Shown: positions 1-64,000 of the stretch, one piece after another
Numbering within the stretch: the first letter of the stretch is position 1
How the letters are laid out: each line of letters starts with the position of its first letter
Source of the DNA: Paraburkholderia phytofirmans PsJN
Lineage (GTDB): Bacteria; Pseudomonadota; Gammaproteobacteria; Burkholderiales; Burkholderiaceae
Assembly: GCF_000020125.1 (NCBI RefSeq)
Contig: NC_010681.1
Coordinates: 4,154,001-4,218,000, forward strand
DNA: 64,000 bases
Reading direction: 5' to 3'
Notes under the pieces: model-generated
Database searches by the model: none
Seen by the model: the letters and a program-made list of their open reading frames with translations, nothing else
What the model was told of the DNA's origin: nothing
Translations under genes and position numbers: made by a program

Positions 1-872
1 TTGGCTTGCGAGCCGTTCGCCACTGCAATGGGACTTGCGGGAAGGAAAGCGCTCGCTGCGCGCAGGTAACGATACCCTGCATACGCCTTCACCTGACCGA
101 ATTGATACGACGCAGCAGCGGACGCTCGACGCTCGGTGGCGGTGTTCGTTGCTGCAGTGTTGCTGTTGCGCTGTTCGTACACGGCGGTCGCAGCGAATGG
201 GCCTGTGGCATAGGTGAGTGTGCCACCGAAGTAGCGGCCGGTCAGCTCCGCCCCCGGCACTTCCGTACCGTAGCCCGTGTCGTAGCGCGTACTGTACATC
301 GCAGTTGCGGTCAACGGCCCGAACTTGCCGGTATACTTCGCGGAGTTATCGATACGCCCGGCGAACGCAGAGTCAACCGACAGAGTCGAGTAACGCGTCG
401 CTGCACCGAACGGGTCGAATGCGATAGCCTCTTCGAAGAGTAGCGAGTTTTGGCGCCCGAACGTCAACTGATGATTGTTGTACGCAAGCCCTACCCATGC
501 CTGTCGACCGAAAAGTCGCGAGGTGGTCGTGGCATTCGCACCGAGACCTTTGGTTGACTGGCCCAATGTACCGTCGTTGACGTTGAACCCGCTTTCAAGA
601 ACGAAGAGCGCCTTGAGGCCGCCGCCCAAGTCCTCTACGCCTCTCATGCCCCAGCGTGAGCCCGAGGAGTTCCCCGAGACTTCGCGGGTCACGGCACCGC
701 CCGAAGTCGTGTTATTCAGGTGTTCAATGCCGACATCCACAATGCCGTAAAGAGTGACACTACTTTGCGCGTTTGATTTAGCTGGCAAGCCCAAAAGGGC
801 AGCTGAAGCGGCGACCCCCATCACATACGCGGGATTTGCGAGGGCGTTCTTTTTTAGCTTCTTAAAAGGCAT
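1..872 (-). CDS. Gram-negative trimeric porin, C-terminus cut by window edge
   Basis: I translated this frame by hand on the minus strand. It runs open from an ATG at 872 to the window edge (about 290 codons; family members are usually 360-390). A signal peptide (MPFKKLKKNALANP, a hydrophobic stretch, then a cut after SNA) is followed by the mature start QSSVTLYGIVDVGIE, the hallmark of Burkholderiales OmpC-like porins (Gram_porin_4). Family blocks SGSRWGMRGVEDLGGGLKAL, FVLESGFNVNDG and LFGRQAWVGLAY follow, then alternating beta-strand sequence with many aromatic residues. It should form an outer-membrane trimeric diffusion channel. It lies downstream of the MFS gene on the same strand, 351 bases away, so it may supply outer-membrane entry for the same catabolic module; that link is inference. 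Confidence 0.93.
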   Translation of the reverse strand, partial: MPFKKLKKNALANPAYVMGVAASAALLGLPAKSNAQSSVTLYGIVDVGIEHLNNTTSGGAVTREVSGNSSGSRWGMRGVEDLGGGLKALFVLESGFNVNDGTLGQSTKGLGANATTTSRLFGRQAWVGLAYNNHQLTFGRQNSLLFEEAIAFDPFGAATRYSTLSVDSAFAGRIDNSAKYTGKFGPLTATAMYSTRYDTGYGTEVPGAELTGRYFGGTLTYATGPFAATAVYEQRNSNTAATNTATERRASAAASYQFGQVKAYAGYRYLRAASAFLPASPIAVANGSQA

Positions 873-1223
873 TTTTTCTCCAAACATTTTGATAATAGTT
901 ATGCGAGTAAATCTGTGGCTCGCCAATCGATAGGCACAGACGAGCCATCCCCGCTGCGGCATGACTAGGCCGGCAGACCAGGAAGTTGCCCTCGAGGCGC
1001 AGGGGCATGAGTGCTGTGTACAGCGGGTGCTTTGCGGGCTACGCTGCTACAACGAATCTCGGAGGAGGAAGGACCGCAAGATGAGCGTGCGTTGCGGATA
1101 CGTTGCTTGGAGTGGCCGAATAGCCGAGCAAACGAATACCCGCAAACGCACAGCTTTCGAGAACACCGAGGGGTGTTTCACGAACCCCTGTCGAATAAAA
1201 CTACTTCAGGCGGTTCAGTGAGC
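873..1223. other. intergenic stretch, no gene seen
   Basis: These 351 bases lie between the end of the MFS gene and the porin start, both on the minus strand. Short plus-strand frames here carry no recognisable protein pattern. The last 80 bases before the porin (an AT-rich stretch around 877-905) are the likely porin promoter, but I could not pick convincing -35 and -10 boxes. Confidence 0.4.
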
Positions 1224-2450
1224 TCAATTTATCGCCAATTCAAGTGAGCTGTTAGTCTCATTCGGAACCTTGAATACGAGCGCAGCGACCACCGACAAAA
1301 CTCCGACCCCAATGAGCAGATAGAAAGCTGAGAAGAATGCTCCATTTGCTGCTGTGATAAGGGCGCCCATAATTGCAGGGAAGATGGAGTTCGCCAGTTG
1401 ACCGCCGAAGTTCATAAGACCAGAGGTCTTCCCAATCAATTGCTCCGGTACCCGACGCAGCGGAGTGGCGAATACTGTGGCGTACACCAGATTGAACGAC
1501 AAGGAGAAGAGCGTCCAGTATGTAAGCAGCAGCCAAATTTGGGTGGTTGTAATCATAAGCACCAAGAAAACAGTGCTGAGAGCCGAGCCCGCGACCAAGC
1601 AACCCTTCTCAAAACGCTTATCGAGCTTGTCCAGGAAAAACCCGACCGTATTAGCGCCTGCGAACGCAATCAGGTTGGGCACGACCAGAGCAAGTCCGGC
1701 GTGCTTCAAGCTGATGTGATAGCTCGTCATGAGGTAGGTCGGCATCCACGAATTCACACCGACATGCAAGGCACTGGTGAAAAACCACACTGCCGTGAGC
1801 TTCCACGCCAAGGGGGATTGAAGAACTGGCTTCCAGGCGACGCGAGGACGCTCTACATCAGTCTTCTGCCGCGCTCGCTTATCGCCACGCAGACTGAACC
1901 AGAGAATGACAGCGACGGCGAAGCCGACAACAGACAGAATGTCGAACGCCCCACGCCACCCAAGCTTGGTAACGCTCGCTGCAATGATTGCTGAGCCAAC
2001 GGCACTGCCCAGAAACGTCGTGGAGACGAGAAAGGATTTGGCTCTCGCTCGTTGCTTCTTGGGGAACACTTCAGCGACCGTGACAGAACTCGCGGGCGAG
2101 AAGCTGCCTTCGCCGAGACCGAACATGAAGCGAATCACCAGCAGCGACGCAAACGACCACCCCAAGCTAGTCACGCCGGTGAAGATGGACCACATTACGA
2201 CGCACGCGACCACGACAATCCGGGAGCCGAACTTGTCGGACAGCCAGCCACCGGCTAACTGCATGATTGCGTAGCTGAAATAGAACGCGCTCAGAAGCAT
2301 GCCTCCCTCCTGAGCGGTGAGCATGAACTCCTTCGAGATTGGAACGAGCGCGACGCTCATCAGAATGCGGTCGGCGTAACCGACCGCCCACGCGAGGAAA
2401 AGACCTGCAATCACTGCGGTCTTCTGCGCTCGGCTGAATTTATCTCCCAT
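1224..2450 (-). CDS. MFS transporter, anion:cation symporter type
   Basis: A 408-residue inner-membrane carrier with about 12 hydrophobic segments. Visible family features are the first helix AVGYADRILMSVALVPIS, the loop 2-3 motif A signature GGWLSDKFGSRIVV and the conserved MFGLGEGSFSPASS, which place it in the ACS group (hexuronate, phthalate and tartrate-like anion carriers). The open frame extends to 2510, but the start at 2450 is preferred because GGAGAAGGTG sits directly upstream and the protein then begins MGDKFSRAQK. It is divergent from the M81 hydrolase gene, with a LysR-type operator between them at 2605-2621. Substrate is unknown; context suggests an N-acyl-D-amino acid, a peptide or a related organic anion. 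Confidence 0.9.
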   Translation of the reverse strand: MGDKFSRAQKTAVIAGLFLAWAVGYADRILMSVALVPISKEFMLTAQEGGMLLSAFYFSYAIMQLAGGWLSDKFGSRIVVVACVVMWSIFTGVTSLGWSFASLLVIRFMFGLGEGSFSPASSVTVAEVFPKKQRARAKSFLVSTTFLGSAVGSAIIAASVTKLGWRGAFDILSVVGFAVAVILWFSLRGDKRARQKTDVERPRVAWKPVLQSPLAWKLTAVWFFTSALHVGVNSWMPTYLMTSYHISLKHAGLALVVPNLIAFAGANTVGFFLDKLDKRFEKGCLVAGSALSTVFLVLMITTTQIWLLLTYWTLFSLSFNLVYATVFATPLRRVPEQLIGKTSGLMNFGGQLANSIFPAIMGALITAANGAFFSAFYLLIGVGVLSVVAALVFKVPNETNSSLELAIN

Positions 2451-2604
2451 CACCTTCTCCAATATATTTAGGGCCGGGGCTAGTTTGCTTACCACCACCC
2501 ACCCCTGCAATTTGCTTCGCCGGTATTACTGCGTCCAATGAAAAGAAATTGGGAGACATAGACTCAGGTTATATCGCGCCCGCTGCATAGCTTAGTCCCG
2601 ACCG

Positions 2605-2621
2605 CATAACCACAGGTTAAT
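2605..2621. promoter_or_regulatory. LysR-type operator CATAACC-ACA-GGTTAAT
   Basis: Dyad TAACC-N3-GGTTA, a perfect T-N11-A LysR box, between the divergent MFS and M81 genes. The same core recurs twice upstream of the OCD-family gene and dadA. A lone half-site, GGTTATA, lies at 2577-2583. Confidence 0.65.
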
Positions 2622-2743
2622 CCTCCCCTCGTATATTCAATTGTCGAGAACCGTCCGTACGTTCACACTTGGCTGCACACAGCGCGGATGCGCTTTCCAT
2701 TGGGGCGTCGCCGCCTTGTAGGGCGACCAAAATAGGGGGACTT

Positions 2744-4192
2744 ATGCGAGTTTTCACTGCAGGGATGGGGACAGAGACAAATACTTTTTCCCCAGTGCCG
2801 ACGGGACTTGATGCTTTTCGTGAACGCGGAATTTATCCTTCCGGGACACATCCAGACCGCATGTCGCGCTACGGCGCTCCCATGTTCATTGCTCGCGAGC
2901 GTGCTCGAAGCGAAGGCTGGACAGTTTTCGAAGGCCTTTACGCGGAAGCCCAGCCTGCGGGACTCGTCACGCGCGAGGCATACGAGAGCCTGCGGGATGA
3001 GCTTCTCTCTGACTTGAAAAGAGTGCTTCCTATCGATGTCGTGCTTCTTGGGCTGCACGGGGCGATGGTGGCCGACGGCTACGACGACTGCGAGGGTGAC
3101 CTCATCGCTCGCGTGCGTGAACTGGTGGGACCGAAGGCAATCATCGGCGCCGAACTCGACCCGCACGCGCACCTGAGCAAGGAAATGGTCGAGAGCGCAA
3201 CGTTGCTCATCGCTTACAAGGAATACCCTCACACGGACATCAAGGAGCGTGCGGTCGAACTGGTAGACCTTTGCGCACAAGCCTTTGCGGGAAAGATTCA
3301 TCCGGTCGCCGCCGTTGTCGACACGAAGATGGTCGTTCCGATTCACACCTCGCGAGACCCCGGCCGTAGCTTCGTCGACAAGCTGAGCGCGATGGAAGGC
3401 AAGAACGGGGTGCTTTCTCTTTCCGCCATCCAAGGGTTCGCCACCGGTGACGTACCGTCGATGGGTACTAAGGTCCTTGTCTACACGGACGGCGACAAGG
3501 CGGCGGCGCAGACGCTGGCAAAGGAATTGGCAGCCGAGCTTATTTCCCTGAGGGATAAGCTGCGCGTGAACTATCTGTCGGTGGACGAGGCGCTGGACAA
3601 GGCGCTGGAAGGAGGACCTACGCCGGCAATCCTGGCGGACCGAGCCGACAATCCTGGCAGCGGCGCGGCAGGCGATTCGACGTTCATCCTGAGACGGCTG
3701 CTCGAGCGCAAGATTTCCGACGTAGCGATTGGACCGCTCTGGGACCCGATTGCGATTCAAATGGCGTTCGGAGCGGGCGTTGGCGCCCGCATGCCGTTGC
3801 GCATTGGCGGGAAAATCAGCCCGATGTCCGGAGACCCGGTCGACGCCGTTTGTTTGGTGAAGGAATTGAGGCGCGGCCATGTCATGACCGCGCAAACTGG
3901 CGAACCCCTGAGCGTCGGCGACTCCGCGTTGATTGAAGTCGACGGCATCGAGTGCGTGCTGATTTCCGTCCGCGCTCAGGCAATCAACGTCGACCTTTTC
4001 ACGGGGTTGGGTTGCAATGTCGCCAGCAAGAAAATCGTGGTGGTTAAGTCGGCGCAGCATTTCTATGCATCGTTTTCGACCGTTTCGAAGCGAGTTCTTT
4101 ACGTGGGAGCGCCCGGCTCCGCGACGCCTCGATATGACCAGCTGACCTATCGTAAAGCCGAACTTCCAAAGTGGCCCATCACGCTCGACTGA
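2744..4192 (+). CDS. M81 family metallopeptidase (MlrC-like)
   Basis: 482 residues, close to the family norm of about 490. The N-terminus MRVFTAGMGTETNTFSPVPT is the classic MlrC start, followed by GLHGAMVADGYDDCEGDL and AELDPHAHLS (DUF1485 domain, putative metal ligands D and H) and the C-terminal domain opening with ADRADNPGSGAAGDST. An upstream in-frame extension to 2669 exists, but ATG 2744 has AGGGGGA at a good distance. MlrC of microcystin degraders cleaves linear peptide fragments rich in D-amino acids; most homologues are uncharacterised hydrolases. Here it sits beside an N-acyl-D-amino-acid deacylase and a D-amino-acid dehydrogenase, which fits release of D-residues from a peptide or lactam. 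Specificity is inference; family membership is clear. Confidence 0.9.
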   Translation: MRVFTAGMGTETNTFSPVPTGLDAFRERGIYPSGTHPDRMSRYGAPMFIARERARSEGWTVFEGLYAEAQPAGLVTREAYESLRDELLSDLKRVLPIDVVLLGLHGAMVADGYDDCEGDLIARVRELVGPKAIIGAELDPHAHLSKEMVESATLLIAYKEYPHTDIKERAVELVDLCAQAFAGKIHPVAAVVDTKMVVPIHTSRDPGRSFVDKLSAMEGKNGVLSLSAIQGFATGDVPSMGTKVLVYTDGDKAAAQTLAKELAAELISLRDKLRVNYLSVDEALDKALEGGPTPAILADRADNPGSGAAGDSTFILRRLLERKISDVAIGPLWDPIAIQMAFGAGVGARMPLRIGGKISPMSGDPVDAVCLVKELRRGHVMTAQTGEPLSVGDSALIEVDGIECVLISVRAQAINVDLFTGLGCNVASKKIVVVKSAQHFYASFSTVSKRVLYVGAPGSATPRYDQLTYRKAELPKWPITLD

Positions 4193-4499
4193 CAGCACCG
4201 CATTGCTGATGAAAGCGGTGGTCTCCGCCACCGCCTCGACCCGCCTGAAGATTCGAAACGCCTGCTTTCCGGCTAGCGCCGACCTCCAGGCGTACAGAAA
4301 CGCGACCAAGTATGTAAAAAAGGCAACGCATCCCAGATGCGTTTCCAGAATCTTTAAGGCTGGCACGTTCCACACGACAGTCAGCCCGTCGCCGCTGTGC
4401 AAGTCTACGTTCGGGTCGGTCCTTTGACCTCGATGTCCAGCAGCGGCGAACTCATTGACTTGCCGTGCGCGTCCAGCGCCAACGGACGCGTGACGCCGC

Positions 4500-5041
4500 C
4501 GCCAAGTGATACGCGCCGTGGTCGCGGGCGCGGTAAATGCATTGGTGCGCAACGATGAGGCCGACATCGGTCTAACAGACGGTGGCATACAGGATTCGAC
4601 ACTCGAAGTGCTTCACACGGGAACGGACCGTCTGGTCGCAGTCTTCCCGAAGACGCATTCGATGGCGAAACAACAAAAAAATTTGGCATCAGAGAGTTGC
4701 TGCGTTCGCCTCTTGTGCTCACCGCACCGGGCACCAGCGTAAGAGCAGTCGTCGATAGCGCGTTCGCCCAAACCGGCGAGCAACCAACGATTGCCAGCGA
4801 GACAACCTACACAATGACAGCCGTCGCGATGGTACGCGCGGGACTAGGTGTGGCAATCTTGCCTGAGTCAGCAAGAGAGCTGCGTGCCGAACCAGAACTC
4901 GTGACTAACGTGATTAAGCATCCCTCGTTCGTACGGCCAATTGCGCTCATAAAAAAGCGGGGCCGCACGCCTCCTCCAGTCACCGAGCCGTGTATTGCCC
5001 TGCTACGCGACGCGTTGGACGACGCCGCGCGCCACCGATGA
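4500..5041 (+). pseudogene. LysR regulator relic: substrate-binding half, frameshifted, no HTH
   Basis: Two pieces of one LysR substrate-binding domain lie in different frames. Piece one (to about 4670) reads NALVRNDEADIGLTDGG and TDRLVAVFPKTH. Piece two (about 4685-5041) reads SPLVLTAPGTSVRAVVDSAF and VAMVRAGLGVAILPESAREL. The switch falls at a run of seven A at 4674-4680, where one missing base would rejoin the frames. No helix-turn-helix is visible upstream: 4193-4499 has no recognisable coding pattern. It is a truncated relic next to an intact LysR gene, perhaps an older regulator of the same module. Confidence 0.75.
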
Positions 5042-5051
5042 AAGTCGGCGA

Positions 5052-5945
5052 TTACGACCTCCCCACGCGCTTAGCGAGTTGTTGCATGAACACCTTTAGT
5101 GCGTGAGTTCCAGCATTGCTCGCAGCGGTCATCACGCTAACCCCAATTGAGAAAGCAGGTTCGAGCTCCTTGACGAAACTGCGGTCTCCCATCCCTGTGG
5201 CGGTGTATTCGTCGATAATCGTGAAGCCTACGCCGCTCTCGGCCAGCGCGCGGGCAAGGTAGTAGGTCTTCACCTCAATCATGGGCGATACATCGTGCTT
5301 GTCGAGAGTCGCCAACGTGGCGCTTATTTTCAATCCGAGCGGGTCCGCGGAGTCGAGGCCAATCCACTTCGAGTAGTCCAGGTCACCGAGATGGACAGGA
5401 CTGAGGCCACTACCGGTTGTCCCATCGTTTGGACCAACAAACACTGCCTTGGCTTGCCCGAGTTCTTCGATGGTAATACCGGCCTTTGCTGTCGGTTCAA
5501 ACGCGATACCAACGTCGATTTCCTGTGCTAGCAACAGGGCCGAAAGGGTCTCGTTGTTTTCCGTTCGAATGTTTAGCGACACGTCGGGACAAAGGCCAGT
5601 GAACGCAGCGACTGCCTGTGGAACGAGACTGAGACCAAGGCTCGGGATGCACCCAATTCTCAGCATCCCGCCTGGATGTGAGGCGAGGTTGCGGGCCAGA
5701 TTCCGGACTCGCTCAAGGCTCAAGTGAAGAGATTTCGTCTCTTGAAACAACATGACGGCTTCGGGTGTGGCCTTGAGCCCGCCAGGCAATCGCTTGAACA
5801 GCGCGACACCGAGGCTGTGCTCGGCTTGCGCGAGCATTTTGCTCGCGGCCGGCTGAGAAATATTCAAGAGGTCAGCCGCTCCCGAGAGAGAGCCCGCCTG
5901 CATTACTGCATGGAAAACCTCGATGTGACGCAAGCGCATGGTCAT
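5052..5945 (-). CDS. LysR family transcriptional regulator
   Basis: 297 residues from ATG 5945 (ATG 5939 also fits). The N-terminal winged helix reads MRLRHIEVFHAVMQAGSLSG with the recognition segment ISQPAASKMLAQAEHSLG, followed by a type 2 periplasmic-binding-like effector domain (LRIGCIPSLGLSLVPQAVAA). The open frame extends upstream to 6050, but that leader does not look like LysR sequence. It is the last gene of the minus-strand run OCD-family gene, deacylase, lysR, and is the obvious candidate to bind the TAACC-N3-GGTTA operators in this module. In its effector domain it resembles regulators such as NocR/OccR/LrhA-type proteins only at a general level. The regulator role is near certain; targets are inferred from context. 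Confidence 0.9.
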   Translation of the reverse strand: MTMRLRHIEVFHAVMQAGSLSGAADLLNISQPAASKMLAQAEHSLGVALFKRLPGGLKATPEAVMLFQETKSLHLSLERVRNLARNLASHPGGMLRIGCIPSLGLSLVPQAVAAFTGLCPDVSLNIRTENNETLSALLLAQEIDVGIAFEPTAKAGITIEELGQAKAVFVGPNDGTTGSGLSPVHLGDLDYSKWIGLDSADPLGLKISATLATLDKHDVSPMIEVKTYYLARALAESGVGFTIIDEYTATGMGDRSFVKELEPAFSIGVSVMTAASNAGTHALKVFMQQLAKRVGRS

Positions 5946-6131
5946 GCTAGTGACGTGTTTAACTGTTGGCGAGACACCAGCTCCGAGCACCGAAGCAGGT
6001 GACCCAGCTACGCCGGCATAGTAACGTGGCTGATGGAAGTTTACTCCCATCAGCCACTCTGAACTCGCCGTTGAAGATGAGCAACTCTTCGCGGGACCGG
6101 GCCTCGGGGAGTTGGTGGGCTGATTTGCGAA

Positions 6132-7592
6132 CTATCGCTTCGTGCGAGTAATCACAGTGCCGTTTCGAGCGCCGAGATGGGCGCGCTGCTGCCACGTAAC
6201 AGTGCCATTCACGATGACATAGTCGATACCGTCTGCCGGCTCCTTGGGGTTATCGTAAGTGGCACGGTCCAGAACAGTGTTGGGGTCGAACACGACGACA
6301 TCGGCGTGGTTTCCGACCTCGAGGATTCCGCGCTGCTCAATCCCGAAATTCTGTGCTGTCAGGCCAGTCATTTTCCAGACTGCAGTCTCCAACGAGAAGA
6401 GTCCGAGCGTGCGACTGTAGTGACCAAGAACCCGAGGAAAGGTACCCCAGAGGCGTGGGTGCGGATTTTCTCCGGTAGGAAGACCGTCTGACCCAATCAT
6501 CGTCTCATCGAACGCCAGAATCCGCTGCACGTCGTGCTCGTCCATGCTGAAGTAGATGGCGCTTGCCGGCTGCAGCCGCTTCGACGCTTCAGACCTACTC
6601 ACGCCCCATTCTTCAGCGATGTCGCCGAGTTCCCGCCCGACAAGCTCTGGGTGAGTGCCGCTGCTCGCAATTCGAATCTTGCCTGTCAATCTGTCTTCGG
6701 CGAGGTGCAACATCGTCGAGCTTGCGTTGTAGGGGTAGCAATCGAGCGCTACGCACTGACATTTCATCGCGGCACGGATGAAAGGAAGCGTGATTGTCGA
6801 CTTTCCGAAATTCTGCTCGCGCATCAACTTGTGGTGGGACACTACCACTTTGACGTCTAGTGCTTTACCGATTGCAAAGGTCTCTTCGAGCGACTCAATG
6901 CTGCTATCGGCCTCGTTGCGCATATGCGTTGCGTACACGGCACCTGTTCCGGTCAGGGGCCGACAGACTTCGATGACTTCTTCCGTAGTGGCTGCTGCGG
7001 CCGGTGGATATGCCGTTCCAGTCGATATGCCGAGAGCGCCCGCATTGAGCGCTTCGGTCAGCAACTCTCGCATATCGGAAATCTCTGCGGAAGTCGCGGT
7101 GCGACTCAGGTCCGCCATGGTCCGCGCTCGAAGCGTGGTATGGCCTACCATAGGTGCAACGTTGACCGCACACGGCGCCGCGCGAAGTGCTTCGACGTAG
7201 TCGCTGAACGTTTGGAAGGACGTTCCATCCTGAGGTTTCTCTGGGACCAGCAAATTGAGCGGCGCGGGCACCGGCGAGTCCGCACGCAGCGGAGCGATAC
7301 TCACACCGCAGTTGCCTGTAACAACGGTCGTGACGCCTTGCGAAACCTTAGAGTCCATCGAAGGTAGGCGCAGGACTGCGGCGTCATCGTGAGTATGCGA
7401 GTCGATAAAGCCGGGCGATACTATCTTCCCTGAGGCGTCGAGAGTCGTTTTTGCGGCTTGGCCTCTCAAGTTTCCGATGGCGACGATACGACCGCCACGA
7501 ATACCGACATCCGCCTCGTAGCGCGGGCGCCGCGTCCCGTCGATGACCGTGCCACCAACAATCAACAAATCGAAGTCTTCAGCGACGGACAT
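6132..7592 (-). CDS. N-acyl-D-amino-acid deacylase (D-aminoacylase family amidohydrolase)
   Basis: 486 residues from ATG 7592; the frame is open further to 7667 without family sequence. It is an amidohydrolase-fold zinc enzyme that cleaves N-acyl-D-amino acids to the free D-amino acid and a carboxylate. Visible features are the N-terminal beta-sandwich strand DLLIVGGTVIDGTRRP, the metal motif GFIDSHTHDD (H66 and H68), the family block TTVVTGNCGVSIAP (Cys95, metal or structural in D-aminoacylases), YATHMRNEADS, VVSHHK and the late Asp in MIGSDGLP. It sits between the OCD-family gene and lysR, opposite dadA, so its product would feed DadA directly. A dihydropyrimidinase-like or other N-acyl substrate cannot be excluded. 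Confidence 0.88.
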   Translation of the reverse strand: MSVAEDFDLLIVGGTVIDGTRRPRYEADVGIRGGRIVAIGNLRGQAAKTTLDASGKIVSPGFIDSHTHDDAAVLRLPSMDSKVSQGVTTVVTGNCGVSIAPLRADSPVPAPLNLLVPEKPQDGTSFQTFSDYVEALRAAPCAVNVAPMVGHTTLRARTMADLSRTATSAEISDMRELLTEALNAGALGISTGTAYPPAAAATTEEVIEVCRPLTGTGAVYATHMRNEADSSIESLEETFAIGKALDVKVVVSHHKLMREQNFGKSTITLPFIRAAMKCQCVALDCYPYNASSTMLHLAEDRLTGKIRIASSGTHPELVGRELGDIAEEWGVSRSEASKRLQPASAIYFSMDEHDVQRILAFDETMIGSDGLPTGENPHPRLWGTFPRVLGHYSRTLGLFSLETAVWKMTGLTAQNFGIEQRGILEVGNHADVVVFDPNTVLDRATYDNPKEPADGIDYVIVNGTVTWQQRAHLGARNGTVITRTKR

Positions 7593-7676
7593 TCTCAGAG
7601 CCTCATTTTTCAGGTGACCGGCTGTCCACCGGCGGCCTATGAGACAGAGCGCGCCGCTGAACTCCACAAACGTGCC

Positions 7677-8588
7677 TTAAGCAGCAAGCTTCTTATAGAC
7701 CAAGGCAGAGAGAGCGACGTCCACAAGACCAACGCCAACGGACTTATATACGGTGATGCCTTTGGCTCGCTCTTGTCCCTCGGACGCAGCCAGGACAGGG
7801 CCCAACTCCTCAACCTTTGCCCAATCAACGATACCCTCCTTGGCCATCAGAAGGTCACCTGCTTCTTTCTGCGCTTGCTCTTTCAGTTCGACGATGACAC
7901 GGCTCGCACGTTCAAGTGTCGTGTCGTCAATCTCGCGTGTTTGCGGCTTGCTTGACCCGATTGCAGCCACGAAGACGTTGGGCTTCAGGAGAGCGCCGTC
8001 GAAAATCGGAGTCGGACTACGCGTGCAGGTGACGAGCACATCTGCCTGCGACACCGCAGACTGGATGTCTTCGGTCAAAAACTCGACATCCGGATGACTA
8101 GCTCTGAATTTTGAGGCGAGTTGCTCGCCATCGCCTTTGCTGACAATGTAGACGCGCTTGAACACGCCAATCTCAAGCAGAGCTGCGATGTGCGCTTTTG
8201 CCTGCACCCCAGCACCAAACACCGTGAGGGTACTCGCGTTTTCCGGGAGTTGTGCCTCGACAGCCACGCGGGTGGTTGCAGCGGTGCGGAACTCTGTAAG
8301 GGCATTGCCCTGGATGCTTGCGAGATAGCGTCCGTCCTTCGTATCGAAGAGAACGACTACAAAGTCGAACTTGCCTGCCAGCGTTGAATAGACCTTCGCG
8401 CCGCACACCTCCGCGTCCGTGACAATCCCGCCCATCACGCTGAGGGTCACATTGTCTAATTGCTTACGACTTCTTTGCAGCGAGACTGCGCGACCCCGTG
8501 CGTCCGCGAGAAACGCATCGCGCACGACCGAACTACTCTCGTTGAGGGTAAGGGCGCCGCGGACCTGTTCATCGGTAATCAGTTTCAT
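7677..8588 (-). CDS. ornithine cyclodeaminase / mu-crystallin family protein
   Basis: 303 residues from ATG 8588 (MKLITDEQVRG). An ATG at 8594 with a GGAG further upstream, or the open frame to 8624, are alternatives. The Rossmann signature LTVFGAGVQAKAHIAALLEI, the substrate-side segments GGIVTDAEVCGAKVYS and ALTEFRTAATT and the downstream VFVAAIGSSKPQTREID are typical of the OCD/mu-crystallin family. Members are ornithine cyclodeaminases, alanine dehydrogenases or NAD(P)H-dependent reductases of cyclic and linear imines (ketimines, delta1-pyrroline-2-carboxylate). Beside a D-amino-acid dehydrogenase that makes imino acids, a ketimine reductase turning the imine into the L-amino acid is the attractive reading. 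That would give a D-to-L inversion route; this is inference. It is probably the first gene of the operon that includes the deacylase. Confidence 0.85.
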   Translation of the reverse strand: MKLITDEQVRGALTLNESSSVVRDAFLADARGRAVSLQRSRKQLDNVTLSVMGGIVTDAEVCGAKVYSTLAGKFDFVVVLFDTKDGRYLASIQGNALTEFRTAATTRVAVEAQLPENASTLTVFGAGVQAKAHIAALLEIGVFKRVYIVSKGDGEQLASKFRASHPDVEFLTEDIQSAVSQADVLVTCTRSPTPIFDGALLKPNVFVAAIGSSKPQTREIDDTTLERASRVIVELKEQAQKEAGDLLMAKEGIVDWAKVEELGPVLAASEGQERAKGITVYKSVGVGLVDVALSALVYKKLAA

Positions 8589-8698
8589 GTGCATGCGTTG
8601 GCTTAACTCCAGACAGTCAACCAACTTTCCTAAAAGTTATGTCGAGTCTGATTGTTTCCCGTGAGAACCAAGCAGTCTAATGCAATTTTTTAGTTCGA

Positions 8699-8715
8699 CA
8701 TAACCTGCGGTTATG
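8699..8715. promoter_or_regulatory. perfect LysR-type palindrome CATAACC-TGC-GGTTATG
   Basis: A 7-3-7 perfect inverted repeat, about 110 bases upstream of the OCD-family start, in the 328-base divergent gap (8589-8916) before dadA. It contains the T-N11-A LysR core TAACC-N3-GGTTA. Nothing else in this gap looks coding. Confidence 0.7.
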
Positions 8716-8794
8716 CGCAGCCTCCCTGCGTAGACGACGCATCAATTGCCAAATAGTGGGCAACGCGTCGTACATCCAGACAAGAGCTCCTGCA

Positions 8795-8811
8795 CTTAAC
8801 CATGGGTTATG
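8795..8811. promoter_or_regulatory. second LysR-type operator CTTAACC-ATG-GGTTATG
   Basis: One mismatch from a perfect 7-3-7 dyad, with the same TAACC-N3-GGTTA core as 8699-8715. The two centres are 96 bases apart. It lies about 105 bases before the dadA start, so the two sites may serve the two divergent promoters. Confidence 0.65.
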
Positions 8812-8916
8812 TCCTGCGTCGAATTCTCAATTGCGACGACTGCCGAACCTTCCCATACTGGATTTATCTCGGGATTGACACGACCCCGCAGCAAATCGAA
8901 CCATTTTGGGAATTGA

Positions 8917-10206
8917 ATGACAATGCATGTCTGTGTGCTCGGCGGCGGAGTTGTTGGTGTGACTACTGCCTACTTTCTGGCTCGCGAAGGCTATCAGGTG
9001 ACGGTAGTCGAAAAACACACGCAGGCAGCTGCTGAAGCAAGCTTCGCGAACGGCGGCCAGCTCAGCTACAGCTACGTTGCGCCTCTGGCTGGGCCATCGG
9101 TACTGAGCCATCTTCCAGGTTGGCTGTTGAGCCGCACCGCGCCGCTTCGTTTTCGCCCCAGCCTCGATGTTGACCAATGGAAATGGTGCTGCGAGTTTCT
9201 TCGACATTGCACGAGTGCGCGCAGCCGACAAACGACCGTCGAACTACTGAGGCTCGGTGCCTACAGCCGGACAGTGATGCAGGAGCTGATGACGAACGAA
9301 TCGCTCGACTTTGCCTTCAACAAGAGCGGAAAACTCGTCGTCTACCGCAACGCCGAGGATTTTGCGGGCGCGCGCAAGCAAATGGATTTCCAGGCCGGGT
9401 TTGGCGTCGAGCAGTCGGCACTCGATGCCGATGCATGCATTGCCGTCGAGCCGGCTCTGGAAAGCATCCACCAAAAGCTCGTTGGCGGCATCTACACCGC
9501 ATCAGAGGAAGCCGGTGACTGCCATCTTTTCACTCGAGAACTCAGCCGATTGGCGACCGAAAAGTATGGCGTGCGCTTTCTCTTTGGGACGCAATTGCAC
9601 GGGCTGAGGCAGGAGAGTGGCAAAGTGGTGGCTGCTCAAACCTCAGAAGGCGACATCATCGCGGACGACTACATTGTCGCGCTTGGCAACGGTAGCCCAA
9701 ATCTCCTCCATCCACTCGGTATCAATCTGACCATGTATCCGCTCAAGGGATACAGCCTTACCGTACCAGTGAACCTTGGCAACGTAGCACCGAAGGTCAG
9801 TGTGACTGACCTCCATCACAAAATCGTATACGCTCGCCTCGGCGACCAGCTCCGCATTGCAGGCATGGTCGATATGACGCCTGCCGGTTCGAAAGAAGAC
9901 TCTGCGCGAATTCGCCTGTTGCAGTCGCAAGCGCAAGCTACGATGCCAAACGCCGGCGACTTTTCGGCGACGCAGATTTGGACGGGGTCTCGCCCGACCA
10001 CACCTGATAGCAAACCCCTTCTCGGAGCCACTCGTTTCCCCAATCTTTGGCTCAATACCGGCCAAGGCTCCCTTGGTTTCACCCTCGCCGCTGCCAGTGC
10101 GAAATTGGTCACAGACGCCGTTCGAGGCCGAACGACTCGAATCGACATCTCGCCTTATCAGCTCGCAGGCAGAAACGAAGCACGGACATACGAGTTCGCC
10201 ATCTAA
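8917..10206 (+). CDS. FAD-dependent D-amino-acid dehydrogenase (DadA-like)
   Basis: 429 residues, as expected for DadA (about 430). The N-terminal FAD-binding motif CVLGGGVVGVTTAYFLAREG is followed by the DadA block EASFANGGQLSYSYVAPLAG. The C-terminal flavin segment reads GSRPTTPDSKPLLGATRFPN, then LWLNTGQGSLGFTLAAASAK. The enzyme oxidises D-amino acids to imino acids and passes electrons to the membrane quinone pool. The start is ATG 8917 or ATG 8923 (MHVCVLGG). It is followed 25 bases later by ridA on the same strand, and faces the OCD-family and deacylase genes across a gap holding two LysR boxes. Burkholderiales usually carry a separate housekeeping dadA; this copy looks like a module-specific paralogue. 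Confidence 0.9.
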   Translation: MTMHVCVLGGGVVGVTTAYFLAREGYQVTVVEKHTQAAAEASFANGGQLSYSYVAPLAGPSVLSHLPGWLLSRTAPLRFRPSLDVDQWKWCCEFLRHCTSARSRQTTVELLRLGAYSRTVMQELMTNESLDFAFNKSGKLVVYRNAEDFAGARKQMDFQAGFGVEQSALDADACIAVEPALESIHQKLVGGIYTASEEAGDCHLFTRELSRLATEKYGVRFLFGTQLHGLRQESGKVVAAQTSEGDIIADDYIVALGNGSPNLLHPLGINLTMYPLKGYSLTVPVNLGNVAPKVSVTDLHHKIVYARLGDQLRIAGMVDMTPAGSKEDSARIRLLQSQAQATMPNAGDFSATQIWTGSRPTTPDSKPLLGATRFPNLWLNTGQGSLGFTLAAASAKLVTDAVRGRTTRIDISPYQLAGRNEARTYEFAI

Positions 10207-10231
10207 GCTTCGAGACAGGGACCACTGAACC

Positions 10232-10585
10232 ATGGGTAACGAGATTCAGCGATTGCAAACAAACGCTCGCATGAGCCAAGTTGTTGTGGCGCGCGGTACG
10301 GTGTATCTGTCGGGCCAGGTACCCCACACGCCCAATGCCTCAATCGAAATTCAGACGACAGAAGTGCTCGACCGTATCGACAAACTGCTCGAGACCGAGG
10401 GCATTGACAAGACTCGACTTCTGACTGCGAACATCTGGTTGAGTAGCCCCGAGCATTTCGCTGAATTCAATGGTGTCTGGGATGCCTGGGTTGCGGAAGG
10501 CACTGCGCCGACGCGCGCATGCGTCACATCGCTGCTCATGCGCAAGGGGCTTGATGTGGAGATTGCTGTCACGGCGCTCGCTTAG
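10232..10585 (+). CDS. RidA/YjgF family imine deaminase
   Basis: 117 residues. Family segments are VVARGTVYLSGQVP near the N-terminus and TRACVTSLLMRKGLDVEIAV at the C-terminus, with the conserved Arg that binds the substrate carboxylate (TRACV, about residue 92) and a following Glu (VEIAV). RidA proteins hydrolyse reactive enamine/imine intermediates to 2-oxo acids plus ammonia. Placed directly after dadA, it would clear the imino acid that DadA produces. Pairing of dadA with ridA is a recurring arrangement. Confidence 0.92.
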   Translation: MGNEIQRLQTNARMSQVVVARGTVYLSGQVPHTPNASIEIQTTEVLDRIDKLLETEGIDKTRLLTANIWLSSPEHFAEFNGVWDAWVAEGTAPTRACVTSLLMRKGLDVEIAVTALA

Positions 10586-11320
10586 TTGCTCCAGTGGACG
10601 TGTACATTAAGCCGCGAATACGCCTCACGAAAGATTGCGACATCCGGTCTGACGCCTGACGTGGCGCTGAGTCGCGCCGAAAAGGGCGTGAAGTTGAAGG
10701 TCGACGCCGGCGAGTGGGAGTTCTCGCAGCGCGAGGTCGCGTGGGTCATGAAGCGCACGCGGGAACTGTCGCCCTCGAGCGACGATTAGCCGAGCGCTGC
10801 CGTAGGCGCCACGCCGCGCGCCGGGCGCTCCACGGCAACCGCCACCACCCCATCGGCCACTGCGGCGCGCACACCCCCCGAAAACCCTGTACTCACCTTC
10901 CTACGTTTCAACGCGTCTCCTCAGCGTTCATCCTGTTTTTCGAGTGATGCCCCTTGGTGAAGTTGAGCCCCGCCTTATCCTGAGCGAGGCCTTCAGACAC
11001 GTTCCAAACATCATTAAGATGCCCCTCGGAGCCAGCGTCGCCCGTCAGCCGTTCGCCTCAGGGCGCTAACTTCGCCACCCTGTCCGGTATCTCAAGGCTA
11101 TCCCACAGTACCGGCTGTCCCGCGACTGCTGCCGTTGATGTCCGAACAGTCGCGCGGCCGCACCGAGGAACGGGCAGCAGTATGTATACCGCGCGACAGG
11201 GGTGATGATTTTCGATTTGGAGACCGTGTTCGCAAACCTCGCCGTGTGCTGGGGAGATTTTCCAGAAAAATATTTTGGCGGACTGGCGGAGCGCGTGTGC
11301 GACCCTCGACGAACAGTTCG
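10586..11320. other. 735-base gap at the left edge of the accessory island
   Basis: A frame at 10586-10789 (TTG start) ends with the protein-like stretch GEWEFSQREVAWVMKRTREL but has no good start or recognised family; it may be a gene fragment. The rest (10800-11320) shows no recognisable coding sequence, tRNA or clear repeat. The change in base composition after ridA suggests the island boundary lies here. Confidence 0.3.
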
Positions 11321-11521
11321 TCAACGACTTCCGCGAGGCGCAGCGTTGCCACGCCCACCGCCTGACGGATTTCCAGTCGTGCTCGGCCAGTTACCGCCGG
11401 AAGAGCCACTTCCCGACCGGCCACCACTCCCGGCTGATTTGGCCCCGCTGGACGAGCCCTTCGATGCACCGCCCGAGTTGCCGCGCGCGCCGCCTTGGCT
11501 GCCGCCTGTTCCTTTGCTCAT
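11321..11521 (-). CDS. small Gly/Ser-rich disordered protein
   Basis: 66 residues beginning MSKGTGGSQGGARGNSGGAS and made almost wholly of Gly, Ser, Ala, Arg and Asn, so predicted disordered. The start at 11521 is supported by GAGGGCGGCG immediately upstream. The opposite strand reads as a proline-rich frame, which is the expected shadow of Gly-rich coding DNA. Function is unknown; similar short disordered proteins occur in Burkholderia accessory regions. No close partner gene is on the same strand. Confidence 0.45.
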   Translation of the reverse strand: MSKGTGGSQGGARGNSGGASKGSSSGAKSAGSGGRSGSGSSGGNWPSTTGNPSGGGRGNAAPRGSR

Positions 11522-11674
11522 CGCCGCCCTCATTGAAATTTGGGGTAATACCAGCCGCGTCCGATGAGTCCGATTGCGCATCGGAATCGAGACCATCACA
11601 ACAAGATACCTCTCAGGGCGTCGCTTCGGCGCATCCTTGGATAATCTAGTCGGCGAGAACGCAGACGCTCCAGC

Positions 11675-11887
11675 TCAGGCGAAGCGCCGGCGGGCATAGC
11701 TGCCTAGCAGCTGCGCGTGAGCTCTATCTGCGTCGAAAACTATCGATTCCATCTGTTCGCCAAGTTGCGCAAAGCGTCGGTTCGCTTGCCTGAAGGCATC
11801 GCGAACGCCGGTCAACGCGACGCACACAGCACGCAGTTCGATGTTGGTCCGGTCGGTCAGGTCTGCGCAGACACGAACCCCTTCCAA
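11675..11887 (-). CDS. hypothetical protein, divergent from the LexA-like gene
   Basis: The reading frame encodes a plausible helical, charged protein (CADLTDRTNIELRAVCVAL, AFRQANRRFAQLGEQ). Its only start codon is TTG 11887, giving 70 residues, while protein-like sequence (DAEAHDYETLDEAKLEG) continues upstream without ATG or GTG. Either the start is unusual or the gene has lost its 5' end. No family recognised. It shares the promoter gap with the LexA-like gene. Confidence 0.3.
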   Translation of the reverse strand: MEGVRVCADLTDRTNIELRAVCVALTGVRDAFRQANRRFAQLGEQMESIVFDADRAHAQLLGSYARRRFA

Positions 11888-11982
11888 CTTCGCTTCGTCC
11901 AGCGTCTCGTAGTCATGTGCTTCTGCGTCGAGTCGAGTGAAGCAGGCGGCCGCAACCTCATTCGAGTGCGCGGCAGATGCGC

Positions 11983-12009
11983 TACAATGCTATCGAATGA
12001 ACGTTCGAT
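11983..12009 (+). promoter_or_regulatory. -10 box and palindromic operator of the LexA-like gene
   Basis: TACAAT at 11983-11988 is a good -10 box; a weak -35 (TTCGAG, 11961-11966) lies 16 bases upstream. The perfect inverted repeat ATCGAA-N6-TTCGAT at 11992-12009 covers the expected transcription start, a natural autorepression site. It does not match the common CTGT-N8-ACAG LexA box. Confidence 0.5.
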
Positions 12010-12020
12010 GGGTCGAGCAA

Positions 12021-12596
12021 ATGAACGACGAAACGCACTTGGCCGCTCTACGTAGTTATTGGAAGCGACATCAGACCTTTCCAGCGATGTCGAAACTCTG
12101 CGATGTCGTTGGCCTAACAAGCACGAGCAGCATCTTCGCCCTTATCAAAAGGCTATCCGAGGCGGGCTTCCTCGAACGAGTCGAAGGTCGCATCGCGCCG
12201 ACGCGCCGTTTTTTCGGTCGCCCCGTGCTCGGCGCCGTCCGAGCCGGTCAGCCCCAGCCTGAGGGGCAGGAACCGCCGGAACTGCTGACTATCGACGATT
12301 ACCTCGTTGATGACCCAAACAGAACAGTGCTCTGCCGGGTGCGAGGTGAGTCGATGCGAGATGTCGGTCTTCTGGACGGAGACTTGGTGGTCGTCGAGAA
12401 GAATCGGCCGACTCGTCCTGGCGACATCGTCGTTGCGGTCGTCGATGGCGAGATGACCGTGAAGACTCTGCGTCTCGACAAGAATGGTGCGTATTATCTC
12501 GAGCCCGCTAATCAGGACTTTCAGGTGATTCGACCGCAGGGGTCGCTTGAGATAGTTGGTGTTGTAGTCGGCTCTGTTCGCAAGTACGGCCGTTAA
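12021..12596 (+). CDS. LexA-like autocleaving repressor (S24 peptidase), second-copy type
   Basis: 191 residues from ATG 12021 (an in-frame ATG at 11997 lies inside the operator palindrome and is less likely). The N-terminal winged helix resembles LexA (WKRHQTFPAMSKLCDVVGLT, then SSIFALIKRLSEAGFLER). A linker with an Ala-Gly cleavage pair (GAVRAGQPQP, A75-G76) is followed by the S24 domain with nucleophile Ser111 (RGESMRDVGLLDGD) and catalytic Lys148 (DGEMTVKTLRL). It should repress DNA-damage-inducible genes and self-cleave with RecA. No umuC or imuB partner is adjacent, so it is not a UmuD; it more likely governs this island. Neighbour: an unknown gene 102 bases downstream on the same strand. 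Confidence 0.85.
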   Translation: MNDETHLAALRSYWKRHQTFPAMSKLCDVVGLTSTSSIFALIKRLSEAGFLERVEGRIAPTRRFFGRPVLGAVRAGQPQPEGQEPPELLTIDDYLVDDPNRTVLCRVRGESMRDVGLLDGDLVVVEKNRPTRPGDIVVAVVDGEMTVKTLRLDKNGAYYLEPANQDFQVIRPQGSLEIVGVVVGSVRKYGR

Positions 12597-12698
12597 CCCA
12601 CGAGGCCTATCGGATGTCCTCTAGCGCGGCAACCAACCTTCAGACCTCGCTGTCGGTATGAGACGCATAAACAGCAAATGAGCTTTCGGTAGAAAAGA

Positions 12699-13376
12699 AT
12701 GACGGACTTCGTGCTAACAATGCTCAACTCGGTGATGAGCGACGGATTGAGCGCTGAGAAATTTGCAGCAGCCAGTTCGGCGTCTGCTCTCGCAGCAGAA
12801 ACACTGAAAGGCGTAATGAAACGACGCCATGCGACTGCCGTGCGAATCCTTCTCGAGGAGCTGAAGGCTGGGAAAACGACTCCAAGCGACAGCGATGTTC
12901 CTGAGGTGATAGCTGCTCTATTCCGATTTCAACGCGCGGCTGAGGAAGGGGCTGCCAGACTCAATCTTCGGCTGATGGGGGCGGTCTTCGCCGGACAGGT
13001 TGTCCATCGGTCAATGACGGCGGACGAATTTCTATATCTGGCAGATATTCTCGCCCCACTTAAACGGGAAGAAGTCATTCTGCTCGGCACGTTCGCACGA
13101 CTCTGCGAGGATGGCGGACCAGCGTTAGAGCCGCGCGATTTGCAGCTCCGCGCAATCCAAGAGCTCGTACCCGATGTTTTCGACAACGTTGATGCCTTCA
13201 TGGCGACAGCCGGCGCTTTGCTGCGAACAGGGTTCGTGATGGCAAGTGTCCCTCCTACGAACTACGCAGCTCAAATGAGCGGGTTCATTTACCGTCCCAC
13301 GCATCTTTTAAGTCGACTCAGCGGGCTCTTGGACATTGAAGGCGTCGTCAAGCGCCACGAGGCGGACCAGAGTTAG
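12699..13376 (+). CDS. hypothetical protein, mostly helical
   Basis: 225 residues, no family I recognise. The N-terminal third is Ala/Ser-rich (FAAASSASALAAETLKGV) and could insert in or lie on a membrane. The middle is amphipathic helix (VIAALFRFQRAAEEGAARLN, then EFLYLADILAPLKREEVILL). No catalytic motif stands out. It follows the LexA-like gene on the same strand at 102 bases and may be co-regulated by it; it ends 161 bases before the DUF5131 gene. Confidence 0.7.
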   Translation: MTDFVLTMLNSVMSDGLSAEKFAAASSASALAAETLKGVMKRRHATAVRILLEELKAGKTTPSDSDVPEVIAALFRFQRAAEEGAARLNLRLMGAVFAGQVVHRSMTADEFLYLADILAPLKREEVILLGTFARLCEDGGPALEPRDLQLRAIQELVPDVFDNVDAFMATAGALLRTGFVMASVPPTNYAAQMSGFIYRPTHLLSRLSGLLDIEGVVKRHEADQS

Positions 13377-13537
13377 CATAAACGCAGTCAATACCCATCA
13401 AGCCGCGGCCGGACACATAGAACGGCGACGACAATATGACAGCGGCGTATTTCAGTTAGTACATGATGGAAGCATGGCTATCGCTTCCGGGCTGAAAGAA
13501 GCTGGATAGAATCGCACTCTACAAGAGAGGTCGACCA

Positions 13538-14287
13538 ATGAGTGGCGGGCAAAGCAAAATTGAATGGACGGAACGCACGTGGAACCCAACGGTCGGGTGC
13601 ACGAAAATCTCCCAAGGCTGCAAGAACTGTTATGCGGAGGGAATGGCCAAGCGTCTCAAGGCCATGGGCACTCCAGGTTACGAGAACGGTTTTCGTCTCA
13701 CGTTGTTACCGAATCGGCTTGAAGAGCCGCAGAAGCGGAAGAGCCCGACAGTCTATTTCGTGAACTCGATGTCGGACCTCTTCCATCAGTCTGTCTCAGA
13801 CGCGTTCGTTAATGAGGTGTTTGACTCCATAAGAGCCTGCCCCCAGCACACTTTCCAAATTCTCACGAAGCGTGCTGAGAGGTTGGCGACCTACTGCAGC
13901 CGACATGAAATACCTCAAAATGCCTGGCTAGGCGTATCTGTCGAAGACCGCCGCCACGGCGTCCCACGCATCGAACACCTCAGAAGCGTCACAGGACGCA
14001 TCCGGTTCCTCTCTGTAGAGCCACTTCTGGAGGACCTTGGGACGCTTGACCTCAGCAACATAGACTGGGTCATCGTAGGGGGTGAGTCTGGTCCCAAGGC
14101 TCGACCAATGAATGAGCAGTGGGTCCGCCGAGTGAAGGTCCAGTGTGAGGACCAAGGCGTCAAATTCTTCTTCAAGCAGTGGGGTGCCTGGGGGACCGAC
14201 GGAGTTCGTCGCTCCAAGAAGGCGAATGGCCGTCTCCTCGACGGCCAGACATGGGACGACATGCCAGAGCGACTGTGTTCCGCCTGA
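13538..14287 (+). CDS. DUF5131 / phage Gp37-Gp68 family, three-Cys-motif protein
   Basis: 249 residues, full length for the family. It starts KIEWTERTWNPTVGCTKISQ, and the cluster C21-x6-C28-x2-C31 (GCTKISQGCKNCYAEGMAKR) gives the family its three-Cys name. Further blocks are VYFVNSMSDLFHQSV, FQILTKRAERL, WLGVSVEDRR, RFLSVEPLLEDLG and WVIVGGESGPKARPM. The Cys cluster and barrel-like strands recall radical-SAM or metal-binding enzymes, but the activity is unknown. GAGAGGTCG precedes the ATG. Family members occur in phages and accessory islands, usually next to a three-Cys-motif partner (TcmP); here a TcmP gene converges on it with only 7 bases between stops. Confidence 0.88.
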   Translation: MSGGQSKIEWTERTWNPTVGCTKISQGCKNCYAEGMAKRLKAMGTPGYENGFRLTLLPNRLEEPQKRKSPTVYFVNSMSDLFHQSVSDAFVNEVFDSIRACPQHTFQILTKRAERLATYCSRHEIPQNAWLGVSVEDRRHGVPRIEHLRSVTGRIRFLSVEPLLEDLGTLDLSNIDWVIVGGESGPKARPMNEQWVRRVKVQCEDQGVKFFFKQWGAWGTDGVRRSKKANGRLLDGQTWDDMPERLCSA

Positions 14288-14294
14288 GAAACCA

Positions 14295-15572
14295 CTAAGT
14301 CAGGAAGTGCCGCTGTCCCGAATACTGGATGATGTCCGTCGGCTTGTAGAGCTTCGAAGGCCGACGATTCCGGTCCTCGCTCGTGGTGACCACGATGCTC
14401 TTTGACGCGTGCATGCCGCGAATCACCTTTTGAAGCCGTGACTCGTCCGCCATCGTGTTCGAGATGCTCGTTTCCAGGAGCTGGGCTACCGTAATTGGTT
14501 GCCCGCTGTCGGCAAGTTTCCGACCGAACTGGTCGACCAGGGCTTCGAAGCAACGCTGCTCTCCGCTCAGGTCAAACAGGAGCGACGTCTGTCCGCTGTA
14601 CTCCTCGTCCTTGCGTGGGTTGTATCCAAGCATGAAAATGCCTGGCTCCAATTCGTGCCCGAACTCGCTGGAATGCTCCCAGTGGAGCGCTTTCATGACA
14701 TCGTGCGCCTTATAGTGCTGCGAGAGGTGCACGAGCCAATAGCTCCACGGGTTCGCTGAGTGCGGGCGCACGAAGAACAGCGTCATGAACAAGGCCCTGG
14801 TCTCGGTCTTGATGCCATGAGCGATGTGTCGCTGGAGCGTGGCGCGCCAGTCCCGCCGAGATTTGAGGTGCTTCAGTTGCTCCCAAGGGATGTATTTCTC
14901 GAGACCGACGTTCCGCAGCGGCTTCCGGTTGCGCTCGGTGTCGCTAAGGAAGGTCAACAGCGAATCGACGTTGAAGTTGAGGATGACCTCTGCCCGCGGA
15001 AGCTCGGTCATCAGCCAACGTAGGCTTTCCATCGAGACAGCGTCGTAGCTGTATTGGTCCAACAGAAAGATGGCACGCCCGCCGGCCCGTCGGCTCTTGA
15101 TGCGCTCAACGACACCCCGCAACTCGCTCTCAAAATCGCCATTCCGAAGGCTGATTCGAGGATAGTCCTCGTTCGCAATCGCGCCTTCACCGCGACGCTT
15201 TTCGATATGGTGATGCAGGTACTTCGCCGATTCCTTGTTTTTCTCAACGAAGAAGAACTCGGCATCGATTTCGCGCGGCGTTACGGTTCGGCCGACATTG
15301 ATTTTCGCCCGGGCTTCATGGACCGCTTGGAGCATGACGAGCGGCGTCCCGTCCACCGAACCGGCACCGTTTTCATCGAGATATTCGCCGCCGCCCGCAA
15401 ATCCATCGACGAGTGAAAGTGTCAGCTTCGGGATACCCGGTTGCGACATTAACGTCTCGATGTAGCGGGTGATATAGCTACGCACAATCGAATGTTTAAC
15501 TGCACTGTGCTGGTCCAGCTTCGGCGGGGCGTGACCCACGAGCCAGTCATATTTATCTTCGCTCTTGGCCAT
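14295..15572 (-). CDS. tcmP: three-Cys-motif partner protein TcmP (first copy)
   Basis: 425 residues from ATG 15572; the open frame reaches 15839 but family sequence starts at MAKSEDKYDWLVGHAPPKLD. Typical TcmP segments: SAVKHSIVRSYITRYIETL, LSLVDGFAGGGEY (a methyltransferase-like motif I, D-x-F-x-G-x-G), AEFFFVEKNKESAKYL and IFLLDQYSYDAVSMESL. The fold therefore looks like a Rossmann S-adenosylmethionine-binding domain with a helical C-terminus; no activity is established for the family. It converges with the DUF5131 gene and is divergent from the second tcmP, so it is not co-transcribed with either. Confidence 0.82.
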   Translation of the reverse strand: MAKSEDKYDWLVGHAPPKLDQHSAVKHSIVRSYITRYIETLMSQPGIPKLTLSLVDGFAGGGEYLDENGAGSVDGTPLVMLQAVHEARAKINVGRTVTPREIDAEFFFVEKNKESAKYLHHHIEKRRGEGAIANEDYPRISLRNGDFESELRGVVERIKSRRAGGRAIFLLDQYSYDAVSMESLRWLMTELPRAEVILNFNVDSLLTFLSDTERNRKPLRNVGLEKYIPWEQLKHLKSRRDWRATLQRHIAHGIKTETRALFMTLFFVRPHSANPWSYWLVHLSQHYKAHDVMKALHWEHSSEFGHELEPGIFMLGYNPRKDEEYSGQTSLLFDLSGEQRCFEALVDQFGRKLADSGQPITVAQLLETSISNTMADESRLQKVIRGMHASKSIVVTTSEDRNRRPSKLYKPTDIIQYSGQRHFLT

Positions 15573-15611
15573 GGATATTTTGATGGGCCTTGTTTTTTGC
15601 AAGATTAGCAG

Positions 15612-15629
15612 GTTTACCCCCTTGTAAAC
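15612..15629. promoter_or_regulatory. palindrome GTTTAC-N6-GTAAAC in the divergent tcmP promoter region
   Basis: A perfect 6-6-6 inverted repeat in the 113-base gap between two divergent tcmP genes, 40 bases from the first start. A second small dyad, GTTG-TTACG-CAAC, lies at 15667-15679. They are likely regulator sites controlling both genes. Confidence 0.45.
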
Positions 15630-15685
15630 GGCACGTTGCCGTATTATTTGAATCCCCAATACACGCGTTGTTACGCAACAAAAGC

Positions 15686-16522
15686 GTGAAAAATACAGAA
15701 TCTGAGAAACCGGTCTACGACCCGGTAGACGGCCTTCCCGTGATGAAGGTCGGTGCGTGGTCGGAACTGAAGCACATCGCCTTGTCCCGTTACGTTGACT
15801 CCGCCCGGGGCGCCCGGGCGAGATGGGGCTACACCTCATTTATCGACCTCTTTTGCGGGCCCGGCCGCGTCATCAACCGGGAAACGAAAGAGATGTTGGA
15901 CGGTGGCGTCCTCACCGCGTGGAAAATGTCCGCGCGCGGCCAAGGCCCGTTCAGCCAAGTGTTTATCGGTGACCTCGACGGCGACGCGGTCGATGCCTGC
16001 GAGCGCCGGTTGGTTGCAGCTAATGCACCGGTCCGCTCCTTCGTCGGTAGCGCGATTCAGACCGTCGACACGGTGATGGCAGAGTTGCCACACGGTTTGC
16101 ATTTCGCCTATCTCGACCCGTTCAGCATCGAGCAGCTGGACTTCGAGCTCATCCGCAAGCTCTCGTCACAGCGTCACATCGACATCCTGATTCACTTCAG
16201 CGTGATGGACGTGCAGCGCAATATCGGCGGCGATTTCAAGTTGAGCAGCTCGCGCCTGGATGCAGCAGCGCCCGGGTGGCGTGATGCGCTCAAGCTCGAC
16301 GTATTACCTAAGCGCGAGCATGTCGGGGCATACCTGGAGTACTGGGAGTCGCTCGTGGTCGAGCTGGCCCGCATGCAGGTGTCGGCGAATAAGCCGCTGT
16401 TCGTGAACGCAAATCGCGGCCCGCTGTATCGCCTGATTCACCTCAGTCGCCATGAGCTGCCGCAAAAACTCTGGAATGACGCGGCGTTGCCTAAGTCGAC
16501 CCAGCAAAGGCTTCCGTTCTGA
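15686..16522 (+). CDS. tcmP: three-Cys-motif partner protein TcmP (second, divergent copy)
   Basis: About 278 residues from GTG 15686; ATG 15742 (MKVGAWSELK) and upstream TTG codons are alternatives. The TcmP pattern is clear: VGAWSELKHIALSRYV, TSFIDLFCGPGRV (motif I like a methyltransferase), VFIGDLDGDAVDACERRL (acidic second strand) and HFAYLDPFSIEQL. It is shorter than the first copy and too different in sequence to be a recent duplicate. It ends 187 bases before the AvcD-type deaminase on the same strand, so those two may share transcription. Confidence 0.82.
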   Translation: MKNTESEKPVYDPVDGLPVMKVGAWSELKHIALSRYVDSARGARARWGYTSFIDLFCGPGRVINRETKEMLDGGVLTAWKMSARGQGPFSQVFIGDLDGDAVDACERRLVAANAPVRSFVGSAIQTVDTVMAELPHGLHFAYLDPFSIEQLDFELIRKLSSQRHIDILIHFSVMDVQRNIGGDFKLSSSRLDAAAPGWRDALKLDVLPKREHVGAYLEYWESLVVELARMQVSANKPLFVNANRGPLYRLIHLSRHELPQKLWNDAALPKSTQQRLPF

Positions 16523-16709
16523 GCGCAGCCGCCGCTGACACCGCTGGCGACAGCTCGACTTCGGCGCCATCACCGCGCACTCATACGCCACCTATCAACG
16601 TTTCGACGGCAATAGAAACACGATTTAAAGTTTGCAGCCGCGGTGCCGCTATCCTGAGTACCCAACCTGCCACATGCCGTGTGCCGTTTAGCTTCAGGAA
16701 GATTCGGTC

Positions 16710-18344
16710 GTGAAAAACAACCTGGCCATCGTCAATCGGTCGAGCGGTCGCGCGAAGCGACAAGGCCTCGGCGACCAAAAGACCATCGACAACACCCGCA
16801 CGCCGGAAGTGGTGATTGCGCTATGCGGTCCGATGGGAACGCCTTTGCACGAAGTTGCCGAGACGTTTCAGACCCTGCTAGAAGGCACCGACTATAGGTA
16901 TAAAAAAGTAAACATCATCCGGCTCAGCCAGGAGATTCGACGCTTAACCGGGATGCGCGATGATGTGACATCCATTCGCGAACTCATAGATGCAGGCAAC
17001 CAGCTCCGAGCGGACCATGATAACGCGGTGCTTGCTCGTGTCGCGATTCAGCAGATTGCGCTCGAGCGCGCAGAACTGAATGAAACTGACGACGCAAAAC
17101 AGACGGATATGTTCGAGGACGAAGGCATGGCCCCCGATGCCGTCCGGCCAACTAAGTCCGAGCGTTGTTGCCACATCATCGACTCCATCAAGCACATCGA
17201 CGAGCTACGCCTCCTGCGGTCCGTGTATGGCGACATGCTTCATGTCGTTGGCGTGTACACTCCGATTGAGCTTCGCCTCGAAAAACTGGCCAAACGCGCG
17301 CTGAAGGGCGAAGACGTCTACAAGCTCATCGACCGCGATTCTGGGGAGGAGCTCGCCCATGGCCAACGGGTACAGGACACGTTTCCGCTCTCGGACTTTT
17401 TCTTGCGCGCAGATAAAGCAACGGATTCACAGCTTCGTGCGCGCGTAAAGCGCTTTCTGGATTTGATGCTCGGGACGCGAATCGCGACACCGACGGTCCA
17501 AGAGCGGGCGATGTACGCCGCTTTTTCGGCTGCGCGCAACTCTGCTTGCCTGTCCAGACAGGTGGGCGCTGCTCTGACCAACGAGCGCGGCAACGTCATC
17601 TCAGTCGGATGGAATGACGTCCCGAAGCCATTCGGGGGACTGTATGAGACGCAGGACGCCGGCGACTCCTTCGATACAGACCATCGCTGTTGGAATCTCG
17701 ACGGCGGCCGCTGCTTCAACGACAGCGAAAAAGACGTCATCGCGGAGACCGTCGTCAAAAAAATGGTCGACAACGGAATCATCACACCGGAGAAGCGGAA
17801 CGCCGCCTATGGCTTGATGCGCCATGACAGCCAGCTCAAAAGCCTGATTGAATTTTCGCGCGCGGTGCACGCCGAAATGCACGCGCTGCTGAGTGCGGGT
17901 GCGACCCATGGCAACGAGATTCGTGGCGGAAAACTCTTCGTGACAACGTATCCGTGCCATTCATGCGCGCGGCACATTGTCGCTGCTGGAATTTCCGAGG
18001 TGTACTTCCTTGAGCCTTACCGGAAGAGCCTTGCGACCAAGCTGCACTCCGACGCCATCACCGACCGGGAAACGGACACAGACAAGGTCCGAATCATGCC
18101 TTTCGACGGGGTAGCACCTTCACGCTTCCTGAAGTTCTTTTCGTCACACGAGGGCGGCCGTAAGAATGGTTCGGGGATGATGAACGTGCGTCCCGCTTTT
18201 CCTGTCACAGCAATCACCCTCGAAGCGATTTCAACGCTTGAGGGAATTGCCCTACGTCAACTACAATCCTCGGGACTGGCCGACGATGCGTTGCCAGCTC
18301 AAGGAAGTACGGGCTCGGAAGCCGACCCCGACAAGACAACGTAA
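16710..18344 (+). CDS. avcD: AvcD-type anti-phage dCTP/dCMP deaminase
   Basis: 544 residues from GTG 16710, with AGGAAG upstream. The two-part layout matches anti-phage AvcD/dCTP deaminases (about 530 residues). The N-terminal P-loop-like domain reads VVIALCGPMGTPLHEVAETF but lacks a Walker Lys. The C-terminal zinc cytidine-deaminase domain has H387-A-E389 (AVHAEMHALLSAG), C416-x2-C419 (TTYPCHSCARHIVAAGISEV) and NSACLSRQVGAAL typical of dCMP deaminases. An ordinary dCMP deaminase is only about 150-200 residues. Characterised AvcD proteins deplete dCTP/dCMP in infected cells and are held off by an upstream small RNA, AvcI; the 187-base gap before this gene is where that RNA would be. A 71-residue gene follows 15 bases later. 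Confidence 0.88.
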   Translation: MKNNLAIVNRSSGRAKRQGLGDQKTIDNTRTPEVVIALCGPMGTPLHEVAETFQTLLEGTDYRYKKVNIIRLSQEIRRLTGMRDDVTSIRELIDAGNQLRADHDNAVLARVAIQQIALERAELNETDDAKQTDMFEDEGMAPDAVRPTKSERCCHIIDSIKHIDELRLLRSVYGDMLHVVGVYTPIELRLEKLAKRALKGEDVYKLIDRDSGEELAHGQRVQDTFPLSDFFLRADKATDSQLRARVKRFLDLMLGTRIATPTVQERAMYAAFSAARNSACLSRQVGAALTNERGNVISVGWNDVPKPFGGLYETQDAGDSFDTDHRCWNLDGGRCFNDSEKDVIAETVVKKMVDNGIITPEKRNAAYGLMRHDSQLKSLIEFSRAVHAEMHALLSAGATHGNEIRGGKLFVTTYPCHSCARHIVAAGISEVYFLEPYRKSLATKLHSDAITDRETDTDKVRIMPFDGVAPSRFLKFFSSHEGGRKNGSGMMNVRPAFPVTAITLEAISTLEGIALRQLQSSGLADDALPAQGSTGSEADPDKTT

Positions 18345-18359
18345 CCCTGCGAGGAAGAC

Positions 18360-18575
18360 ATGGACAGAGAAGAGCAGCTCTCGCTGTGTTTTGATTCGGC
18401 GGACGACATACGCTCTGCGGCCGCACCCGCAAGGCCCGAGACAGCGGCTCGCGGCCCAGCACGCCAAGCTGTCGTCATTCATCTGGACAAGTTCAAGCAA
18501 CGGCAAGACTCGAAGCCAGACCCCGTCAAGGCGCGCCTGCTTCAAAAGCTCACGCGTAAGGTCATGTACTTCTGA
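18360..18575 (+). CDS. 71-residue protein co-transcribed with avcD
   Basis: It begins 15 bases after the avcD stop with a strong ribosome site (GAGGAAGAC before the ATG), so translation is well supported. The protein is acidic at the N-terminus (MDREEQLSLCFDSADDIRS), Ala/Pro-rich in the middle and basic at the C-terminus (KARLLQKLTRKVMYF), with a short strand-like QAVVIHLDKFKQ. No family recognised. A terminator closes the unit at 18618-18640, so avcD and this gene form the end of one operon. A role as partner, adaptor or inhibitor of the deaminase is possible but unproven. Confidence 0.7.
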   Translation: MDREEQLSLCFDSADDIRSAAAPARPETAARGPARQAVVIHLDKFKQRQDSKPDPVKARLLQKLTRKVMYF

Positions 18576-18617
18576 TTTCAGTGTCCATGCATGTTCATGG
18601 CACGAACACGATGCTAG

Positions 18618-18640
18618 GCCCGCTCTGAAAGCGGGCTTTT
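18618..18640 (+). terminator. rho-independent terminator after the avcD operon
   Basis: Stem GCCCGCT / AGCGGGC with a five-base loop, followed by TTTT. It lies 43 bases after the 71-residue gene. Confidence 0.85.
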
Positions 18641-18750
18641 ATCGTTGTGGCCCCAATAAAACATGAGTCAATACGTCTCGGTTTTGCCGTCCTGCTGGCC
18701 TCCCGTTGCGCCGGTCAATATCTGAACACAACGGCGACGTTACCGGGTAA

Positions 18751-18915
18751 ACCCGGAGTCAAGGGCACGATGAACCCAGACAAACAGAGCAGGCGCTGCT
18801 CGACATCTTAGTGATGGGCAAGACCGAAATCGAGGCAGGCAACTTCCGTGATGCGGATGAGTTCCTGCGAGAGCTCGTCGACAGCGATAAGCCCAGCGGC
18901 CCCTTGGGCGACTGA
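18751..18915 (+). pseudogene. antitoxin remnant (C-terminal fragment)
   Basis: An open frame without a proper start encodes EQALLDILVMGKTEIEAGNF and RDADEFLRELVDSDKPSG, which resembles the C-terminal end of a type II toxin-antitoxin antitoxin of the Phd or ParD kind (an isoleucine-rich helix, then a short Glu/Asp tail). The DNA-binding N-terminus is absent, upstream stops close the frame at 18748-18750, and no toxin gene adjoins. The family assignment is tentative. Confidence 0.4.
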
Positions 18916-18960
18916 GCCCTTGGAGTTGAAAAGCTCGGGTACATGGAGGTCGCTATTATG

Positions 18961-19271
18961 GAAAGGAATGGGCCCAGGAATGGCTCTGACGAACCTGGTT
19001 GCGCGACCGCGCCGATGACGATTGGAGAAGCCGCCGCAGCTCTCAACGTCTCGACCGAATTCGTTCTGAAATTCTCGGCCGCCGGTGAACTGGGGCCGTC
19101 GCCCAAGGCGAGGATGAGTCTCCGCAGTTGTCTGGCAAGTCCATTCTGCTCTTTCGCGACGAGCGGGAGAAGCAGGGATTGGCTGCGCTCCAGGACGTAA
19201 TCGACGTCAGCCAGGGAACGAGGGCGTACGGGAGCGGCATCGACCGCACGCCTCACGCCGGCCGGCGCTAA
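18961..19271 (+). pseudogene. excisionase-type HTH antitoxin remnant, frameshifted
   Basis: The first part reads MTIGEAAAALNVSTEFVLKF, a MerR/excisionase-like helix-turn-helix as found in Xis-type antitoxins. The matching C-terminal part, FRDEREKQGLAALQDVIDVS followed by QGTRAYGSG, lies in a different frame and ends at 19269-19271. One or more indels near 19090-19130 separate them. No toxin (PIN or similar) gene follows; the next gene is on the other strand. Confidence 0.5.
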
Positions 19272-19336
19272 CAGTTCATGCCAGCAGAGCGAAGTATCGG
19301 TCGCGTCGTGACGACGACCCGATGCAACAGGCTGGG

Positions 19337-20311
19337 CTACTTCTTCTTGGTGTACTGCTTGTCGAGGACCTTCAGGACATTGGTCGAGTAGAACACTTTC
19401 TTCGAGCTGCTCAAATTGTTCGGGTCGAGATACCTGACGCGAGTCAATGCTGAGTTCTGCTTCGCCTGCGCGCAGATGTCGTTGAAGGTCTTGTTCTGCA
19501 CGAAATCTGAGTATCGGCCGCGACACCGCTTCAGCAGTTCGGCGTAGTCCCATGGGAATGCTTGGCGGACGTCCTCTTCCTGCAGGATGACCTTCATGGC
19601 GTTCGGGTCCTGCGACAGTTGCAGTTGCGAGGCCATCGCACCGGGGGAGCGCTTTAGCTTTACGTCAACGGACAGGGCGACAAAATACTCTGCCGCGGCG
19701 TCGCCATCCGCCGCTTTCTCAAGCTCCGCAAGATATTTGATGAGCCGCTCCTCGTCTGGACTTGTCGGCACAGCCTTTGCCTTCAGATGAGAGCCGACGA
19801 AGCCAACTGGAAACAACAGTGACAGGCTCGATGACAAATCGCGCTTGAACCATTGCCCCACGAGAACGACGAAGTTGGTGACGCTCGCGCTGCCGATTTC
19901 CAGAACCTGCTTTGAGAACGCCGGACCGATGTTGATGAGGTGCACAGCGTTGTCGCGTATCTCGGTCAGCGACTCGATGTTGGCGCGGACGGCCGCAGGC
20001 AACGCAGCGTTTGGCAATTCGTCAAGCCGAGCCATCGCCTTATGCAAATTGATGGTGGTGGGATTACCTGACCTGTTCTGTTTTATCTGGCGCTTTTTGG
20101 ATGGCTTCCCGTTGGCGAGCAGCTTGTTCGTGAACTCATAGATGGCCGTCTTGTTGCCACCGCTCTCTGCCATCACCTTTGCCTTCAGCAGGAGTTCCCA
20201 AGCATTGATGGCAAGGATGGAAAAGCTCTCTTCTCGATAAGGGAAGTTGGGTTTGTTATAAATTTCAATGGCCGCAACGAGGGCCGCTTCCGCCTTCTCC
20301 ACAAGGCGCAT
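19337..20311 (-). CDS. DUF3644 protein with HEPN-like motif
   Basis: 324 residues from ATG 20311 (a GTG at 20329 would add six). The N-terminal block MRLVEKAEAALVAAIEIYNK, PYREESFSILAINAWELLLK and the helix LTEIRDNAVHLIN are typical of DUF3644. R119-x4-H124 in that helix fits the HEPN ribonuclease pattern, and the preceding AWELLLKAK helix is also HEPN-like. Many HEPN proteins act as RNA-cleaving toxins or abortive-infection effectors, but no activity is established for this one. The C-terminal half (FPWDYAELLKRCRGRYSDF) may be a helix-turn-helix or target-sensing region. It stands alone on the minus strand, 66 bases beyond the antitoxin relic. Confidence 0.75.
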   Translation of the reverse strand: MRLVEKAEAALVAAIEIYNKPNFPYREESFSILAINAWELLLKAKVMAESGGNKTAIYEFTNKLLANGKPSKKRQIKQNRSGNPTTINLHKAMARLDELPNAALPAAVRANIESLTEIRDNAVHLINIGPAFSKQVLEIGSASVTNFVVLVGQWFKRDLSSSLSLLFPVGFVGSHLKAKAVPTSPDEERLIKYLAELEKAADGDAAAEYFVALSVDVKLKRSPGAMASQLQLSQDPNAMKVILQEEDVRQAFPWDYAELLKRCRGRYSDFVQNKTFNDICAQAKQNSALTRVRYLDPNNLSSSKKVFYSTNVLKVLDKQYTKKK

Positions 20312-20923
20312 ATATCCGCGTGGTCGCACTCACGTCCCCGTCAAGAGCTTACAGAATTCACATCCTAACGGATACGCAGAGCGGGTGTCTTGCCGTATCC
20401 GCTGCTAGCCTTATGGAGACAAGAACTGACAAGATGGGCGGCGGAGCCGCTGCTGACTGCCAGACGCGCGTTCCGCCACTAATCAGTGTGCTGCGGGCAG
20501 ATGCGGTATCCCATTTAGAGGTAGTCAGGCGTGAGCTCGGGCTCAGCGGAGAGTTGGTAAGGTGCCTGCAGCGCGCGTTGGACCGGCCCGGTTGTGCGCA
20601 AGGAGTTTTGGATGCAGACCAAAGGAGCCGGTTCAGGAACCGCGGCGGCAACCTTTGGAAGCAAGCGCGTTAGGCGGTTCGGTTGCTCGCAGAGAATTGG
20701 CCGGAGGAGTATCCGGAAGGTGCGGTTGAGTGGCTCTTGATAAAGCCCGCTAGCGCGGAACGTGCGCCAATGGAGCCGGCTACGGCGCGGGACTATTAGT
20801 TCCGGTTAATCCTTTGCTGTCAAGGAGTTGGACGCGGCTTTGAACCGCCGCTAACTGAAACTAATGGTGCCCACTATCCGAAACTAATAGTGCTCTCCAA
20901 CCGTCAACGCCCCAGCCGGCAAC
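20312..20923. other. 612-base gap at the right edge of the island, insertion-sequence debris likely
   Basis: No intact gene. A plus-strand frame ending at about 20799 reads RLLAENWPEEYPEGAVEWLL, faintly like a fragment of an IS701/IS4-type transposase; this is only a resemblance. The right part holds three copies of an ACTATTAGTT-CGG motif described separately. Conserved glmS begins directly after. Confidence 0.35.
20792..20891. repeat. three copies of ACTATTAGTTTCGG, possible insertion-sequence end
   Basis: Copies at 20792-20805 (plus orientation, ACTATTAGTTCCGG), 20855-20868 (minus, ACCATTAGTTTCAG) and 20878-20891 (minus, exact ACTATTAGTTTCGG). Multiple short repeats near a terminus are typical of IS21-family ends. 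No transposase is present, so this would be a remnant. Confidence 0.4.
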
Positions 20924-22741
20924 TCACTCCACCGTCACCGACTTCGCCAGATTCCGCGGCTTGTCCACGTCCGTGCCCCGCGCACACGCCGTGTGATACG
21001 CAAGCAACTGCAACGGCACCACATGCAGAATCGGCGACAACAAGCCATAGTGCTCCGGCATACGGATCACATGCAGACCTTCGTCATTGACGATCTTCGT
21101 GTCCGCATCCGCGAACACATACAACTCACCGCCGCGCGCGCGCACTTCCTGGATGTTCGACTTCAGCTTTTCCAGCAGCGCGTCGTTCGGCGCCACCGTC
21201 ACCACCGGCATCGCTTCAGTCACGAGTGCGAGCGGCCCATGCTTCAACTCGCCGGCCGGATAAGCCTCGGCGTGGATATACGAAATTTCCTTGAGCTTCA
21301 GCGCGCCTTCGAGTGCGATCGGATAGTGCAGGCCACGCCCGAGGAACAGCGCATGTTCCTTGCGCGAAAACTCTTCCGACCACGCGATGATCTGCGGCTC
21401 CAGCGCCAGCACGCTATTCAATGCCGCCGGCAAGTGGCGCAGTTGCTTCAGGTATTCCGCTTCCTGCTCGTCACTCACACGACCGCGCATTTTGCCCAGC
21501 GTCGCCGCCAGCACGAATAGCGCAACCAGTTGCGTGGTGAACGCCTTGGTCGACGCCACGCCGATCTCGCGGCCCGCGTGTGTCAGAAACGAGAATTCCG
21601 TCTGACGCACCATCGCGCTCGTACCGACGTTACAGACCGCCAGCGTATGTTTGTGACCGAGTTCCTGCGCATGCTTGAGCGCCGCGAGCGTATCCGCCGT
21701 TTCGCCCGACTGCGAGATCACGACTACCAGCGACTTCGGATTCGCCACCGACTCGCGGTAGCGATACTCGCTGGCAATTTCCACCTGAGTCGGAATCTTC
21801 GCGATCGATTCGAGCCAGTACTTCGCGGTCAGCCCCGAGTAGTAGCTCGTGCCGCATGCGAGGATCAGCAGGCTGTCGATCTCCGCGAACACCTTGCCCG
21901 CGCCCTCGCCGAACAGCGATGCGTCGAACGAATCCGCTTGCGGAATCGTGTCGGTGATCGCGCGCGGCTGCTCGAAAATTTCCTTCTGCATGAAGTGGCG
22001 ATACGGTCCGAGTTCGACCGCGCCGCCATACGCCGCTACCTGACGCACTTCGCGCTGCGCCTCATTGCCGTCGCGATCGGCGATGCGCACGCCATCGAGC
22101 GACAGTTCGCAAACGTCGCCTTCTTCGAGGAAGATGAACCGTTCCGTGCTGCCCGCGAGCGCCAACGCGTCCGAGGCGAGGAAGTTCTCGCCCTGACCGA
22201 GCCCGACCACCAGCGGCGAACCCTGCCGCGCACCGACCACCGTATGCGGCTGGTCCTTATGCAACACGGCGATCGCATACGCGCCATGCAATTGCCCGAC
22301 AGTTTCACGCACCGCCGCGAACAGATCGCCGCGATACAGGCTATGAATCAGATGGGCGATAACCTCTGTGTCGGTTTGCGAGACAAACGTGTAGCCCTTA
22401 CCACGCAGCATTTCACGCAGCGATTCGTAGTTCTCGATGATGCCGTTGTGTACCAACGCCAACGCATCTTTCGAGAAAATCGGGTGTGCGTTGTCCGTGA
22501 CCGGCGCGCCGTGCGTCGCCCAACGCGTATGGGCGATACCCGTGATGCCTTCGAGGTGGCTCTCGCGTACCTGCTCGTCGAGGTCGGCCACGCGCGCCAC
22601 GCTGCGCGCGCGGCGCGGCCCGTCCTTGCCGAGCACGGCCACGCCGCACGAATCGTAGCCGCGATATTCGAGGCGACGCAGTCCTTCGATCAGGACTGGA
22701 ACGATGTTACGTTGCGCTACTGCGCCGACAATGCCACACAT
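20924..22741 (-). CDS. glmS: glutamine-fructose-6-phosphate aminotransferase
   Basis: 605 residues, full length. The enzyme makes glucosamine-6-phosphate from fructose-6-phosphate and glutamine, the first step to UDP-GlcNAc for peptidoglycan and LPS. The N-terminus [20 protein letters not shown] exposes the catalytic Cys after Met removal; [15 protein letters not shown] completes the glutaminase signature. Two SIS domains follow ([36 protein letters not shown] and [20 protein letters not shown]), and it ends [13 protein letters not shown] as expected. glmU lies 69 bases upstream on the same strand, so the two probably form one UDP-GlcNAc operon. Confidence 0.98.
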
Positions 22742-22810
22742 GGCTCATTCCTTTTCAATGCTCTAAGTGCTGGATTTCAATGAGCGCGCTTATTACGCGC
22801 CTCACGCCTA

Positions 22811-24172
22811 TCAGCTCTTCTTTTTGGTCGGACGCACGTAGCCCGTTTTGCTCGTTTGCGTCTTGTCGTTCAGAACCAGCGCGTCGGCTTCGACATCCTT
22901 CCAGACCGTTGTGCCCGCCGCGATCGTCGCGCCGCGCTTCACGCGCACCGGTGCAACCAGTTGCGTATCCGAACCGACGAACACGTCGTCTTCGATGATT
23001 GTGCGGAATTTATTCGCGCCGTCGTAGTTGCAGGTGATGGTGCCCGCGCCGATGTTCACGCGCGCGCCGATATCCGAGTCGCCGATATACGTGAGGTGGT
23101 TCGCTTTCGAACCGCGGCCGAGCACCGCGTTCTTCACCTCGACGAAATTGCCGACGTGCGACTCGTCGTGCAGCGACGCGCCGGGGCGCAAGCGCGCATA
23201 CGGTCCGAGCACGGCATTCGCGCCGACTTCGGCGCCTTCGATATGCGTGAATGCGTCGACGCGCGTACCGGCGCCGATGTTCGCATCGCGGATCACACAG
23301 TTCGGTCCGATGGTGACGTTGTCAGCCAGCGTCACGCGGCCTTCGAACACGCAGTTCACGTCGATCGAGACATCGCGGCCGCATTCGAGCGTGCCGCGCA
23401 CATCCAGACGCGCCGGATCGGCGAGCGTCACGCCCGCCACCAGCAGCGCATCCGCCACGTTGTGCTGATGAATCCGCTCGAGTTCGGCGAGCTGCTGCTT
23501 GCTGTTCACGCCGAGCGTTTCCCACTCGTCTTCCGGCTGAGTGGTCACGACTTCAAGTCCGGCTTCGATCGCCATCTCGACCGCGTCGGTCAGATAGAAC
23601 TCGCCTTGCGCATTGTCGTTCTTCAACGCAGCAAGCCAGCGACCCAGACGCTCGGTCGGCGCGACGATGATGCCGGTGTTGATCTCGGCGATCTCGAGTT
23701 GCTCGGGCGTCGCGTCTTTCTGTTCGACGATGCGCGCCACTTTGCCTTGCGCGTCACGCACGATGCGGCCGTAGCCGCTCGGGTCCGCGAGCGTGACCGT
23801 GAGCACGCCGTAGCCGCCCTGCCCCGCGCGCTCGGTCAGCGCCTGCAGCGTGCCGGCGCGCGTGAGCGGCACGTCGCCGTAAAGCACCAGCGTGGGCGCG
23901 GACGGATCGAGCAGCGGCAACGCCTGCTGCACCGCGTGCCCCGTGCCGAGCTGCTGCTCCTGCACGGCGAACTGTACGTCCGGCGCGGCGACCGCTTTGC
24001 GCACGGCTTCCGCGCCATGGCCGACCACCACCACGAGATGCGTGGGCTTGAGCGTGCGAGCCGTGTCGATGACGTGAGCGAGGAGCGGCTGGCCAGCCAG
24101 AGGATGAAGCACCTTGGGAAGCGCGGACCGCATGCGCTTGCCGGTGCCTGCCGCCAAAATCACAATGTTCAT
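22811..24172 (-). CDS. glmU: bifunctional UDP-GlcNAc pyrophosphorylase / GlcN-1-P acetyltransferase
   Basis: 453 residues from ATG 24172 ([14 protein letters not shown]); the open frame continues to 24286, but that part overlaps the upstream terminator. The N-terminal uridylyltransferase domain has [20 protein letters not shown] and [14 protein letters not shown]. The C-terminal left-handed beta-helix has hexapeptide repeats ([20 protein letters not shown]) and the acetyltransferase block [20 protein letters not shown]. It converts glucosamine-1-phosphate to UDP-GlcNAc in the cytoplasm. It is the first gene of the glmU-glmS pair; the promoter must lie in the 54 bases between the ttcA terminator and the start, or further upstream. 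Confidence 0.98.
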
Positions 24173-24225
24173 GGCACGGCAAATAGACGAGTTTGGAGGC
24201 GTCGATTCTAACACGCACCCTCTAG

Positions 24226-24250
24226 CGAAAAAGGCCGCTGTGGCGGCCTC
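24226..24250 (-). terminator. rho-independent terminator after ttcA
   Basis: On the minus strand GGCCGC-CACA-GCGGCC is followed by TTTTT (plus-strand A run 24228-24232). A weaker hairpin, ACGCCC/GGGCGT, lies closer to the ttcA stop at 24274-24292. Confidence 0.85.
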
Positions 24251-24298
24251 GATGCGTGCTGCAATGTGCGGAAACGCCCATACCACGGGCGTTTTTTG

Positions 24299-25309
24299 TC
24301 AAAGATCGTCGAACTGGACGATGGAAATCGACTTGGTCGCGCCAGGCATTGCGCCTTCTGCGGCATCGGTCGAACACGGCTCCTCGTCGAACGCGATATC
24401 GCCTTGCGGATCGGCCTCGCCGGTCGCGCGCAGACCCGCGAACGGGAACAGCTTGTGATCCATCAAATGCGAGGGCACGACGTTCGACAGTGCGTTGAAC
24501 ATATTTTCGATGCGGCCCGGGAAACGCTTCTCCCAATCGCGCACCAGCGCTTTCATTTCCGCGCGCTTCAGATTCGGCTGGCTGCCGCACAGGTTGCACG
24601 GAATGATGGGAAATTCACGCAGCTCGGCGTACTTCTCCAGATCCGTTTCCTTCACGTAGGCGAGCGGACGGATCACGATATTCTTGCCGTCGTCCGATTG
24701 CAGCTTGGGCGGCATGCCCTTCAGCTTGCCACCGTAGAACATGTTCAGCAGCAGCGTTTGCAGAATGTCGTCGCGATGATGGCCGAGTGCGATCTTGGTC
24801 GCGCCGAGTTCGCCGGCCACGCGGTAAAGAATGCCGCGCCGCAGCCGCGAGCACAGCGAGCAGGTGGTCTTGCCTTCCGGCACCAGCCGCTTGACGATGC
24901 TGTAGGTATCCTGATTCTCGATGTGAAACGGAATGTCGAGCTGCTTCAGGTACTCGGGCAGCACGTGCTCGGGAAAGCCGGGCTGCTTCTGGTCGAGATT
25001 CACCGCGACGATGTCGAAGTTGATCGGCGCGCGCTCACGCAGCCGCATCAGGATTTCGAGCATCGCGTAGCTGTCTTTCCCGCCCGACAGGCACACCATG
25101 ACCTTGTCGCCGTTCTCGATCATGTTGAAGTCGACGATCGCCTCGCCGACCTGGCGCGCGAGCCGCTTGAACAGCTTGTTGTTCTCGTACGCTTCCTTCT
25201 GCTCACGGCGCGTGAGCGGCGTCTTGGCACGCGCGGCGGTTTGCGTGGCCTCGGTTGCGTCGGCAGGCGAGGCGGTCGCGGCGCCGTTCAGGATTTCCGG
25301 AGCATTCAT
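24299..25309 (-). CDS. ttcA: tRNA 2-thiocytidine biosynthesis protein TtcA
   Basis: 336 residues. The PP-loop ATPase motif reads [17 protein letters not shown]; the paired cysteines [15 protein letters not shown] (C-x2-C) and [14 protein letters not shown] hold the [4Fe-4S] cluster. TtcA installs 2-thiocytidine at position 32 of certain tRNAs. The N-terminal tail (about 45 residues, [20 protein letters not shown]) is Ala-rich and variable, as usual in Burkholderia. It follows folB with three bases between stop and start, so the two are translationally linked. Confidence 0.97.
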
Positions 25310-25312
25310 GGC

Positions 25313-25708
25313 TTAATCCTCCTTGATACGGAAGACTTCGACGCCCACCGCGTCGCAATCAGGATAAACGTCCGGCTTTTCCGTCGACACGCGCGCGGCC
25401 CGCACTTGCGGATGCTCCAGCATGGTCTTGACGAGGTCGTCGCAGAGCGTTTCCTGCAAGTGGATGTGACCTTGCTCGACGCGGCGCGAGATGGTGGAGC
25501 GCATGAAGTCGTAGTCGACGACTTCGTTCAGCTTGTCCTGAACCGGCGTGGACAGCGCGAGCGGCACGAACAGTTCGACGTTGATCACGACGCGCTGTTC
25601 GCCGCGCTTTTCGAAGTCGTGCACGCCGATGTTGATGTGCACTTCGTAATTGCGCAGAAAGAGCCGGCGGCAATCGGCGAGCCGGGGATGCGAAAGAGCG
25701 GCAAACAT
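25313..25708 (-). CDS. folB: dihydroneopterin aldolase family protein
   Basis: 131 residues from ATG 25708; sequence upstream of that in the frame is not family-like. The FolB/FolX signature is clear: RRLFLRNYEVHINIGVHDFE, EQRVVINVELFVPL and DYDFMRSTISRRVEQGHIHL, with the conserved C-terminal Glu region ARVSTEKPDVYPDCDAVGVE. The enzyme acts in folate or tetrahydromonapterin synthesis (dihydroneopterin aldolase, or epimerase if FolX). The SDR gene upstream, which looks like a pteridine reductase, supports a monapterin or folate role. Confidence 0.9.
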   Translation of the reverse strand: MFAALSHPRLADCRRLFLRNYEVHINIGVHDFEKRGEQRVVINVELFVPLALSTPVQDKLNEVVDYDFMRSTISRRVEQGHIHLQETLCDDLVKTMLEHPQVRAARVSTEKPDVYPDCDAVGVEVFRIKED

Positions 25709-25798
25709 GTTCGTTCCAGTCGAAAAAGGCGTGCGGAGCACGCAAAGGGACGCTTCACGGCACGGCGGCCGCCGCTATCACGGCCGGCCGCGCGCGCT

Positions 25799-26617
25799 TC
25801 AGGCGCCCGTCAAAAACATAACGTCGCGCGGCAGGGGCACGAGGTGCTGCCCGCCGTCGACCACCAGCGTCGTTCCGGTGACGCCCGCTGCATCCGCGAG
25901 ATACAGCGCGGCGGCGACAATATCCTCGGCCCGCGACGCGCGGCCCAAAGGCGTAGTACGGTGAGCGGCTTCAAAACCTTGCGGCGTTTGATCGCCGGAT
26001 TGCATCGTCAGACCGGGCGCGAGTCCGACCACGCGCACTTTCGGCGCCAATGCCTGCGCCAGCGCGACCGTGGCTGTCTGCAACGCCGCCTTGGTCAGCG
26101 TGTACGACAGATAGTCCGGGTTCATGTTGTACAGCTTCTGATCCAGCACGTTGATGACGACGCTACGCAGGCTTTCGTCGGTGCGCGCGGCGTCCGGCGT
26201 CGCCTCGAACAGCCTGCGCGCCAGCACCAGCGGCGCGCCGACGTTCATCGCGGTGAGCTTCAGCAGCAGTTCGTAACCGACGGTTTGCGCCGTGTCTTCC
26301 TCGAAGCGCGACGCATTGTTGACGATACACGACGGCCGGCCCAAAGCGTCGATACAAGCCGGCAAAAGCCGCTCGACTTGCGCTTCATCGCCTAATTCCG
26401 CCTGCAAGGCGACGGCCCGGCGGCCCAGAGCGGTGATTTCAGCGACCAGTTCGTCGGCTTCCTCACGCGAAGCGCCGTAGTGGACGGCCACGTCCCAGCC
26501 ACGCGCGGCAAAGCCGAGCGCGAGCGCCCGCCCGATACGGCGGGCGGCGCCGGTAATCAGCACGACGCGCGGCGTTTCGGGCGCGCGCGGGGCGGCGGTG
26601 TCCAGAGAGGCGGTCAT
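25799..26617 (-). CDS. SDR oxidoreductase, pteridine-reductase/FolM-like
   Basis: 272 residues. Short-chain dehydrogenase features: VVLITGAARRIGRALALGFA (TG-x3-R-IG, with the Arg typical of pteridine reductases and FolM), IVNNASRFEED instead of the usual NNAG, and the active-site YLSYTLTKAAL (Tyr-x3-Lys). NNAS and TGAARRIG both point to dihydromonapterin/dihydrofolate reductase-like SDRs. It sits 90 bases upstream of folB on the same strand, so FolM plus FolB/FolX in one unit is a sensible reading. Its start is only 13 bases from that of the divergent methyltransferase gene. Confidence 0.85.
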   Translation of the reverse strand: MTASLDTAAPRAPETPRVVLITGAARRIGRALALGFAARGWDVAVHYGASREEADELVAEITALGRRAVALQAELGDEAQVERLLPACIDALGRPSCIVNNASRFEEDTAQTVGYELLLKLTAMNVGAPLVLARRLFEATPDAARTDESLRSVVINVLDQKLYNMNPDYLSYTLTKAALQTATVALAQALAPKVRVVGLAPGLTMQSGDQTPQGFEAAHRTTPLGRASRAEDIVAAALYLADAAGVTGTTLVVDGGQHLVPLPRDVMFLTGA

Positions 26618-26630
26618 TTACAATGCGGGG

Positions 26631-27821
26631 ATGAATCCGAAAGCTCACCAACCCGATAGTTTACCTGCTCCCGGCCCGAGCGCGCTTGCGCAGTCCGAAG
26701 CGCTGGTCGCGCAGATCCGTGCGGAGCTCGATACCGCTGGCGGCTGGCTGCCGTTCGATCGCTACATGGAACGTGCGCTGTACGCGCCGGGACTCGGCTA
26801 TTACAGCGGCGGCGCCCGCAAATTCGGGCTGCGCGGCGACGACGGCAGCGACTTCGTCACTGCGCCGGAACTGTCGCCGCTGTTTGCTGCGACACTGGCG
26901 CGCCCGGTTGCCGAGGCCTTGCAAGCGAGCGGCACGCGCGACGTGATGGAATTCGGCGCCGGCACGGGCAAACTCGCCGCCGGCGTGCTGAACGCGCTCG
27001 ACGGATTGGGTGCGGAATTCGACAGCTACTCGATCGTGGATCTGTCGGGCGAGCTTCGCGAACGCCAGCGGGAGACGATCGAAGCCGCGGCGCCCACGCT
27101 CGCTGCCAAAGTGCGCTGGCTGGATGCTTTGCCGGAGCGGTTCGAGGGCGTGGTGATCGGCAACGAGGTGTTGGACGCGATGCCGGTGCGGCTGTTCGCG
27201 TTCAACGGCGGGGCATGGCTCGAGCGCGGCGTGGTGTGGCGCAACGGGGCGTTCGCATTCGACGACCGGCCTGTGTCCGCCGCTGCGGATCTCGCGCTGC
27301 TGTCGGAAATCGAAACCGCCGGCGAAGCCTACGTGACCGAAACGCACGAAGCCGCGAGCGCATTTACGCGAACCATCTGCACGATGCTTGCGCGCGGCGC
27401 GGCCTTCTTCATCGACTATGGTTTTCCGCGTCACGAGTATTACCATGCGCAGCGTGCACAGGGCACGTTGATGTGTCACTACCGGCACCGGGCACATGGC
27501 GACCCGTTCCTCTATCCGGGCTTGCAGGACATCACGGCGCATGTGGAATTTACCGGCATCGCCGAAGCGGGCGTCGAGACAGGGGCGGACTTGCTGGGGT
27601 TTACGTCGCAAGCGCGGTTTCTGCTGAATGCCGGGATTACCGACGTGTTATCTGAAATCGATCCTGCGGATACGGCGAGATATTTGCCTGCGGCGAATGC
27701 GGTGCAGAAGTTGTTGTCGGAGGCGGAGATGGGTGAACTGTTCAAGGTGATTGCGTTTTCGCGCGGACTGGATGACACGCTGCAAGCGTTTTCCAGCGGC
27801 GACCGGTCGCATACGTTGTGA
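26631..27821 (+). CDS. SAM-dependent methyltransferase, NDUFAF7/MidA (DUF185) family
   Basis: 396 residues from ATG 26631; the frame is open from 26598 but overlaps the divergent gene. Family blocks: GWLPFDRYMERALYAPGLGY, GDDGSDFVTAPELSPLFAAT, the SAM-binding VMEFGAGTGKLAAGVLNAL, VVIGNEVLDAMPVRLF and the late FIDYGFPRHEYYHAQRAQGT. Eukaryotic NDUFAF7 methylates an Arg of respiratory complex I; bacterial members are thought to be protein arginine methyltransferases of unknown target. A DUF2905 gene follows by 22 bases. Confidence 0.9.
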   Translation: MNPKAHQPDSLPAPGPSALAQSEALVAQIRAELDTAGGWLPFDRYMERALYAPGLGYYSGGARKFGLRGDDGSDFVTAPELSPLFAATLARPVAEALQASGTRDVMEFGAGTGKLAAGVLNALDGLGAEFDSYSIVDLSGELRERQRETIEAAAPTLAAKVRWLDALPERFEGVVIGNEVLDAMPVRLFAFNGGAWLERGVVWRNGAFAFDDRPVSAAADLALLSEIETAGEAYVTETHEAASAFTRTICTMLARGAAFFIDYGFPRHEYYHAQRAQGTLMCHYRHRAHGDPFLYPGLQDITAHVEFTGIAEAGVETGADLLGFTSQARFLLNAGITDVLSEIDPADTARYLPAANAVQKLLSEAEMGELFKVIAFSRGLDDTLQAFSSGDRSHTL

Positions 27822-27843
27822 ATTTTTGCTTCAGGAGCTGGCC

Positions 27844-28038
27844 ATGATTCGCTGGCTGTTGACTACGTTTATCGCCGTGGCGGTGTTGTCGTCTTGCTGG
27901 CCGTGGCTCAGGAAAATTGGTATTGGGCGGTTGCCTGGTGATGTGACTTTGCGGATTTTTGGGCGGGAGTATCCGTTTCCGTTTATGTCGACGTTGGTGC
28001 TTTCTATGGTGTTGTCGATTGTTGCCAGGGTTTTGTAG
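27844..28038 (+). CDS. DUF2905 small inner-membrane protein
   Basis: 64 residues from ATG 27844 with CAGGAG upstream. Two hydrophobic segments (WLLTTFIAVAVLSSCWPWL and FMSTLVLSMVLSIVARVL) flank the family signature KIGIGRLPGDVTLRIFGREY. Function unknown. It is the second gene of the unit with the NDUFAF7-like methyltransferase, a pairing common in Burkholderia. Confidence 0.9.
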   Translation: MIRWLLTTFIAVAVLSSCWPWLRKIGIGRLPGDVTLRIFGREYPFPFMSTLVLSMVLSIVARVL

Positions 28039-28091
28039 GTTGGGTTTTTTTGCCTTTGGCGGTGGGGGTTGCTTCTTTGTCTGGTTGGCTG

Positions 28092-28749
28092 GGGGTGTTG
28101 GCCTTTCCTTGAATTTTTAGTGGTCTATTAGTGTTGCCCCTGTGCGGGGCGGCACCTACTTCTCTTTGCCGCCGCAAAGAGAAGTAGGCAAGAGAAAGCG
28201 GCTCACACCGCTAATTCTTAAGCGGGTCCCCCGCGCAGTCACGGTAGTGGTGCATCTGGAATCTGTGCTCTCGCGCATTCGGCGCCTTTGACAAAGCAGT
28301 CATACATCCGGCGGCGCTGCGCGCGCCGTCGCGGTCGTTCGGCAAACCAACCTCGGATTTTTTCACTCTTAATAGTTAGGATAACTACTGTACAGCGCCT
28401 AAGTGCAACGTCGAAGAGTTGAGCAGCCGAGTTTGACATCTGCCCAGTTCCGACGCGGAGCCAGTGCCCGCAATGCGAACGACTCCCTGTTTTTCAGCCG
28501 GACCGTTCCGGCGAGCGCGCAGCGCGAGGCGGGAAGAATGAGTGCTGTGTCACAGGCGCAAAATGTGCGAGAGCACAGATTCCAGATGCACCACTACCAA
28601 AACTGCGCGGGGGACCCGCTTAAGAATTAGCGGTGTGAGCCGCTTTCTCTTGCCTACTTCTCTTTGCGGCGGCAAAGAGAAGTAGGTGCCGCCCCGCACA
28701 GGGGCAACGCTAATAGACCACTAACAATTCAAGGAAAGGCCAACACCCC
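28092..28749. repeat. 658-base long inverted repeat element
   Basis: The left arm (about 28092-28308) and right arm (about 28535-28749) are reverse complements with few mismatches, beginning GGGGTGTTGGCC and ending GGCCAACACCCC. Each arm contains its own perfect hairpin, CTACTTCTCTTTG-CCGC-CAAAGAGAAGTAG-like, at 28149-28180 and 28656-28687. The centre has no convincing gene; short frames there are not protein-like. It fills the gap between DUF2905 and cca. Probably a dispersed Burkholderiales element; copy number cannot be judged here. Confidence 0.85.
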
Positions 28750-28787
28750 AAGCACAACGAACCACACCAAACCGAGCACCAAAACCC

Positions 28788-30020
28788 TCATGAAATAGCC
28801 AACTCCACAGCCCGCACCCGCTCCTGATGCAAAGCATCCTTAATCCCCGCAGGCGCGTCAGCAAGCCGCTTAGCCACAGCACCGGCATCAACACCTCGCG
28901 CAGCGACCAAAGCCACCCTCAACCGCTCAGCCTGCGGATACTCCCGCCTCTCAAACCCAAGCCGTCCGCGAGCATCCGCCTCACAAGCCTGCAACGCTTC
29001 AGCAAACCGCGCAGGTTTCCGAATCGCATCACTGCGCTCCAACAACCTCACCAGCGCGGCAGCGCCCATCTCCATCACGCGATGAATATTGCCATGCTCA
29101 CGCGCAACCAGCACCGCAAGATCGCGGCAATCGTTCGGCACCCGCAACCGCTCGCATAACGGTTTCAACAGATCCACGCTGCGCCCCTCGTGGCCAATAT
29201 GCCGCGGCAACATATCTTCGGGCGTCGTCGCCTTGCCGAGATCATGCGCCAGCGCAGCAAATCGAACCTGCAGCGCATAACCCTGCTGCGCGGCATGATC
29301 GACCACCATCATCACATGCACACCCGTGTCCACCTCAGGGTGATAATCGGCGCGCTGCAGCACGCCAAACAGCGCGTCAATCTCCGGAAGAATCCGCGCC
29401 AACGCCCCACACTCGCGCAGCACCTCGAACATGCGCGACGGCTTCTTCTCCATCAACCCGCGCGACACTTCCTGCCACACGCGCTCAGCCACCAGCGCAT
29501 CCACTTCGCCGTCAGCCACCATCTTGCGCATGAGCGCCAGCGTCTCCGGCGCGACCGTGAAGTCCACAAAGCGCGCGGCAAACCGCGCGATCCGCAAAAT
29601 CCGCACAGGGTCTTCCAGAAACGCATCGCTGACGTGACGAAACACGCGCGCCTGCACGTCACCCTGACCGTTGAACGGATCGATCACCGGGCCGGTCAAC
29701 TCGCCGTCCGGGCGCACCTCGCGCGCCATGGCGTTGATGGTCAGATCGCGGCGCGCCAGATCTTCTTCGAGCGTGACGTCCGGCGCATAGAAGAACTGGA
29801 AGCCGTGATAGCCGGCCGCCGTCTTGCGCTCCGTGCGGGCGAGCGCGTACTCCTCATGCGTCTGCGGATGCAGGAAGACCGGAAAATCCTTGCCCACCGG
29901 ACGGTAGCCCTGCGCCACCATCTGCTCCGGCGTCGCACCGACCACCACGTAATCACGGTCCTGCACCGGCACGCCCAGCAACTCGTCGCGGATCGCGCCG
30001 CCTACTGCGTAGATGTTCAT
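28788..30020 (-). CDS. cca: CCA-adding tRNA nucleotidyltransferase with HD domain
   Basis: 410 residues from ATG 30020, chosen because that ATG overlaps the stop of the upstream gst gene (ATGA). The nucleotidyltransferase core reads MNIYAVGGAIRDELLGVPVQ and RRDLTINAMAREV. The HD phosphohydrolase domain reads MMVVDHAAQQGYALQVRFAA, LAHDLGKATTP and RHIGHEG, which makes this the multifunctional Gram-negative type (CCA addition plus phosphatase/phosphodiesterase activity). It repairs and completes the 3' CCA of tRNA. Confidence 0.97.
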   Translation of the reverse strand: MNIYAVGGAIRDELLGVPVQDRDYVVVGATPEQMVAQGYRPVGKDFPVFLHPQTHEEYALARTERKTAAGYHGFQFFYAPDVTLEEDLARRDLTINAMAREVRPDGELTGPVIDPFNGQGDVQARVFRHVSDAFLEDPVRILRIARFAARFVDFTVAPETLALMRKMVADGEVDALVAERVWQEVSRGLMEKKPSRMFEVLRECGALARILPEIDALFGVLQRADYHPEVDTGVHVMMVVDHAAQQGYALQVRFAALAHDLGKATTPEDMLPRHIGHEGRSVDLLKPLCERLRVPNDCRDLAVLVAREHGNIHRVMEMGAAALVRLLERSDAIRKPARFAEALQACEADARGRLGFERREYPQAERLRVALVAARGVDAGAVAKRLADAPAGIKDALHQERVRAVELAIS

Positions 30021-30670
30021 GGGCACACGTCCAGGTACGGAACCGCGTGCGATTCACTCAGCGCGTCGTCGATCCACGCTCGCACCGCCGGCAGTTCCGT
30101 CACGCGCCGCATATAAGCTTTGGAGACTTCCGACAACGCCGGCTGCCACGTTTTAAAACGCATCACGACCGGCGCGTACATTGCATCGGCAATGCTGAAC
30201 TCGCTGAATAAAAACGGGCCGCTGTAAGTCTCGAGACAGTCGCGCCAGATCGCCTCGATCCGCGCGATATCGGCGAGCGCGCCCGGCGTCGCGTTCTTGC
30301 CCGGAAACGACGCGCGAATGTTCATCCACATGTTCGAGCGCAAATCCCCGAAGCCCGAATGCATTTCCGCGCTCACGCTGCGCGCGCGACTGCGTGCCGC
30401 CGCGTCGCGCGGCCACAGCGCGTGTTGAGGAAAGCGCTCGGCCAGCGTTTCGGCGATCGCCAATGAATCCCACGTGGCCGAACCGTCTTCGTTGACAATG
30501 CATGGGATCTTGCCCGGACCGGATGGCGCAAGCGCGAGCACTTTCGCGTTGGTGTCCGGCTGATTCAGATGAATCAACACTTCCTCGAACGGAATGTCGA
30601 AGTGTTTGAATAGCAGCCACGGTCGCATCGACCACGACGAGTAGTTCTTATCACCAATAAGCAGCTTCAT
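30017..30670 (-). CDS. glutathione S-transferase family protein
   Basis: 217 residues from ATG 30670; upstream frame sequence overlaps the neighbouring gene and is not GST-like. The thioredoxin-like N-domain starts MKLLIGDKNYSSWSMRPWLL, with the likely catalytic Ser in NYSSWS, and continues to GKIPCIVNEDGSATWDSLAI. The helical C-domain contains GPFLFSEFSIADAMYAPVVM. Of the family resembling YfcF/zeta-like bacterial GSTs; natural substrate unknown. Stop and cca start overlap by four bases. Confidence 0.92.
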   Translation of the reverse strand: MKLLIGDKNYSSWSMRPWLLFKHFDIPFEEVLIHLNQPDTNAKVLALAPSGPGKIPCIVNEDGSATWDSLAIAETLAERFPQHALWPRDAAARSRARSVSAEMHSGFGDLRSNMWMNIRASFPGKNATPGALADIARIEAIWRDCLETYSGPFLFSEFSIADAMYAPVVMRFKTWQPALSEVSKAYMRRVTELPAVRAWIDDALSESHAVPYLDVCP

Positions 30671-30696
30671 GCTTTGTATAAGGAATGGGAGAAAAT

Positions 30697-31650
30697 TTAG
30701 CGTCCCGCGTTGGCGCGGAATGTGTCGAAGCGTGAACGCGTCGACGCACCGGTCAGATAGATCGGCGCGATCGCTTCGATGCTGGCCGGCTCGATGCCGA
30801 GTTCGGGCGCAAGCGGTCCGCTCAACACGTTGTCGACTTTCATCGAATCGAGATTGTCGCGCGAGATCACCGGTTCGCCGGGCGCCATTTCGAACGTCAG
30901 CGCCTGCAGCCGCGCTAGCGCCTCCGGCAAGCGGATGATGCGTGCATGCTTGCCGATCACATCGCCGCAATATTTGACGAGCTCTTCGAGCGAGTAAACG
31001 GTCGGGCCGCCGAGTTCATAAGTGCGGCCGCTGGCGGCATCGAGATCGAGCACGTTGACGATCGCCTTCGCCACATCGCCAACATAGACCGGCTGGAATT
31101 TCGCATCCGGCATGGCGAGCGGAATCACCGGAAACATCCGTTGCAGAACGGCGAACTTGTTGAGGAATTGATCTTCCGGACCGAACACCACGGAAGGCCG
31201 GAAAATCGTCCACGCCAGATTCGCTGCGTGCACTGCCTTCTCACCGTCGCCCTTCGAGCGTGTGTACATGCTTGGACCGTTCGGATCGGCGCCCAACGCG
31301 CTGATATGCAGCAGCCGGTGCACGCCCTTGCCTTCGCATGCGGCCACGATTTTGGTCGGCAATTCCACGTGCATCCGCGCGAACTCGGGCCCGTAGGGCG
31401 TGCCGCGTTTGCCGTGCAGCGTGGCCACGAGATTGATCACGCAATCAGCGCCTTCGACGAAGCGCGCGAGTTGAACCGGATCGAACACGTCCGCTTCGAT
31501 CACGTCGATGGGCAAGAGGGTGAGATGGCGGGCGTTGTAACGCCGCCGGGTGGCGATGCGCACGTCTTTGCCCATTTCGACGAGGGCGTTGACGAGATGG
31601 CTGCCGATAAAACCGGAGCCGCCGATAATCGCAATGGCTTTATGTCGCAT
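30697..31650 (-). CDS. NAD(P)-binding NDUFA9-like epimerase-family protein
   Basis: 317 residues. The Rossmann start IAIIGGSGFIGSHLVNALVE with basic residues after strand 2 (VRIATRRR) fits NADP(H). Segments LLHISALGADPNGPSMYTRS and WTIFRPSVVFGPEDQFLNKF are diagnostic of the complex I NDUFA9 / atypical SDR subgroup. These are membrane-associated, often non-catalytic proteins of uncertain role. It lies between the lytic transglycosylase and gst on the same strand; gst starts 26 bases downstream, so gst and cca probably follow in one operon. Confidence 0.9.
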   Translation of the reverse strand: MRHKAIAIIGGSGFIGSHLVNALVEMGKDVRIATRRRYNARHLTLLPIDVIEADVFDPVQLARFVEGADCVINLVATLHGKRGTPYGPEFARMHVELPTKIVAACEGKGVHRLLHISALGADPNGPSMYTRSKGDGEKAVHAANLAWTIFRPSVVFGPEDQFLNKFAVLQRMFPVIPLAMPDAKFQPVYVGDVAKAIVNVLDLDAASGRTYELGGPTVYSLEELVKYCGDVIGKHARIIRLPEALARLQALTFEMAPGEPVISRDNLDSMKVDNVLSGPLAPELGIEPASIEAIAPIYLTGASTRSRFDTFRANAGR

Positions 31651-31732
31651 TTTCGACTCCCTGGTGGAAGCCGCGGCAACGGCTGGCGTGGCGCGCCGCC
31701 GCCTCTGAATGAAGCGGCGGCGGCACGGCGCT

Positions 31733-33700
31733 TTACGGTGCGATATAACCCAGACGCGCCTTCAGCGATTGCGGACGGCCTTCGAACAATGCCGCGTAAT
31801 AGACCGTGTTGGACAACACATTCTTAACGTAGTCGCGCGTTTCCTGGAACGGAATCGCCTCGGCGAAGATCGCGCCTTCCACCGGATGCTGCAAGGACTG
31901 CCGCCAGTTGCGCGGACGACCCGGGCCGGCGTTATAGCCCGCGGTGGCCAGCACGGCCGACCCATCGAACTGATTGTAGATCATCGACAGATAGTTCGTG
32001 CCCAGCAGGATGTTGGTGTTGATGTCGTTCATCTGTTCGCGCGAGATCGGACCGAGGCCGATCTTCTTCGCGACCAGTTGCGCGGTGCCCGGCATCAACT
32101 GCATCAAACCGCTCGCGCCGACTTCCGAGCGCGCGTTCATGATGAAGCGCGACTCCTGGCGAATCAGGCCGTAGGCCCACTCCACGTCCAGCCCATTCGA
32201 CTGCGAATCGCGCTCGACGATATCCTTGAACGGCGACAGATAGCGCAGCGAGAAATCATGCTCGCTCTTCGTGCGATCCGCCGTGTTGACGGTGCGGTCA
32301 TACAGTTCAATTCGGCGCGCGTATTCGGCGGCCGCGATCAATTGCCGGTCGCTCATGGTGCGCAGCGGCCAGTTCCATTCGCGATTGCCTTCGAGCCGCA
32401 GATTCAGCGCGTAGAAACGCTGCGCCAGATCGAAACCGGGCGTGTTGCCGGCCTGTTGCACTTCGGCGTCGCTCACCGTGGTTTTCGGCGGAACCGTGAT
32501 CTTCTGGCCCAACTCTTCCGCCGCCAATTGACCGTAGAAGTTGTAGCCCTGCGAGATCGACTCGAATTCCTGGTTGGCGGTGGTCGTGTCGCCGGCCTGC
32601 TTGAGCGCGCGGGCATGCCAGTAGACCCATGACGGCTGATTGCGCAGCGCAGCGGGCATCTGTTCAATCGACCAGCGCACCATCGTCCAGTCGCCCGCGA
32701 GCAAGGCGGTGCGGGTGCGCCACTCATACGCGGGATTCGACAGCGGCGCATTCACCGACAGGCGATACCAGTCCACCGCACTCGGCATCTGCTTGGTGGC
32801 GGCCTGATAGGCAATCGTGCCCCAGCCGATGGCGCGTTCGGGCGAACTCAGCGACGGCGCCACCGACGCGAACGTGGCCGCGGCCATGGCCGGATCGTTG
32901 CGCGCCATGCGCGTGATGGCCAGCAGCGCGAGCTGATGCGACTGCGTATCCGGGCCGACGCCGCGCGCGAGCAACAGCGGCGGCGTGGTGGTGGCCTGAT
33001 TGAACAGCACCGGATCGGGCGGCTGGTTGCTGAGCGCGTCGACGAGCTTGGCGCCCGTGTTGGTGTAGTTCTGTTCGTAGGCGAGGCGGATCTGTTGCCA
33101 CACGTCGGCGGAACTGAACTGCTGGTTGATGGACAGCGAGGTGATCAGATCGACGCAGCCGTCGCCGTACCACTTCGGATCGACCAGCAGCGCGCGCGCT
33201 GCGTCGGCGACGTTTTCGCCACGCGAGGCACGCGATTCGAGCGCGTAGCATTTCACCTGGGTATCGTCGTTCAGCACGAAGCGGGCGTATTGCTGATCGA
33301 AGTTGCGCCAGTCGTGCCGCGCCCCGAGCACCGTGAGGTAGTCGTTGCGCATGCGGTCGGCGATCGCCTGGCCGTCGTACTTCTGCAGGAACGCCAGCAC
33401 CGGCGCGTCCGGCGCGTCGATCCGCGCGTGGCCGCTCGAATCGAACAACTGCGGCTTGATCTGGAAGTACTCCAGATACGAAGGCGCCGGATAGCTCGGG
33501 ATCATGGCGGCCAGTTGCGCGGCGCGCCCTGCGTCATTATTGCGGGAGGCTTCGCGCAATTGGACGAAGATCTGGTCGTCGTTCGTGAGTTGCGAAAGGG
33601 GAAGGGGCTTGACGGCGGAGGCCGTGCTGCACGCGACGAGTGCCGCAGCGGCAAGCGCCAGACCGGCCGCGCGATATACTCGGTAAAGGCGTTTTGACAT
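31733..33700 (-). CDS. slt: soluble-type lytic murein transglycosylase, lipoprotein form
   Basis: 655 residues from ATG 33700. The signal peptide ends in a lipobox LVAC (Cys24), so it is probably lipid-anchored in the envelope rather than free. A long alpha-superhelical U-domain precedes the lysozyme-like domain: YGLIRQESRFIMNARSEVGA with catalytic Glu, then SGLMQLMPGTAQLVAKKIGL and AGYNAGPGRPRNWR. It cuts peptidoglycan glycan strands with 1,6-anhydro product formation. It is divergent from the cyclo-ligase gene, 20 bases between starts. Confidence 0.93.
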   Translation of the reverse strand: MSKRLYRVYRAAGLALAAAALVACSTASAVKPLPLSQLTNDDQIFVQLREASRNNDAGRAAQLAAMIPSYPAPSYLEYFQIKPQLFDSSGHARIDAPDAPVLAFLQKYDGQAIADRMRNDYLTVLGARHDWRNFDQQYARFVLNDDTQVKCYALESRASRGENVADAARALLVDPKWYGDGCVDLITSLSINQQFSSADVWQQIRLAYEQNYTNTGAKLVDALSNQPPDPVLFNQATTTPPLLLARGVGPDTQSHQLALLAITRMARNDPAMAAATFASVAPSLSSPERAIGWGTIAYQAATKQMPSAVDWYRLSVNAPLSNPAYEWRTRTALLAGDWTMVRWSIEQMPAALRNQPSWVYWHARALKQAGDTTTANQEFESISQGYNFYGQLAAEELGQKITVPPKTTVSDAEVQQAGNTPGFDLAQRFYALNLRLEGNREWNWPLRTMSDRQLIAAAEYARRIELYDRTVNTADRTKSEHDFSLRYLSPFKDIVERDSQSNGLDVEWAYGLIRQESRFIMNARSEVGASGLMQLMPGTAQLVAKKIGLGPISREQMNDINTNILLGTNYLSMIYNQFDGSAVLATAGYNAGPGRPRNWRQSLQHPVEGAIFAEAIPFQETRDYVKNVLSNTVYYAALFEGRPQSLKARLGYIAP

Positions 33701-33720
33701 CGTTGTTTCTGGAGCGCGAA

Positions 33721-34320
33721 TTGAACCCAAGCATAGCATGCAACCCTGCCGCGGAATCGAAAAAGGCGCTGCGGAAAATGCTATTGGAAGCAAGGCTGCA
33801 GGCCGCTTCCGACCCGGCGCACAATACCGCGCTCGCCCGGCACCTGCTCGATGCATTGAAGCAGTACGGCGTGCACAGCGTGGGATTCTACTGGCCGCTC
33901 GCCGGCGAGTTCGACGCGCGCGCCGCGATCTCGGTCTGGCTTGCGGCCGATGCGCAACGCGAGGCGAGTCTGCCGGTGGTCAAGGAACGTAGCGCCCCGC
34001 TTGAATTTCACGCATGGACGCCCACCACGCCGATGAGGATCGGCCACCACAAGATCGGCGAACCCACGTCCGGACGCATCGTGATTCCGCAACTGCTGTT
34101 CGTGCCGTGCGTGGGCTTCGATTCGCATGGCTATCGGCTCGGCTACGGCGGCGGCTATTACGATCGCACGCTGGCTGCGTGGCCCGCAGAGACCAAGCCG
34201 ATCACGGTCGGCATCGCGTATGAAGCGTGCCGCACGCAGGCATTTCTACACGAAGTCCACGACATTCCGCTCGATCTGATCGTCACCGAGGCCGCGCTTT
34301 ATCCGCGCCCGGTGGATTGA
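33721..34320 (+). CDS. 5-formyltetrahydrofolate cyclo-ligase
   Basis: 199 residues from TTG 33721, chosen because GGAG lies seven bases upstream; ATG 33778 would cut into the first helix. Family blocks: KKALRKMLLEARLQAA, VGFYWPLAGEFDARAAI, IVIPQLLFVPCVGFDSHGYR and the signature RLGYGGGYYDRTLAAW. The enzyme converts 5-formyl-THF to 5,10-methenyl-THF with ATP. The gene's promoter must overlap the start of slt on the opposite strand. Confidence 0.93.
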   Translation: MNPSIACNPAAESKKALRKMLLEARLQAASDPAHNTALARHLLDALKQYGVHSVGFYWPLAGEFDARAAISVWLAADAQREASLPVVKERSAPLEFHAWTPTTPMRIGHHKIGEPTSGRIVIPQLLFVPCVGFDSHGYRLGYGGGYYDRTLAAWPAETKPITVGIAYEACRTQAFLHEVHDIPLDLIVTEAALYPRPVD

Positions 34321-34363
34321 GCATCCTGTAAGCGCCGCGCTGCGGCAAACAGACATCCCTGAG

Positions 34364-34876
34364 TTATAAAGACGCCGCCGCCCGCGCGGCCGTGTCGTAA
34401 AGACCTGAGGCGTTGCGCATCAGTTGCGCCGCTTCGCCGATCTGCTCGTTGGTCAGGCCGCTTTCCTTCAGCGTTGAAATCAGACAGCTCTCGCGCACCT
34501 CGCGATATTTCAGACAAAGCGCGCGGCCCGCATCGGTTGCCGAGAAGAACACTTCCTTGCCGGTCTTTTCGCTTTTTACATACCCTCTAGCTACGAGCTT
34601 CTTCAACGCGTAGGTGGCGACGTGCGTGTCCTCGATGTTCAGCACGAAGCAGATGTCCGCCAGCTTCTTGCGGCGCTCGCGATGGCTGACGTGGTGCAGC
34701 AGCGAAACCTCGATGGCGGTCATATCTTTTTCGCCCGCCGCCGACATGCAGCGCACCATCCATCGGTTGAATGCATTGCCCGCCATGATGAGCGCGTACT
34801 CGAGTTCGGACAGTTCCGCGCTGGTCTCGGACACGAGATGTTCCGAGGAGACGATCTTGGTGGGATGGCGCGACAT
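34364..34876 (-). CDS. MarR-like winged-helix regulator
   Basis: 170 residues from ATG 34876. The winged helix is visible as MTAIEVSLLHHVSHRERRKK, LADICFVLNIEDTHVATYAL and KKLVARGYVKSEKTGKEVFF. It belongs to a predicted MarR group common in beta-proteobacteria. It is divergent from pxpBCA, with 205 bases between starts containing a TTGATA direct repeat, so regulation of 5-oxoproline use is a reasonable guess. Confidence 0.85.
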   Translation of the reverse strand: MSRHPTKIVSSEHLVSETSAELSELEYALIMAGNAFNRWMVRCMSAAGEKDMTAIEVSLLHHVSHRERRKKLADICFVLNIEDTHVATYALKKLVARGYVKSEKTGKEVFFSATDAGRALCLKYREVRESCLISTLKESGLTNEQIGEAAQLMRNASGLYDTAARAAASL

Positions 34877-34973
34877 GGTGACGATTCTCGGCAAACAGGT
34901 TGGGAAGGTGTCGGGAGTGTACGACGCGCGTCGAATCCCAGGGAGCCTGGCACAAACGCTTATTGAGAAATTG

Positions 34974-34990
34974 TTGATATTTTATTGATA
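34974..34990. promoter_or_regulatory. TTGATA direct repeat, candidate operator
   Basis: Two TTGATA copies (34974-34979, 34985-34990) with an 11-base period, about one helical turn, in an AT-rich island between the MarR-like gene and pxpB. It would place a protein dimer on one face of the DNA. Confidence 0.35.
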
Positions 34991-35081
34991 ATGTACGCTT
35001 CAACCGTCGCCTGCCCTATGCCGATAACCGATCAAAGGCGTGCTGTGCCCGAATCTTCCGACTCGACCTGGGCCCTAATCC

Positions 35082-35735
35082 ATGAGCCAACCTAGAATCT
35101 TTCCGCTCGGCGATGCCGCGCTAGTCTGCGAAGCGCCGCCGCCCGCCACGCTGGAATGCCAGCGGCGCGTGTGGGCGGCCGCCGAGGCCGCGCGCGACTG
35201 GCCGCATGTGCTGGAGGTGGTGCCGGGCATGAACAACCTCACGCTCGTCTTCGACCCGCTCGAGGCCGACCGCGACGCGCTGGTGAGCCATCTTCAAGCG
35301 GCCTGGGATGCGGTGAGCGACGCGCCCGCGCTGGGCCGCGAAGTCGAGATTCCGGTGCAGTACGGCGGCGAGTTCGGCCCCGATCTGCAGACGGTCGCCA
35401 ATCACACAGGCTTGAGCGTGCGCGAGGTCGTCGAACGTCATTCGCAGGGCGACTATGTCGTGTTCTTTCTCGGCTTCCAGCCGGGCTTCGCCTATATGGG
35501 CGGCCTCGAAGCCGCGCTGCATACGCCGCGCCGCGCGTCGCCGCGGCTGGAAGTGCCGGCCGGCTCGGTCGGCATCGGCGGCGAACAGACCGGGATTTAT
35601 CCGGCCACTTCGCCAGGCGGCTGGCAGTTGATCGGCCGCACCGAGCTGCCGCTGTTCGACCCGGCGCGCCGGCCGCCCACGCTGTTGCAGCCGGGCGACC
35701 GGGTGCGCTTCACCATCGCGGGGATACACGCATGA
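35082..35735 (+). CDS. pxpB: 5-oxoprolinase subunit PxpB
   Basis: 217 residues. Family blocks: RIFPLGDAALVCEAPPPATL, VVPGMNNLTLVFDPLEADRD, VVFFLGFQPGFAYMGGLEAA and the signature PRRASPRLEVPAGSVGIGGE. It was formerly annotated as KipI or allophanate hydrolase subunit 1. With PxpC and PxpA it forms the ATP-dependent prokaryotic 5-oxoprolinase that opens 5-oxoproline (pyroglutamate) to glutamate. Its stop overlaps the pxpC start (ATGA), so translation is coupled. Confidence 0.96.
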   Translation: MSQPRIFPLGDAALVCEAPPPATLECQRRVWAAAEAARDWPHVLEVVPGMNNLTLVFDPLEADRDALVSHLQAAWDAVSDAPALGREVEIPVQYGGEFGPDLQTVANHTGLSVREVVERHSQGDYVVFFLGFQPGFAYMGGLEAALHTPRRASPRLEVPAGSVGIGGEQTGIYPATSPGGWQLIGRTELPLFDPARRPPTLLQPGDRVRFTIAGIHA

Positions 35736-36784
35736 TCGATGTGATTCGCGCGGGTCTGTTGACCACGATTCAGGATCTCGGCCGTCACGGCTACCGGCAC
35801 CTCGGCGTCGCGATGGGGGGCGCGCTCGATCGTCTGTCGCTCGAAGTCGGCAACCGGCTGGTCGGCAACCGGCCCGATGCAGCGGGTCTGGAAATCACCT
35901 TCGGCCCGACCGTGCTGCGCTTTCTGCGCGCCACGCGGGTCGCCATTACCGGCACCGAATTCGGCGCGACGCTCGACGGCAAGCCGGTCTACTCGTGGTG
36001 GAGCCTGCCCGTGCAGGCCGGCCAGGAGCTGGTGCTCAATGCGGCGAAGCGCGGCATGCGCGGCTATGTGTGCGTGGCGGGCGGCGTCGACGTCCTGCCG
36101 ATGCTCGGCTCGCGCAGCACCGATCTGGCCGGCCATTTCGGCGGACTCGGCGGCCGCGCGCTGCGCGACGGCGACCGCCTGCCGGTCGGCGCGCCGCCGC
36201 AGCGCGGCCATCTCGGCTTTACCCCCGAGGCGCCGGAATTCGGCGTGAAGGCGCCCGCCTGGTGCAAGTTCGTGCTGGTCCATGAGCCGCTGCGGCGTGG
36301 CCGTCATCCGTCGGGCGTGCCGTGGGCGGTGCCGATCCGCGTGCTGCGCGGACCGGAATACGAGAGCTTCACCGATGAAGCCCACGAGTCGTTCTGGTCC
36401 GATGAATGGCTCGTCACGCCGAACAGCAATCGCATGGGCTACCGCCTCGCGGGCACCGAACTCAAGCGCACGCGTAAGGCCGATCTGCTTTCGCACGCCG
36501 TGCTGCCCGGCACGATCCAGGTGCCGCCGAACGGCCAGCCGATCGTGCTGATGAGCGACGCGCAAACCACCGGCGGCTATCCGAAGATCGGCGCGGTGAT
36601 TCAGGCCGATCTGTGGAAGCTCGCGCAAGTGCGCCTGAACGCCGCGGTCCGCTTCATCCCGACGACGCCCTACGAGGCGCGTCAGGCTTTGCTGGAAGAA
36701 CGTACGTATTTGCGGCAGATCGACGCCGCGATCGCAATGCATGAAGAACGCTGCGCACGGCAGTCGGCCGTCGCGACACTGTAA
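35732..36784 (+). CDS. pxpC: 5-oxoprolinase subunit PxpC
   Basis: 350 residues from ATG 35732, overlapping the pxpB stop by four bases; a longer open frame upstream is a shadow of pxpB. Family blocks: IDVIRAGLLTTIQDLGRHGY, GVAMGGALDRLSLEVGNRLV, YVCVAGGVDVLPMLGSRSTD and VLMSDAQTTGGYPKIGAVIQ. It was formerly called KipA or biotin-dependent carboxyltransferase. It partners PxpB in the kinase part of 5-oxoprolinase. Confidence 0.96.
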   Translation: MIDVIRAGLLTTIQDLGRHGYRHLGVAMGGALDRLSLEVGNRLVGNRPDAAGLEITFGPTVLRFLRATRVAITGTEFGATLDGKPVYSWWSLPVQAGQELVLNAAKRGMRGYVCVAGGVDVLPMLGSRSTDLAGHFGGLGGRALRDGDRLPVGAPPQRGHLGFTPEAPEFGVKAPAWCKFVLVHEPLRRGRHPSGVPWAVPIRVLRGPEYESFTDEAHESFWSDEWLVTPNSNRMGYRLAGTELKRTRKADLLSHAVLPGTIQVPPNGQPIVLMSDAQTTGGYPKIGAVIQADLWKLAQVRLNAAVRFIPTTPYEARQALLEERTYLRQIDAAIAMHEERCARQSAVATL

Positions 36785-36887
36785 CGACGAACGATAAGCG
36801 TCTCCAACCTGGTGCTTCGCGCCAGTTGCCGGGGAGCCCAGGAAACCTGCGGCCGCCCGGCGTTTTGTTGAAAAGTAGAGGAACACC

Positions 36888-37640
36888 ATGGAAATCGATT
36901 TGAACGCCGATCTCGGCGAAGGCTGCGGGTCCGACGAAGCACTGCTCGACCTGGTCAGCTCGGCGAACATCGCGTGCGGCTGGCATGCGGGCGGCGCCAA
37001 CGCGATGCGCGACTGCGTGCGTTGGGCGGTGCAGAAAGGTGTGTCGATCGGCGCGCATCCGAGCTTCAACGACCCGGAGAATTTCGGCCGCAAGGAAATG
37101 GATCTGCCGGCCAGCGACATCTACGCGGGCGTGCTCTATCAACTCGGCGCGCTGTCGGCGATTGCCCAGGCCGAAGGCGGGCGCATTGCGCACGTCAAGC
37201 CGCACGGCGCGCTCTACAACCAGGCCGCGCGCGACAGCAAGATCGCCGACGCGATCGTCTCGGCGGTGCACGATTTCGATCCATCGGTGGCGGTGTTCGC
37301 GCTTGCCAACAGCGGACTCGTGACGGCCGCGCGCAACGCGGGTCTCGTCGCCGTCGAAGAAGTCTTTGCCGATCGTGGCTATCGCGCGGACGGCTCGCTG
37401 GTGCCGCGCAAAGAACCCGGCGCGCTGCTCGACGACGAAGACGAAGTGCTGACGCGCACGCTCGCCATGATTCGCGAGCAACGCGTGCAAGCCGTGGACG
37501 GTCAATGGGTGTCGCTGAACGCACAGACCATCTGCCTGCACGGCGACGGTCCGCATGCTCTGGCGTTCGCGCGGCGCATTCGCGGCGCGCTGCAGGATGC
37601 GGGCATCGAGGTCCACGCGGCCGGCGCGGCGCGCGCCTGA
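36888..37640 (+). CDS. pxpA: 5-oxoprolinase subunit PxpA (LamB/YcsF family)
   Basis: 250 residues. Signature [20 protein letters not shown], then [40 protein letters not shown] and [16 protein letters not shown], with the metal/catalytic Asp and His residues of the LamB/YcsF barrel. AGAGGA precedes the ATG. It performs the hydrolytic step of 5-oxoproline opening. The gap of 103 bases after pxpC has no gene; a terminator follows at 37695. Confidence 0.97.
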
Positions 37641-37694
37641 AGCGTCGCTAGGAGCGCGAGCCGGACAGCGCGATTCAAACCTTCTGCATCTTGC

Positions 37695-37721
37695 AACGCC
37701 CCGCTTCAAGCGGGGCGTTTG
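37695..37721 (+). terminator. rho-independent terminator after pxpA
   Basis: Perfect 10-base stem AACGCCCCGC / GCGGGGCGTT with a TTCAA loop, ending in TTT. It probably reduces but need not abolish readthrough into the DUF969 gene. Confidence 0.85.
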
Positions 37722-37904
37722 CCAGGTACAGGACGCATTGCAGTACCCGCAGTCGATCAGCAGGCGCAGGTGTAGTTGCAGGTGTAGTTCGAAGCAAACG
37801 CGGCCATCAAGAGCCGCAGCAACAAGACGGCGTCTGGACCACCAGCCGCCGGCCCACGTTAGCCGTCACAAGCGGCGAGGTTGAAACCCTGTTTGGAGAT
37901 CCAG

Positions 37905-38654
37905 ATGCAGACAACAGTCAGTCTATGGCCGCTCATTGGCGTGGCCGTCATCATCGTCGGCTTTTTATTACGGTTCAATCCGATGCTGATCGTGGCGGTC
38001 GCCGCGATTATCACCGGCCTGGCCGCGCACTTCCCGCCTGAAAAGATTCTTGCCGATATCGGCACCGGCTTCATCAAGACCCGCAATATCCCGCTGATCA
38101 TTCTCCTGCCACTCGCCGTGATCGGTTTGCTCGAACGGCACGGCTTGCGCGAACGCGCGCAAACGTGGATCGGCGGCATCAAGGCCGCGACCGCCGGGCG
38201 TCTTCTGATCGTCTATCTGCTGGTGCGCGAGCTGACCGCCGCGGTCGGTTTGACCGGGCTAGGCGGCCATCCGCAGATGGTGCGTCCGCTGATCGCGCCG
38301 ATGGCCGAAGGCGCCACCGAAACCCGCTTCGGCAAGATCAGCGACGCGGTGCGTTTCAAACTGCGCGCGTTCTCCGCGGCGACCGACAACGTCGGCCTGT
38401 TCTTCGGCGAGGACATCTTCGTCGCGTTCGGCGCGATCGTGCTGATGACCACCTTCCTGAAAGAAGCAGGGATCGTCGTCGAACCGATTCACGTGGCCGT
38501 GTGGGGCATTCCGACCGCGATCTGCGCGTTTCTGATTCACGGCTTCCGCCTCTATCTGCTCGACCGCAAGCTCGAGCGCGAACTGCGCGGCAATGCCACG
38601 GCGAGCAACGCCGCCGGTACGTCGACGCAATCCGCCGCAGGAGACAAAGCATGA
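37905..38654 (+). CDS. DUF969 membrane protein, putative 5-oxoproline permease subunit
   Basis: 249 residues from ATG 37905 with a GGAG site upstream. About six hydrophobic segments (LWPLIGVAVIIVGFLLRF, NIPLIILLPLAVIGLLER) and the conserved RELTAAVGLTGLGGHPQMVR and FSAATDNVGLFFGEDIFVAF. It always pairs with DUF979; its stop overlaps the DUF979 start (ATGA). The pair recurs beside 5-oxoprolinase and pyrrolidone-carboxylate peptidase genes, so a two-part 5-oxoproline carrier is likely but not shown experimentally to my knowledge. Confidence 0.9.
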   Translation: MQTTVSLWPLIGVAVIIVGFLLRFNPMLIVAVAAIITGLAAHFPPEKILADIGTGFIKTRNIPLIILLPLAVIGLLERHGLRERAQTWIGGIKAATAGRLLIVYLLVRELTAAVGLTGLGGHPQMVRPLIAPMAEGATETRFGKISDAVRFKLRAFSAATDNVGLFFGEDIFVAFGAIVLMTTFLKEAGIVVEPIHVAVWGIPTAICAFLIHGFRLYLLDRKLERELRGNATASNAAGTSTQSAAGDKA

Positions 38655-39607
38655 CGCTCACGATCACCTATCTTTTCTGGCTGCTGGGCGTGGTGCTGCT
38701 GGTTGTCGGCGGCATGATCGTCACGGACAAGGATCACCCGCGTCGCTTCACCGCCGGCGGTTTCTGGATTCTCTACGCGCTGATCTTCCTTATCGGCGAC
38801 AAGCTGCCGCCCGCCGTGGTCGGTGTGCTAGTGATCGTCATGGCGCTGATCGCCGGCTTCGGCGGCGTCACCGCGGGCAAGCCCAGGGTGCTGTCGCTCG
38901 AAGCACGCAAGGCGAGCGCCGCGCGTCTGCGTAACAAGCTGTTCGTGCCCGCGCTGACCATTCCGGTCGTCACCGTGATCATCACGCTGTCGGCGAGCCA
39001 TCTGGTGTTCGGCGGGATGCCGCTGGTCGAGAAGGCGAACGTCACGCTGATCGGCTTCGGCATCGGCTGCGTGATCGCGCTGGCGATCGCCTGCGTGATG
39101 ACGCGCGACACCGTCGGCCAGTCGATGAAGGAAGCCCGCCGCCTTGTCGACGCGCTGTCGTGGGCCGCCGTGCTGCCGCAGATGCTCGGCATGCTCGGCC
39201 TCGTGTTCTCGGACGCGGGCGTCGGCAAGGCCGTCGCGCACGTGACAACGGCGTACATCAGCCTCGACTATCGCTTCATTGCGGTGGCCGTGTACTGCAT
39301 CGGCATGGCGCTGTTCACCATGGTGATGGGCAACGGCTTCGCCGCGTTCCCGGTGATGACAGGCGGCGTCGGCGTGCCGATTCTGGTGGGCGTGTTTCAC
39401 GGCAACCCGGCGGTGATGGTCGCGATCGGCATGTTCTCCGGCTACTGCGGCACGCTGATGACGCCGATGGCCGCAAACTTCAACATGGTGCCGGTCGCGC
39501 TGCTGGAGCTGCCGGATAAGAACGCGGTGATCAAGGTGCAGATTCCTACCGCGCTGAGCTTGCTGGTCGTGAATATCTTGCTGCTGAATTTCCTGATGTT
39601 TTTATAG
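38651..39607 (+). CDS. DUF979 membrane protein, putative 5-oxoproline permease subunit
   Basis: 318 residues from ATG 38651; the longer open frame upstream is a shadow of DUF969. About nine hydrophobic segments; conserved blocks MTLTITYLFWLLGVVLLVVG, LPQMLGMLGLVFSDAGVGKA, TMVMGNGFAAFPVMTGGVGV and GNPAVMVAIGMFSGYCGTLM. Its gate-like GNGFAAFPVMTGGVG repeats recall secondary transporters with hairpin loops. Translation is coupled to DUF969. Confidence 0.9.
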   Translation: MTLTITYLFWLLGVVLLVVGGMIVTDKDHPRRFTAGGFWILYALIFLIGDKLPPAVVGVLVIVMALIAGFGGVTAGKPRVLSLEARKASAARLRNKLFVPALTIPVVTVIITLSASHLVFGGMPLVEKANVTLIGFGIGCVIALAIACVMTRDTVGQSMKEARRLVDALSWAAVLPQMLGMLGLVFSDAGVGKAVAHVTTAYISLDYRFIAVAVYCIGMALFTMVMGNGFAAFPVMTGGVGVPILVGVFHGNPAVMVAIGMFSGYCGTLMTPMAANFNMVPVALLELPDKNAVIKVQIPTALSLLVVNILLLNFLMFL

Positions 39608-39820
39608 GACTCTTACCGCTGGTATTGAGCTGTACCGACGCATCGCAGGATCGCTCTGCGATACGTCGGTGAAATGGACTCACTGCAACGCGCGGATGCG
39701 ACCGAATTAGGATGCGTCCGATCGTCGGGAAATGGGCGGCGACCCTACGATGCTGGACGCTCTCCCATCCACACGCCGGTGCGCGCAACGCACGCCGCCG
39801 ACGCTCTCCCGCAGGTTTCC

Positions 39821-41629
39821 ATGGAACACCGATCCCAGCCTGATCGCGTGCGCACCGAACCGTCGCACGCCGCTTACCTTGCCTCATTGATCGACGCCGC
39901 GCTCGAAGCGCATCAAGCGGGCCGGCTCGACGCCGCCGAATCCCTCTATCGCGAAACCCTCGTGCTCGATCCTGCTCATACGGGAGCGCTGCACTACTTC
40001 GGCGTGCTGCAATTCCAGCGCGGCGATCACGACACGGCCGCGAGCCTGATGAGCCGCGCACTCAAACTCGACCGTCACGATGCCGCCTGCTGGAGCAACC
40101 GCGGACTCGTGGCCGCCGCACTCGGCCACCTGGACGAAGCGATGATCTGCTATGACCAGGCGCTGCAACTCCAGCCTGATTTCGCCGATGCGCACAACAA
40201 CTTCGGCGTCGCACTGCAAGCGCAAGGCGATCTCAGTGAAGCGATCGAGCAGTATCGATTGGCGCTGGCCTCGAACCCCATGCTGCTCGACGCACGTCTG
40301 AACCTCGGCACGGCGCTCAGCAAACTTGGGCACTTCGACGACGCGTTGGCGTGCTATCGGGAGGCCTTGTCGCTCGATCCGACATCGGCGGAAGCGCACT
40401 TCAATGTGGGCAATGCGCACAAAGCGCGAGGCGATCACGGCGCGGCAATCGCCAGCTTCGAGCGAGCGCTTTCGCTGCGCGCGAATTACACCGAGGCGCA
40501 CATCAATCTGGGTAGCCTGATCGGCAAGCTCGGCGACTACGCGGGCGCTGAAGCGCATTACCGGCGCGCGGTCGCGCTCAAACCGAATCCGACTCACCTC
40601 GTGTGTCTGGGCGGATCGCTCGGCGCGCAAGGTCGGCTGGACGAAGAGGAAGGCTTTTATCGCCAGGCGCTCGCACTCGATCCGCACTACGCGGACGCGC
40701 ATCAGAATCTCGCGTGGCTGTTGCTCAAACGCGGCGACTATCGACAGGGCTGGGCCGAATTCGCGCTGCGCTGGCGCAAGAGCGACTATGACGCGATCGC
40801 GGTGCCGGGCGTTGCTGAATGGCGTGGCGAGTCGTTAGAGGGGCGCCGTCTGTTGCTGGTCGGCGAGCAGGGTTTCGGTGACCATTTCCAGTTCCTGCGC
40901 TTTGCGGGCGTACTCGCCCAGCGCGGTGCAACGGTCGAGCTGTGCGTGCGCGAGCCGCTGCTGCCTTTGGTCGAACGCATCGCGGGCGTGCATCGCGCAT
41001 TCAGCGGCAAACCCGACGGCCAATACGATTTCTGGGTGCCGATGATGAGCGTGCCCTCGTGTATCGGTTTGGATCGTCTTGCCGACATTCCCGCAGAAGT
41101 GCCCTACCTGTTCGCCGACAAAACGAAGATCAAGGCATGGCGCAAACGTCTCGGCGCGACCGACAAGTCGAAGCGCAAGGTGGGACTGGTCTGGGCCGGC
41201 AGTCCTGGATTCGGCAACGACCGCTACCGCTCGATGCAACTAGCCGAACTAGACGCGCTCAGCGACATTGAAGACATTGCCTGGTACGCGCTGCAGAAAG
41301 GCCCCGCGCATGCGCAACTGGCCGAGGCGCCGCCCGCTTTCCGTGCCCACGATTTCACAGCCGAGCTGAACAGCTTCGAAGACACGGCCGCGTTGATCAT
41401 GAACCTGGATCTGGTGATCGCCGTGGACACCGGCGTCGCGCATCTGGCCGGAGCGTTGGGCAAACCGGTGTGGTTGATGTTGCCCGCCAATTCGGACTGG
41501 CGCTGGCTCGAAGCACGCAGCGACTCACCGTGGTATCCAGGAATGAGATTGTTCCGGCAGCCGATGCTAGGAGATTGGGCGCCGGTGGTCGAGGACGTGA
41601 CCGGCGCACTGCGCGAAGGCGGGATCTAA
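39821..41629 (+). CDS. TPR protein with GT9/O-GlcNAc-transferase-like C-terminal domain
   Basis: 602 residues from ATG 39821 with GCAGG upstream; the frame is open from 39674, but those residues are not family-like. About nine tetratricopeptide repeats fill the first 330 residues (AHNNFGVALQAQGDLSEAIE, AHFNVGNAHKARGDHGAAIA). The C-terminal part resembles a GT-B glycosyltransferase or heptosyltransferase (LLVGEQGFGDHFQFLRFAG, KVGLVWAGSPGFGNDRYRSM, VIAVDTGVAHLAGALGKPVW). In bacteria such proteins glycosylate proteins or build surface polysaccharide; substrate unknown. It stands alone: 214 bases before it hold no gene. Confidence 0.85.
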   Translation: MEHRSQPDRVRTEPSHAAYLASLIDAALEAHQAGRLDAAESLYRETLVLDPAHTGALHYFGVLQFQRGDHDTAASLMSRALKLDRHDAACWSNRGLVAAALGHLDEAMICYDQALQLQPDFADAHNNFGVALQAQGDLSEAIEQYRLALASNPMLLDARLNLGTALSKLGHFDDALACYREALSLDPTSAEAHFNVGNAHKARGDHGAAIASFERALSLRANYTEAHINLGSLIGKLGDYAGAEAHYRRAVALKPNPTHLVCLGGSLGAQGRLDEEEGFYRQALALDPHYADAHQNLAWLLLKRGDYRQGWAEFALRWRKSDYDAIAVPGVAEWRGESLEGRRLLLVGEQGFGDHFQFLRFAGVLAQRGATVELCVREPLLPLVERIAGVHRAFSGKPDGQYDFWVPMMSVPSCIGLDRLADIPAEVPYLFADKTKIKAWRKRLGATDKSKRKVGLVWAGSPGFGNDRYRSMQLAELDALSDIEDIAWYALQKGPAHAQLAEAPPAFRAHDFTAELNSFEDTAALIMNLDLVIAVDTGVAHLAGALGKPVWLMLPANSDWRWLEARSDSPWYPGMRLFRQPMLGDWAPVVEDVTGALREGGI

Positions 41630-41700
41630 CTGCCACACTGCGCTGAGGACCGCCGCCTGAGCGCGGCACCGCTGACACGGGGCATCGACGAAGTGCGGCC

Positions 41701-41961
41701 TTACGGACGCCGCCGCTGCTGCGCCAGCATATAGGCGCGCAACAGTTTGTTGATGCGCGTCTGATAACCCTGCCCCTGCTCCTTGAACCAGTTCAGCACG
41801 TCCGCATCCAGACGCATTGTCACGGCCTGCTTCGGCGGAACGTGCAACTCGGCGCGTTGAAAAAAATCGTCGCCCAGTTCGGGCACGTCGGTTGTATCGA
41901 TTTGCGCGTCGTCTGTTTTGGCGAGTCGCTTCCAGTCTGTTCCCGATGCCTTAACCATCAT
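41701..41961 (-). CDS. brnA: BrnA antitoxin of a BrnTA toxin-antitoxin pair
   Basis: 86 residues from ATG 41961, preceded by AGAGGTGA; ATG 41976 is an alternative. The ribbon-helix-helix C-terminus reads KQAVTMRLDADVLNWFKEQG then YQTRINKLLRAYMLAQQ, typical of BrnA (COG3514). It neutralises BrnT and represses the operon. It lies 36 bases after brnT in toxin-first order, usual for this family. Confidence 0.93.
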   Translation of the reverse strand: MMVKASGTDWKRLAKTDDAQIDTTDVPELGDDFFQRAELHVPPKQAVTMRLDADVLNWFKEQGQGYQTRINKLLRAYMLAQQRRRP

Positions 41962-41997
41962 TTCACCTCTGCTCATGCCTGATTGCCACAGTGCCCG

Positions 41998-42276
41998 TCA
42001 ATGCCAGACACGCTGCTTGAAGTGCCTGACCTCGTGCCGCGTTGCCTTGCGTGCCGAAATGATCCGCACCACGTCTTCGACCCGCTCGACATACACCACG
42101 ATGCCCACAATGTTTGCGATCCAGCCCATCGCGAACCAGCGGTCTTCGCCGTAGTCTTCCCGCCGGTCCAACGCCGTGAGTAACGGGTGATTGAACACGT
42201 CGATAGCATCCTGAAAATCGATGCCGTGTTTGCGGATGTTGATCTGATTTTTGATTTCGTCCCATTCAAACAGCAC
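41998..42276 (-). CDS. brnT: BrnT ribonuclease toxin
   Basis: 92 residues from GTG 42276, with AGGTGA upstream. BrnT signature: FEWDEIKNQINIRKHGIDFQ, then LDRREDYGEDRWFAMGWIAN and the catalytic RIISARKATRHEVRHF segment (Arg, Lys, Glu of a RelE-like fold). It is a ribosome-independent RNase that stalls growth under stress when BrnA is degraded. Confidence 0.93.
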   Translation of the reverse strand: MLFEWDEIKNQINIRKHGIDFQDAIDVFNHPLLTALDRREDYGEDRWFAMGWIANIVGIVVYVERVEDVVRIISARKATRHEVRHFKQRVWH

Positions 42277-42293
42277 GCGTCACCTGTATTGAC

Positions 42294-42311
42294 GTTTGTA
42301 CATACATCATA
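42294..42311 (-). promoter_or_regulatory. brnTA promoter -10 and near-palindromic operator
   Basis: On the minus strand TATGAT (42306-42311) is a possible -10. Adjacent downstream is GTATGTACAAAC (42294-42305), a near-perfect 12-base palindrome around TGTACA, well placed for BrnA autorepression. Confidence 0.4.
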
Positions 42312-42395
42312 GCATGCAAAGGGCCGCTATGGCTGCGTGTGCCACGAGCTTTTGCGGCATACGTGTACGTCGGACTGGGTGCTTCAGATACCGGT

Positions 42396-42430
42396 TCCTA
42401 GGATGGCCGATCGGCCGAGCCGGTCTAGGA
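42396..42430. repeat. nested inverted repeat TCCTAG...CTAGGA around GGCCGATCGGCC
   Basis: The outer arms TCCTAG (42396-42401) and CTAGGA (42425-42430) enclose a perfect 12-base palindrome at 42405-42416. It lies between gumN-like and brnT, 166 bases above the brnT start. No T-run follows, so it is not a classical terminator. Confidence 0.45.
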
Positions 42431-42476
42431 CGTTTGAGTCGTTACGTATGTTTTTCGTGCTCGGTTCCGATGAAAC

Positions 42477-43640
42477 TCACCCCGCCTCGACCACGAACCC
42501 ATGCTGCCGCAAAAGCTGCAGCACGCCCTTACGGCCACCCAGATGCAGCGCGCCGATCGCCACGAAAACCGGCTTGTTCGGTGCGGCGATCATCAGCATC
42601 CGCGAGACGAAGCGCCGGTTGCGGTCATAGACGATCTTGTTGTCGATCGAATCGGAGATGTGTTTGTCACGGGCCAGCTTTTCCGATTTCGCGGCCTGCC
42701 AGGCGGCGATCGCATCCGCGTCGCCCACGCGCCACAGCCGATGCAAGGTCCGCACGTCCGCGACATTTTCCGCGGGCGTCTGCACCAGATCCTGTGCCAG
42801 CATCTCGCGCTGCTGCGCGAGCGACAGCCCCGTGAATGCGCGCATCTGCTGCGACAAGGTTTCGAGACCGACGATCTTGCCGCGTGTGCGCAAATACACG
42901 TTTTGCAGTTGCGCTTCCGACCCGTACTCGGTCTGCAGACCGGCACTCAGCGAATCGTAGGTTTCGACCAGCAACGAAGCGAGCCACGGCCGCATCTTCT
43001 TGATGGCGTCGAGTGCCGCCGGGTTGCCGTGCAGCCGGAGGGCCAGCTTGCGCCACAAAGGATCGGGCAGCAGTCCCGGCAGACAGTCGCGCCGGCAGAC
43101 GCCGTACTTCGAGACGTCGTCTTGCGAAACCAGCAGTTCGTCGGGCGAGAGTTCGAGCGCCAGCGTCGGCGAGGCGGCGAGCGCGCCGAGGATCGGGGCG
43201 CGAAAAGGCTGATCGGCGGGATAGTCGGCGGGATCGCCGACATGCAGTGTGCCCAGCACGTAGATGGTGGTCGCGCCGCGCGTCGCGACATAGAACGGCA
43301 TGCGCGCCGGCTGCGCGCGCACCGGGCCGCTCGCCGTGGTGCCCGGCAAAGCAGGCGGTGAAGCGGGAGGCGGGTTGGAGCCCGGCAAGCCGACGCGTGG
43401 CGGGGCCGGCATGTTAGGCACCGGCAGCGCCGGACGCCCCGCCTGCGCGGGTGCGTTGGCGGCGGCCCCGGCGGCATGCGCCACGCCGGACTGCCCTATG
43501 CCGAGAGGAAATACAGAACAAACGCCGAAGAGCGCGGCACCAGCCAGTGCACGCGCCTTCCAGCGCCGCGTTGAAGCGGCGTTCAGGCCGCCATCACGCA
43601 AGCGGCGCGCAAGACGACGCGCCGCCAACCCATCAGGCAT
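42477..43640 (-). CDS. TraB/GumN family protein
   Basis: 387 residues from ATG 43640, with GAGGAGG and a G-rich site upstream, inside the end of dppF (8-base overlap). A signal-like hydrophobic stretch (ALAGAALFGVCSVFPLGIG) is followed by a long Pro-rich linker and the TraB/GumN domain: PFYVATRGATTIYVLGTLHV, TLALELSPDELL and VFVAIGALHLGGRKGVLQLL with conserved His residues, suggesting a metalloprotease-like (Tiki) fold at the cell envelope. Activity in bacteria is unproven. Its overlap with dppF suggests co-expression with the dipeptide transporter. Confidence 0.9.
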   Translation of the reverse strand: MPDGLAARRLARRLRDGGLNAASTRRWKARALAGAALFGVCSVFPLGIGQSGVAHAAGAAANAPAQAGRPALPVPNMPAPPRVGLPGSNPPPASPPALPGTTASGPVRAQPARMPFYVATRGATTIYVLGTLHVGDPADYPADQPFRAPILGALAASPTLALELSPDELLVSQDDVSKYGVCRRDCLPGLLPDPLWRKLALRLHGNPAALDAIKKMRPWLASLLVETYDSLSAGLQTEYGSEAQLQNVYLRTRGKIVGLETLSQQMRAFTGLSLAQQREMLAQDLVQTPAENVADVRTLHRLWRVGDADAIAAWQAAKSEKLARDKHISDSIDNKIVYDRNRRFVSRMLMIAAPNKPVFVAIGALHLGGRKGVLQLLRQHGFVVEAG

Positions 43641-44652
43641 CCACGTCCCCCACCTCCTCGGCGCGGTGACACGACACCTGGCGGCCATCCACTTCACGCA
43701 GCTTCGGTTCTTCGCTGCGGCAGCGGTCGATCACGTACGGGCAGCGCTGATGAAACGTGCAACCCGACGGCGGATTCAGCGGCGAAGGCATTTCGCCTTG
43801 CAGCTTGATCTTGATCGTGCGATCCGCCTCGAAGATCGACGGCGTGGCCGACATCAGCGCGCGCGTGTACGGATGACGCGGGTTCGAGAAAATCCGCTTC
43901 TTGTCGCCGAGCTCCGCCACGCCGCCGAAGTACATCACCATCACGTCGTCGGCGATATGCTCCACCACCGAGAGGTTGTGCGAGATGAACACGTAGCTGG
44001 TCTTGAACTGTTCCTGCAGATCCATGAACAGATTCAGAATCTGCGCCTGGATCGACACGTCGAGCGCCGATACGGGTTCGTCGGCGACCACGATCTGCGG
44101 GTCGAGAATCATCGCGCGCGCAATCGCCACACGTTGCCGCTGACCGCCGGAGAACATATGCGGATAGCGCTTCGCATGTTCCGGACGCAGGCCGACGGTG
44201 CGCATCATCTGCGCGATCCGTTCGGCGCGCTCGGTCGCGCTCAGTTGCGTGTTGATTGCGAGCGGTTCGCCGAGCGTCTGCTCGACGGTCTTGCGCGGAT
44301 TGAGCGAGGCAAACGGGTTCTGGAACACCATCTGCACGCGCCGGCGCAGCGCTGCGATCTTCGCGTGATCGGCGCCGGCCACGTCTTCACCGTCGATCAG
44401 CAGACGGCCCGCGGAGGGCGCTTCGATCATGGTCAATTGACGCGCGAGCGTCGATTTGCCACAGCCGGATTCGCCAACCACTGCCAGCGTCTTGCCGCGT
44501 TCGAGCGCGAACGAGACTCCGTTGAGCGCCTTCACCGTGCCGGACGCGAACATGCCGCGCTTGACCGTGTAGTAGCGCGCCAATTGCTCCGCGACCAGCA
44601 CGTGGTCGCCCGCATGGTCGGACTGGCGCCGCGTTTCGAGTACTGCGTTCAT
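43633..44652 (-). CDS. dppF: dipeptide ABC transporter ATP-binding protein DppF
   Basis: 339 residues. Walker [17 protein letters not shown], signature [20 protein letters not shown] and Walker [16 protein letters not shown], then the oligopeptide C-terminal cysteine motif [20 protein letters not shown] (iron-sulfur or zinc ligands). It energises peptide import with DppD. Start overlaps the dppD stop by three bases in ATGA style; stop overlaps the TraB/GumN start. Confidence 0.95.
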
Positions 44653-45653
44653 CGTGCGCCTCCATGGGTGTGAACGTTGGCGTCGCCGCCCAGGTTCAAA
44701 GGTTTGATGCAGCGCACGCGCGCTACTTCAGCGTGACCTTGCATCGGCGCGAGTGCCGGTCGCGCTTTCAGGCAGTCGTCGACCACGTATTTGCAGCGCG
44801 GCGCGAACAGACACCCTTTGGGACGGTCGTCGCGGCCCGGCACCATGCCCGGCAATGCGGCGAGCCGCACGGCGCCGACATTGTGCTCGGGAATCGCCGC
44901 CAGCAACGCTTCCGTGTACGGATGATGCGGCGCGGCGAAGATGTCCGGCACTTTGTTCGTTTCGATCACTTCGCCAGCGTACATGACCGCGACGCGTTGC
45001 GCGACTTCGGACACCACCGCGAGATCGTGCGAGATCAGCACGAGCGCCATGCCGCGTTCTTTCTGCAGCTTGATCAGCAACTCCATGATCTGCGCCTGGA
45101 TCGTCACGTCGAGCGCGGTGGTCGGTTCGTCGGCGATCAGCAGCTTCGGGTTGCAGGCAATCGCCATGGCGATCATCACGCGCTGGTTCATGCCGCCCGA
45201 CATCTGATGCGGAAACGAACCGATGCGCCCTTTCGGGTCGGGAATGCCGACCTGATCGAGCAGTTCCAGCGCGCGTTTGTCCAACGCGCTGCCGCGCAAG
45301 CCTTCGTGCAGCTTCAGCACTTCCTTGATCTGATAGCCGACGGTGTAACTCGGATTCAGACTGGTGAGCGCGTCCTGAAACACCATGGCGATGTCTTTGC
45401 CGATGATCTTGCGGCGTTCTTTTGCCGATGCCTTCAGCAGGTTCTTGCCGTTGAAGGTGATTTCGTCGGCGGTGACTTTGCCGGGCGCGTCGATCAGGCC
45501 CATCAGCGCCATCATCGTCACGCTCTTGCCCGAGCCCGATTCGCCGACCACGCCGACCACTTCGCCCGGCGCGACATCGAGGTTGATGCGGTCGACAGCG
45601 GGCAGGCCGTTGAAGTTCACCGCCAGATTGCGGATGGTCAATAAGCTAGACAT
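44649..45653 (-). CDS. dppD: dipeptide ABC transporter ATP-binding protein DppD
   Basis: 334 residues. Walker [21 protein letters not shown], signature [20 protein letters not shown], Walker [18 protein letters not shown], and the C-terminal motif [20 protein letters not shown]. It follows dppC with no gap (start 45653, dppC stop 45654-45656), so the genes are translated as one unit. Confidence 0.95.
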
Positions 45654-46571
45654 TTAGGCCATCCTTTTCAGTTTGGGATCGAGTGCGTCGCGCAGCCCGT
45701 CGCCGAGCAGATTGATGGCAAGCACCGAGATCAGGATGGACAAGCCCGGCATGGTGACGATCCACCAGGCGCTGTCGATGTAATCGCGCGCCGAGGCCAG
45801 CATCGCGCCCCACTCCGCCGACGGCGGTTGCACGCCGAGGCCGAGAAAGCCGAGTGCGGCGGCATCGAGAATCGCCGACGAAAAGCCCAAGGTGGCCTGC
45901 ACGATCAACGGCGCGGTGCAGTTCGGCAGCACTTGCGAGAACATCAGGCGCATGGTGCCGGCCCCCGCCACGCGCGAAGCCGTCACGTACTCCTTCTGCA
46001 ACTCGCCCTGCGCCGATGCACGCGTCAAACGCACATAGCCCGGCAGCGCGACGATCGCGATCGCGAGCATTGTATTGACGAGGCCCGGACCGATGATCGC
46101 CACGACAGCGACGGCGAGCAGCAGCGACGGCAGCGCGAGCAGCACGTCCATGATGCGCATGATCGGCGTGTCCGCCCACTTCTCGAAGAAAGCCGCGATC
46201 AGACCGAGCACGACGCCCGGAATCAGCGCGAGCACCACCGAGACGAAGCCGATCCAGAACGACAGCCGCGCGCCGTACATCAGACGCGAGAGGATGTCGC
46301 GGCCCGCTTCGTCGGTGCCGAGAATGAACTTCCAGTTGCCGCCCTCGAGCCAGGCGGGCGGAATCTTCACGAAGTCGCGGTACTGTTCGATCGGACTGTG
46401 CGGCGCGATCAACGGCGCGAAGATCGCGATGAAGATCAGCACGAGCACGATGACGCCGGCGCTGACCGCGCCACGGTTGCGTGAGAAATTCGCCCAGAAT
46501 TCACGGGCGGCGATAGCGCGGCCACTCGGGGGAGTGACCGACTGGGGGACTGCGTTTTGAATGTCTGCCAT
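45654..46571 (-). CDS. dppC: dipeptide ABC transporter permease DppC
   Basis: 305 residues. N-terminal cytoplasmic tail, about six transmembrane helices, and the OppC N-domain PSGRAIAAREFWANFSRNRG. The DppC block LGTDEAGRDILSRLMYGARL and the EAA loop TASRVAGAGTMRLMFSQVLP contact the ATPases. It forms the inner-membrane pore with DppB, six bases upstream. Confidence 0.95.
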   Translation of the reverse strand: MADIQNAVPQSVTPPSGRAIAAREFWANFSRNRGAVSAGVIVLVLIFIAIFAPLIAPHSPIEQYRDFVKIPPAWLEGGNWKFILGTDEAGRDILSRLMYGARLSFWIGFVSVVLALIPGVVLGLIAAFFEKWADTPIMRIMDVLLALPSLLLAVAVVAIIGPGLVNTMLAIAIVALPGYVRLTRASAQGELQKEYVTASRVAGAGTMRLMFSQVLPNCTAPLIVQATLGFSSAILDAAALGFLGLGVQPPSAEWGAMLASARDYIDSAWWIVTMPGLSILISVLAINLLGDGLRDALDPKLKRMA

Positions 46572-46577
46572 TTCGGT

Positions 46578-47588
46578 TTACCTCGTATGGCGGATGCGCG
46601 GGTTCAGCACGCCGTACAACAAATCGACGACGAGGTTCACGACGATCACCAGCGTGGCGATCATCAGAATACCGCCCTGCACCACCGGGTAGTCGCGCCG
46701 GCCGATCGCGTCGATCAGCCACTTGCCGATACCCGGCCACGAAAACAGCGTCTCGGTCAGCACCGCGCCCGCGAGCAGCGTGCCCACCTGCAGACCGATC
46801 ACCGTCACCACCGGAATCAGCGCATTGCGCAACGCATGCACGACGATCACGCGCCCCGGCGACAAGCCCTTCGCGCGCGCGGTGCGAATGTAGTCCTCAC
46901 GCAGCACTTCGAGCATCGACGAACGCGTCATGCGCGCGATCACCGCCAGCGGAATCGTGCCGAGCACGATAGCCGGCAGGATCAGGTGACTGAGCGCGGA
47001 TTTGAACGCGCCTTCGTCGGTGGACATCATTGCGTCGATCAGCATGAAGCCGGTCACGTGCGGAATGTCGTATTCGACCGCGATGCGGCCGGACACCGGC
47101 GTCCAGCCGAGCTTCACGGAGAACACCATGATGAGGATCAAGCCCCACCAGAAGATCGGCATCGAGTAGCCGGTCAGGGCCGTGCCCATCACGCCGTGGT
47201 CGACCACCGTGCCGCGCCGCAAGGCCGCGAACACGCCCGCAGGCAAGCCGACGATCAGTGCGAACAGCATCGCGCAGATCGACAGTTCGACGGTGGCGGG
47301 AAAGCGTGCGAGGAATTCGCCCATCACGCTGGTGTTGGTGATGATCGAGGTGCCGAGGTCGCCGTGCAACGCACGCCCAATGTAGTGGACGTACTGCATG
47401 GGCAGGGATTCGTCGAGCCCGAGCCGGTGCATTGCCGCGGCGTGCATGGCGGGATCGACGCCGCGCTCGCCCATCATCACTTCGATGGGGTCGCCCGGTA
47501 TCAGGTGAATCAGCGCAAACGCGAGGATCGTGATGCCGATGAAAGTCGGAATCACCATGCCGATGCGGCGCAAAACAAAGCGGAACAT
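46578..47588 (-). CDS. dppB: dipeptide ABC transporter permease DppB
   Basis: 336 residues with about six transmembrane helices. Typical start MFRFVLRRIGMVIPTFIGIT, the conserved HLIPGDPIEVMMGERGVDPA, and the EAA loop YIRTARAKGLSPGRVIVVHA. It is separated from dppA by 138 bases containing a hairpin with a T-run, so its expression is probably a fraction of that of dppA. Confidence 0.95.
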   Translation of the reverse strand: MFRFVLRRIGMVIPTFIGITILAFALIHLIPGDPIEVMMGERGVDPAMHAAAMHRLGLDESLPMQYVHYIGRALHGDLGTSIITNTSVMGEFLARFPATVELSICAMLFALIVGLPAGVFAALRRGTVVDHGVMGTALTGYSMPIFWWGLILIMVFSVKLGWTPVSGRIAVEYDIPHVTGFMLIDAMMSTDEGAFKSALSHLILPAIVLGTIPLAVIARMTRSSMLEVLREDYIRTARAKGLSPGRVIVVHALRNALIPVVTVIGLQVGTLLAGAVLTETLFSWPGIGKWLIDAIGRRDYPVVQGGILMIATLVIVVNLVVDLLYGVLNPRIRHTR

Positions 47589-47612
47589 GGTTCGTCCCTA
47601 TGGTCTTGGTGA

Positions 47613-47658
47613 AGAAAAAACGCAACCGGCGACGAGGGCTCGTGACCCCGGTCGCCGG
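47613..47658 (-). terminator. hairpin with T-run between dppA and dppB, partial terminator
   Basis: On the minus strand CCGGCGAC and GTCGCCGG form an eight-base stem with a 17-base loop, followed by TTGCGTTTTTT. It sits in the middle of the operon, where a leaky stop is commonly used to give more binding protein than permease. Confidence 0.6.
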
Positions 47659-47726
47659 ACCATTTCGACCAGTTTTCTAACCGTGCGAAAAGCGTACTGC
47701 GCGAATTTTACGACTAGCTCGACGAA

Positions 47727-49355
47727 TTACTTGATGCTGACGCCGTCGAAACGCGCATAGCCGAGCGGTTCGATACGCATATCCACCACCTTCTTGCTGA
47801 CAGGCTGGTAGACCGTGGAGTGAGCGATCGGCGAGAACGGCAGTTGCTGCGCGAAGATCTGCTGCGCCTGCATGTAAGCCGTCGTGCGCGCGCCCTGATC
47901 GGACGTGACGCGGCCCTTCTGGATCAGGTCGTCGAACGGCTTGTAGCACCACTTCGAGAAGTTGTTGCCGTTCACCGCTTCGCAGCCGAGCAGCGTGCCG
48001 AGCCAATTGTCCGGATCGCCGTTGTCGCCGGTCCAGCCGATCAGCATCGTGTCGTCCTCACCTGCGTGAGCGCGCTTGATGTACTCGCCCCACTCATACG
48101 TGACGATCTTCGCCTTCACGCCGATCTTGGCCCAATCGGCCTGGATCATTTCCGCCATCAGGCGGGCGTTCGGGTTGTAGGCGCGTTGCACCGGCATCGC
48201 CCACAGCGTGATGTCAAAGCCGTTCGGATAGCCAGCCTTGGCCAGCAGCGCCTTGGCCTTGTCCGTATCGTAGGCCGCGCCCTTCAGGTTCTTGTCGTAC
48301 GACCATTGGGTCGGCGGCATCGGATTCGTGGCGGCCTGGCCTGCGCCCTGGTACACGGAGTCGATGATCGCCTTCTTGTTGATCGCCATGTCGAGCGCCT
48401 GACGCACTTCGACCTTGTCGACCGGCTTGTGCGACACGTTGTACGCGAGGTAGCCGAGGTTGAAGCCCGGTTGCGACGGCATTGCGATGTTCGCTTCAGC
48501 CTTCAGCGGCGCGATATCGGCCGGACGCGGATAGCTCATCACCTGGCATTCGTCGCGCTTGATCTTCTGCACGCGCACGCCGGCGTCCGGCGTGATCGAG
48601 AAGATCAGCTTCGAGATCTTCACCGTGTTCGGCTTCCAGTAATCCGGATTGCCGTCGAAGCGGATCGTTGCATCTTTCGTGTAGCTCTTGAAAATGAACG
48701 GGCCCGTGCCGACCGGGAACTGGTTGATGTCGGCGGCCTTGCCGGCTTTCATCAACTGGTCGCCGTATTCGCTCGACAGGATCGACGCGTATTCCATTGC
48801 CAGATTCTGGATGAACGGCGCGTTGACTTCCTTCAGCGTGAACTTGACCGTGTACGGATCGACCTTTTCGACGCCGGTGATCAGCTTGTCGAGGCCCATG
48901 TCCGTGAAGTACGGGAACTGGACCGGGTAAGCCTTATGAAAGGCCGAGTTCGGGTCCAGCATGCGCTGGAACGTGAACACGACGTCGTCCGCGTTGAATT
49001 CGCGCGTCGGCTTGAAGAACGAGGTGGTCTGGAACTTCACGCCATGACGCAGATGGAACGTGTACGTCTTGCCGTCCGCGGACACATCCCACTTTTCCGC
49101 AAGGCCCGGTTCGACCTTGGTGCCGCCGCGTTCGAATTCGACGAGACGGTTGTAGACGGTGAACGTATTGGCCGTGAAATCGGTGCCCGTGGTGTATTGG
49201 GCAGGATCAAAACCCGCAGGGCTGCCTTCTGAGCAGTAGACCAGGGTTTTATTCGGAATCTCGGCGCGCGCGACACTTGCGCCCACCATCGATGCCGCTG
49301 CAGCTGCGACGAGCGTCGTAACACGCGCGGCGCGCAACAGATTGTTTTGCTTCAT
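47727..49355 (-). CDS. dppA: dipeptide-binding protein DppA, copy nearest dppB
   Basis: 542 residues. A signal peptide (LVAAAAASMVGASVARA) precedes mature EIPNKTLVYCSEGSPAGFDP; the family 5 binding-protein core includes WDVSADGKTYTFHLRHGVKF and PTREFNADDVVFTFQRMLDP. The start ATG has GGAGGAAAC upstream. It captures dipeptides in the periplasm for DppBCDF; some members also bind heme or delta-aminolevulinate. The upstream gene encodes a closely similar second DppA, indicating tandem duplication. Confidence 0.95.
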   Translation of the reverse strand: MKQNNLLRAARVTTLVAAAAASMVGASVARAEIPNKTLVYCSEGSPAGFDPAQYTTGTDFTANTFTVYNRLVEFERGGTKVEPGLAEKWDVSADGKTYTFHLRHGVKFQTTSFFKPTREFNADDVVFTFQRMLDPNSAFHKAYPVQFPYFTDMGLDKLITGVEKVDPYTVKFTLKEVNAPFIQNLAMEYASILSSEYGDQLMKAGKAADINQFPVGTGPFIFKSYTKDATIRFDGNPDYWKPNTVKISKLIFSITPDAGVRVQKIKRDECQVMSYPRPADIAPLKAEANIAMPSQPGFNLGYLAYNVSHKPVDKVEVRQALDMAINKKAIIDSVYQGAGQAATNPMPPTQWSYDKNLKGAAYDTDKAKALLAKAGYPNGFDITLWAMPVQRAYNPNARLMAEMIQADWAKIGVKAKIVTYEWGEYIKRAHAGEDDTMLIGWTGDNGDPDNWLGTLLGCEAVNGNNFSKWCYKPFDDLIQKGRVTSDQGARTTAYMQAQQIFAQQLPFSPIAHSTVYQPVSKKVVDMRIEPLGYARFDGVSIK

Positions 49356-49576
49356 GTTTCCTCCAGGTTCGTGGCCGGCTCCCGCCAGCGTAGCGCGATA
49401 TTACTTGAGCTTGGCTCACAGCACCAAGCGGAGGAAATTCCTGGTGTTGCGATCGGAGTTAGCGCTTCAGCGGTTACTCCGATCCCACGCAGCGCGGACG
49501 ATCGGAAACCCTTCGGGCGTCAGGGCGGCCGCACGCCGGCGCTGGCCGGGCATGCGGCTCTAGAGGGCTGTCTCAG

Positions 49577-49594
49577 CAAAAAACGGCCCGCCGT
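49577..49594 (-). terminator. short terminator overlapping the end of the second dppA
   Basis: On the minus strand ACGG-CGGG-CCGT is followed by TTTTT, just after the stop of the upstream dppA copy. The stem is short, so it is probably weak. It would partly uncouple the two dppA genes. Confidence 0.45.
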
Positions 49595-49596
49595 CC

Positions 49597-51243
49597 TTAC
49601 TTCAGGCCCACGTTCATGAATTGCGTCGGGCCGAACGGGTCTACCTTGAAGCCGGTAACATCTTTGCTGATCGGCTGATAGACCGTCGAGTGAGCGATCG
49701 GCGTGAACGGGACTTGATCCTTGAAAATTTCCTGAGCTTCGGTGTAAGCCTTGGTGCGCTCCGCCAGATCCGTCGTGCCGCGCCCCTTTTTGATCAGGTC
49801 GTCATACGGTTTGTAGCACCATTTGGAAAAGTTACTGCCGTTCACCGCGTCGCACCCGAGCAGCACGCCGAGCCAGTTATCCGGATCGCCGTAATCGCCC
49901 GTCCAGCCGATCAGCATGGCTTCATGCTCGCCAGCATGGCCGCGGCGAATATATTCACCCCACTCGTAAGTGGTGATCTTCACCTTCACGCCGATCTTCG
50001 CCCAATCGGATTGCAGCATTTCCGCCATCAGCCGCGCATTCGGGTTATAGGGCCGTTGAACCGGCATCGCCCAGAGCGTCAAATCGAAGCCGTCCGGATA
50101 ACCTGCCTGTTTCAACAGTGCCTTGGCTTTTTCCGTGTCGTATGGAGCATCCTTCAGATTCTTGTCATAGCCCCACTGGGTCGGCGGCATGGGGTTGGTC
50201 GCCGCTTGTCCGGCACCCTGATACACCGACTCGATAATCGCTTTCTTATTGATCGACATATCGAGCGCGCGGCGCACCAGCACGTTGTCGAGCGGCTTCT
50301 TGGTAGTGTTGTAGGCAATAAAGCCGAGATTGAAACCGACCTGATTGGGGACGACGAGCGACGCGTCGGCTTTGGCTTGCGGAATATCAGCGGGACGCGG
50401 ATACGACATGACCTGGCATTCGCCGCGCTTCAGTTTCTGCAGACGCACGGCCGGATCGACGGTAATCGCAAATATCAGTTTGCCGACTTTGACGACACCC
50501 GGCTTCCAGTAATCCGGATTACCGTCGAAGCGAATCGTGTCGTCTTTCGTATAGCTTCGGAAAATAAACGGACCCGTGCCGACCGGATATTGATTGATAT
50601 CCGACGCCTTACCCGCTTTCAATAACTGATCGCCGTACTCAGCCGAGATAATCGACGCGAACGGCATGGCGATCTGCTGTAAAAACGGCGCATCGACTTC
50701 TTTCAGCGTGAATTTCACGGTGTACGGATCGACCGCTTCGACCTTCGCGATGTTCTTGGCGAGGCCGAGATCGGTGAAATACGGGAACGGCACCGAGTAC
50801 GCTTTGCGGAACGGCTGCTCGGGATCGAGCATGCGCTGATAGGTGAAGACGACGTCGTCGGCGTTGAATTCGCGCGTCGGCTTGAAGAACGACGTGGTCT
50901 GGAACTTCACGCCGTGGCGCAAATGAAACGTATAGGTGAGCCCGTCAGGCGATACATCCCATTTTTCGGCGAGGCCCGGTTCGATATCCGTGCTGCCGTG
51001 CGCGAACTCGATCAGCCGGTTGTAGACCGTGTACGACGCCGCGCTGAACTCGACGCTGGTGGTGTATTGCGCACTGTCGAAGCCCGCCGGACTGCCCTCG
51101 GAGCAGAACACGAGCGTCTTGTCGGGCAACTTGGCCGCGTCGGCGACGGCGGGCAGCAGCGCGGCGCTCAGAACCGTACAGGCGCTCAGCACTGGAAGGC
51201 AGGTTTGGCGAACTGCAAACAGCAACTTGGGTACCGTCATCAC
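49597..51243 (-). CDS. dppA: dipeptide-binding protein DppA, second tandem copy
   Basis: 548 residues. A signal peptide ending VADA is followed by KLPDKTLVFCSEGSPAGFDS. Long stretches match the other copy exactly, such as YTFHLRHGVKFQTTSFFKPT and REFNADDVVFT, while the region 40-75 and loops differ (SVEFSAASYTVYNRLIEF against GTDFTANTFTVYNRLVEF). The difference suggests that ligand choice has diverged. The next start codon (MTVPK, 51240) is an alternative. It is the first gene of the dpp cluster, with the terminator of metF 240 bases upstream. Confidence 0.95.
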   Translation of the reverse strand: MMTVPKLLFAVRQTCLPVLSACTVLSAALLPAVADAAKLPDKTLVFCSEGSPAGFDSAQYTTSVEFSAASYTVYNRLIEFAHGSTDIEPGLAEKWDVSPDGLTYTFHLRHGVKFQTTSFFKPTREFNADDVVFTYQRMLDPEQPFRKAYSVPFPYFTDLGLAKNIAKVEAVDPYTVKFTLKEVDAPFLQQIAMPFASIISAEYGDQLLKAGKASDINQYPVGTGPFIFRSYTKDDTIRFDGNPDYWKPGVVKVGKLIFAITVDPAVRLQKLKRGECQVMSYPRPADIPQAKADASLVVPNQVGFNLGFIAYNTTKKPLDNVLVRRALDMSINKKAIIESVYQGAGQAATNPMPPTQWGYDKNLKDAPYDTEKAKALLKQAGYPDGFDLTLWAMPVQRPYNPNARLMAEMLQSDWAKIGVKVKITTYEWGEYIRRGHAGEHEAMLIGWTGDYGDPDNWLGVLLGCDAVNGSNFSKWCYKPYDDLIKKGRGTTDLAERTKAYTEAQEIFKDQVPFTPIAHSTVYQPISKDVTGFKVDPFGPTQFMNVGLK

Positions 51244-51483
51244 GTTCTCCGCACAGCAGCCACGTCAGCTGCGCTTTGATCATAGACAGCACAAAAATCG
51301 GGTTCAATGAGGGCTTACGCGCCGCAAGTTGCATTCGCGCGGGCGTGTTTATTGCGTTGCAGCAGCCGCTGCTGCGGTCGCGCAAGCACGGAATCCGCGG
51401 TTTTGGCTTCGTTCGCGTGGCGCTCGGCCGGCACCCCTATGAGGCTCGCGCCGCCCGCCGCCGCGCCATTCGTCGCGCGAAAA

Positions 51484-51516
51484 AAAACCGCGCGGCCAAA
51501 CGCGCCGCGCGGTTTT
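51484..51516. terminator. bidirectional rho-independent terminator after metF
   Basis: Perfect 12-base stem AAAACCGCGCGG / CCGCGCGGTTTT, nine-base loop, with A- and T-runs on both sides. It ends the ahcY-metF operon on the minus strand, 24 bases past metF. Confidence 0.92.
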
Positions 51517-51540
51517 TCGTCTCCACGACGTGATGCGAGC

Positions 51541-52371
51541 TTAAACGGCCAGCCGTTCGCAGATCGCTTTCGTCGCCGCCGCACCGTTCAGCGTGTAGAA
51601 GTGCAGGCCCGGCACTTTGACGTCGATCAGACGCCCGCACAGGTCCGTCACCACATCCAGCCCGAACGCGCGAATCGACTCACGGTCGTCGCCGAAGCTT
51701 TCCAGCCGCCGAGCGATCCAGCGTGGCACTTCAGCGCCGCACATCTCCGAGAAACGCATCAGTTGCGAGAAGTTCGTGATCGGCATGATGCCCGGCACGA
51801 TCGGCACATCGACGCCGAGTTTCCGTGCGTCGTCGACGAAACGGAAGTACGCGTCCGCGTTGAAGAAGTACTGCGTAATCGCCGAATTGGCGCCGGCCTT
51901 CACCTTGCGGGCGAAGTTGTCCAGATCGTGACGCGGCGAGCGCGACTGCGGATGGTATTCCGGATAGCCGGCCACCTCGATCCAGAACCAGTCGCCGAAT
52001 TCGGCGCGGATAAAGCTCACCAGTTCCGACGCGTAACGCAACTCGCCGACCTCGCCCATGCCGGACGGCAGATCGCCGCGCAGCGCGACGATATGGCGGA
52101 TGCCATGCGCGCGGTATTCGGTGAGAATCGCGCGCAGGCTCTCTTTCGACGAGCCGATGCACGACACGTGCGGCGCCGCCTCGAGCCCTTCCTTCGCCAT
52201 TTCGACGACGGTATCGAGCGTGCCCTGTTGCGTCGAGCCGCCGGCGCCGAACGTGACGGACATGAACTTGGGCTTGAGCGTGACAAGTTGTGCGCGCGTG
52301 GCGCGCAGCTTGTCGACGCCTTCCTGCGTTTTCGGCGGGAAGAATTCGAATGATAGTTCGATCGGGTTCAT
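51541..52371 (-). CDS. metF: methylenetetrahydrofolate reductase
   Basis: 276 residues. TIM-barrel flavoenzyme: SFEFFPPKTQEGVDKLRATR at the N-terminus, FMSVTFGAGGSTQQGTLDTV, HIVALRGDLPSGMGEVGEL and NSAITQYFFNADAYFRFVDD. It reduces 5,10-methylene-THF to 5-methyl-THF, the methyl donor for methionine synthase. Third gene of the SAH-riboswitch operon; the start lies 11 bases after the stop of the holin-like gene. Confidence 0.97.
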   Translation of the reverse strand: MNPIELSFEFFPPKTQEGVDKLRATRAQLVTLKPKFMSVTFGAGGSTQQGTLDTVVEMAKEGLEAAPHVSCIGSSKESLRAILTEYRAHGIRHIVALRGDLPSGMGEVGELRYASELVSFIRAEFGDWFWIEVAGYPEYHPQSRSPRHDLDNFARKVKAGANSAITQYFFNADAYFRFVDDARKLGVDVPIVPGIMPITNFSQLMRFSEMCGAEVPRWIARRLESFGDDRESIRAFGLDVVTDLCGRLIDVKVPGLHFYTLNGAAATKAICERLAV

Positions 52372-52382
52372 GATTCAGTGTG

Positions 52383-52736
52383 TCAACCGAGACTGCGGTT
52401 GCCGAAAATAAGCGCGGACAGCAGCCAGGAAACGATGCTGTACAGAATCGAGCCGATGAACGCCGACCAGAAACCCGACACTTCGAAGCCCTTCAGCAGC
52501 GACGCGCACAGCCAGAAGCACAGCGCATTGACCACCAGAATGAAGAGTCCGAGCGTGAGGATCGTGACGGGCAGCGTCAGCAGGATCAGCACCGGCCGCA
52601 GGACCGTGTTGATCAACCCGAGCACCACCGCGACGATCAATGCGGTGCCGAAACTGCGGATATGAATCGACGGAACGAGGTAGGTGATGATCAGGAGCGC
52701 AAGCGCATTGATCAGCCAGGTCAGCAGCAAGGTCAT
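52383..52736 (-). CDS. phage-holin-family (DUF/Phage_holin_4_2) membrane protein
   Basis: 117 residues with four hydrophobic segments (LLLTWLINALALLIITYLVP, TALIVAVVLGLINTVLRPVL, LPVTILTLGLFILVVNALCF, WSAFIGSILYSIVSWLLSAL). The block LGLINTVLRPVLILLTLPVT is the family signature. These small proteins are chromosomal homologues of holin-like membrane proteins; the role is unknown. It sits between ahcY and metF in many Burkholderia, a conserved but unexplained link to the methyl cycle. Confidence 0.88.
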   Translation of the reverse strand: MTLLLTWLINALALLIITYLVPSIHIRSFGTALIVAVVLGLINTVLRPVLILLTLPVTILTLGLFILVVNALCFWLCASLLKGFEVSGFWSAFIGSILYSIVSWLLSALIFGNRSLG

Positions 52737-52865
52737 GTAGAGCTCCTTCGGCAGGATGTCCGATAACGGGAAAAGCGCGTAAAGCGGCGGGCATGGCGGA
52801 CAAAGCGGCGCATCATGCGCCGCCCTGTCGTCAAACTGTCATGCGGTCAAACCGCCGCGACGCGC

Positions 52866-54290
52866 TTAATAGCGGTAGTGGTTCGGCTTGAACGGACCAT
52901 TCTTGTCGACGCCGATGTAGCCGGCCTGATCGTCCGACAGCACGGTCAGGTTCGCGCCGATGCGCGCCAGATGCAGGCGTGCGACTTTCTCGTCCAGATG
53001 CTTCGGCAGCACGTACACCTTGTTCTCGTACTTCTCGCCTTGCGTGAACAGTTCGATCTGCGCGAGCGTCTGGTTCGTGAACGAGTTCGACATCACGAAC
53101 GACGGGTGGCCCGTCGCGCAACCCAGGTTCACGAGGCGGCCTTCAGCCAGCAGGATCACGCGCTTGCCGTCCGGGAAAATGATGTGGTCGACTTGCGGCT
53201 TGATGTTGTCCCACTGGTACTGGCGGGTCGACGCAACGTCGATTTCCGAATCGAAGTGCCCGATGTTGCAGACGATCGCGTTGTGACGCATCGCCTTCAT
53301 GTGGTCGTGGCCGATCACGTGGTAGTTGCCGGTTGCCGTCACGAAGATGTCGGCCTTGTCCGCCGCGTATTCCATGGTCACGACACGATAGCCTTCCATC
53401 GCCGCCTGCAGTGCGCAGATCGGATCGATTTCGGTGACCCACACGGTCGCGCCCAGACCGCGCAGCGATTGCGCGCAGCCCTTGCCCACGTCGCCGTAAC
53501 CGGCGACCACGGCGATCTTGCCCGCGATCATCACGTCGGTCGCGCGCTTGATGCCGTCGACCAGCGACTCACGGCAGCCATACAGATTGTCGAACTTCGA
53601 CTTGGTGACCGAGTCGTTGACGTTGATCGCCGGGAACGGCAGACGGCCTTCTTTTTCCATCTGATACAGACGGTGCACGCCGGTCGTGGTTTCTTCCGTC
53701 ACGCCCTGGATGTGCGCGAGGCGCGTGGAGTACCATGTCGGGTCCGCGTCGAGGTGCGAGGCGATCGACTTGTACAGCGCGACTTCTTCTTCATTCGTCG
53801 GCTTCGAGATCACCGAGCGGTCTTTTTCCGCCTTCGAACCGAGGATCAGCAGCAACGTGGCATCGCCGCCATCGTCGAGGATCATGTTGGCGAATTCGCC
53901 GTTCGGCCATTCGAAAATGCGGTGCGAGAATTCCCAGTACTCGTCGAGCGATTCGCCCTTGAATGCGAACACCGGCGTGCCGGCCTTGGCGATCGCCGCG
54001 GCGGCGTGATCCTGCGTCGAGAAGATGTTGCACGACGCCCAGCGCACGTCCGCGCCGAGCGCGGTCAGCGTTTCGATCAGCACGCCGGTCTGGATGGTCA
54101 TGTGCAGCGAACCTGCAATGCGCGCGCCTTTCAGCGGTTGCTGCGCCTTGTACTCTTCGCGCGTCTGCACGAGACCGGGCATTTCCGTCTCGGCAATGTT
54201 GAGTTCCTTGCGGCCCCAGTCGGCAAGCGACATGTCGGCAACAACGAAGTCCTGGGAATTTTTGGAATCGATAACAGCGGCGTTCATCAC
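52866..54290 (-). CDS. ahcY: adenosylhomocysteinase
   Basis: 474 residues, the long bacterial form. NAD-dependent hydrolysis of S-adenosylhomocysteine to adenosine and homocysteine. Visible: [24 protein letters not shown] start (here [20 protein letters not shown]), [14 protein letters not shown], the NAD motif [20 protein letters not shown], and the C-terminal [15 protein letters not shown] with Lys and Tyr at the conserved end. AAGGAGGG precedes the start. It follows an SAH riboswitch at 54324-54455. Confidence 0.98.
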
Positions 54291-54323
54291 GCCCTCCTTT
54301 CTAAGTAGTGACTAGAAATTTGA

Positions 54324-54455
54324 CGTGAGCGCGGTTCGATGCGGTGGACAGGAAGCGCTACGCGCATCCAGCCCTCCGATTGAAGTCTCCGAGCCTGGCG
54401 GGCGGCCGGCGAATAGCTGATTCGCGGTACCCGTCGCAACGCTCCTCGAAGACGA
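54324..54455 (-). promoter_or_regulatory. SAH riboswitch upstream of ahcY
   Basis: On the minus strand, TTCGAGGAGCGTTGCGAC is followed by a variable hairpin, then CCAGGCTCGGAGA, another variable hairpin, then AACCGCGCTCACG. These are the conserved blocks, in order, of the S-adenosylhomocysteine riboswitch (Rfam SAH_riboswitch). GCGTTG-CGCTCACG pairing gives the pseudoknot. A TACAAT -10 box lies just upstream (54462-54467 on the plus strand, reversed). SAH binding turns expression on. The 34 bases between the aptamer and the AUG carry the ribosome site. Confidence 0.9.
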
Positions 54456-54579
54456 ACGGCGATTGTAGCAAAACGAGATGGCTTCGGGGCACGGATCGGG
54501 TTTTCAGGCGATGCGGATTTCTTGCGCTTCGTGCCTTCGCGCAGCCGCTGTGATGGACGCCTTGCAGGCGTCGCACGGC

Positions 54580-55356
54580 CTAGGACGCGGTGGCCTCGGC
54601 CGTCAAATTCGCCGCGCGCAATTGTGCGATGCCGGTGCGCGCGGTGTCGAGAAACTGCCTCGACACGCGGAACGCTTCGGCGACATCGGCGGGATCCGGA
54701 ATCTGCAGTCCGAGTGCAACGCGGAAGTAGCGTTCGGCGTGAATGCCCGTGTGGTAATGCATGCGCACGCGCTTCGCATCACTGAGCCGCGGGTTGCCGA
54801 AGATATCGCGCAGCGCCCACGAAAACGCGCCGTCTTCGCCGCCGATACGGCGAAACGCGTCGTCCATCGGAAAGCCGCCGAGCGCGAGATAAGCCGCCCG
54901 GCGAATGAACAGGCCGCTGGGCACCGTATTGCTGAGCGTTGCAGCATGCGTGGCGAAGTCAGGGTGAGCCGTGAGCTCGCGCGGAAAATCCGCGTACTCG
55001 ACGTCGAGCCGCACGGACACTTCCTTCGGGTTTCGCGCGAGGAATGCGCTCGCGGCGGCGAGGGCGCCGGGCAGATATTCGTCGTCGGCGTCGAGGAAGG
55101 CGATCAGGTCGTGCGACGCATGCATCGCGCCCCAGTTGCGCGCTCGCGCCGCGCCGCCGTTGTACGGCATCCGCAGCAGACCCACGCGCGCGTCGAGGCG
55201 GCCGCATTCGGCCACGATGTCCGCGGAGGCATCGATCGAGCCGTCGTCCACCACGACGATCTGCGTGGCTTCAGGCTGGATCCGGCAACTTTGCAGAGCG
55301 CGCGCGAGCGTCGCCGCGCCGTTGTAGCAGGGAATGATGATGGAAATGGGTGTCAT
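54580..55356 (-). CDS. family 2 glycosyltransferase
   Basis: 258 residues from ATG 55356; the frame is open to 55467. GT-A fold: MTPISIIIPCYNGAATLARA, IVVVDDGSIDASADIVAECG, and the metal motif LIAFLDADDEYLPGAL (DxD). Acceptor and sugar unknown. The rest of the C-terminal part (GGFPMDDAFRRIGGEDGAFS) is usual for GT2 enzymes of surface polysaccharide or antigen modification. It is isolated, between the ahcY riboswitch and a divergent LysR gene, 174 bases between starts. Confidence 0.92.
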   Translation of the reverse strand: MTPISIIIPCYNGAATLARALQSCRIQPEATQIVVVDDGSIDASADIVAECGRLDARVGLLRMPYNGGAARARNWGAMHASHDLIAFLDADDEYLPGALAAASAFLARNPKEVSVRLDVEYADFPRELTAHPDFATHAATLSNTVPSGLFIRRAAYLALGGFPMDDAFRRIGGEDGAFSWALRDIFGNPRLSDAKRVRMHYHTGIHAERYFRVALGLQIPDPADVAEAFRVSRQFLDTARTGIAQLRAANLTAEATAS

Positions 55357-55530
55357 GATGACCGAGCGTAATGGACGGCTAGGCGGTGAAAATCCCTTGA
55401 TGTTATTCCGCTTGCCGCCGGGCGCATCTTGAAATGACCGCGACGTCTCTGGATCGGCACTCTGCAATATAAATATATTGACTTACAATCCACCGGATCA
55501 TTCCAATTTGGAATTCTGGAGCCTGAGATC

Positions 55531-56493
55531 GTGGAACTACGTGCGCTGCGGTATTTCGTCGAAGTGGTGCGTCAGCAGAGTTTCACCGTCGCGGCCGAGC
55601 AGATGTTCGTCACGCAGCCGACCATCAGCAAAATGGTCAAGTCGCTGGAAGACGAAATCGGCTCTCCGCTGCTGCTGCGCGACGGGCGCCAGATGGTGCT
55701 GACCGATGCCGGCCGGATCGTCTACCAACGCGGCCAGGACGTGCTGGCCGCGCACGCGCAATTGCAGGCGGAACTGAACGATCTCGACACGCTCGGCCGC
55801 GGTCAACTCACCATTGGGATTCCGCCCATGGGCGGCTCGCTCTTCACGCCGGCCATCGCCGCGTTCCGCCAGCGCTATCCGAAAATCGAACTCAAGCTGT
55901 TCGAGCAGGGCTCACGTGCCATCGAGACGGCGCTGATCAACGGCGAACTGGAATTAGGCGGCGTGCTGCAGCCGGTCGACCCGGAAAATATCGATGTGCT
56001 GCCCATGACGCGTCAGTTGCTGTGGCTCGTCGCGCGCACGGGCTCGAGTTGGGACGATCTGCACGAGGTGCCGCTCGCACAACTCGCCAACGAGCCGTTC
56101 GTCTTCTACGGCGAAAGTCTCGCTCTTAATGATGTCGTCCTGAACGCGTGCCGCACCGCCGGCTTTGCGCCGACCATCGTCGGGCGCAGCGGGCATTGGG
56201 ATTTCATGGCGGCGCTGGTGCTAGCCGGTGTCGGCATCGCCCTGTTACCGGCGCCGTATTGCCGGCGGCTCGACCCTGCGCAGTTCACCTGCCGGCCGGT
56301 GGTGGAACCGGAGATTCCGTGGGAAATGGCGATCGGCTGGCGCCGCAATGGTTATCTGTCGCACGCCGCGCGCGCCTGGCTCGAAGTCGCGCGCGAGGCG
56401 CTGCCGGGCCAGGCCGCCGACGATTTCATGCTCGGGCCGGGCATCGGCGTGACGGGTATCACGACACCGTTTCCGGCGCGGCCCGCCGAATAA
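55531..56493 (+). CDS. LysR family transcriptional regulator
   Basis: 320 residues from GTG 55531. Winged helix MELRALRYFVEVVRQQSFTV with recognition region VTQPTISKMVKSLEDEIGSP; effector domain LTIGIPPMGGSLFTPAIAAF, like CidR/CynR-type regulators. The target may be the divergent GT2 gene or a distant locus; no clear T-N11-A palindrome was picked out. It converges with the OmpA-family gene on the other strand. Confidence 0.93.
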   Translation: MELRALRYFVEVVRQQSFTVAAEQMFVTQPTISKMVKSLEDEIGSPLLLRDGRQMVLTDAGRIVYQRGQDVLAAHAQLQAELNDLDTLGRGQLTIGIPPMGGSLFTPAIAAFRQRYPKIELKLFEQGSRAIETALINGELELGGVLQPVDPENIDVLPMTRQLLWLVARTGSSWDDLHEVPLAQLANEPFVFYGESLALNDVVLNACRTAGFAPTIVGRSGHWDFMAALVLAGVGIALLPAPYCRRLDPAQFTCRPVVEPEIPWEMAIGWRRNGYLSHAARAWLEVAREALPGQAADDFMLGPGIGVTGITTPFPARPAE

Positions 56494-56497
56494 AGCA

Positions 56498-56525
56498 ATG
56501 CCGCCCGGCGCAAACCGGGCGGCAT
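56498..56525. terminator. hairpin between convergent lysR and ompA-like genes
   Basis: Perfect 11-base stem ATGCCGCCCGG / CCGGGCGGCAT with a six-base loop. T-runs are poor on both sides, so it may be a processing or stabilising hairpin shared by both transcripts. Confidence 0.6.
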
Positions 56526-56552
56526 GTCTTACGCGCTGATTCCAGCCCGCAG

Positions 56553-58307
56553 TTACTGCTGCGCGACGAACTCGATGCGGCGATTGGCAAAGCGCCCGCT
56601 CGCCGTGTCGTTGCTCGCCACCGGACGCGCCTGACCATAGCCTTGCGCCAGCAGCGAATCGGCCGGCACGCCGGTCTTGACGAGGTAGGCGCGCACCGCA
56701 TTGGCACGTTGCTTCGACAATTGCAGATTCGCCTGTTCGCCGCCGACGTTGTCCGAATAGCCCGCCACTTCCAGCCGCGCCGTCTTGCCGTTGCCCGCGC
56801 AGGCGTTCAGCACACGCGCCGATTGCTTCAGATCATCCACAGCCGAAGCCGGCACATGCGCGCTGGCGCTCGCGAAGTTGATCACTTGCAGATTCAGCAC
56901 TTTGACCACGTCCGCTGCCGCGCACGAGCTATCCGGCGCGAGCAGGTTCTTGATCGCGCTGCGGAAGTTCTCGTTGGCATCGGCGACGGCGTGCGCGACG
57001 TCGAACGAACCGATCTGATACGACGTGCCGAGCAGCGACTTCAGCTTGTCGAGCCAGCCGAGCTTCTTGTCCGCGGCAGTGCCGCTCAGTTCGATGTGCG
57101 TACCGGCCACTTTCACTTCCGCGCCGGGCAGCGACAGCAGCGGCAACAGGCTGTCGAAATGAGCCAGCCAGTCGGCCGGTTTCGTGGCCGGGTCCACCGT
57201 GATATTCGGCACGAAGTTATATTGACCGAGGCGTTTTGTCAGCTCGTCCATCAGTTGCGTCTTTTCGGCTTCGCTGCCGACGGTGGCCGTCAGCGTCGGT
57301 TTGCCGGCGGCGTCGACGGTAAAGCTGAACTGGCTGTCTTGAGTCGGCACGATCGCGGCGGCCGGCTGCTGGGCGTCGCTAGCCGAACTGGCGGGCGTCG
57401 CGGCGCTGGCGGCAGGTGCCGATGCTGCCGCGTCGCTGGCGGTTACCACAGCGGCCGAAGCCTGAACCGGCGCCAAAGGTGGTTGCGCGGTAACCGGCAC
57501 GTCGGCACTGTTGTGCGCGCCGACGCGGCCGGCGCTCTGCTCACCCTGGCAGCCGCGCAAAAACAGAAACGCCAGCACCGCAGCGATTGCCGCAAGCAGC
57601 CACCACAGCCACGTGTGCGAGCGGCGCTCTTCGCGCACCACGGCGTCCACGGGCACCTGGATGCTCGGCGACGCGTCGGCCGCCGGCTTGGCCGCGGGTG
57701 TCGGATGATCGATGTGCGACGAAACAGCCTTCAATTGCGCCAGTATGTTGCCGGCAAACGCGCCGACGCCGCCCAGACCGAGTGCGGCCATCAGGCGATC
57801 GTTAAGAAAAGGCGCAATGACCGGCAGTTGATGGCCCAGCAGCGTGGGCAATTGCCCGGCGTTGCCCCGACCTTCGAGACAATGCCGTTTCAGCAAGCCG
57901 AGCAGCGTTGCCCCGACGATGCCCGTCATGGCATGCGTGGCGTGCGCCGGCACGCCGGTTTGCGAGGCGACCTCGTCGCTCAACACGTCGACGCGGCGGT
58001 CCAGCGTTCGTTCGAGCAACTGCCGCCCGGCCATTTCGAGTTGGCTCAAGCCAGTCGTGCTGCCGATCAGGCGCGGCAGCTGTTCGGCGATATGGCCGTT
58101 CACTTCCGGCGAGAGGATCGTGGCGAAAAGCGAACGCGCACCGTCGAGCGTCGCGCCCTTTTGCATCAGACCGGCAACGAGCGCCGGCGCCGCGACGGCC
58201 AGCACCTTTTGAGTCGCGTCCGCCGGCAGCCCGAAGCGCCCCGCTAGCTGCCGCACCACACCGTCCGTCATGGCGGACTGAATCAGTTGAATTGCGTTGA
58301 TGCTCAT
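56553..58307 (-). CDS. DUF937-OmpA envelope protein
   Basis: 584 residues from ATG 58307. Three parts: an N-terminal DUF937-like helical domain (about 1-190, LIQSAMTDGVVRQLAGRFGL); a single transmembrane helix near residue 220 (WLWWLLAAIAAVLAFLFLRG); and, after an Ala-rich linker, two BON-like segments and a C-terminal OmpA peptidoglycan-binding domain (LEVAGYSDNVGGEQANLQLS, LSKQRANAVRAYLVK, ANRRIEFVAQQ). The N-part would be cytoplasmic and the OmpA domain periplasmic, bound to peptidoglycan. The layout resembles the mycobacterial ArfA/OmpATb BON-OmpA arrangement in part. Function unknown. Confidence 0.85.
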   Translation of the reverse strand: MSINAIQLIQSAMTDGVVRQLAGRFGLPADATQKVLAVAAPALVAGLMQKGATLDGARSLFATILSPEVNGHIAEQLPRLIGSTTGLSQLEMAGRQLLERTLDRRVDVLSDEVASQTGVPAHATHAMTGIVGATLLGLLKRHCLEGRGNAGQLPTLLGHQLPVIAPFLNDRLMAALGLGGVGAFAGNILAQLKAVSSHIDHPTPAAKPAADASPSIQVPVDAVVREERRSHTWLWWLLAAIAAVLAFLFLRGCQGEQSAGRVGAHNSADVPVTAQPPLAPVQASAAVVTASDAAASAPAASAATPASSASDAQQPAAAIVPTQDSQFSFTVDAAGKPTLTATVGSEAEKTQLMDELTKRLGQYNFVPNITVDPATKPADWLAHFDSLLPLLSLPGAEVKVAGTHIELSGTAADKKLGWLDKLKSLLGTSYQIGSFDVAHAVADANENFRSAIKNLLAPDSSCAAADVVKVLNLQVINFASASAHVPASAVDDLKQSARVLNACAGNGKTARLEVAGYSDNVGGEQANLQLSKQRANAVRAYLVKTGVPADSLLAQGYGQARPVASNDTASGRFANRRIEFVAQQ

Positions 58308-58479
58308 CGCTTCGCTTCCTCGAGTTCCCGAACGCGCCACCTAGCACGCTCCCTTTTGCGGCGCGATTATAGGTTTCGGGAAATCTCATAAACGAAACGG
58401 CACAATTTATGACGAATTGGCAGACGTTCGCTCAAGTTGTCTCATATTTAGCGGCAAAATCTGACATGTCGCTGAAGGC

Positions 58480-60138
58480 TCAGGCAGTATCCGCCGCCAT
58501 GCCCGCTCTGCTGGTCGACGCGATCTTCAGCTCCGTTTGCGATGCGCGACGGGCCGCCGCGATCAGATCGGCCGCGCGCTCGCCGATCATCACCGTCGGC
58601 GAATTGGTGTTGCCGCCGATCAGCGTCGGCATCACCGAGGCGTCGACGATCCGCAGCCCCGTTACGCCTCGCACCCGCAACTGCGGATCGACCACGGAGC
58701 GCGCGTCGCCGCCCATCCGGCACGTAGCCACCGGGTGATAGATCGTGTCGGCATGCTCGACGATCGTGCGGCGCAACTCCGCGTCCGACTGGCCAGAATG
58801 GGTGTACAGCTCGCTGCCGCCATGCAGCGCGAGTGAGGGCGCATCGAGAATGCGCCGCGCCATTCGCGCGCCGTCCACCAGCAGATCGAGATCGCGCGGG
58901 TCGCTGAAGAAACGCGGATCGATCACCGGCGCGGTTCGCGCATCGGCGCTCGCGAGAGTCACGGTGCCGCGACTGTGCGGCCGCAACACGCACACGTGCA
59001 GCGAATAGCCGTGGCCCCAATGCATATGACGGTTGTGATCGTCGACGATGGCCGCGCAAAAATGCAATTGCAGATCCGGCCGGTCGAGCGTCGGCTTGCT
59101 CTTCAGAAAACCGCCCGCCTCGGCGACATTGCTCGACAGCATGCCCCGCCCATGACGCATGAACGTGACGAACTGCGGCAACATCCGCGCAATGCCGCGA
59201 ATCGAAAAGCCGGTCGGCTCGATCGACGAAACCCGCTTGTTGATCGTGAAATCGACGTGGTCGATCAGGTTCTGGCCGACCTCCGGCGCGTCGTGCAGCA
59301 CCGCAATGCCGAGCGACTGCAGATGCGCCGCCGGTCCGATACCCGAGCACATCAGCAGTTGCGGCGAATTGAACGCGCCCGCGGCAAGCACCACCTCCGC
59401 GCGCGCTTCGAGCGTTTCCGTGCGGCCGCCGCGCACGATCTCCACGCCGCTCGCGCGCTTGCCGTTGAAGGCGACGCGCAGCACGGTCGCGTCGGCGATC
59501 GTATGCAGGTTGGGACGCGCGCGGTCGTAGATATAGGCGCGTGCCACGCTGCAGCGACGTCCGTCGCGCTGCGTCACCTGGTAGAAACCGATCCCTTCCT
59601 GATCCGCGCCGTTGAAGTCGCTATTCGGTTTGTAGCCGGCTTCTATCGCTGCCTGCACGAAGCGCCGTGAAAACGGATTCTGATAGCGCAGATCGGAGAC
59701 AGTGAGCGGGCCGCTGTCGCCATGCCACGCGTCGGCGCCGCGCTGGTTGCCTTCGGTACGGCGGAAATACGGCAGCACCTCCGTCCACGACCAGCCTTCG
59801 CAACCCAGTTCCGCCCATTCGTCGTAATCGAGCGGATGGCCGCGCGTGTAGATCATCGCGTTGATCGCACTCGATCCGCCGAAGCCGCGCCCGCGCGGCT
59901 GATACCCTTGCCGTCCGCCGAGCCCCGGCTGCGGCGTGGTCAGATAACCGTAATTGGTCTTGAGTTTGTGCGGCACCACGGCCGCCACGCCAACCGGCAT
60001 GTTGACGAACAGATTGCGGTCCGTGTGCGGGCCGGCTTCGATCAGCGCGATCGTCGCGTCCGGGCAGCTATCCGCGAGACGGCTCGCCAGCGCGCAACCG
60101 CCCGAGCCTGCACCGACGATGATGTAATCGTATTGCAT
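58480..60138 (-). CDS. GMC family oxidoreductase (choline dehydrogenase-like)
   Basis: 552 residues. FAD-binding start YIIVGAGSGGCALASRLADS, GMC signature 1 GRGFGGSSAINAMIYTRGHP, signature 2 GAFNSPQLLMCSGIGPAAHL and the C-terminal active site DTIYHPVATCRMG followed by NTNSPTVMIGERAADLI with the catalytic His/Asn pair. It oxidises an alcohol to an aldehyde. The acyl-CoA dehydrogenase and aldehyde dehydrogenase genes lie divergently next to it, so a shared alcohol-to-acid pathway is plausible. Confidence 0.93.
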   Translation of the reverse strand: MQYDYIIVGAGSGGCALASRLADSCPDATIALIEAGPHTDRNLFVNMPVGVAAVVPHKLKTNYGYLTTPQPGLGGRQGYQPRGRGFGGSSAINAMIYTRGHPLDYDEWAELGCEGWSWTEVLPYFRRTEGNQRGADAWHGDSGPLTVSDLRYQNPFSRRFVQAAIEAGYKPNSDFNGADQEGIGFYQVTQRDGRRCSVARAYIYDRARPNLHTIADATVLRVAFNGKRASGVEIVRGGRTETLEARAEVVLAAGAFNSPQLLMCSGIGPAAHLQSLGIAVLHDAPEVGQNLIDHVDFTINKRVSSIEPTGFSIRGIARMLPQFVTFMRHGRGMLSSNVAEAGGFLKSKPTLDRPDLQLHFCAAIVDDHNRHMHWGHGYSLHVCVLRPHSRGTVTLASADARTAPVIDPRFFSDPRDLDLLVDGARMARRILDAPSLALHGGSELYTHSGQSDAELRRTIVEHADTIYHPVATCRMGGDARSVVDPQLRVRGVTGLRIVDASVMPTLIGGNTNSPTVMIGERAADLIAAARRASQTELKIASTSRAGMAADTA

Positions 60139-60446
60139 CCGCTCCTCCTGATGGGCCGCGTTGCTCGCGAACCCTTATGTCGTGCACACTTGTCTACGTG
60201 TGTTTCCCCGGCATTGTAGGGAGCGTTCGGATGGCGCGGCGGCTTCGCGCCAGAGCGATTCCTCTAAACGGAACGGCCGCCGCGCCCCTATGATGAAAGA
60301 CGCGCTAACGCCCGCCTGGCGGCTGCGCGCGGCATTCAAACACGCCGTTGCACACGCCGTCCTTTCGACGCGCGGCATGACACGCGGCGATCAAACAGCG
60401 CATTGCCGGGCTGCATCGGCGAGCATGCGTTGAACGGAGACAGCAG
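60139..60446. other. 308-base divergent promoter region, nothing else seen
   Basis: Between the GMC oxidoreductase and the acyl-CoA dehydrogenase starts. Short frames are not protein-like. No clear operator palindrome or RNA gene was found; the last 12 bases hold the ribosome site of the acyl-CoA dehydrogenase (AACGGAGACAGCAG). Confidence 0.4.
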
Positions 60447-62132
60447 ATGGAACGGCACAGCTTCGGCCAGACTCACGAGGTGACCAATCAGGTTCCGCCG
60501 CTCGCGGACTACAACCTGTTTTCCAGCGACGCCGCGTTGTCCGCCGCCCTCGAACGCGACGGCGCCGGGTGGCATCGCGGTGCATTGGTGCGGCACGGCG
60601 CGGCGCTCACCACGCCCGAAACGCTGGCGCTCGCCGAGCTGGCCAACCGTCACGAGCCCGAACTTGTCACGCATAGTCCGCGCGGCGAGCGCATCGACGC
60701 GCTGGAGTTTCATCCTTCGTGGCACGCACTGCTCTCGCTGCTGCGCCGCGAAGGCCTGCACGCGCTGCCGTTTTCCGATCCACAACGCGGCGCGATGGTG
60801 GCGCGCTGCGCCGGTTACTTCCTGCATGCGCAAATCGAATCCGGCTCGCTCTGCCCGTTGACCATGACCTTCGCGAGCATCCCCGTGCTGCAACGCGAAC
60901 CCGCGCTATTCGCGACGTTGCGCGACAAGCTCTACGCGCGCGAGCACGATTCGCGCGATTTGCCGCTCAAGCAGAAAACTTCGGCGATGATCGGCATGGG
61001 CATGACCGAAAAACAGGGCGGCTCGGACGTGCGCAGCAATCAGACCCGCGCCTACTCCACCGCCGGCAGCGGCCGTGGCGCCGCCTACCGGCTCGTCGGT
61101 CACAAATGGTTTTTCTCCGCGCCGCAGTGCGACGCGCATCTGGTACTCGGCCGCACCGACGAACACGAAGGCCTTTCGTGCTTCTACGTGCCGCGCTTCG
61201 CGCCGGACGGCCGCAAGAACAACGTGCAGATCCAGCGCCTGAAAGACAAGCTCGGCAACCGCTCGAATGCGAGCAGCGAAGTCGAATTCCTCGATGCGTT
61301 CGGCATCATGATCGGCGACGAAGGACGCGGCGTGCCGACCATCATCGAAATGGCGAATTACACGCGGCTCGATTGCGTGATCGGCAGCGCGGCGCTGATG
61401 CGTGCGGCGCTCGTGCAGGCAATTCACCACGCGCGTCATCGCAGCGCGTTCGGCCGGCATCTCGCCGATCAGCCGCTCATGCGCAACGTGCTCGCCGATC
61501 TGGCTTTGGAATCGGAAGCGGCGACGGTGCTGTTCATGCGTCTCGCGCGCGCTTTCGAAGAGTCGACCGACGCCGCCTCCACCTCGCTGGCCGAGCGCGC
61601 GTGGCGCCGCATCGTCACGCCCGCGGCAAAGTACTGGGTCTGCAAGCGCGCGCTGGAATTCACCGGCGAAGCGATGGAGGTCTGGGGCGGCAACGGCTAC
61701 GTCGAAACCGGTCCGATGGCGCGCTTCTACCGCGAAGCGCCGGTGAATTCGATCTGGGAAGGTTCCGGCAACGTCATGTGCCTCGACGTGCTGCGCGCGA
61801 TGGAGCGCGAGCCGGAAGCGGCGCAAGCATTGTTCGCCGCGTGGCATGCGGATGCGCAAGCGCATCCGGCGTTGAGCGCCGCACTCGGCAAACTCGCCGC
61901 CACGCTCAACGGACCGGCCGAGCATCGCGAAGCTTCAGCGCGGCGGATCGCGCAGCAAGTCGTGCTGATCGCGCAGGCCACCTTGCTGCTCAAACACGCG
62001 CCAGCGGAAGTGGCCGAGGCGTTCGTTGCCACGCGTCTCGCCGAAGGTTGCGGCGAAAGCGGCCGTGTATATGGCACGCTGCCGGCCACGTTTGATCACG
62101 CGGCGATCATCGAAAGAGCGTTTCCTGTCTGA
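60447..62132 (+). CDS. AidB-like acyl-CoA dehydrogenase
   Basis: 561 residues, longer than ordinary acyl-CoA dehydrogenases (about 390), as in AidB. Blocks GMGMTEKQGGSDVRSNQTRA, YRLVGHKWFFSAPQCDAHLV, SCFYVPRFAPDGRKNNVQIQ, RLKDKLGNRSNASSEVEFLD and MEVWGGNGYVETGPMARFYR are characteristic. AidB binds FAD and DNA and has weak isovaleryl-CoA dehydrogenase activity; it is induced by alkylation damage in enteric bacteria. Whether this one acts in metabolism or protection is open. An aldehyde dehydrogenase gene follows 112 bases later. Confidence 0.92.
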   Translation: MERHSFGQTHEVTNQVPPLADYNLFSSDAALSAALERDGAGWHRGALVRHGAALTTPETLALAELANRHEPELVTHSPRGERIDALEFHPSWHALLSLLRREGLHALPFSDPQRGAMVARCAGYFLHAQIESGSLCPLTMTFASIPVLQREPALFATLRDKLYAREHDSRDLPLKQKTSAMIGMGMTEKQGGSDVRSNQTRAYSTAGSGRGAAYRLVGHKWFFSAPQCDAHLVLGRTDEHEGLSCFYVPRFAPDGRKNNVQIQRLKDKLGNRSNASSEVEFLDAFGIMIGDEGRGVPTIIEMANYTRLDCVIGSAALMRAALVQAIHHARHRSAFGRHLADQPLMRNVLADLALESEAATVLFMRLARAFEESTDAASTSLAERAWRRIVTPAAKYWVCKRALEFTGEAMEVWGGNGYVETGPMARFYREAPVNSIWEGSGNVMCLDVLRAMEREPEAAQALFAAWHADAQAHPALSAALGKLAATLNGPAEHREASARRIAQQVVLIAQATLLLKHAPAEVAEAFVATRLAEGCGESGRVYGTLPATFDHAAIIERAFPV

Positions 62133-62244
62133 CGTTCGGCACGCACGCTTCAATCAAGCCGGGAAGCTACGGAAAAGCAGCGCAAGCAAATCCAAAAAAA
62201 GCGCGACTCGACGCGCAACGCAATCCATCAGGGAGTGGACACAC

Positions 62245-63663
62245 ATGAAGAACGATCTGCCGGAAGTCGCCGCGCTCGAAGCGCTGCTGCGCGAGCAGCG
62301 CCACGCCTATTTACGCGCGCCGTATCCGTCGTGGGACGCACGCGCCGCGCATCTGAAAGCGCTGCGCAAAGTCATGCTCGACAATCGCGACGCACTTGCC
62401 GATGCGATGAACGCCGACTTCGGCAATCGTGCGAAACAGGAAGTGCTGCTCGCGGAATTCCTGCTGGTGAAGGAGGAAATCGACGGCGCGCTACGGCATG
62501 GCAAGCGCTGGATGAAATCACAACGCCGCAGCACCAACAAATGGCTGCTGCCGGCGCGCGCGAAAGTCGTGCCGCAGCCGCTCGGCGTGGTCGGCATCAT
62601 CGTGCCGTGGAATTATCCGGTGTTGCTCGCCGTCAGTCCGCTCGTCAGCGCGTTGACCGCCGGCAATCGCGCGATCGTCAAAATGTCCGAATTGACGCCG
62701 CGCACTTCGGCGCTATTCGAGCAGTTGATCGGCCAGACCTTCGCGCGCGATCACGTCGCGGTGGTGAACGGCGACGCCGCGCTCGCCGCCGCCTTCAGCG
62801 CGCAGCCCTTCGATCACTTGCTGTTCACGGGTTCGACCAAGGTCGGTCACGAAGTGATGCGCGCCGCCGCCGAGCATCTGACGCCGGTCACGCTCGAACT
62901 GGGCGGCAAGTCGCCGGCCATCATCGGCGCGCATGCGCGTTTCGACAACGCGGTGGACAACCTCATCGCCGGCAAGACGCTCAACGCGGGGCAAACCTGT
63001 GTCGCGCCCGATTACGTGCTGGTGCCGCGCGGCAAGGAGCAGGCGTTCGTCGAACGGGCGCGCGCGCGGATGGCGAAGATGTATCCGAATTTCGCCAATA
63101 ACCCGGATTACACCTCGATCATTTCGACGCGCCACTTCGCGCGGCTGGAGCGTCTCGCCGACGAAGCCCAGGCCGCCGGCGCTCAATTGCACGCACTCAC
63201 CGACAGTTCGCCCGATGCAGCGAGCCGCCGCTTTCCGCTGATCGCCGTCACCAACGCGCCGGACGAATGCGCGCTGATGCAGGAGGAGATTTTCGGGCCG
63301 CTGCTGCCAATCGTGTCCTACGACACGCTCGACGACGGGATCGCGTGGATCAACGCCCGGCCGCGTCCTCTCGCGCTCTATCTCTACGCCGACGACACCG
63401 CCACCATCGAGCGCGTGACGCACGAAACCATCGCCGGCGGCATGGCGATCAACGAAACGCTGATGCATCTGGCGTGCGAGAGCCTGCCGTTTGGCGGAGT
63501 CGGCGCGAGCGGAATGGGTGCGTATCACGGCTACGAAGGCTTCGTGACGTTCTCGAAGATGAAGCCGGTGTTGACGCAGGCGCGTCTGAACGCGCGCGGC
63601 TGGATTTCGCCGCCGTACGGCAAACGGGTCGACGCGCTGCTGAAACTGATGATGCGGTTCTGA
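62245..63663 (+). CDS. aldehyde dehydrogenase, coniferyl-aldehyde type
   Basis: 472 residues from ATG 62245 with GGGAG upstream; the frame is open earlier but overlaps the previous gene. Blocks: PLGVVGIIVPWNYPVLLAVS, the Glu motif LTPVTLELGGKSPAIIGAHA, catalytic Cys NAGQTCVAPDYVLVPRGKEQ, and ALMQEEIFGPLLPIVSYDTL. The short C-terminus, PFGGVGASGMGAYHGYEGF and the absence of a long extension fit the coniferyl aldehyde (CalB) group of class 3 enzymes. It oxidises an aldehyde to an acid with NAD(P). Confidence 0.93.
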   Translation: MKNDLPEVAALEALLREQRHAYLRAPYPSWDARAAHLKALRKVMLDNRDALADAMNADFGNRAKQEVLLAEFLLVKEEIDGALRHGKRWMKSQRRSTNKWLLPARAKVVPQPLGVVGIIVPWNYPVLLAVSPLVSALTAGNRAIVKMSELTPRTSALFEQLIGQTFARDHVAVVNGDAALAAAFSAQPFDHLLFTGSTKVGHEVMRAAAEHLTPVTLELGGKSPAIIGAHARFDNAVDNLIAGKTLNAGQTCVAPDYVLVPRGKEQAFVERARARMAKMYPNFANNPDYTSIISTRHFARLERLADEAQAAGAQLHALTDSSPDAASRRFPLIAVTNAPDECALMQEEIFGPLLPIVSYDTLDDGIAWINARPRPLALYLYADDTATIERVTHETIAGGMAINETLMHLACESLPFGGVGASGMGAYHGYEGFVTFSKMKPVLTQARLNARGWISPPYGKRVDALLKLMMRF

Positions 63664-63666
63664 CGC

Positions 63667-64000
63667 TCAACGGGTCGCCGGCCCACCTTCGATTTCGGTG
63701 GCCACCACGTCGATGACATCCGGCGCGTCGGCGTTCGCGGCCGGCGGCGGCTCGTTCTCGGCGCCGCTTTCCAGCCGATGCAGCCACGCGAGCATTTCCG
63801 CCACCGCCTGATAAAGCTGCGGCGGAATGCGCGCATCGAGATCCACCTGCATCAGCAGCGAGACCATTTCGGGCGCTTCGTGCACGTACAGGCCAGCCTC
63901 CTTGGCCCGCTGCACGATCATCTCGGCCAGCATGCCGTAGCCTTTGGCGATCACGCGCGGCGCGGGATCACTGCCTTGGGCGTCGTAGACGAGCGCGGCC
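63667..64000 (-). CDS. FlhB-like C-terminal domain protein, start outside window
   Basis: The frame runs to the window edge at 64000, at least 110 codons; the upstream part reads AALVYDAQGSDPAPRVIAKG. It matches the cytoplasmic C-terminal domain of type III export switch proteins (FlhB/YscU): AEMIVQRAKEAGLYVHEAPE, MVSLLMQVDLDARIPPQLYQ and AVAEMLAWLHRLE. Small stand-alone FlhB C-domain proteins (FlhX-like) are common near flagellar genes. Whether the membrane part lies upstream cannot be seen. It converges with the aldehyde dehydrogenase, three bases between stops. Confidence 0.85.
   Translation of the reverse strand, partial: AALVYDAQGSDPAPRVIAKGYGMLAEMIVQRAKEAGLYVHEAPEMVSLLMQVDLDARIPPQLYQAVAEMLAWLHRLESGAENEPPPAANADAPDVIDVVATEIEGGPATR

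Follow-up and report, generated by a model that had tools for sequence, protein, structure and literature searches.

Gene content of the module

The window analysed here, a 64,000-nt stretch of the Paraburkholderia phytofirmans PsJN genome (NC_010681.1, positions 4,154,001–4,218,000), contains two divergent gene pairs with a lysR gene between them. A gene for an MFS transporter (1224–2450, minus strand, ATG at 2450; PF07690 MFS_1, E=2.5e-56), the product of which is 81% identical to its counterpart in the Pandoraea module, is followed on the plus strand by one for an M81/MlrC-like metallopeptidase (2744–4192; PF07364, E=1.2e-92; PF07171, E=2.2e-51). The minus strand further encodes a LysR-type regulator (5052–5945), an amidohydrolase (6132–7592; PF07969, E=4e-35), labelled N-acyl-D-amino-acid-deacylase-like in an earlier note on this DNA, and a reductase of the OCD/mu-crystallin family (7677–8588; PF02423, E=1.6e-36). 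Facing the latter on the plus strand are dadA, for D-amino acid dehydrogenase (8917–10206; PF01266, E=2.3e-66; NCBIfam NF001933, 502.7 bits against a cut-off of 383), and, 25 bp 3' of it, a gene for a RidA-like protein (10232–10585; PF01042, E=1.1e-23).

LysR-type regulators are proteins of about 300 aa that combine an N-terminal HTH_1 domain with a LysR_substrate domain. The protein encoded at 5052–5945 on the minus strand (297 aa), which we propose to be an activator, has both (PF00126, 64.7 bits; PF03466, 99 bits), in agreement with the earlier note, which had described the gene as intact. Its best NCBIfam model is PRK11013, which we take to be E. coli LysR; the score, 150.3 of 288 bits, is below the cut-off. 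E. coli LysR, the regulator of lysA, is 34% identical to the window protein over 262 aa and differs in its setting, lysA and lysR being divergent and the pathway being lysine biosynthesis. As a source of the operator motif described below it was discarded: the lysA-lysR region holds no TAACC-N3-GGTTA-like site, the best match being 6/10.

An exact putative operator word in two divergent promoter regions

The inverted repeat TAACC-N3-GGTTA, previously noted at three places of the locus, was confirmed at 2607–2619, 8701–8713 and 8797–8809, which are the cores of the 17-mers originally listed. The second of these lies within the exact 7-3-7 palindrome that had been claimed for 8699–8715 (14/14 arm positions), and the arms of the other two sites match at 12/14 and 13/14 positions. 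All three contain the T-N11-A inverted repeat, a feature of promoters controlled by LysR-type transcriptional regulators (LTTRs). Real as these three sites are, a fourth, weaker one had been overlooked at 2559–2571 (TAACCTGAGTCTA, 8/10); it retains the T and the A.

Three exact copies in the window compare with 0.01 expected from dinucleotide shuffling, and this count was reached in 0 of 100 shuffles. The entire genome (8.21 Mb) holds the exact word at 5 places, 3 of them inside the window, against 1 for a backward-read control, so that the genome-wide commonness named earlier as an argument against a dedicated regulon is not seen. Versions with at most one mismatch occur at 38 places, fewer than the 81 of the control, and only the exact word is therefore rare enough to be telling alone. 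That the near-matches are no commoner than the control would be expected of a chance repeat without function; given the excess of the exact word in the window, and the conservation and geometry found in dozens of genomes, we strongly disfavour this reading and hold it to be very improbable.

Predicted promoters at a fixed offset

In the direction of the gene that it faces, every one of the four sites is followed by a −35/−10-like pair at one and the same offset, the first base of the −35 being at +28 relative to the operator centre. Operator 1 (2559–2571, minus strand, centre 2565) faces the MFS gene, for which a promoter is predicted at 2509–2537 (−35 TGGACG at 2537–2532, 17 bp, −10 CAAATT at 2514–2509; 7/12 at +28/+51); its score is 7 on the opposite strand as well, i.e. 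7 in both directions. Operator 2 (2607–2619, plus strand, centre 2613) lies 48 bp from operator 1, a spacing that is identical in the MFS/M81 pair of locus L105. Toward M81 its −35 begins at +28 (predicted promoter 2641–2669; TTGTCG at 2641–2646, 17 bp, CACACT at 2664–2669; 7/12 at +28/+51), and no equivalent +28 promoter is present in the MFS direction. The promoter predicted for OCD at operator 3 (8701–8713, minus strand) spans 8651–8679 (TAGACT at 8679–8674, 17 bp, AACAAT at 8656–8651; 8/12 at +28/+51), and TAGACG/AACAAT occupies the matching position at OCD of L103 and L105 and at MFS of L036. That of dadA, at operator 4 (8797–8809, plus strand), spans 8831–8859 (TTGCGA at 8831–8836, 17 bp, CATACT at 8854–8859; 8/12).

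The scores of 7–8 in the expected direction are to be compared with a background probability of 0.005 per direction for a score of at least 7. Other places in the same genome with sites of at least 9/10 were rejected as further regulon members: only 1 of the 32 scored for geometry (L256) reached 7/12. The remainder of the 38 places with at most one mismatch consists of the 3 exact sites of the module and of three unscored places (two elsewhere and one in the window, at 26274–26286). Among 19 dissimilar representatives of the dadA promoter (<75% identity; G041, with a site shifted by one base, and L107, a repeat of G091, were left out), TTG is found at +28 to +30 in 19/19 and A.ACT at +52 to +56 in 17–18/19. 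A later promoter scoring covered 15 of the 19, the four dropped coming from genomes without a LysR of at least 44%. Nine MFS, M81 and OCD promoters, which were hand-picked and include the close relatives L103 and L036, each score best at +28 (7–8/12); conservation of the M81 promoter was seen in two genomes and that of the OCD promoter in three.

With the −35 at +28, the operator centre would lie near −63 relative to the starts predicted from the −35/−10 hexamers at +28/+51, about where the primary sites of LysR-type regulators lie; the rule given in the available text of PMC4834489 is a T-N11-A palindrome near −65. The sites could instead be repressor operators, or LysR could repress the four promoters until the inducer comes, as some LTTRs do according to the same text (PMC4834489), and the sign of control is not readable from hexamers. 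However, some 21 bp separate the end of the operator from the predicted −35, which is the position of an activator, and the poor hexamers (7–8/12) fit activation; we regard repression as quite unlikely.

The module and its sites in related genomes

Rearranged modules, in which each divergent promoter has one site or two, were found in Paraburkholderia, Pandoraea and Caballeronia. In Pandoraea eparura the MFS-M81 gap holds one 9/10 and one 8/10 site and the dadA-OCD gap holds two sites, P. bryophila has two between dadA and OCD, and P. phosphatilytica has two between MFS and dadA. The conservation in orthologous clusters on which the earlier note had made its regulon depend is thus borne out in these three species. 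No module was found beside lysR in Trinickia soli (LysR 85%), where the contig ends, or in BCC1884 (G131; LysR 75%), though in the latter a 9/10 site precedes an unlinked dadA. Two loci with a similar gene set and a LysR of 34–38% (L233 and L234) have 9/10 sites, and their +28 promoters toward MFS, scoring 5 and 4, are unconvincing. The plasmid collection searched with the cluster gave no match.

In the classical LTTR layout, lysR and its target are transcribed away from an intergenic site, and lysR is autorepressed. This layout is present in Caballeronia (L106). In the window, no site of at least 9/10 adjoins lysR, which lies downstream on the OCD strand, and in the relatives with a LysR of 45–47% no site of at least 8/10 occurs within 300 bp upstream of lysR (15/15). 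Seven of the eight module loci with a LysR of at least 56% (the window included) have lysR behind an operator-promoter cassette, an arrangement absent from the 45–47% group; in those seven loci, lysR could boost rather than repress itself.

Co-occurrence of the site with the LysR ortholog was assessed within the genus, in 144 genomes, for sites 60–150 bp upstream of dadA. Orthologs (at least 44%, corresponding to E≤5.4e-67, with the next match at 4.8e-55) are present in 52 of these genomes, our own counted, and the helix-turn-helix region is similar throughout the clade. A site of at least 9/10 precedes 48/52 dadA matches with the ortholog against 4/32 without it (Fisher 6.3e-14), the exact site 36/52 against 0/32 (Fisher 1.5e-11) and, for dadA of at least 55% only, 24/31 against 0/7 (p 0.00027), all p-values being overstated because the genomes are related. 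The dadA of G126, where the locus ends 37 bp upstream, was excluded; in G066 the LysR gene adjoins the edge of a contig and dadA had no match; second copies of dadA that lack a site (G000:C1, G127:C3) were retained as misses; L102, L103, L104 and L107, which appear to equal G108, G068, G131 and G091, were counted once; and L106, beyond the 60–150 bp limit, was used only in the comparison of module promoters. The site is retained where dadA and lysR are unlinked: in the first sample of 58 genomes, 7/7 genomes with a 45–47% LysR and no dadA in the nearby stretch have the exact site before a distant dadA. Two dadA lineages, 60–62% alike in the compared pairs, each carry the cassette, linked or unlinked to lysR.

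The same core beside other LysR genes

Outside the window, 14 of 49 exact sites lie just upstream (≤200 bp) of other, distant LysR genes, including L055 of the same genome, so that LysR proteins may cross-bind or a different one may be in control. Another LysR of the genome (e.g. at G000:C1, beside the site TAACCAATGGTTA) might accordingly bind in the window, the local LysR being incidental or sharing control. Against this, the dadA site tracks the local ortholog, linked or not, in the counts given above; 12 of the 14 LysR-adjacent sites score ≤6 at +28/+51 in both directions (the exceptions are L090 and L091); and the L055 LysR shares 20% identity with the local protein. We consider this alternative unlikely. 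The earlier equation of one operator with one regulator is too strong, since other LysR subfamilies have this core as well.

A further 21 exact sites adjoin neither dadA nor LysR; among the seven scored for geometry only L090:9391 was high, with 9. TAACC-TAT-GGTTA, found with shared flanks in five genomes, was set aside as something else: a bacterial-collagen-domain gene is nearby in the two inspected, and the four sites scored have no +28 promoter. A perfect palindrome in G052, also rejected, lies between type VI secretion genes and has a geometry score of 5.

Proposed mechanism and known systems

The LysR protein at 5052–5945 is likely, judging from sequence, to activate a local regulon that serves to take up and break down D-amino acids. 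The system would be a rather classical gene switch, and its assignment to activator-type LysR regulons, a known kind, is well supported. The sites, their geometry and conservation, their association with the LysR clade and the scarcity of the exact word are observed; from these we infer binding, a tetramer, an inducer, and activation rather than repression. Part of the LysR tetramer would occupy the inverted repeat (consensus TTAACC-N3-GGTTAT), the middle of which lies some 63 bp before each predicted start, and the remainder would extend toward the −35 region; when bound by the inducer, which is probably some D-amino acid or a closely related derivative, LysR would aid polymerase at four weak promoters, those of MFS, M81, OCD(-deacylase-lysR) and dadA-ridA. 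As to the six-gene regulon proposed earlier, sites and promoters do face MFS, M81, OCD and dadA, whereas the deacylase gene and ridA are placed in it by their position behind OCD and dadA, respectively. The deacylase gene, with no adjoining site of at least 9/10, is probably part of the OCD operon; lysR may belong to the same operon and ridA to that of dadA.

More tentatively, the operator and promoter may together make up a movable cassette of rigid spacing (28 bp from the operator centre to the −35, then a 17-bp spacer and the −10) under one LysR clade, with genes being reshuffled, the dadA lineage varying, the operator decaying after loss of the regulator, and lysR possibly boosting itself. 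With such gene reshufflings at hand, ideas on how a simple LysR regulon evolves can be put to the test. The analysis assigns a predicted operator, a promoter map and a regulator to a D-amino-acid catabolic module of Paraburkholderia and its neighbours, in which the roles of the M81 peptidase and the OCD reductase are putative, and the operator can be used to trace unknown genes that are part of the pathway.

Among the literature matches listed, from a coverage that leaves subscription journals mostly outside, there was no description of the operator or the gene set. In the dguRABC locus of Pseudomonas aeruginosa, dguA codes for a dehydrogenase resembling that of dadA and dguB for a protein of the RidA type; we know of no M81, OCD and MFS genes or four-promoter layout there. 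The locus reportedly serves the use of D-Glu and D-Gln, in work said to be that of He et al. in 2014. The available text of PMC10926688 describes DguR as the LysR-type regulator of the dguA promoter in D-amino-acid catabolism, and it is this kind of regulator, at a promoter for D-amino-acid catabolism, that the two systems have in common. ThnR, which governs tetralin degradation, an unrelated pathway, is presented in the accessible part of PMC4834489 as one LTTR that activates two close divergent promoters, each from its own sites; cooperative looping has been shown for ThnR. In the window, two such regions lie 6 kb apart.

Operators and promoter geometry

The exact palindrome TAACC-N3-GGTTA occurs in the window at 2607–2619, 8701–8713 and 8797–8809 only (0.01 expected from shuffles), i.e. 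at all three places claimed in the earlier note. The idea of one repeated operator has to be widened, however, by a weaker fourth site (8 of 10 matches) at 2559–2571. Gene names held at the family level (MFS, M81/MlrC-like, LysR, amidohydrolase, OCD family, DAO/dadA and RidA family), but the substrate of the deacylase was unsupported. The proposed genome scan yielded five exact places in 8.21 Mb, three of them inside the window; of the remaining two, one (L055) immediately precedes a distant LysR gene and the other (L054) adjoins an ORF that we take to be gnd-like.

Read toward its assigned gene, each of the four operators is followed, from 28 bp off its centre, by a −35-like hexamer and, after 17 bp, by a −10-like hexamer (+28/+51 geometry). 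The predicted promoters are TTGTCG/CACACT for M81 (operator 2607–2619), TGGACG/CAAATT for MFS (2559–2571), TAGACT/AACAAT for OCD (8701–8713) and TTGCGA/CATACT for dadA (8797–8809). They score 7–8 of 12 consensus matches; 7 is reached by 0.5% of random window positions and by one (L256) of the 32 scored among the other places in this genome with at least 9 of 10 operator matches. MFS was assigned the weaker site because 2607–2619 has no such promoter toward MFS, and neither has the M81-side site in Pandoraea (L105); the weaker site scores 7 on its other strand too. With the start taken ∼7 bp past the −10 box, the operator centre falls near −63 of the predicted start. A published account describes the primary site of LysR-type regulators (LTTRs) as a T-N11-A palindrome centred near −65 (PMC4834489).

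The same columns emerged from an alignment of 57 anchored dadA promoters, reduced to 19 representatives of <75% identity. The operator, TTG at +28 to +30 and A.ACT at +52 to +56 stand out, evenly spaced throughout and with no gaps, from sequence that is otherwise only weakly conserved. Of the two operator halves, GGTTAT, the one nearer the promoter, is better kept. The mean consensus score peaked at +28 in both sets examined, at 7.13 of 12 for 15 dadA representatives (z across offsets, 4.5) and at 7.67 for nine hand-picked MFS, M81 and OCD promoters (z 4.8). The local LysR (5052–5945, minus strand) probably serves an activator-type LTTR regulon of four promoters, for which we infer binding, activation, inducer and operon extent. 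Among the matches listed, a literature search returned no description of a TAACC-N3-GGTTA operator of this module; the kind of regulon is already known, and this member is new.

Co-occurrence of operator and regulator

LysR proteins at least 44% identical to the local one are encoded in 52 of 144 genus genomes (E≤5.4e-67; next match 4.8e-55), and dadA (E≤1e-110) in 79. There were 85 dadA matches; in five (G084, G028, G124, G070 and G100) the aligned region is interrupted by a single in-frame stop. G126 was left out, its locus ending too early. A site with at least 9 of 10 matches lies 60–150 bp upstream of dadA in 48/52 cases with the LysR versus 4/32 without it, and an exact site in 36/52 versus 0/32. 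When only dadA of at least 55% identity is considered, the figures are 24/31 versus 0/7 for exact sites and 30/31 versus 3/7 for sites of at least 9 of 10 (p 0.0022), the p-values being too small because the genomes share ancestry.

Four dadA copies without a LysR of at least 44% in the genome have altered sites (one change in G087, G122 and G040:C82, two in G099) at an unchanged offset from the same −35 box, fitting the expectation of regulator loss. Decay of the operator where the regulator was lost is no more than suggested, because 14/50 dadA matches (at least 50%) in LysR genomes likewise lack the exact site and G040 holds two LysR relatives of 38–40%.

Other occurrences of the operator word

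In a 58-genome sample, 49 exact sites lie outside the window. Of these, 14 precede dadA, 14 precede a different LysR-like gene, and the remaining 21 precede neither. At the LysR-adjacent sites (L055:7939–7951, L064, L065, L066, L068, L070, L072, L076, L082, L085, L088, L090, L091 and L093) the core is found 3–102 bp upstream of distant LysR-like genes; therefore, it is an operator word used by several LTTR subfamilies. As the mark of a single regulon the operator thus stands only in part: its presence before dadA tracks the LysR ortholog, but the core is shared. The +28/+51 promoter is absent at 12 of these 14 sites (present at L090 and L091), and L233 and L234, remoter relatives with similar genes, have a 9/10 site without that geometry. 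A further exact site, L090:9385–9397, adjoins neither a dadA nor a LysR match and has the top +28/+51 promoter among those scored (TTGCCA/AATACT, 9/12).

TAACC-TAT-GGTTA or its reverse complement, with flanks in common, recurs in five genomes (L071, L078, L079, L080 and L089), with a bacterial-collagen-domain gene nearby in L071 and L080 and an Flp gene in L071; LysR-promoter geometry was absent in the four scored. At L063:5005–5017 in G052, type VI secretion genes of the VipB and VasE types enclose the perfect palindrome TAACCTCAGGTTA, which has matching flanks; G052 has a lysR-dadA pair too.

The module in related genomes

Querying named genomes with the LysR protein retrieved 49 loci, seven of them at least 56% identical. 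As the earlier note had proposed to compare, related clusters keep the sites in five of these, each time between divergent genes. Pandoraea eparura (L105) has two sites (9/10 and 8/10) between MFS and M81-lysR, and two between dadA and OCD; in P. bryophila (L103) two sites separate deacylase and dadA from OCD, MFS and lysR; in P. phosphatilytica (L107) two separate MFS from dadA, M81 and lysR. In Paraburkholderia sp. BL21I4N1 (L102), dadA and MFS flank a 9/10 and an 8/10 site, the dadA site having the hexamers (seen as G108 in the promoter alignment), and Caballeronia hypogeia (L106) has one site between dadA and lysR, lacking them toward lysR. Among the operator orientations compared across window and relatives, the hexamers were absent only from the M81-side site toward MFS (window and L105) and from L106 toward lysR. 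No module adjoins lysR in Trinickia soli (L101; the contig ends beside lysR) or BCC1884 (L104). Centre-to-centre distances are 48 bp for the MFS/M81 pair (window and L105), 48, 74 and 109 bp for MFS/dadA (L107, L036 and L229) and 96, 86 and 29 bp for OCD/dadA (window, L103 and L105).

While lysR is divergent in the classical LTTR layout, it is downstream of an operator-promoter, and codirectional with it, in seven of the eight module loci with a LysR of at least 56% (window, L036, L229, L102, L103, L105 and L107), L106 alone being classical. Positive feedback of lysR is therefore possible; the preceding matched gene is separated from lysR by a gap of 66–238 bp, from which lysR might be driven by a promoter of its own. 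In the group with LysR of 45–47%, no site precedes lysR.

In seven genomes of the 58-genome sample, lysR and dadA flank the exact site; in an eighth (L051) the site carries one mismatch. Seven others have an exact site before dadA elsewhere in the genome, with neither dadA nor site in the stretch fetched around lysR. Between the two groups, LysR proteins are 76–78% and dadA proteins 60–62% alike (pairs compared); by these protein comparisons, the regulator seems constant while the dadA lineage varies.

Surroundings of the module

A remnant LysR substrate-binding domain (4697–5041; PF03466, E=3.9e-18) lies between M81 and the intact lysR; it is weakly similar to E. coli LysR, and comparison with the local LysR gave no match at E≤1. 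GC content is 0.57–0.58 in 1–20000 versus 0.60–0.66 in 20001–64000, and the module may have been acquired. The adjoining stretch 11937–16522, encoding an S24/LexA-like, a DUF5131 and a GMT-wHTH protein, looks by eye like a mobile- or defence-like neighbourhood.
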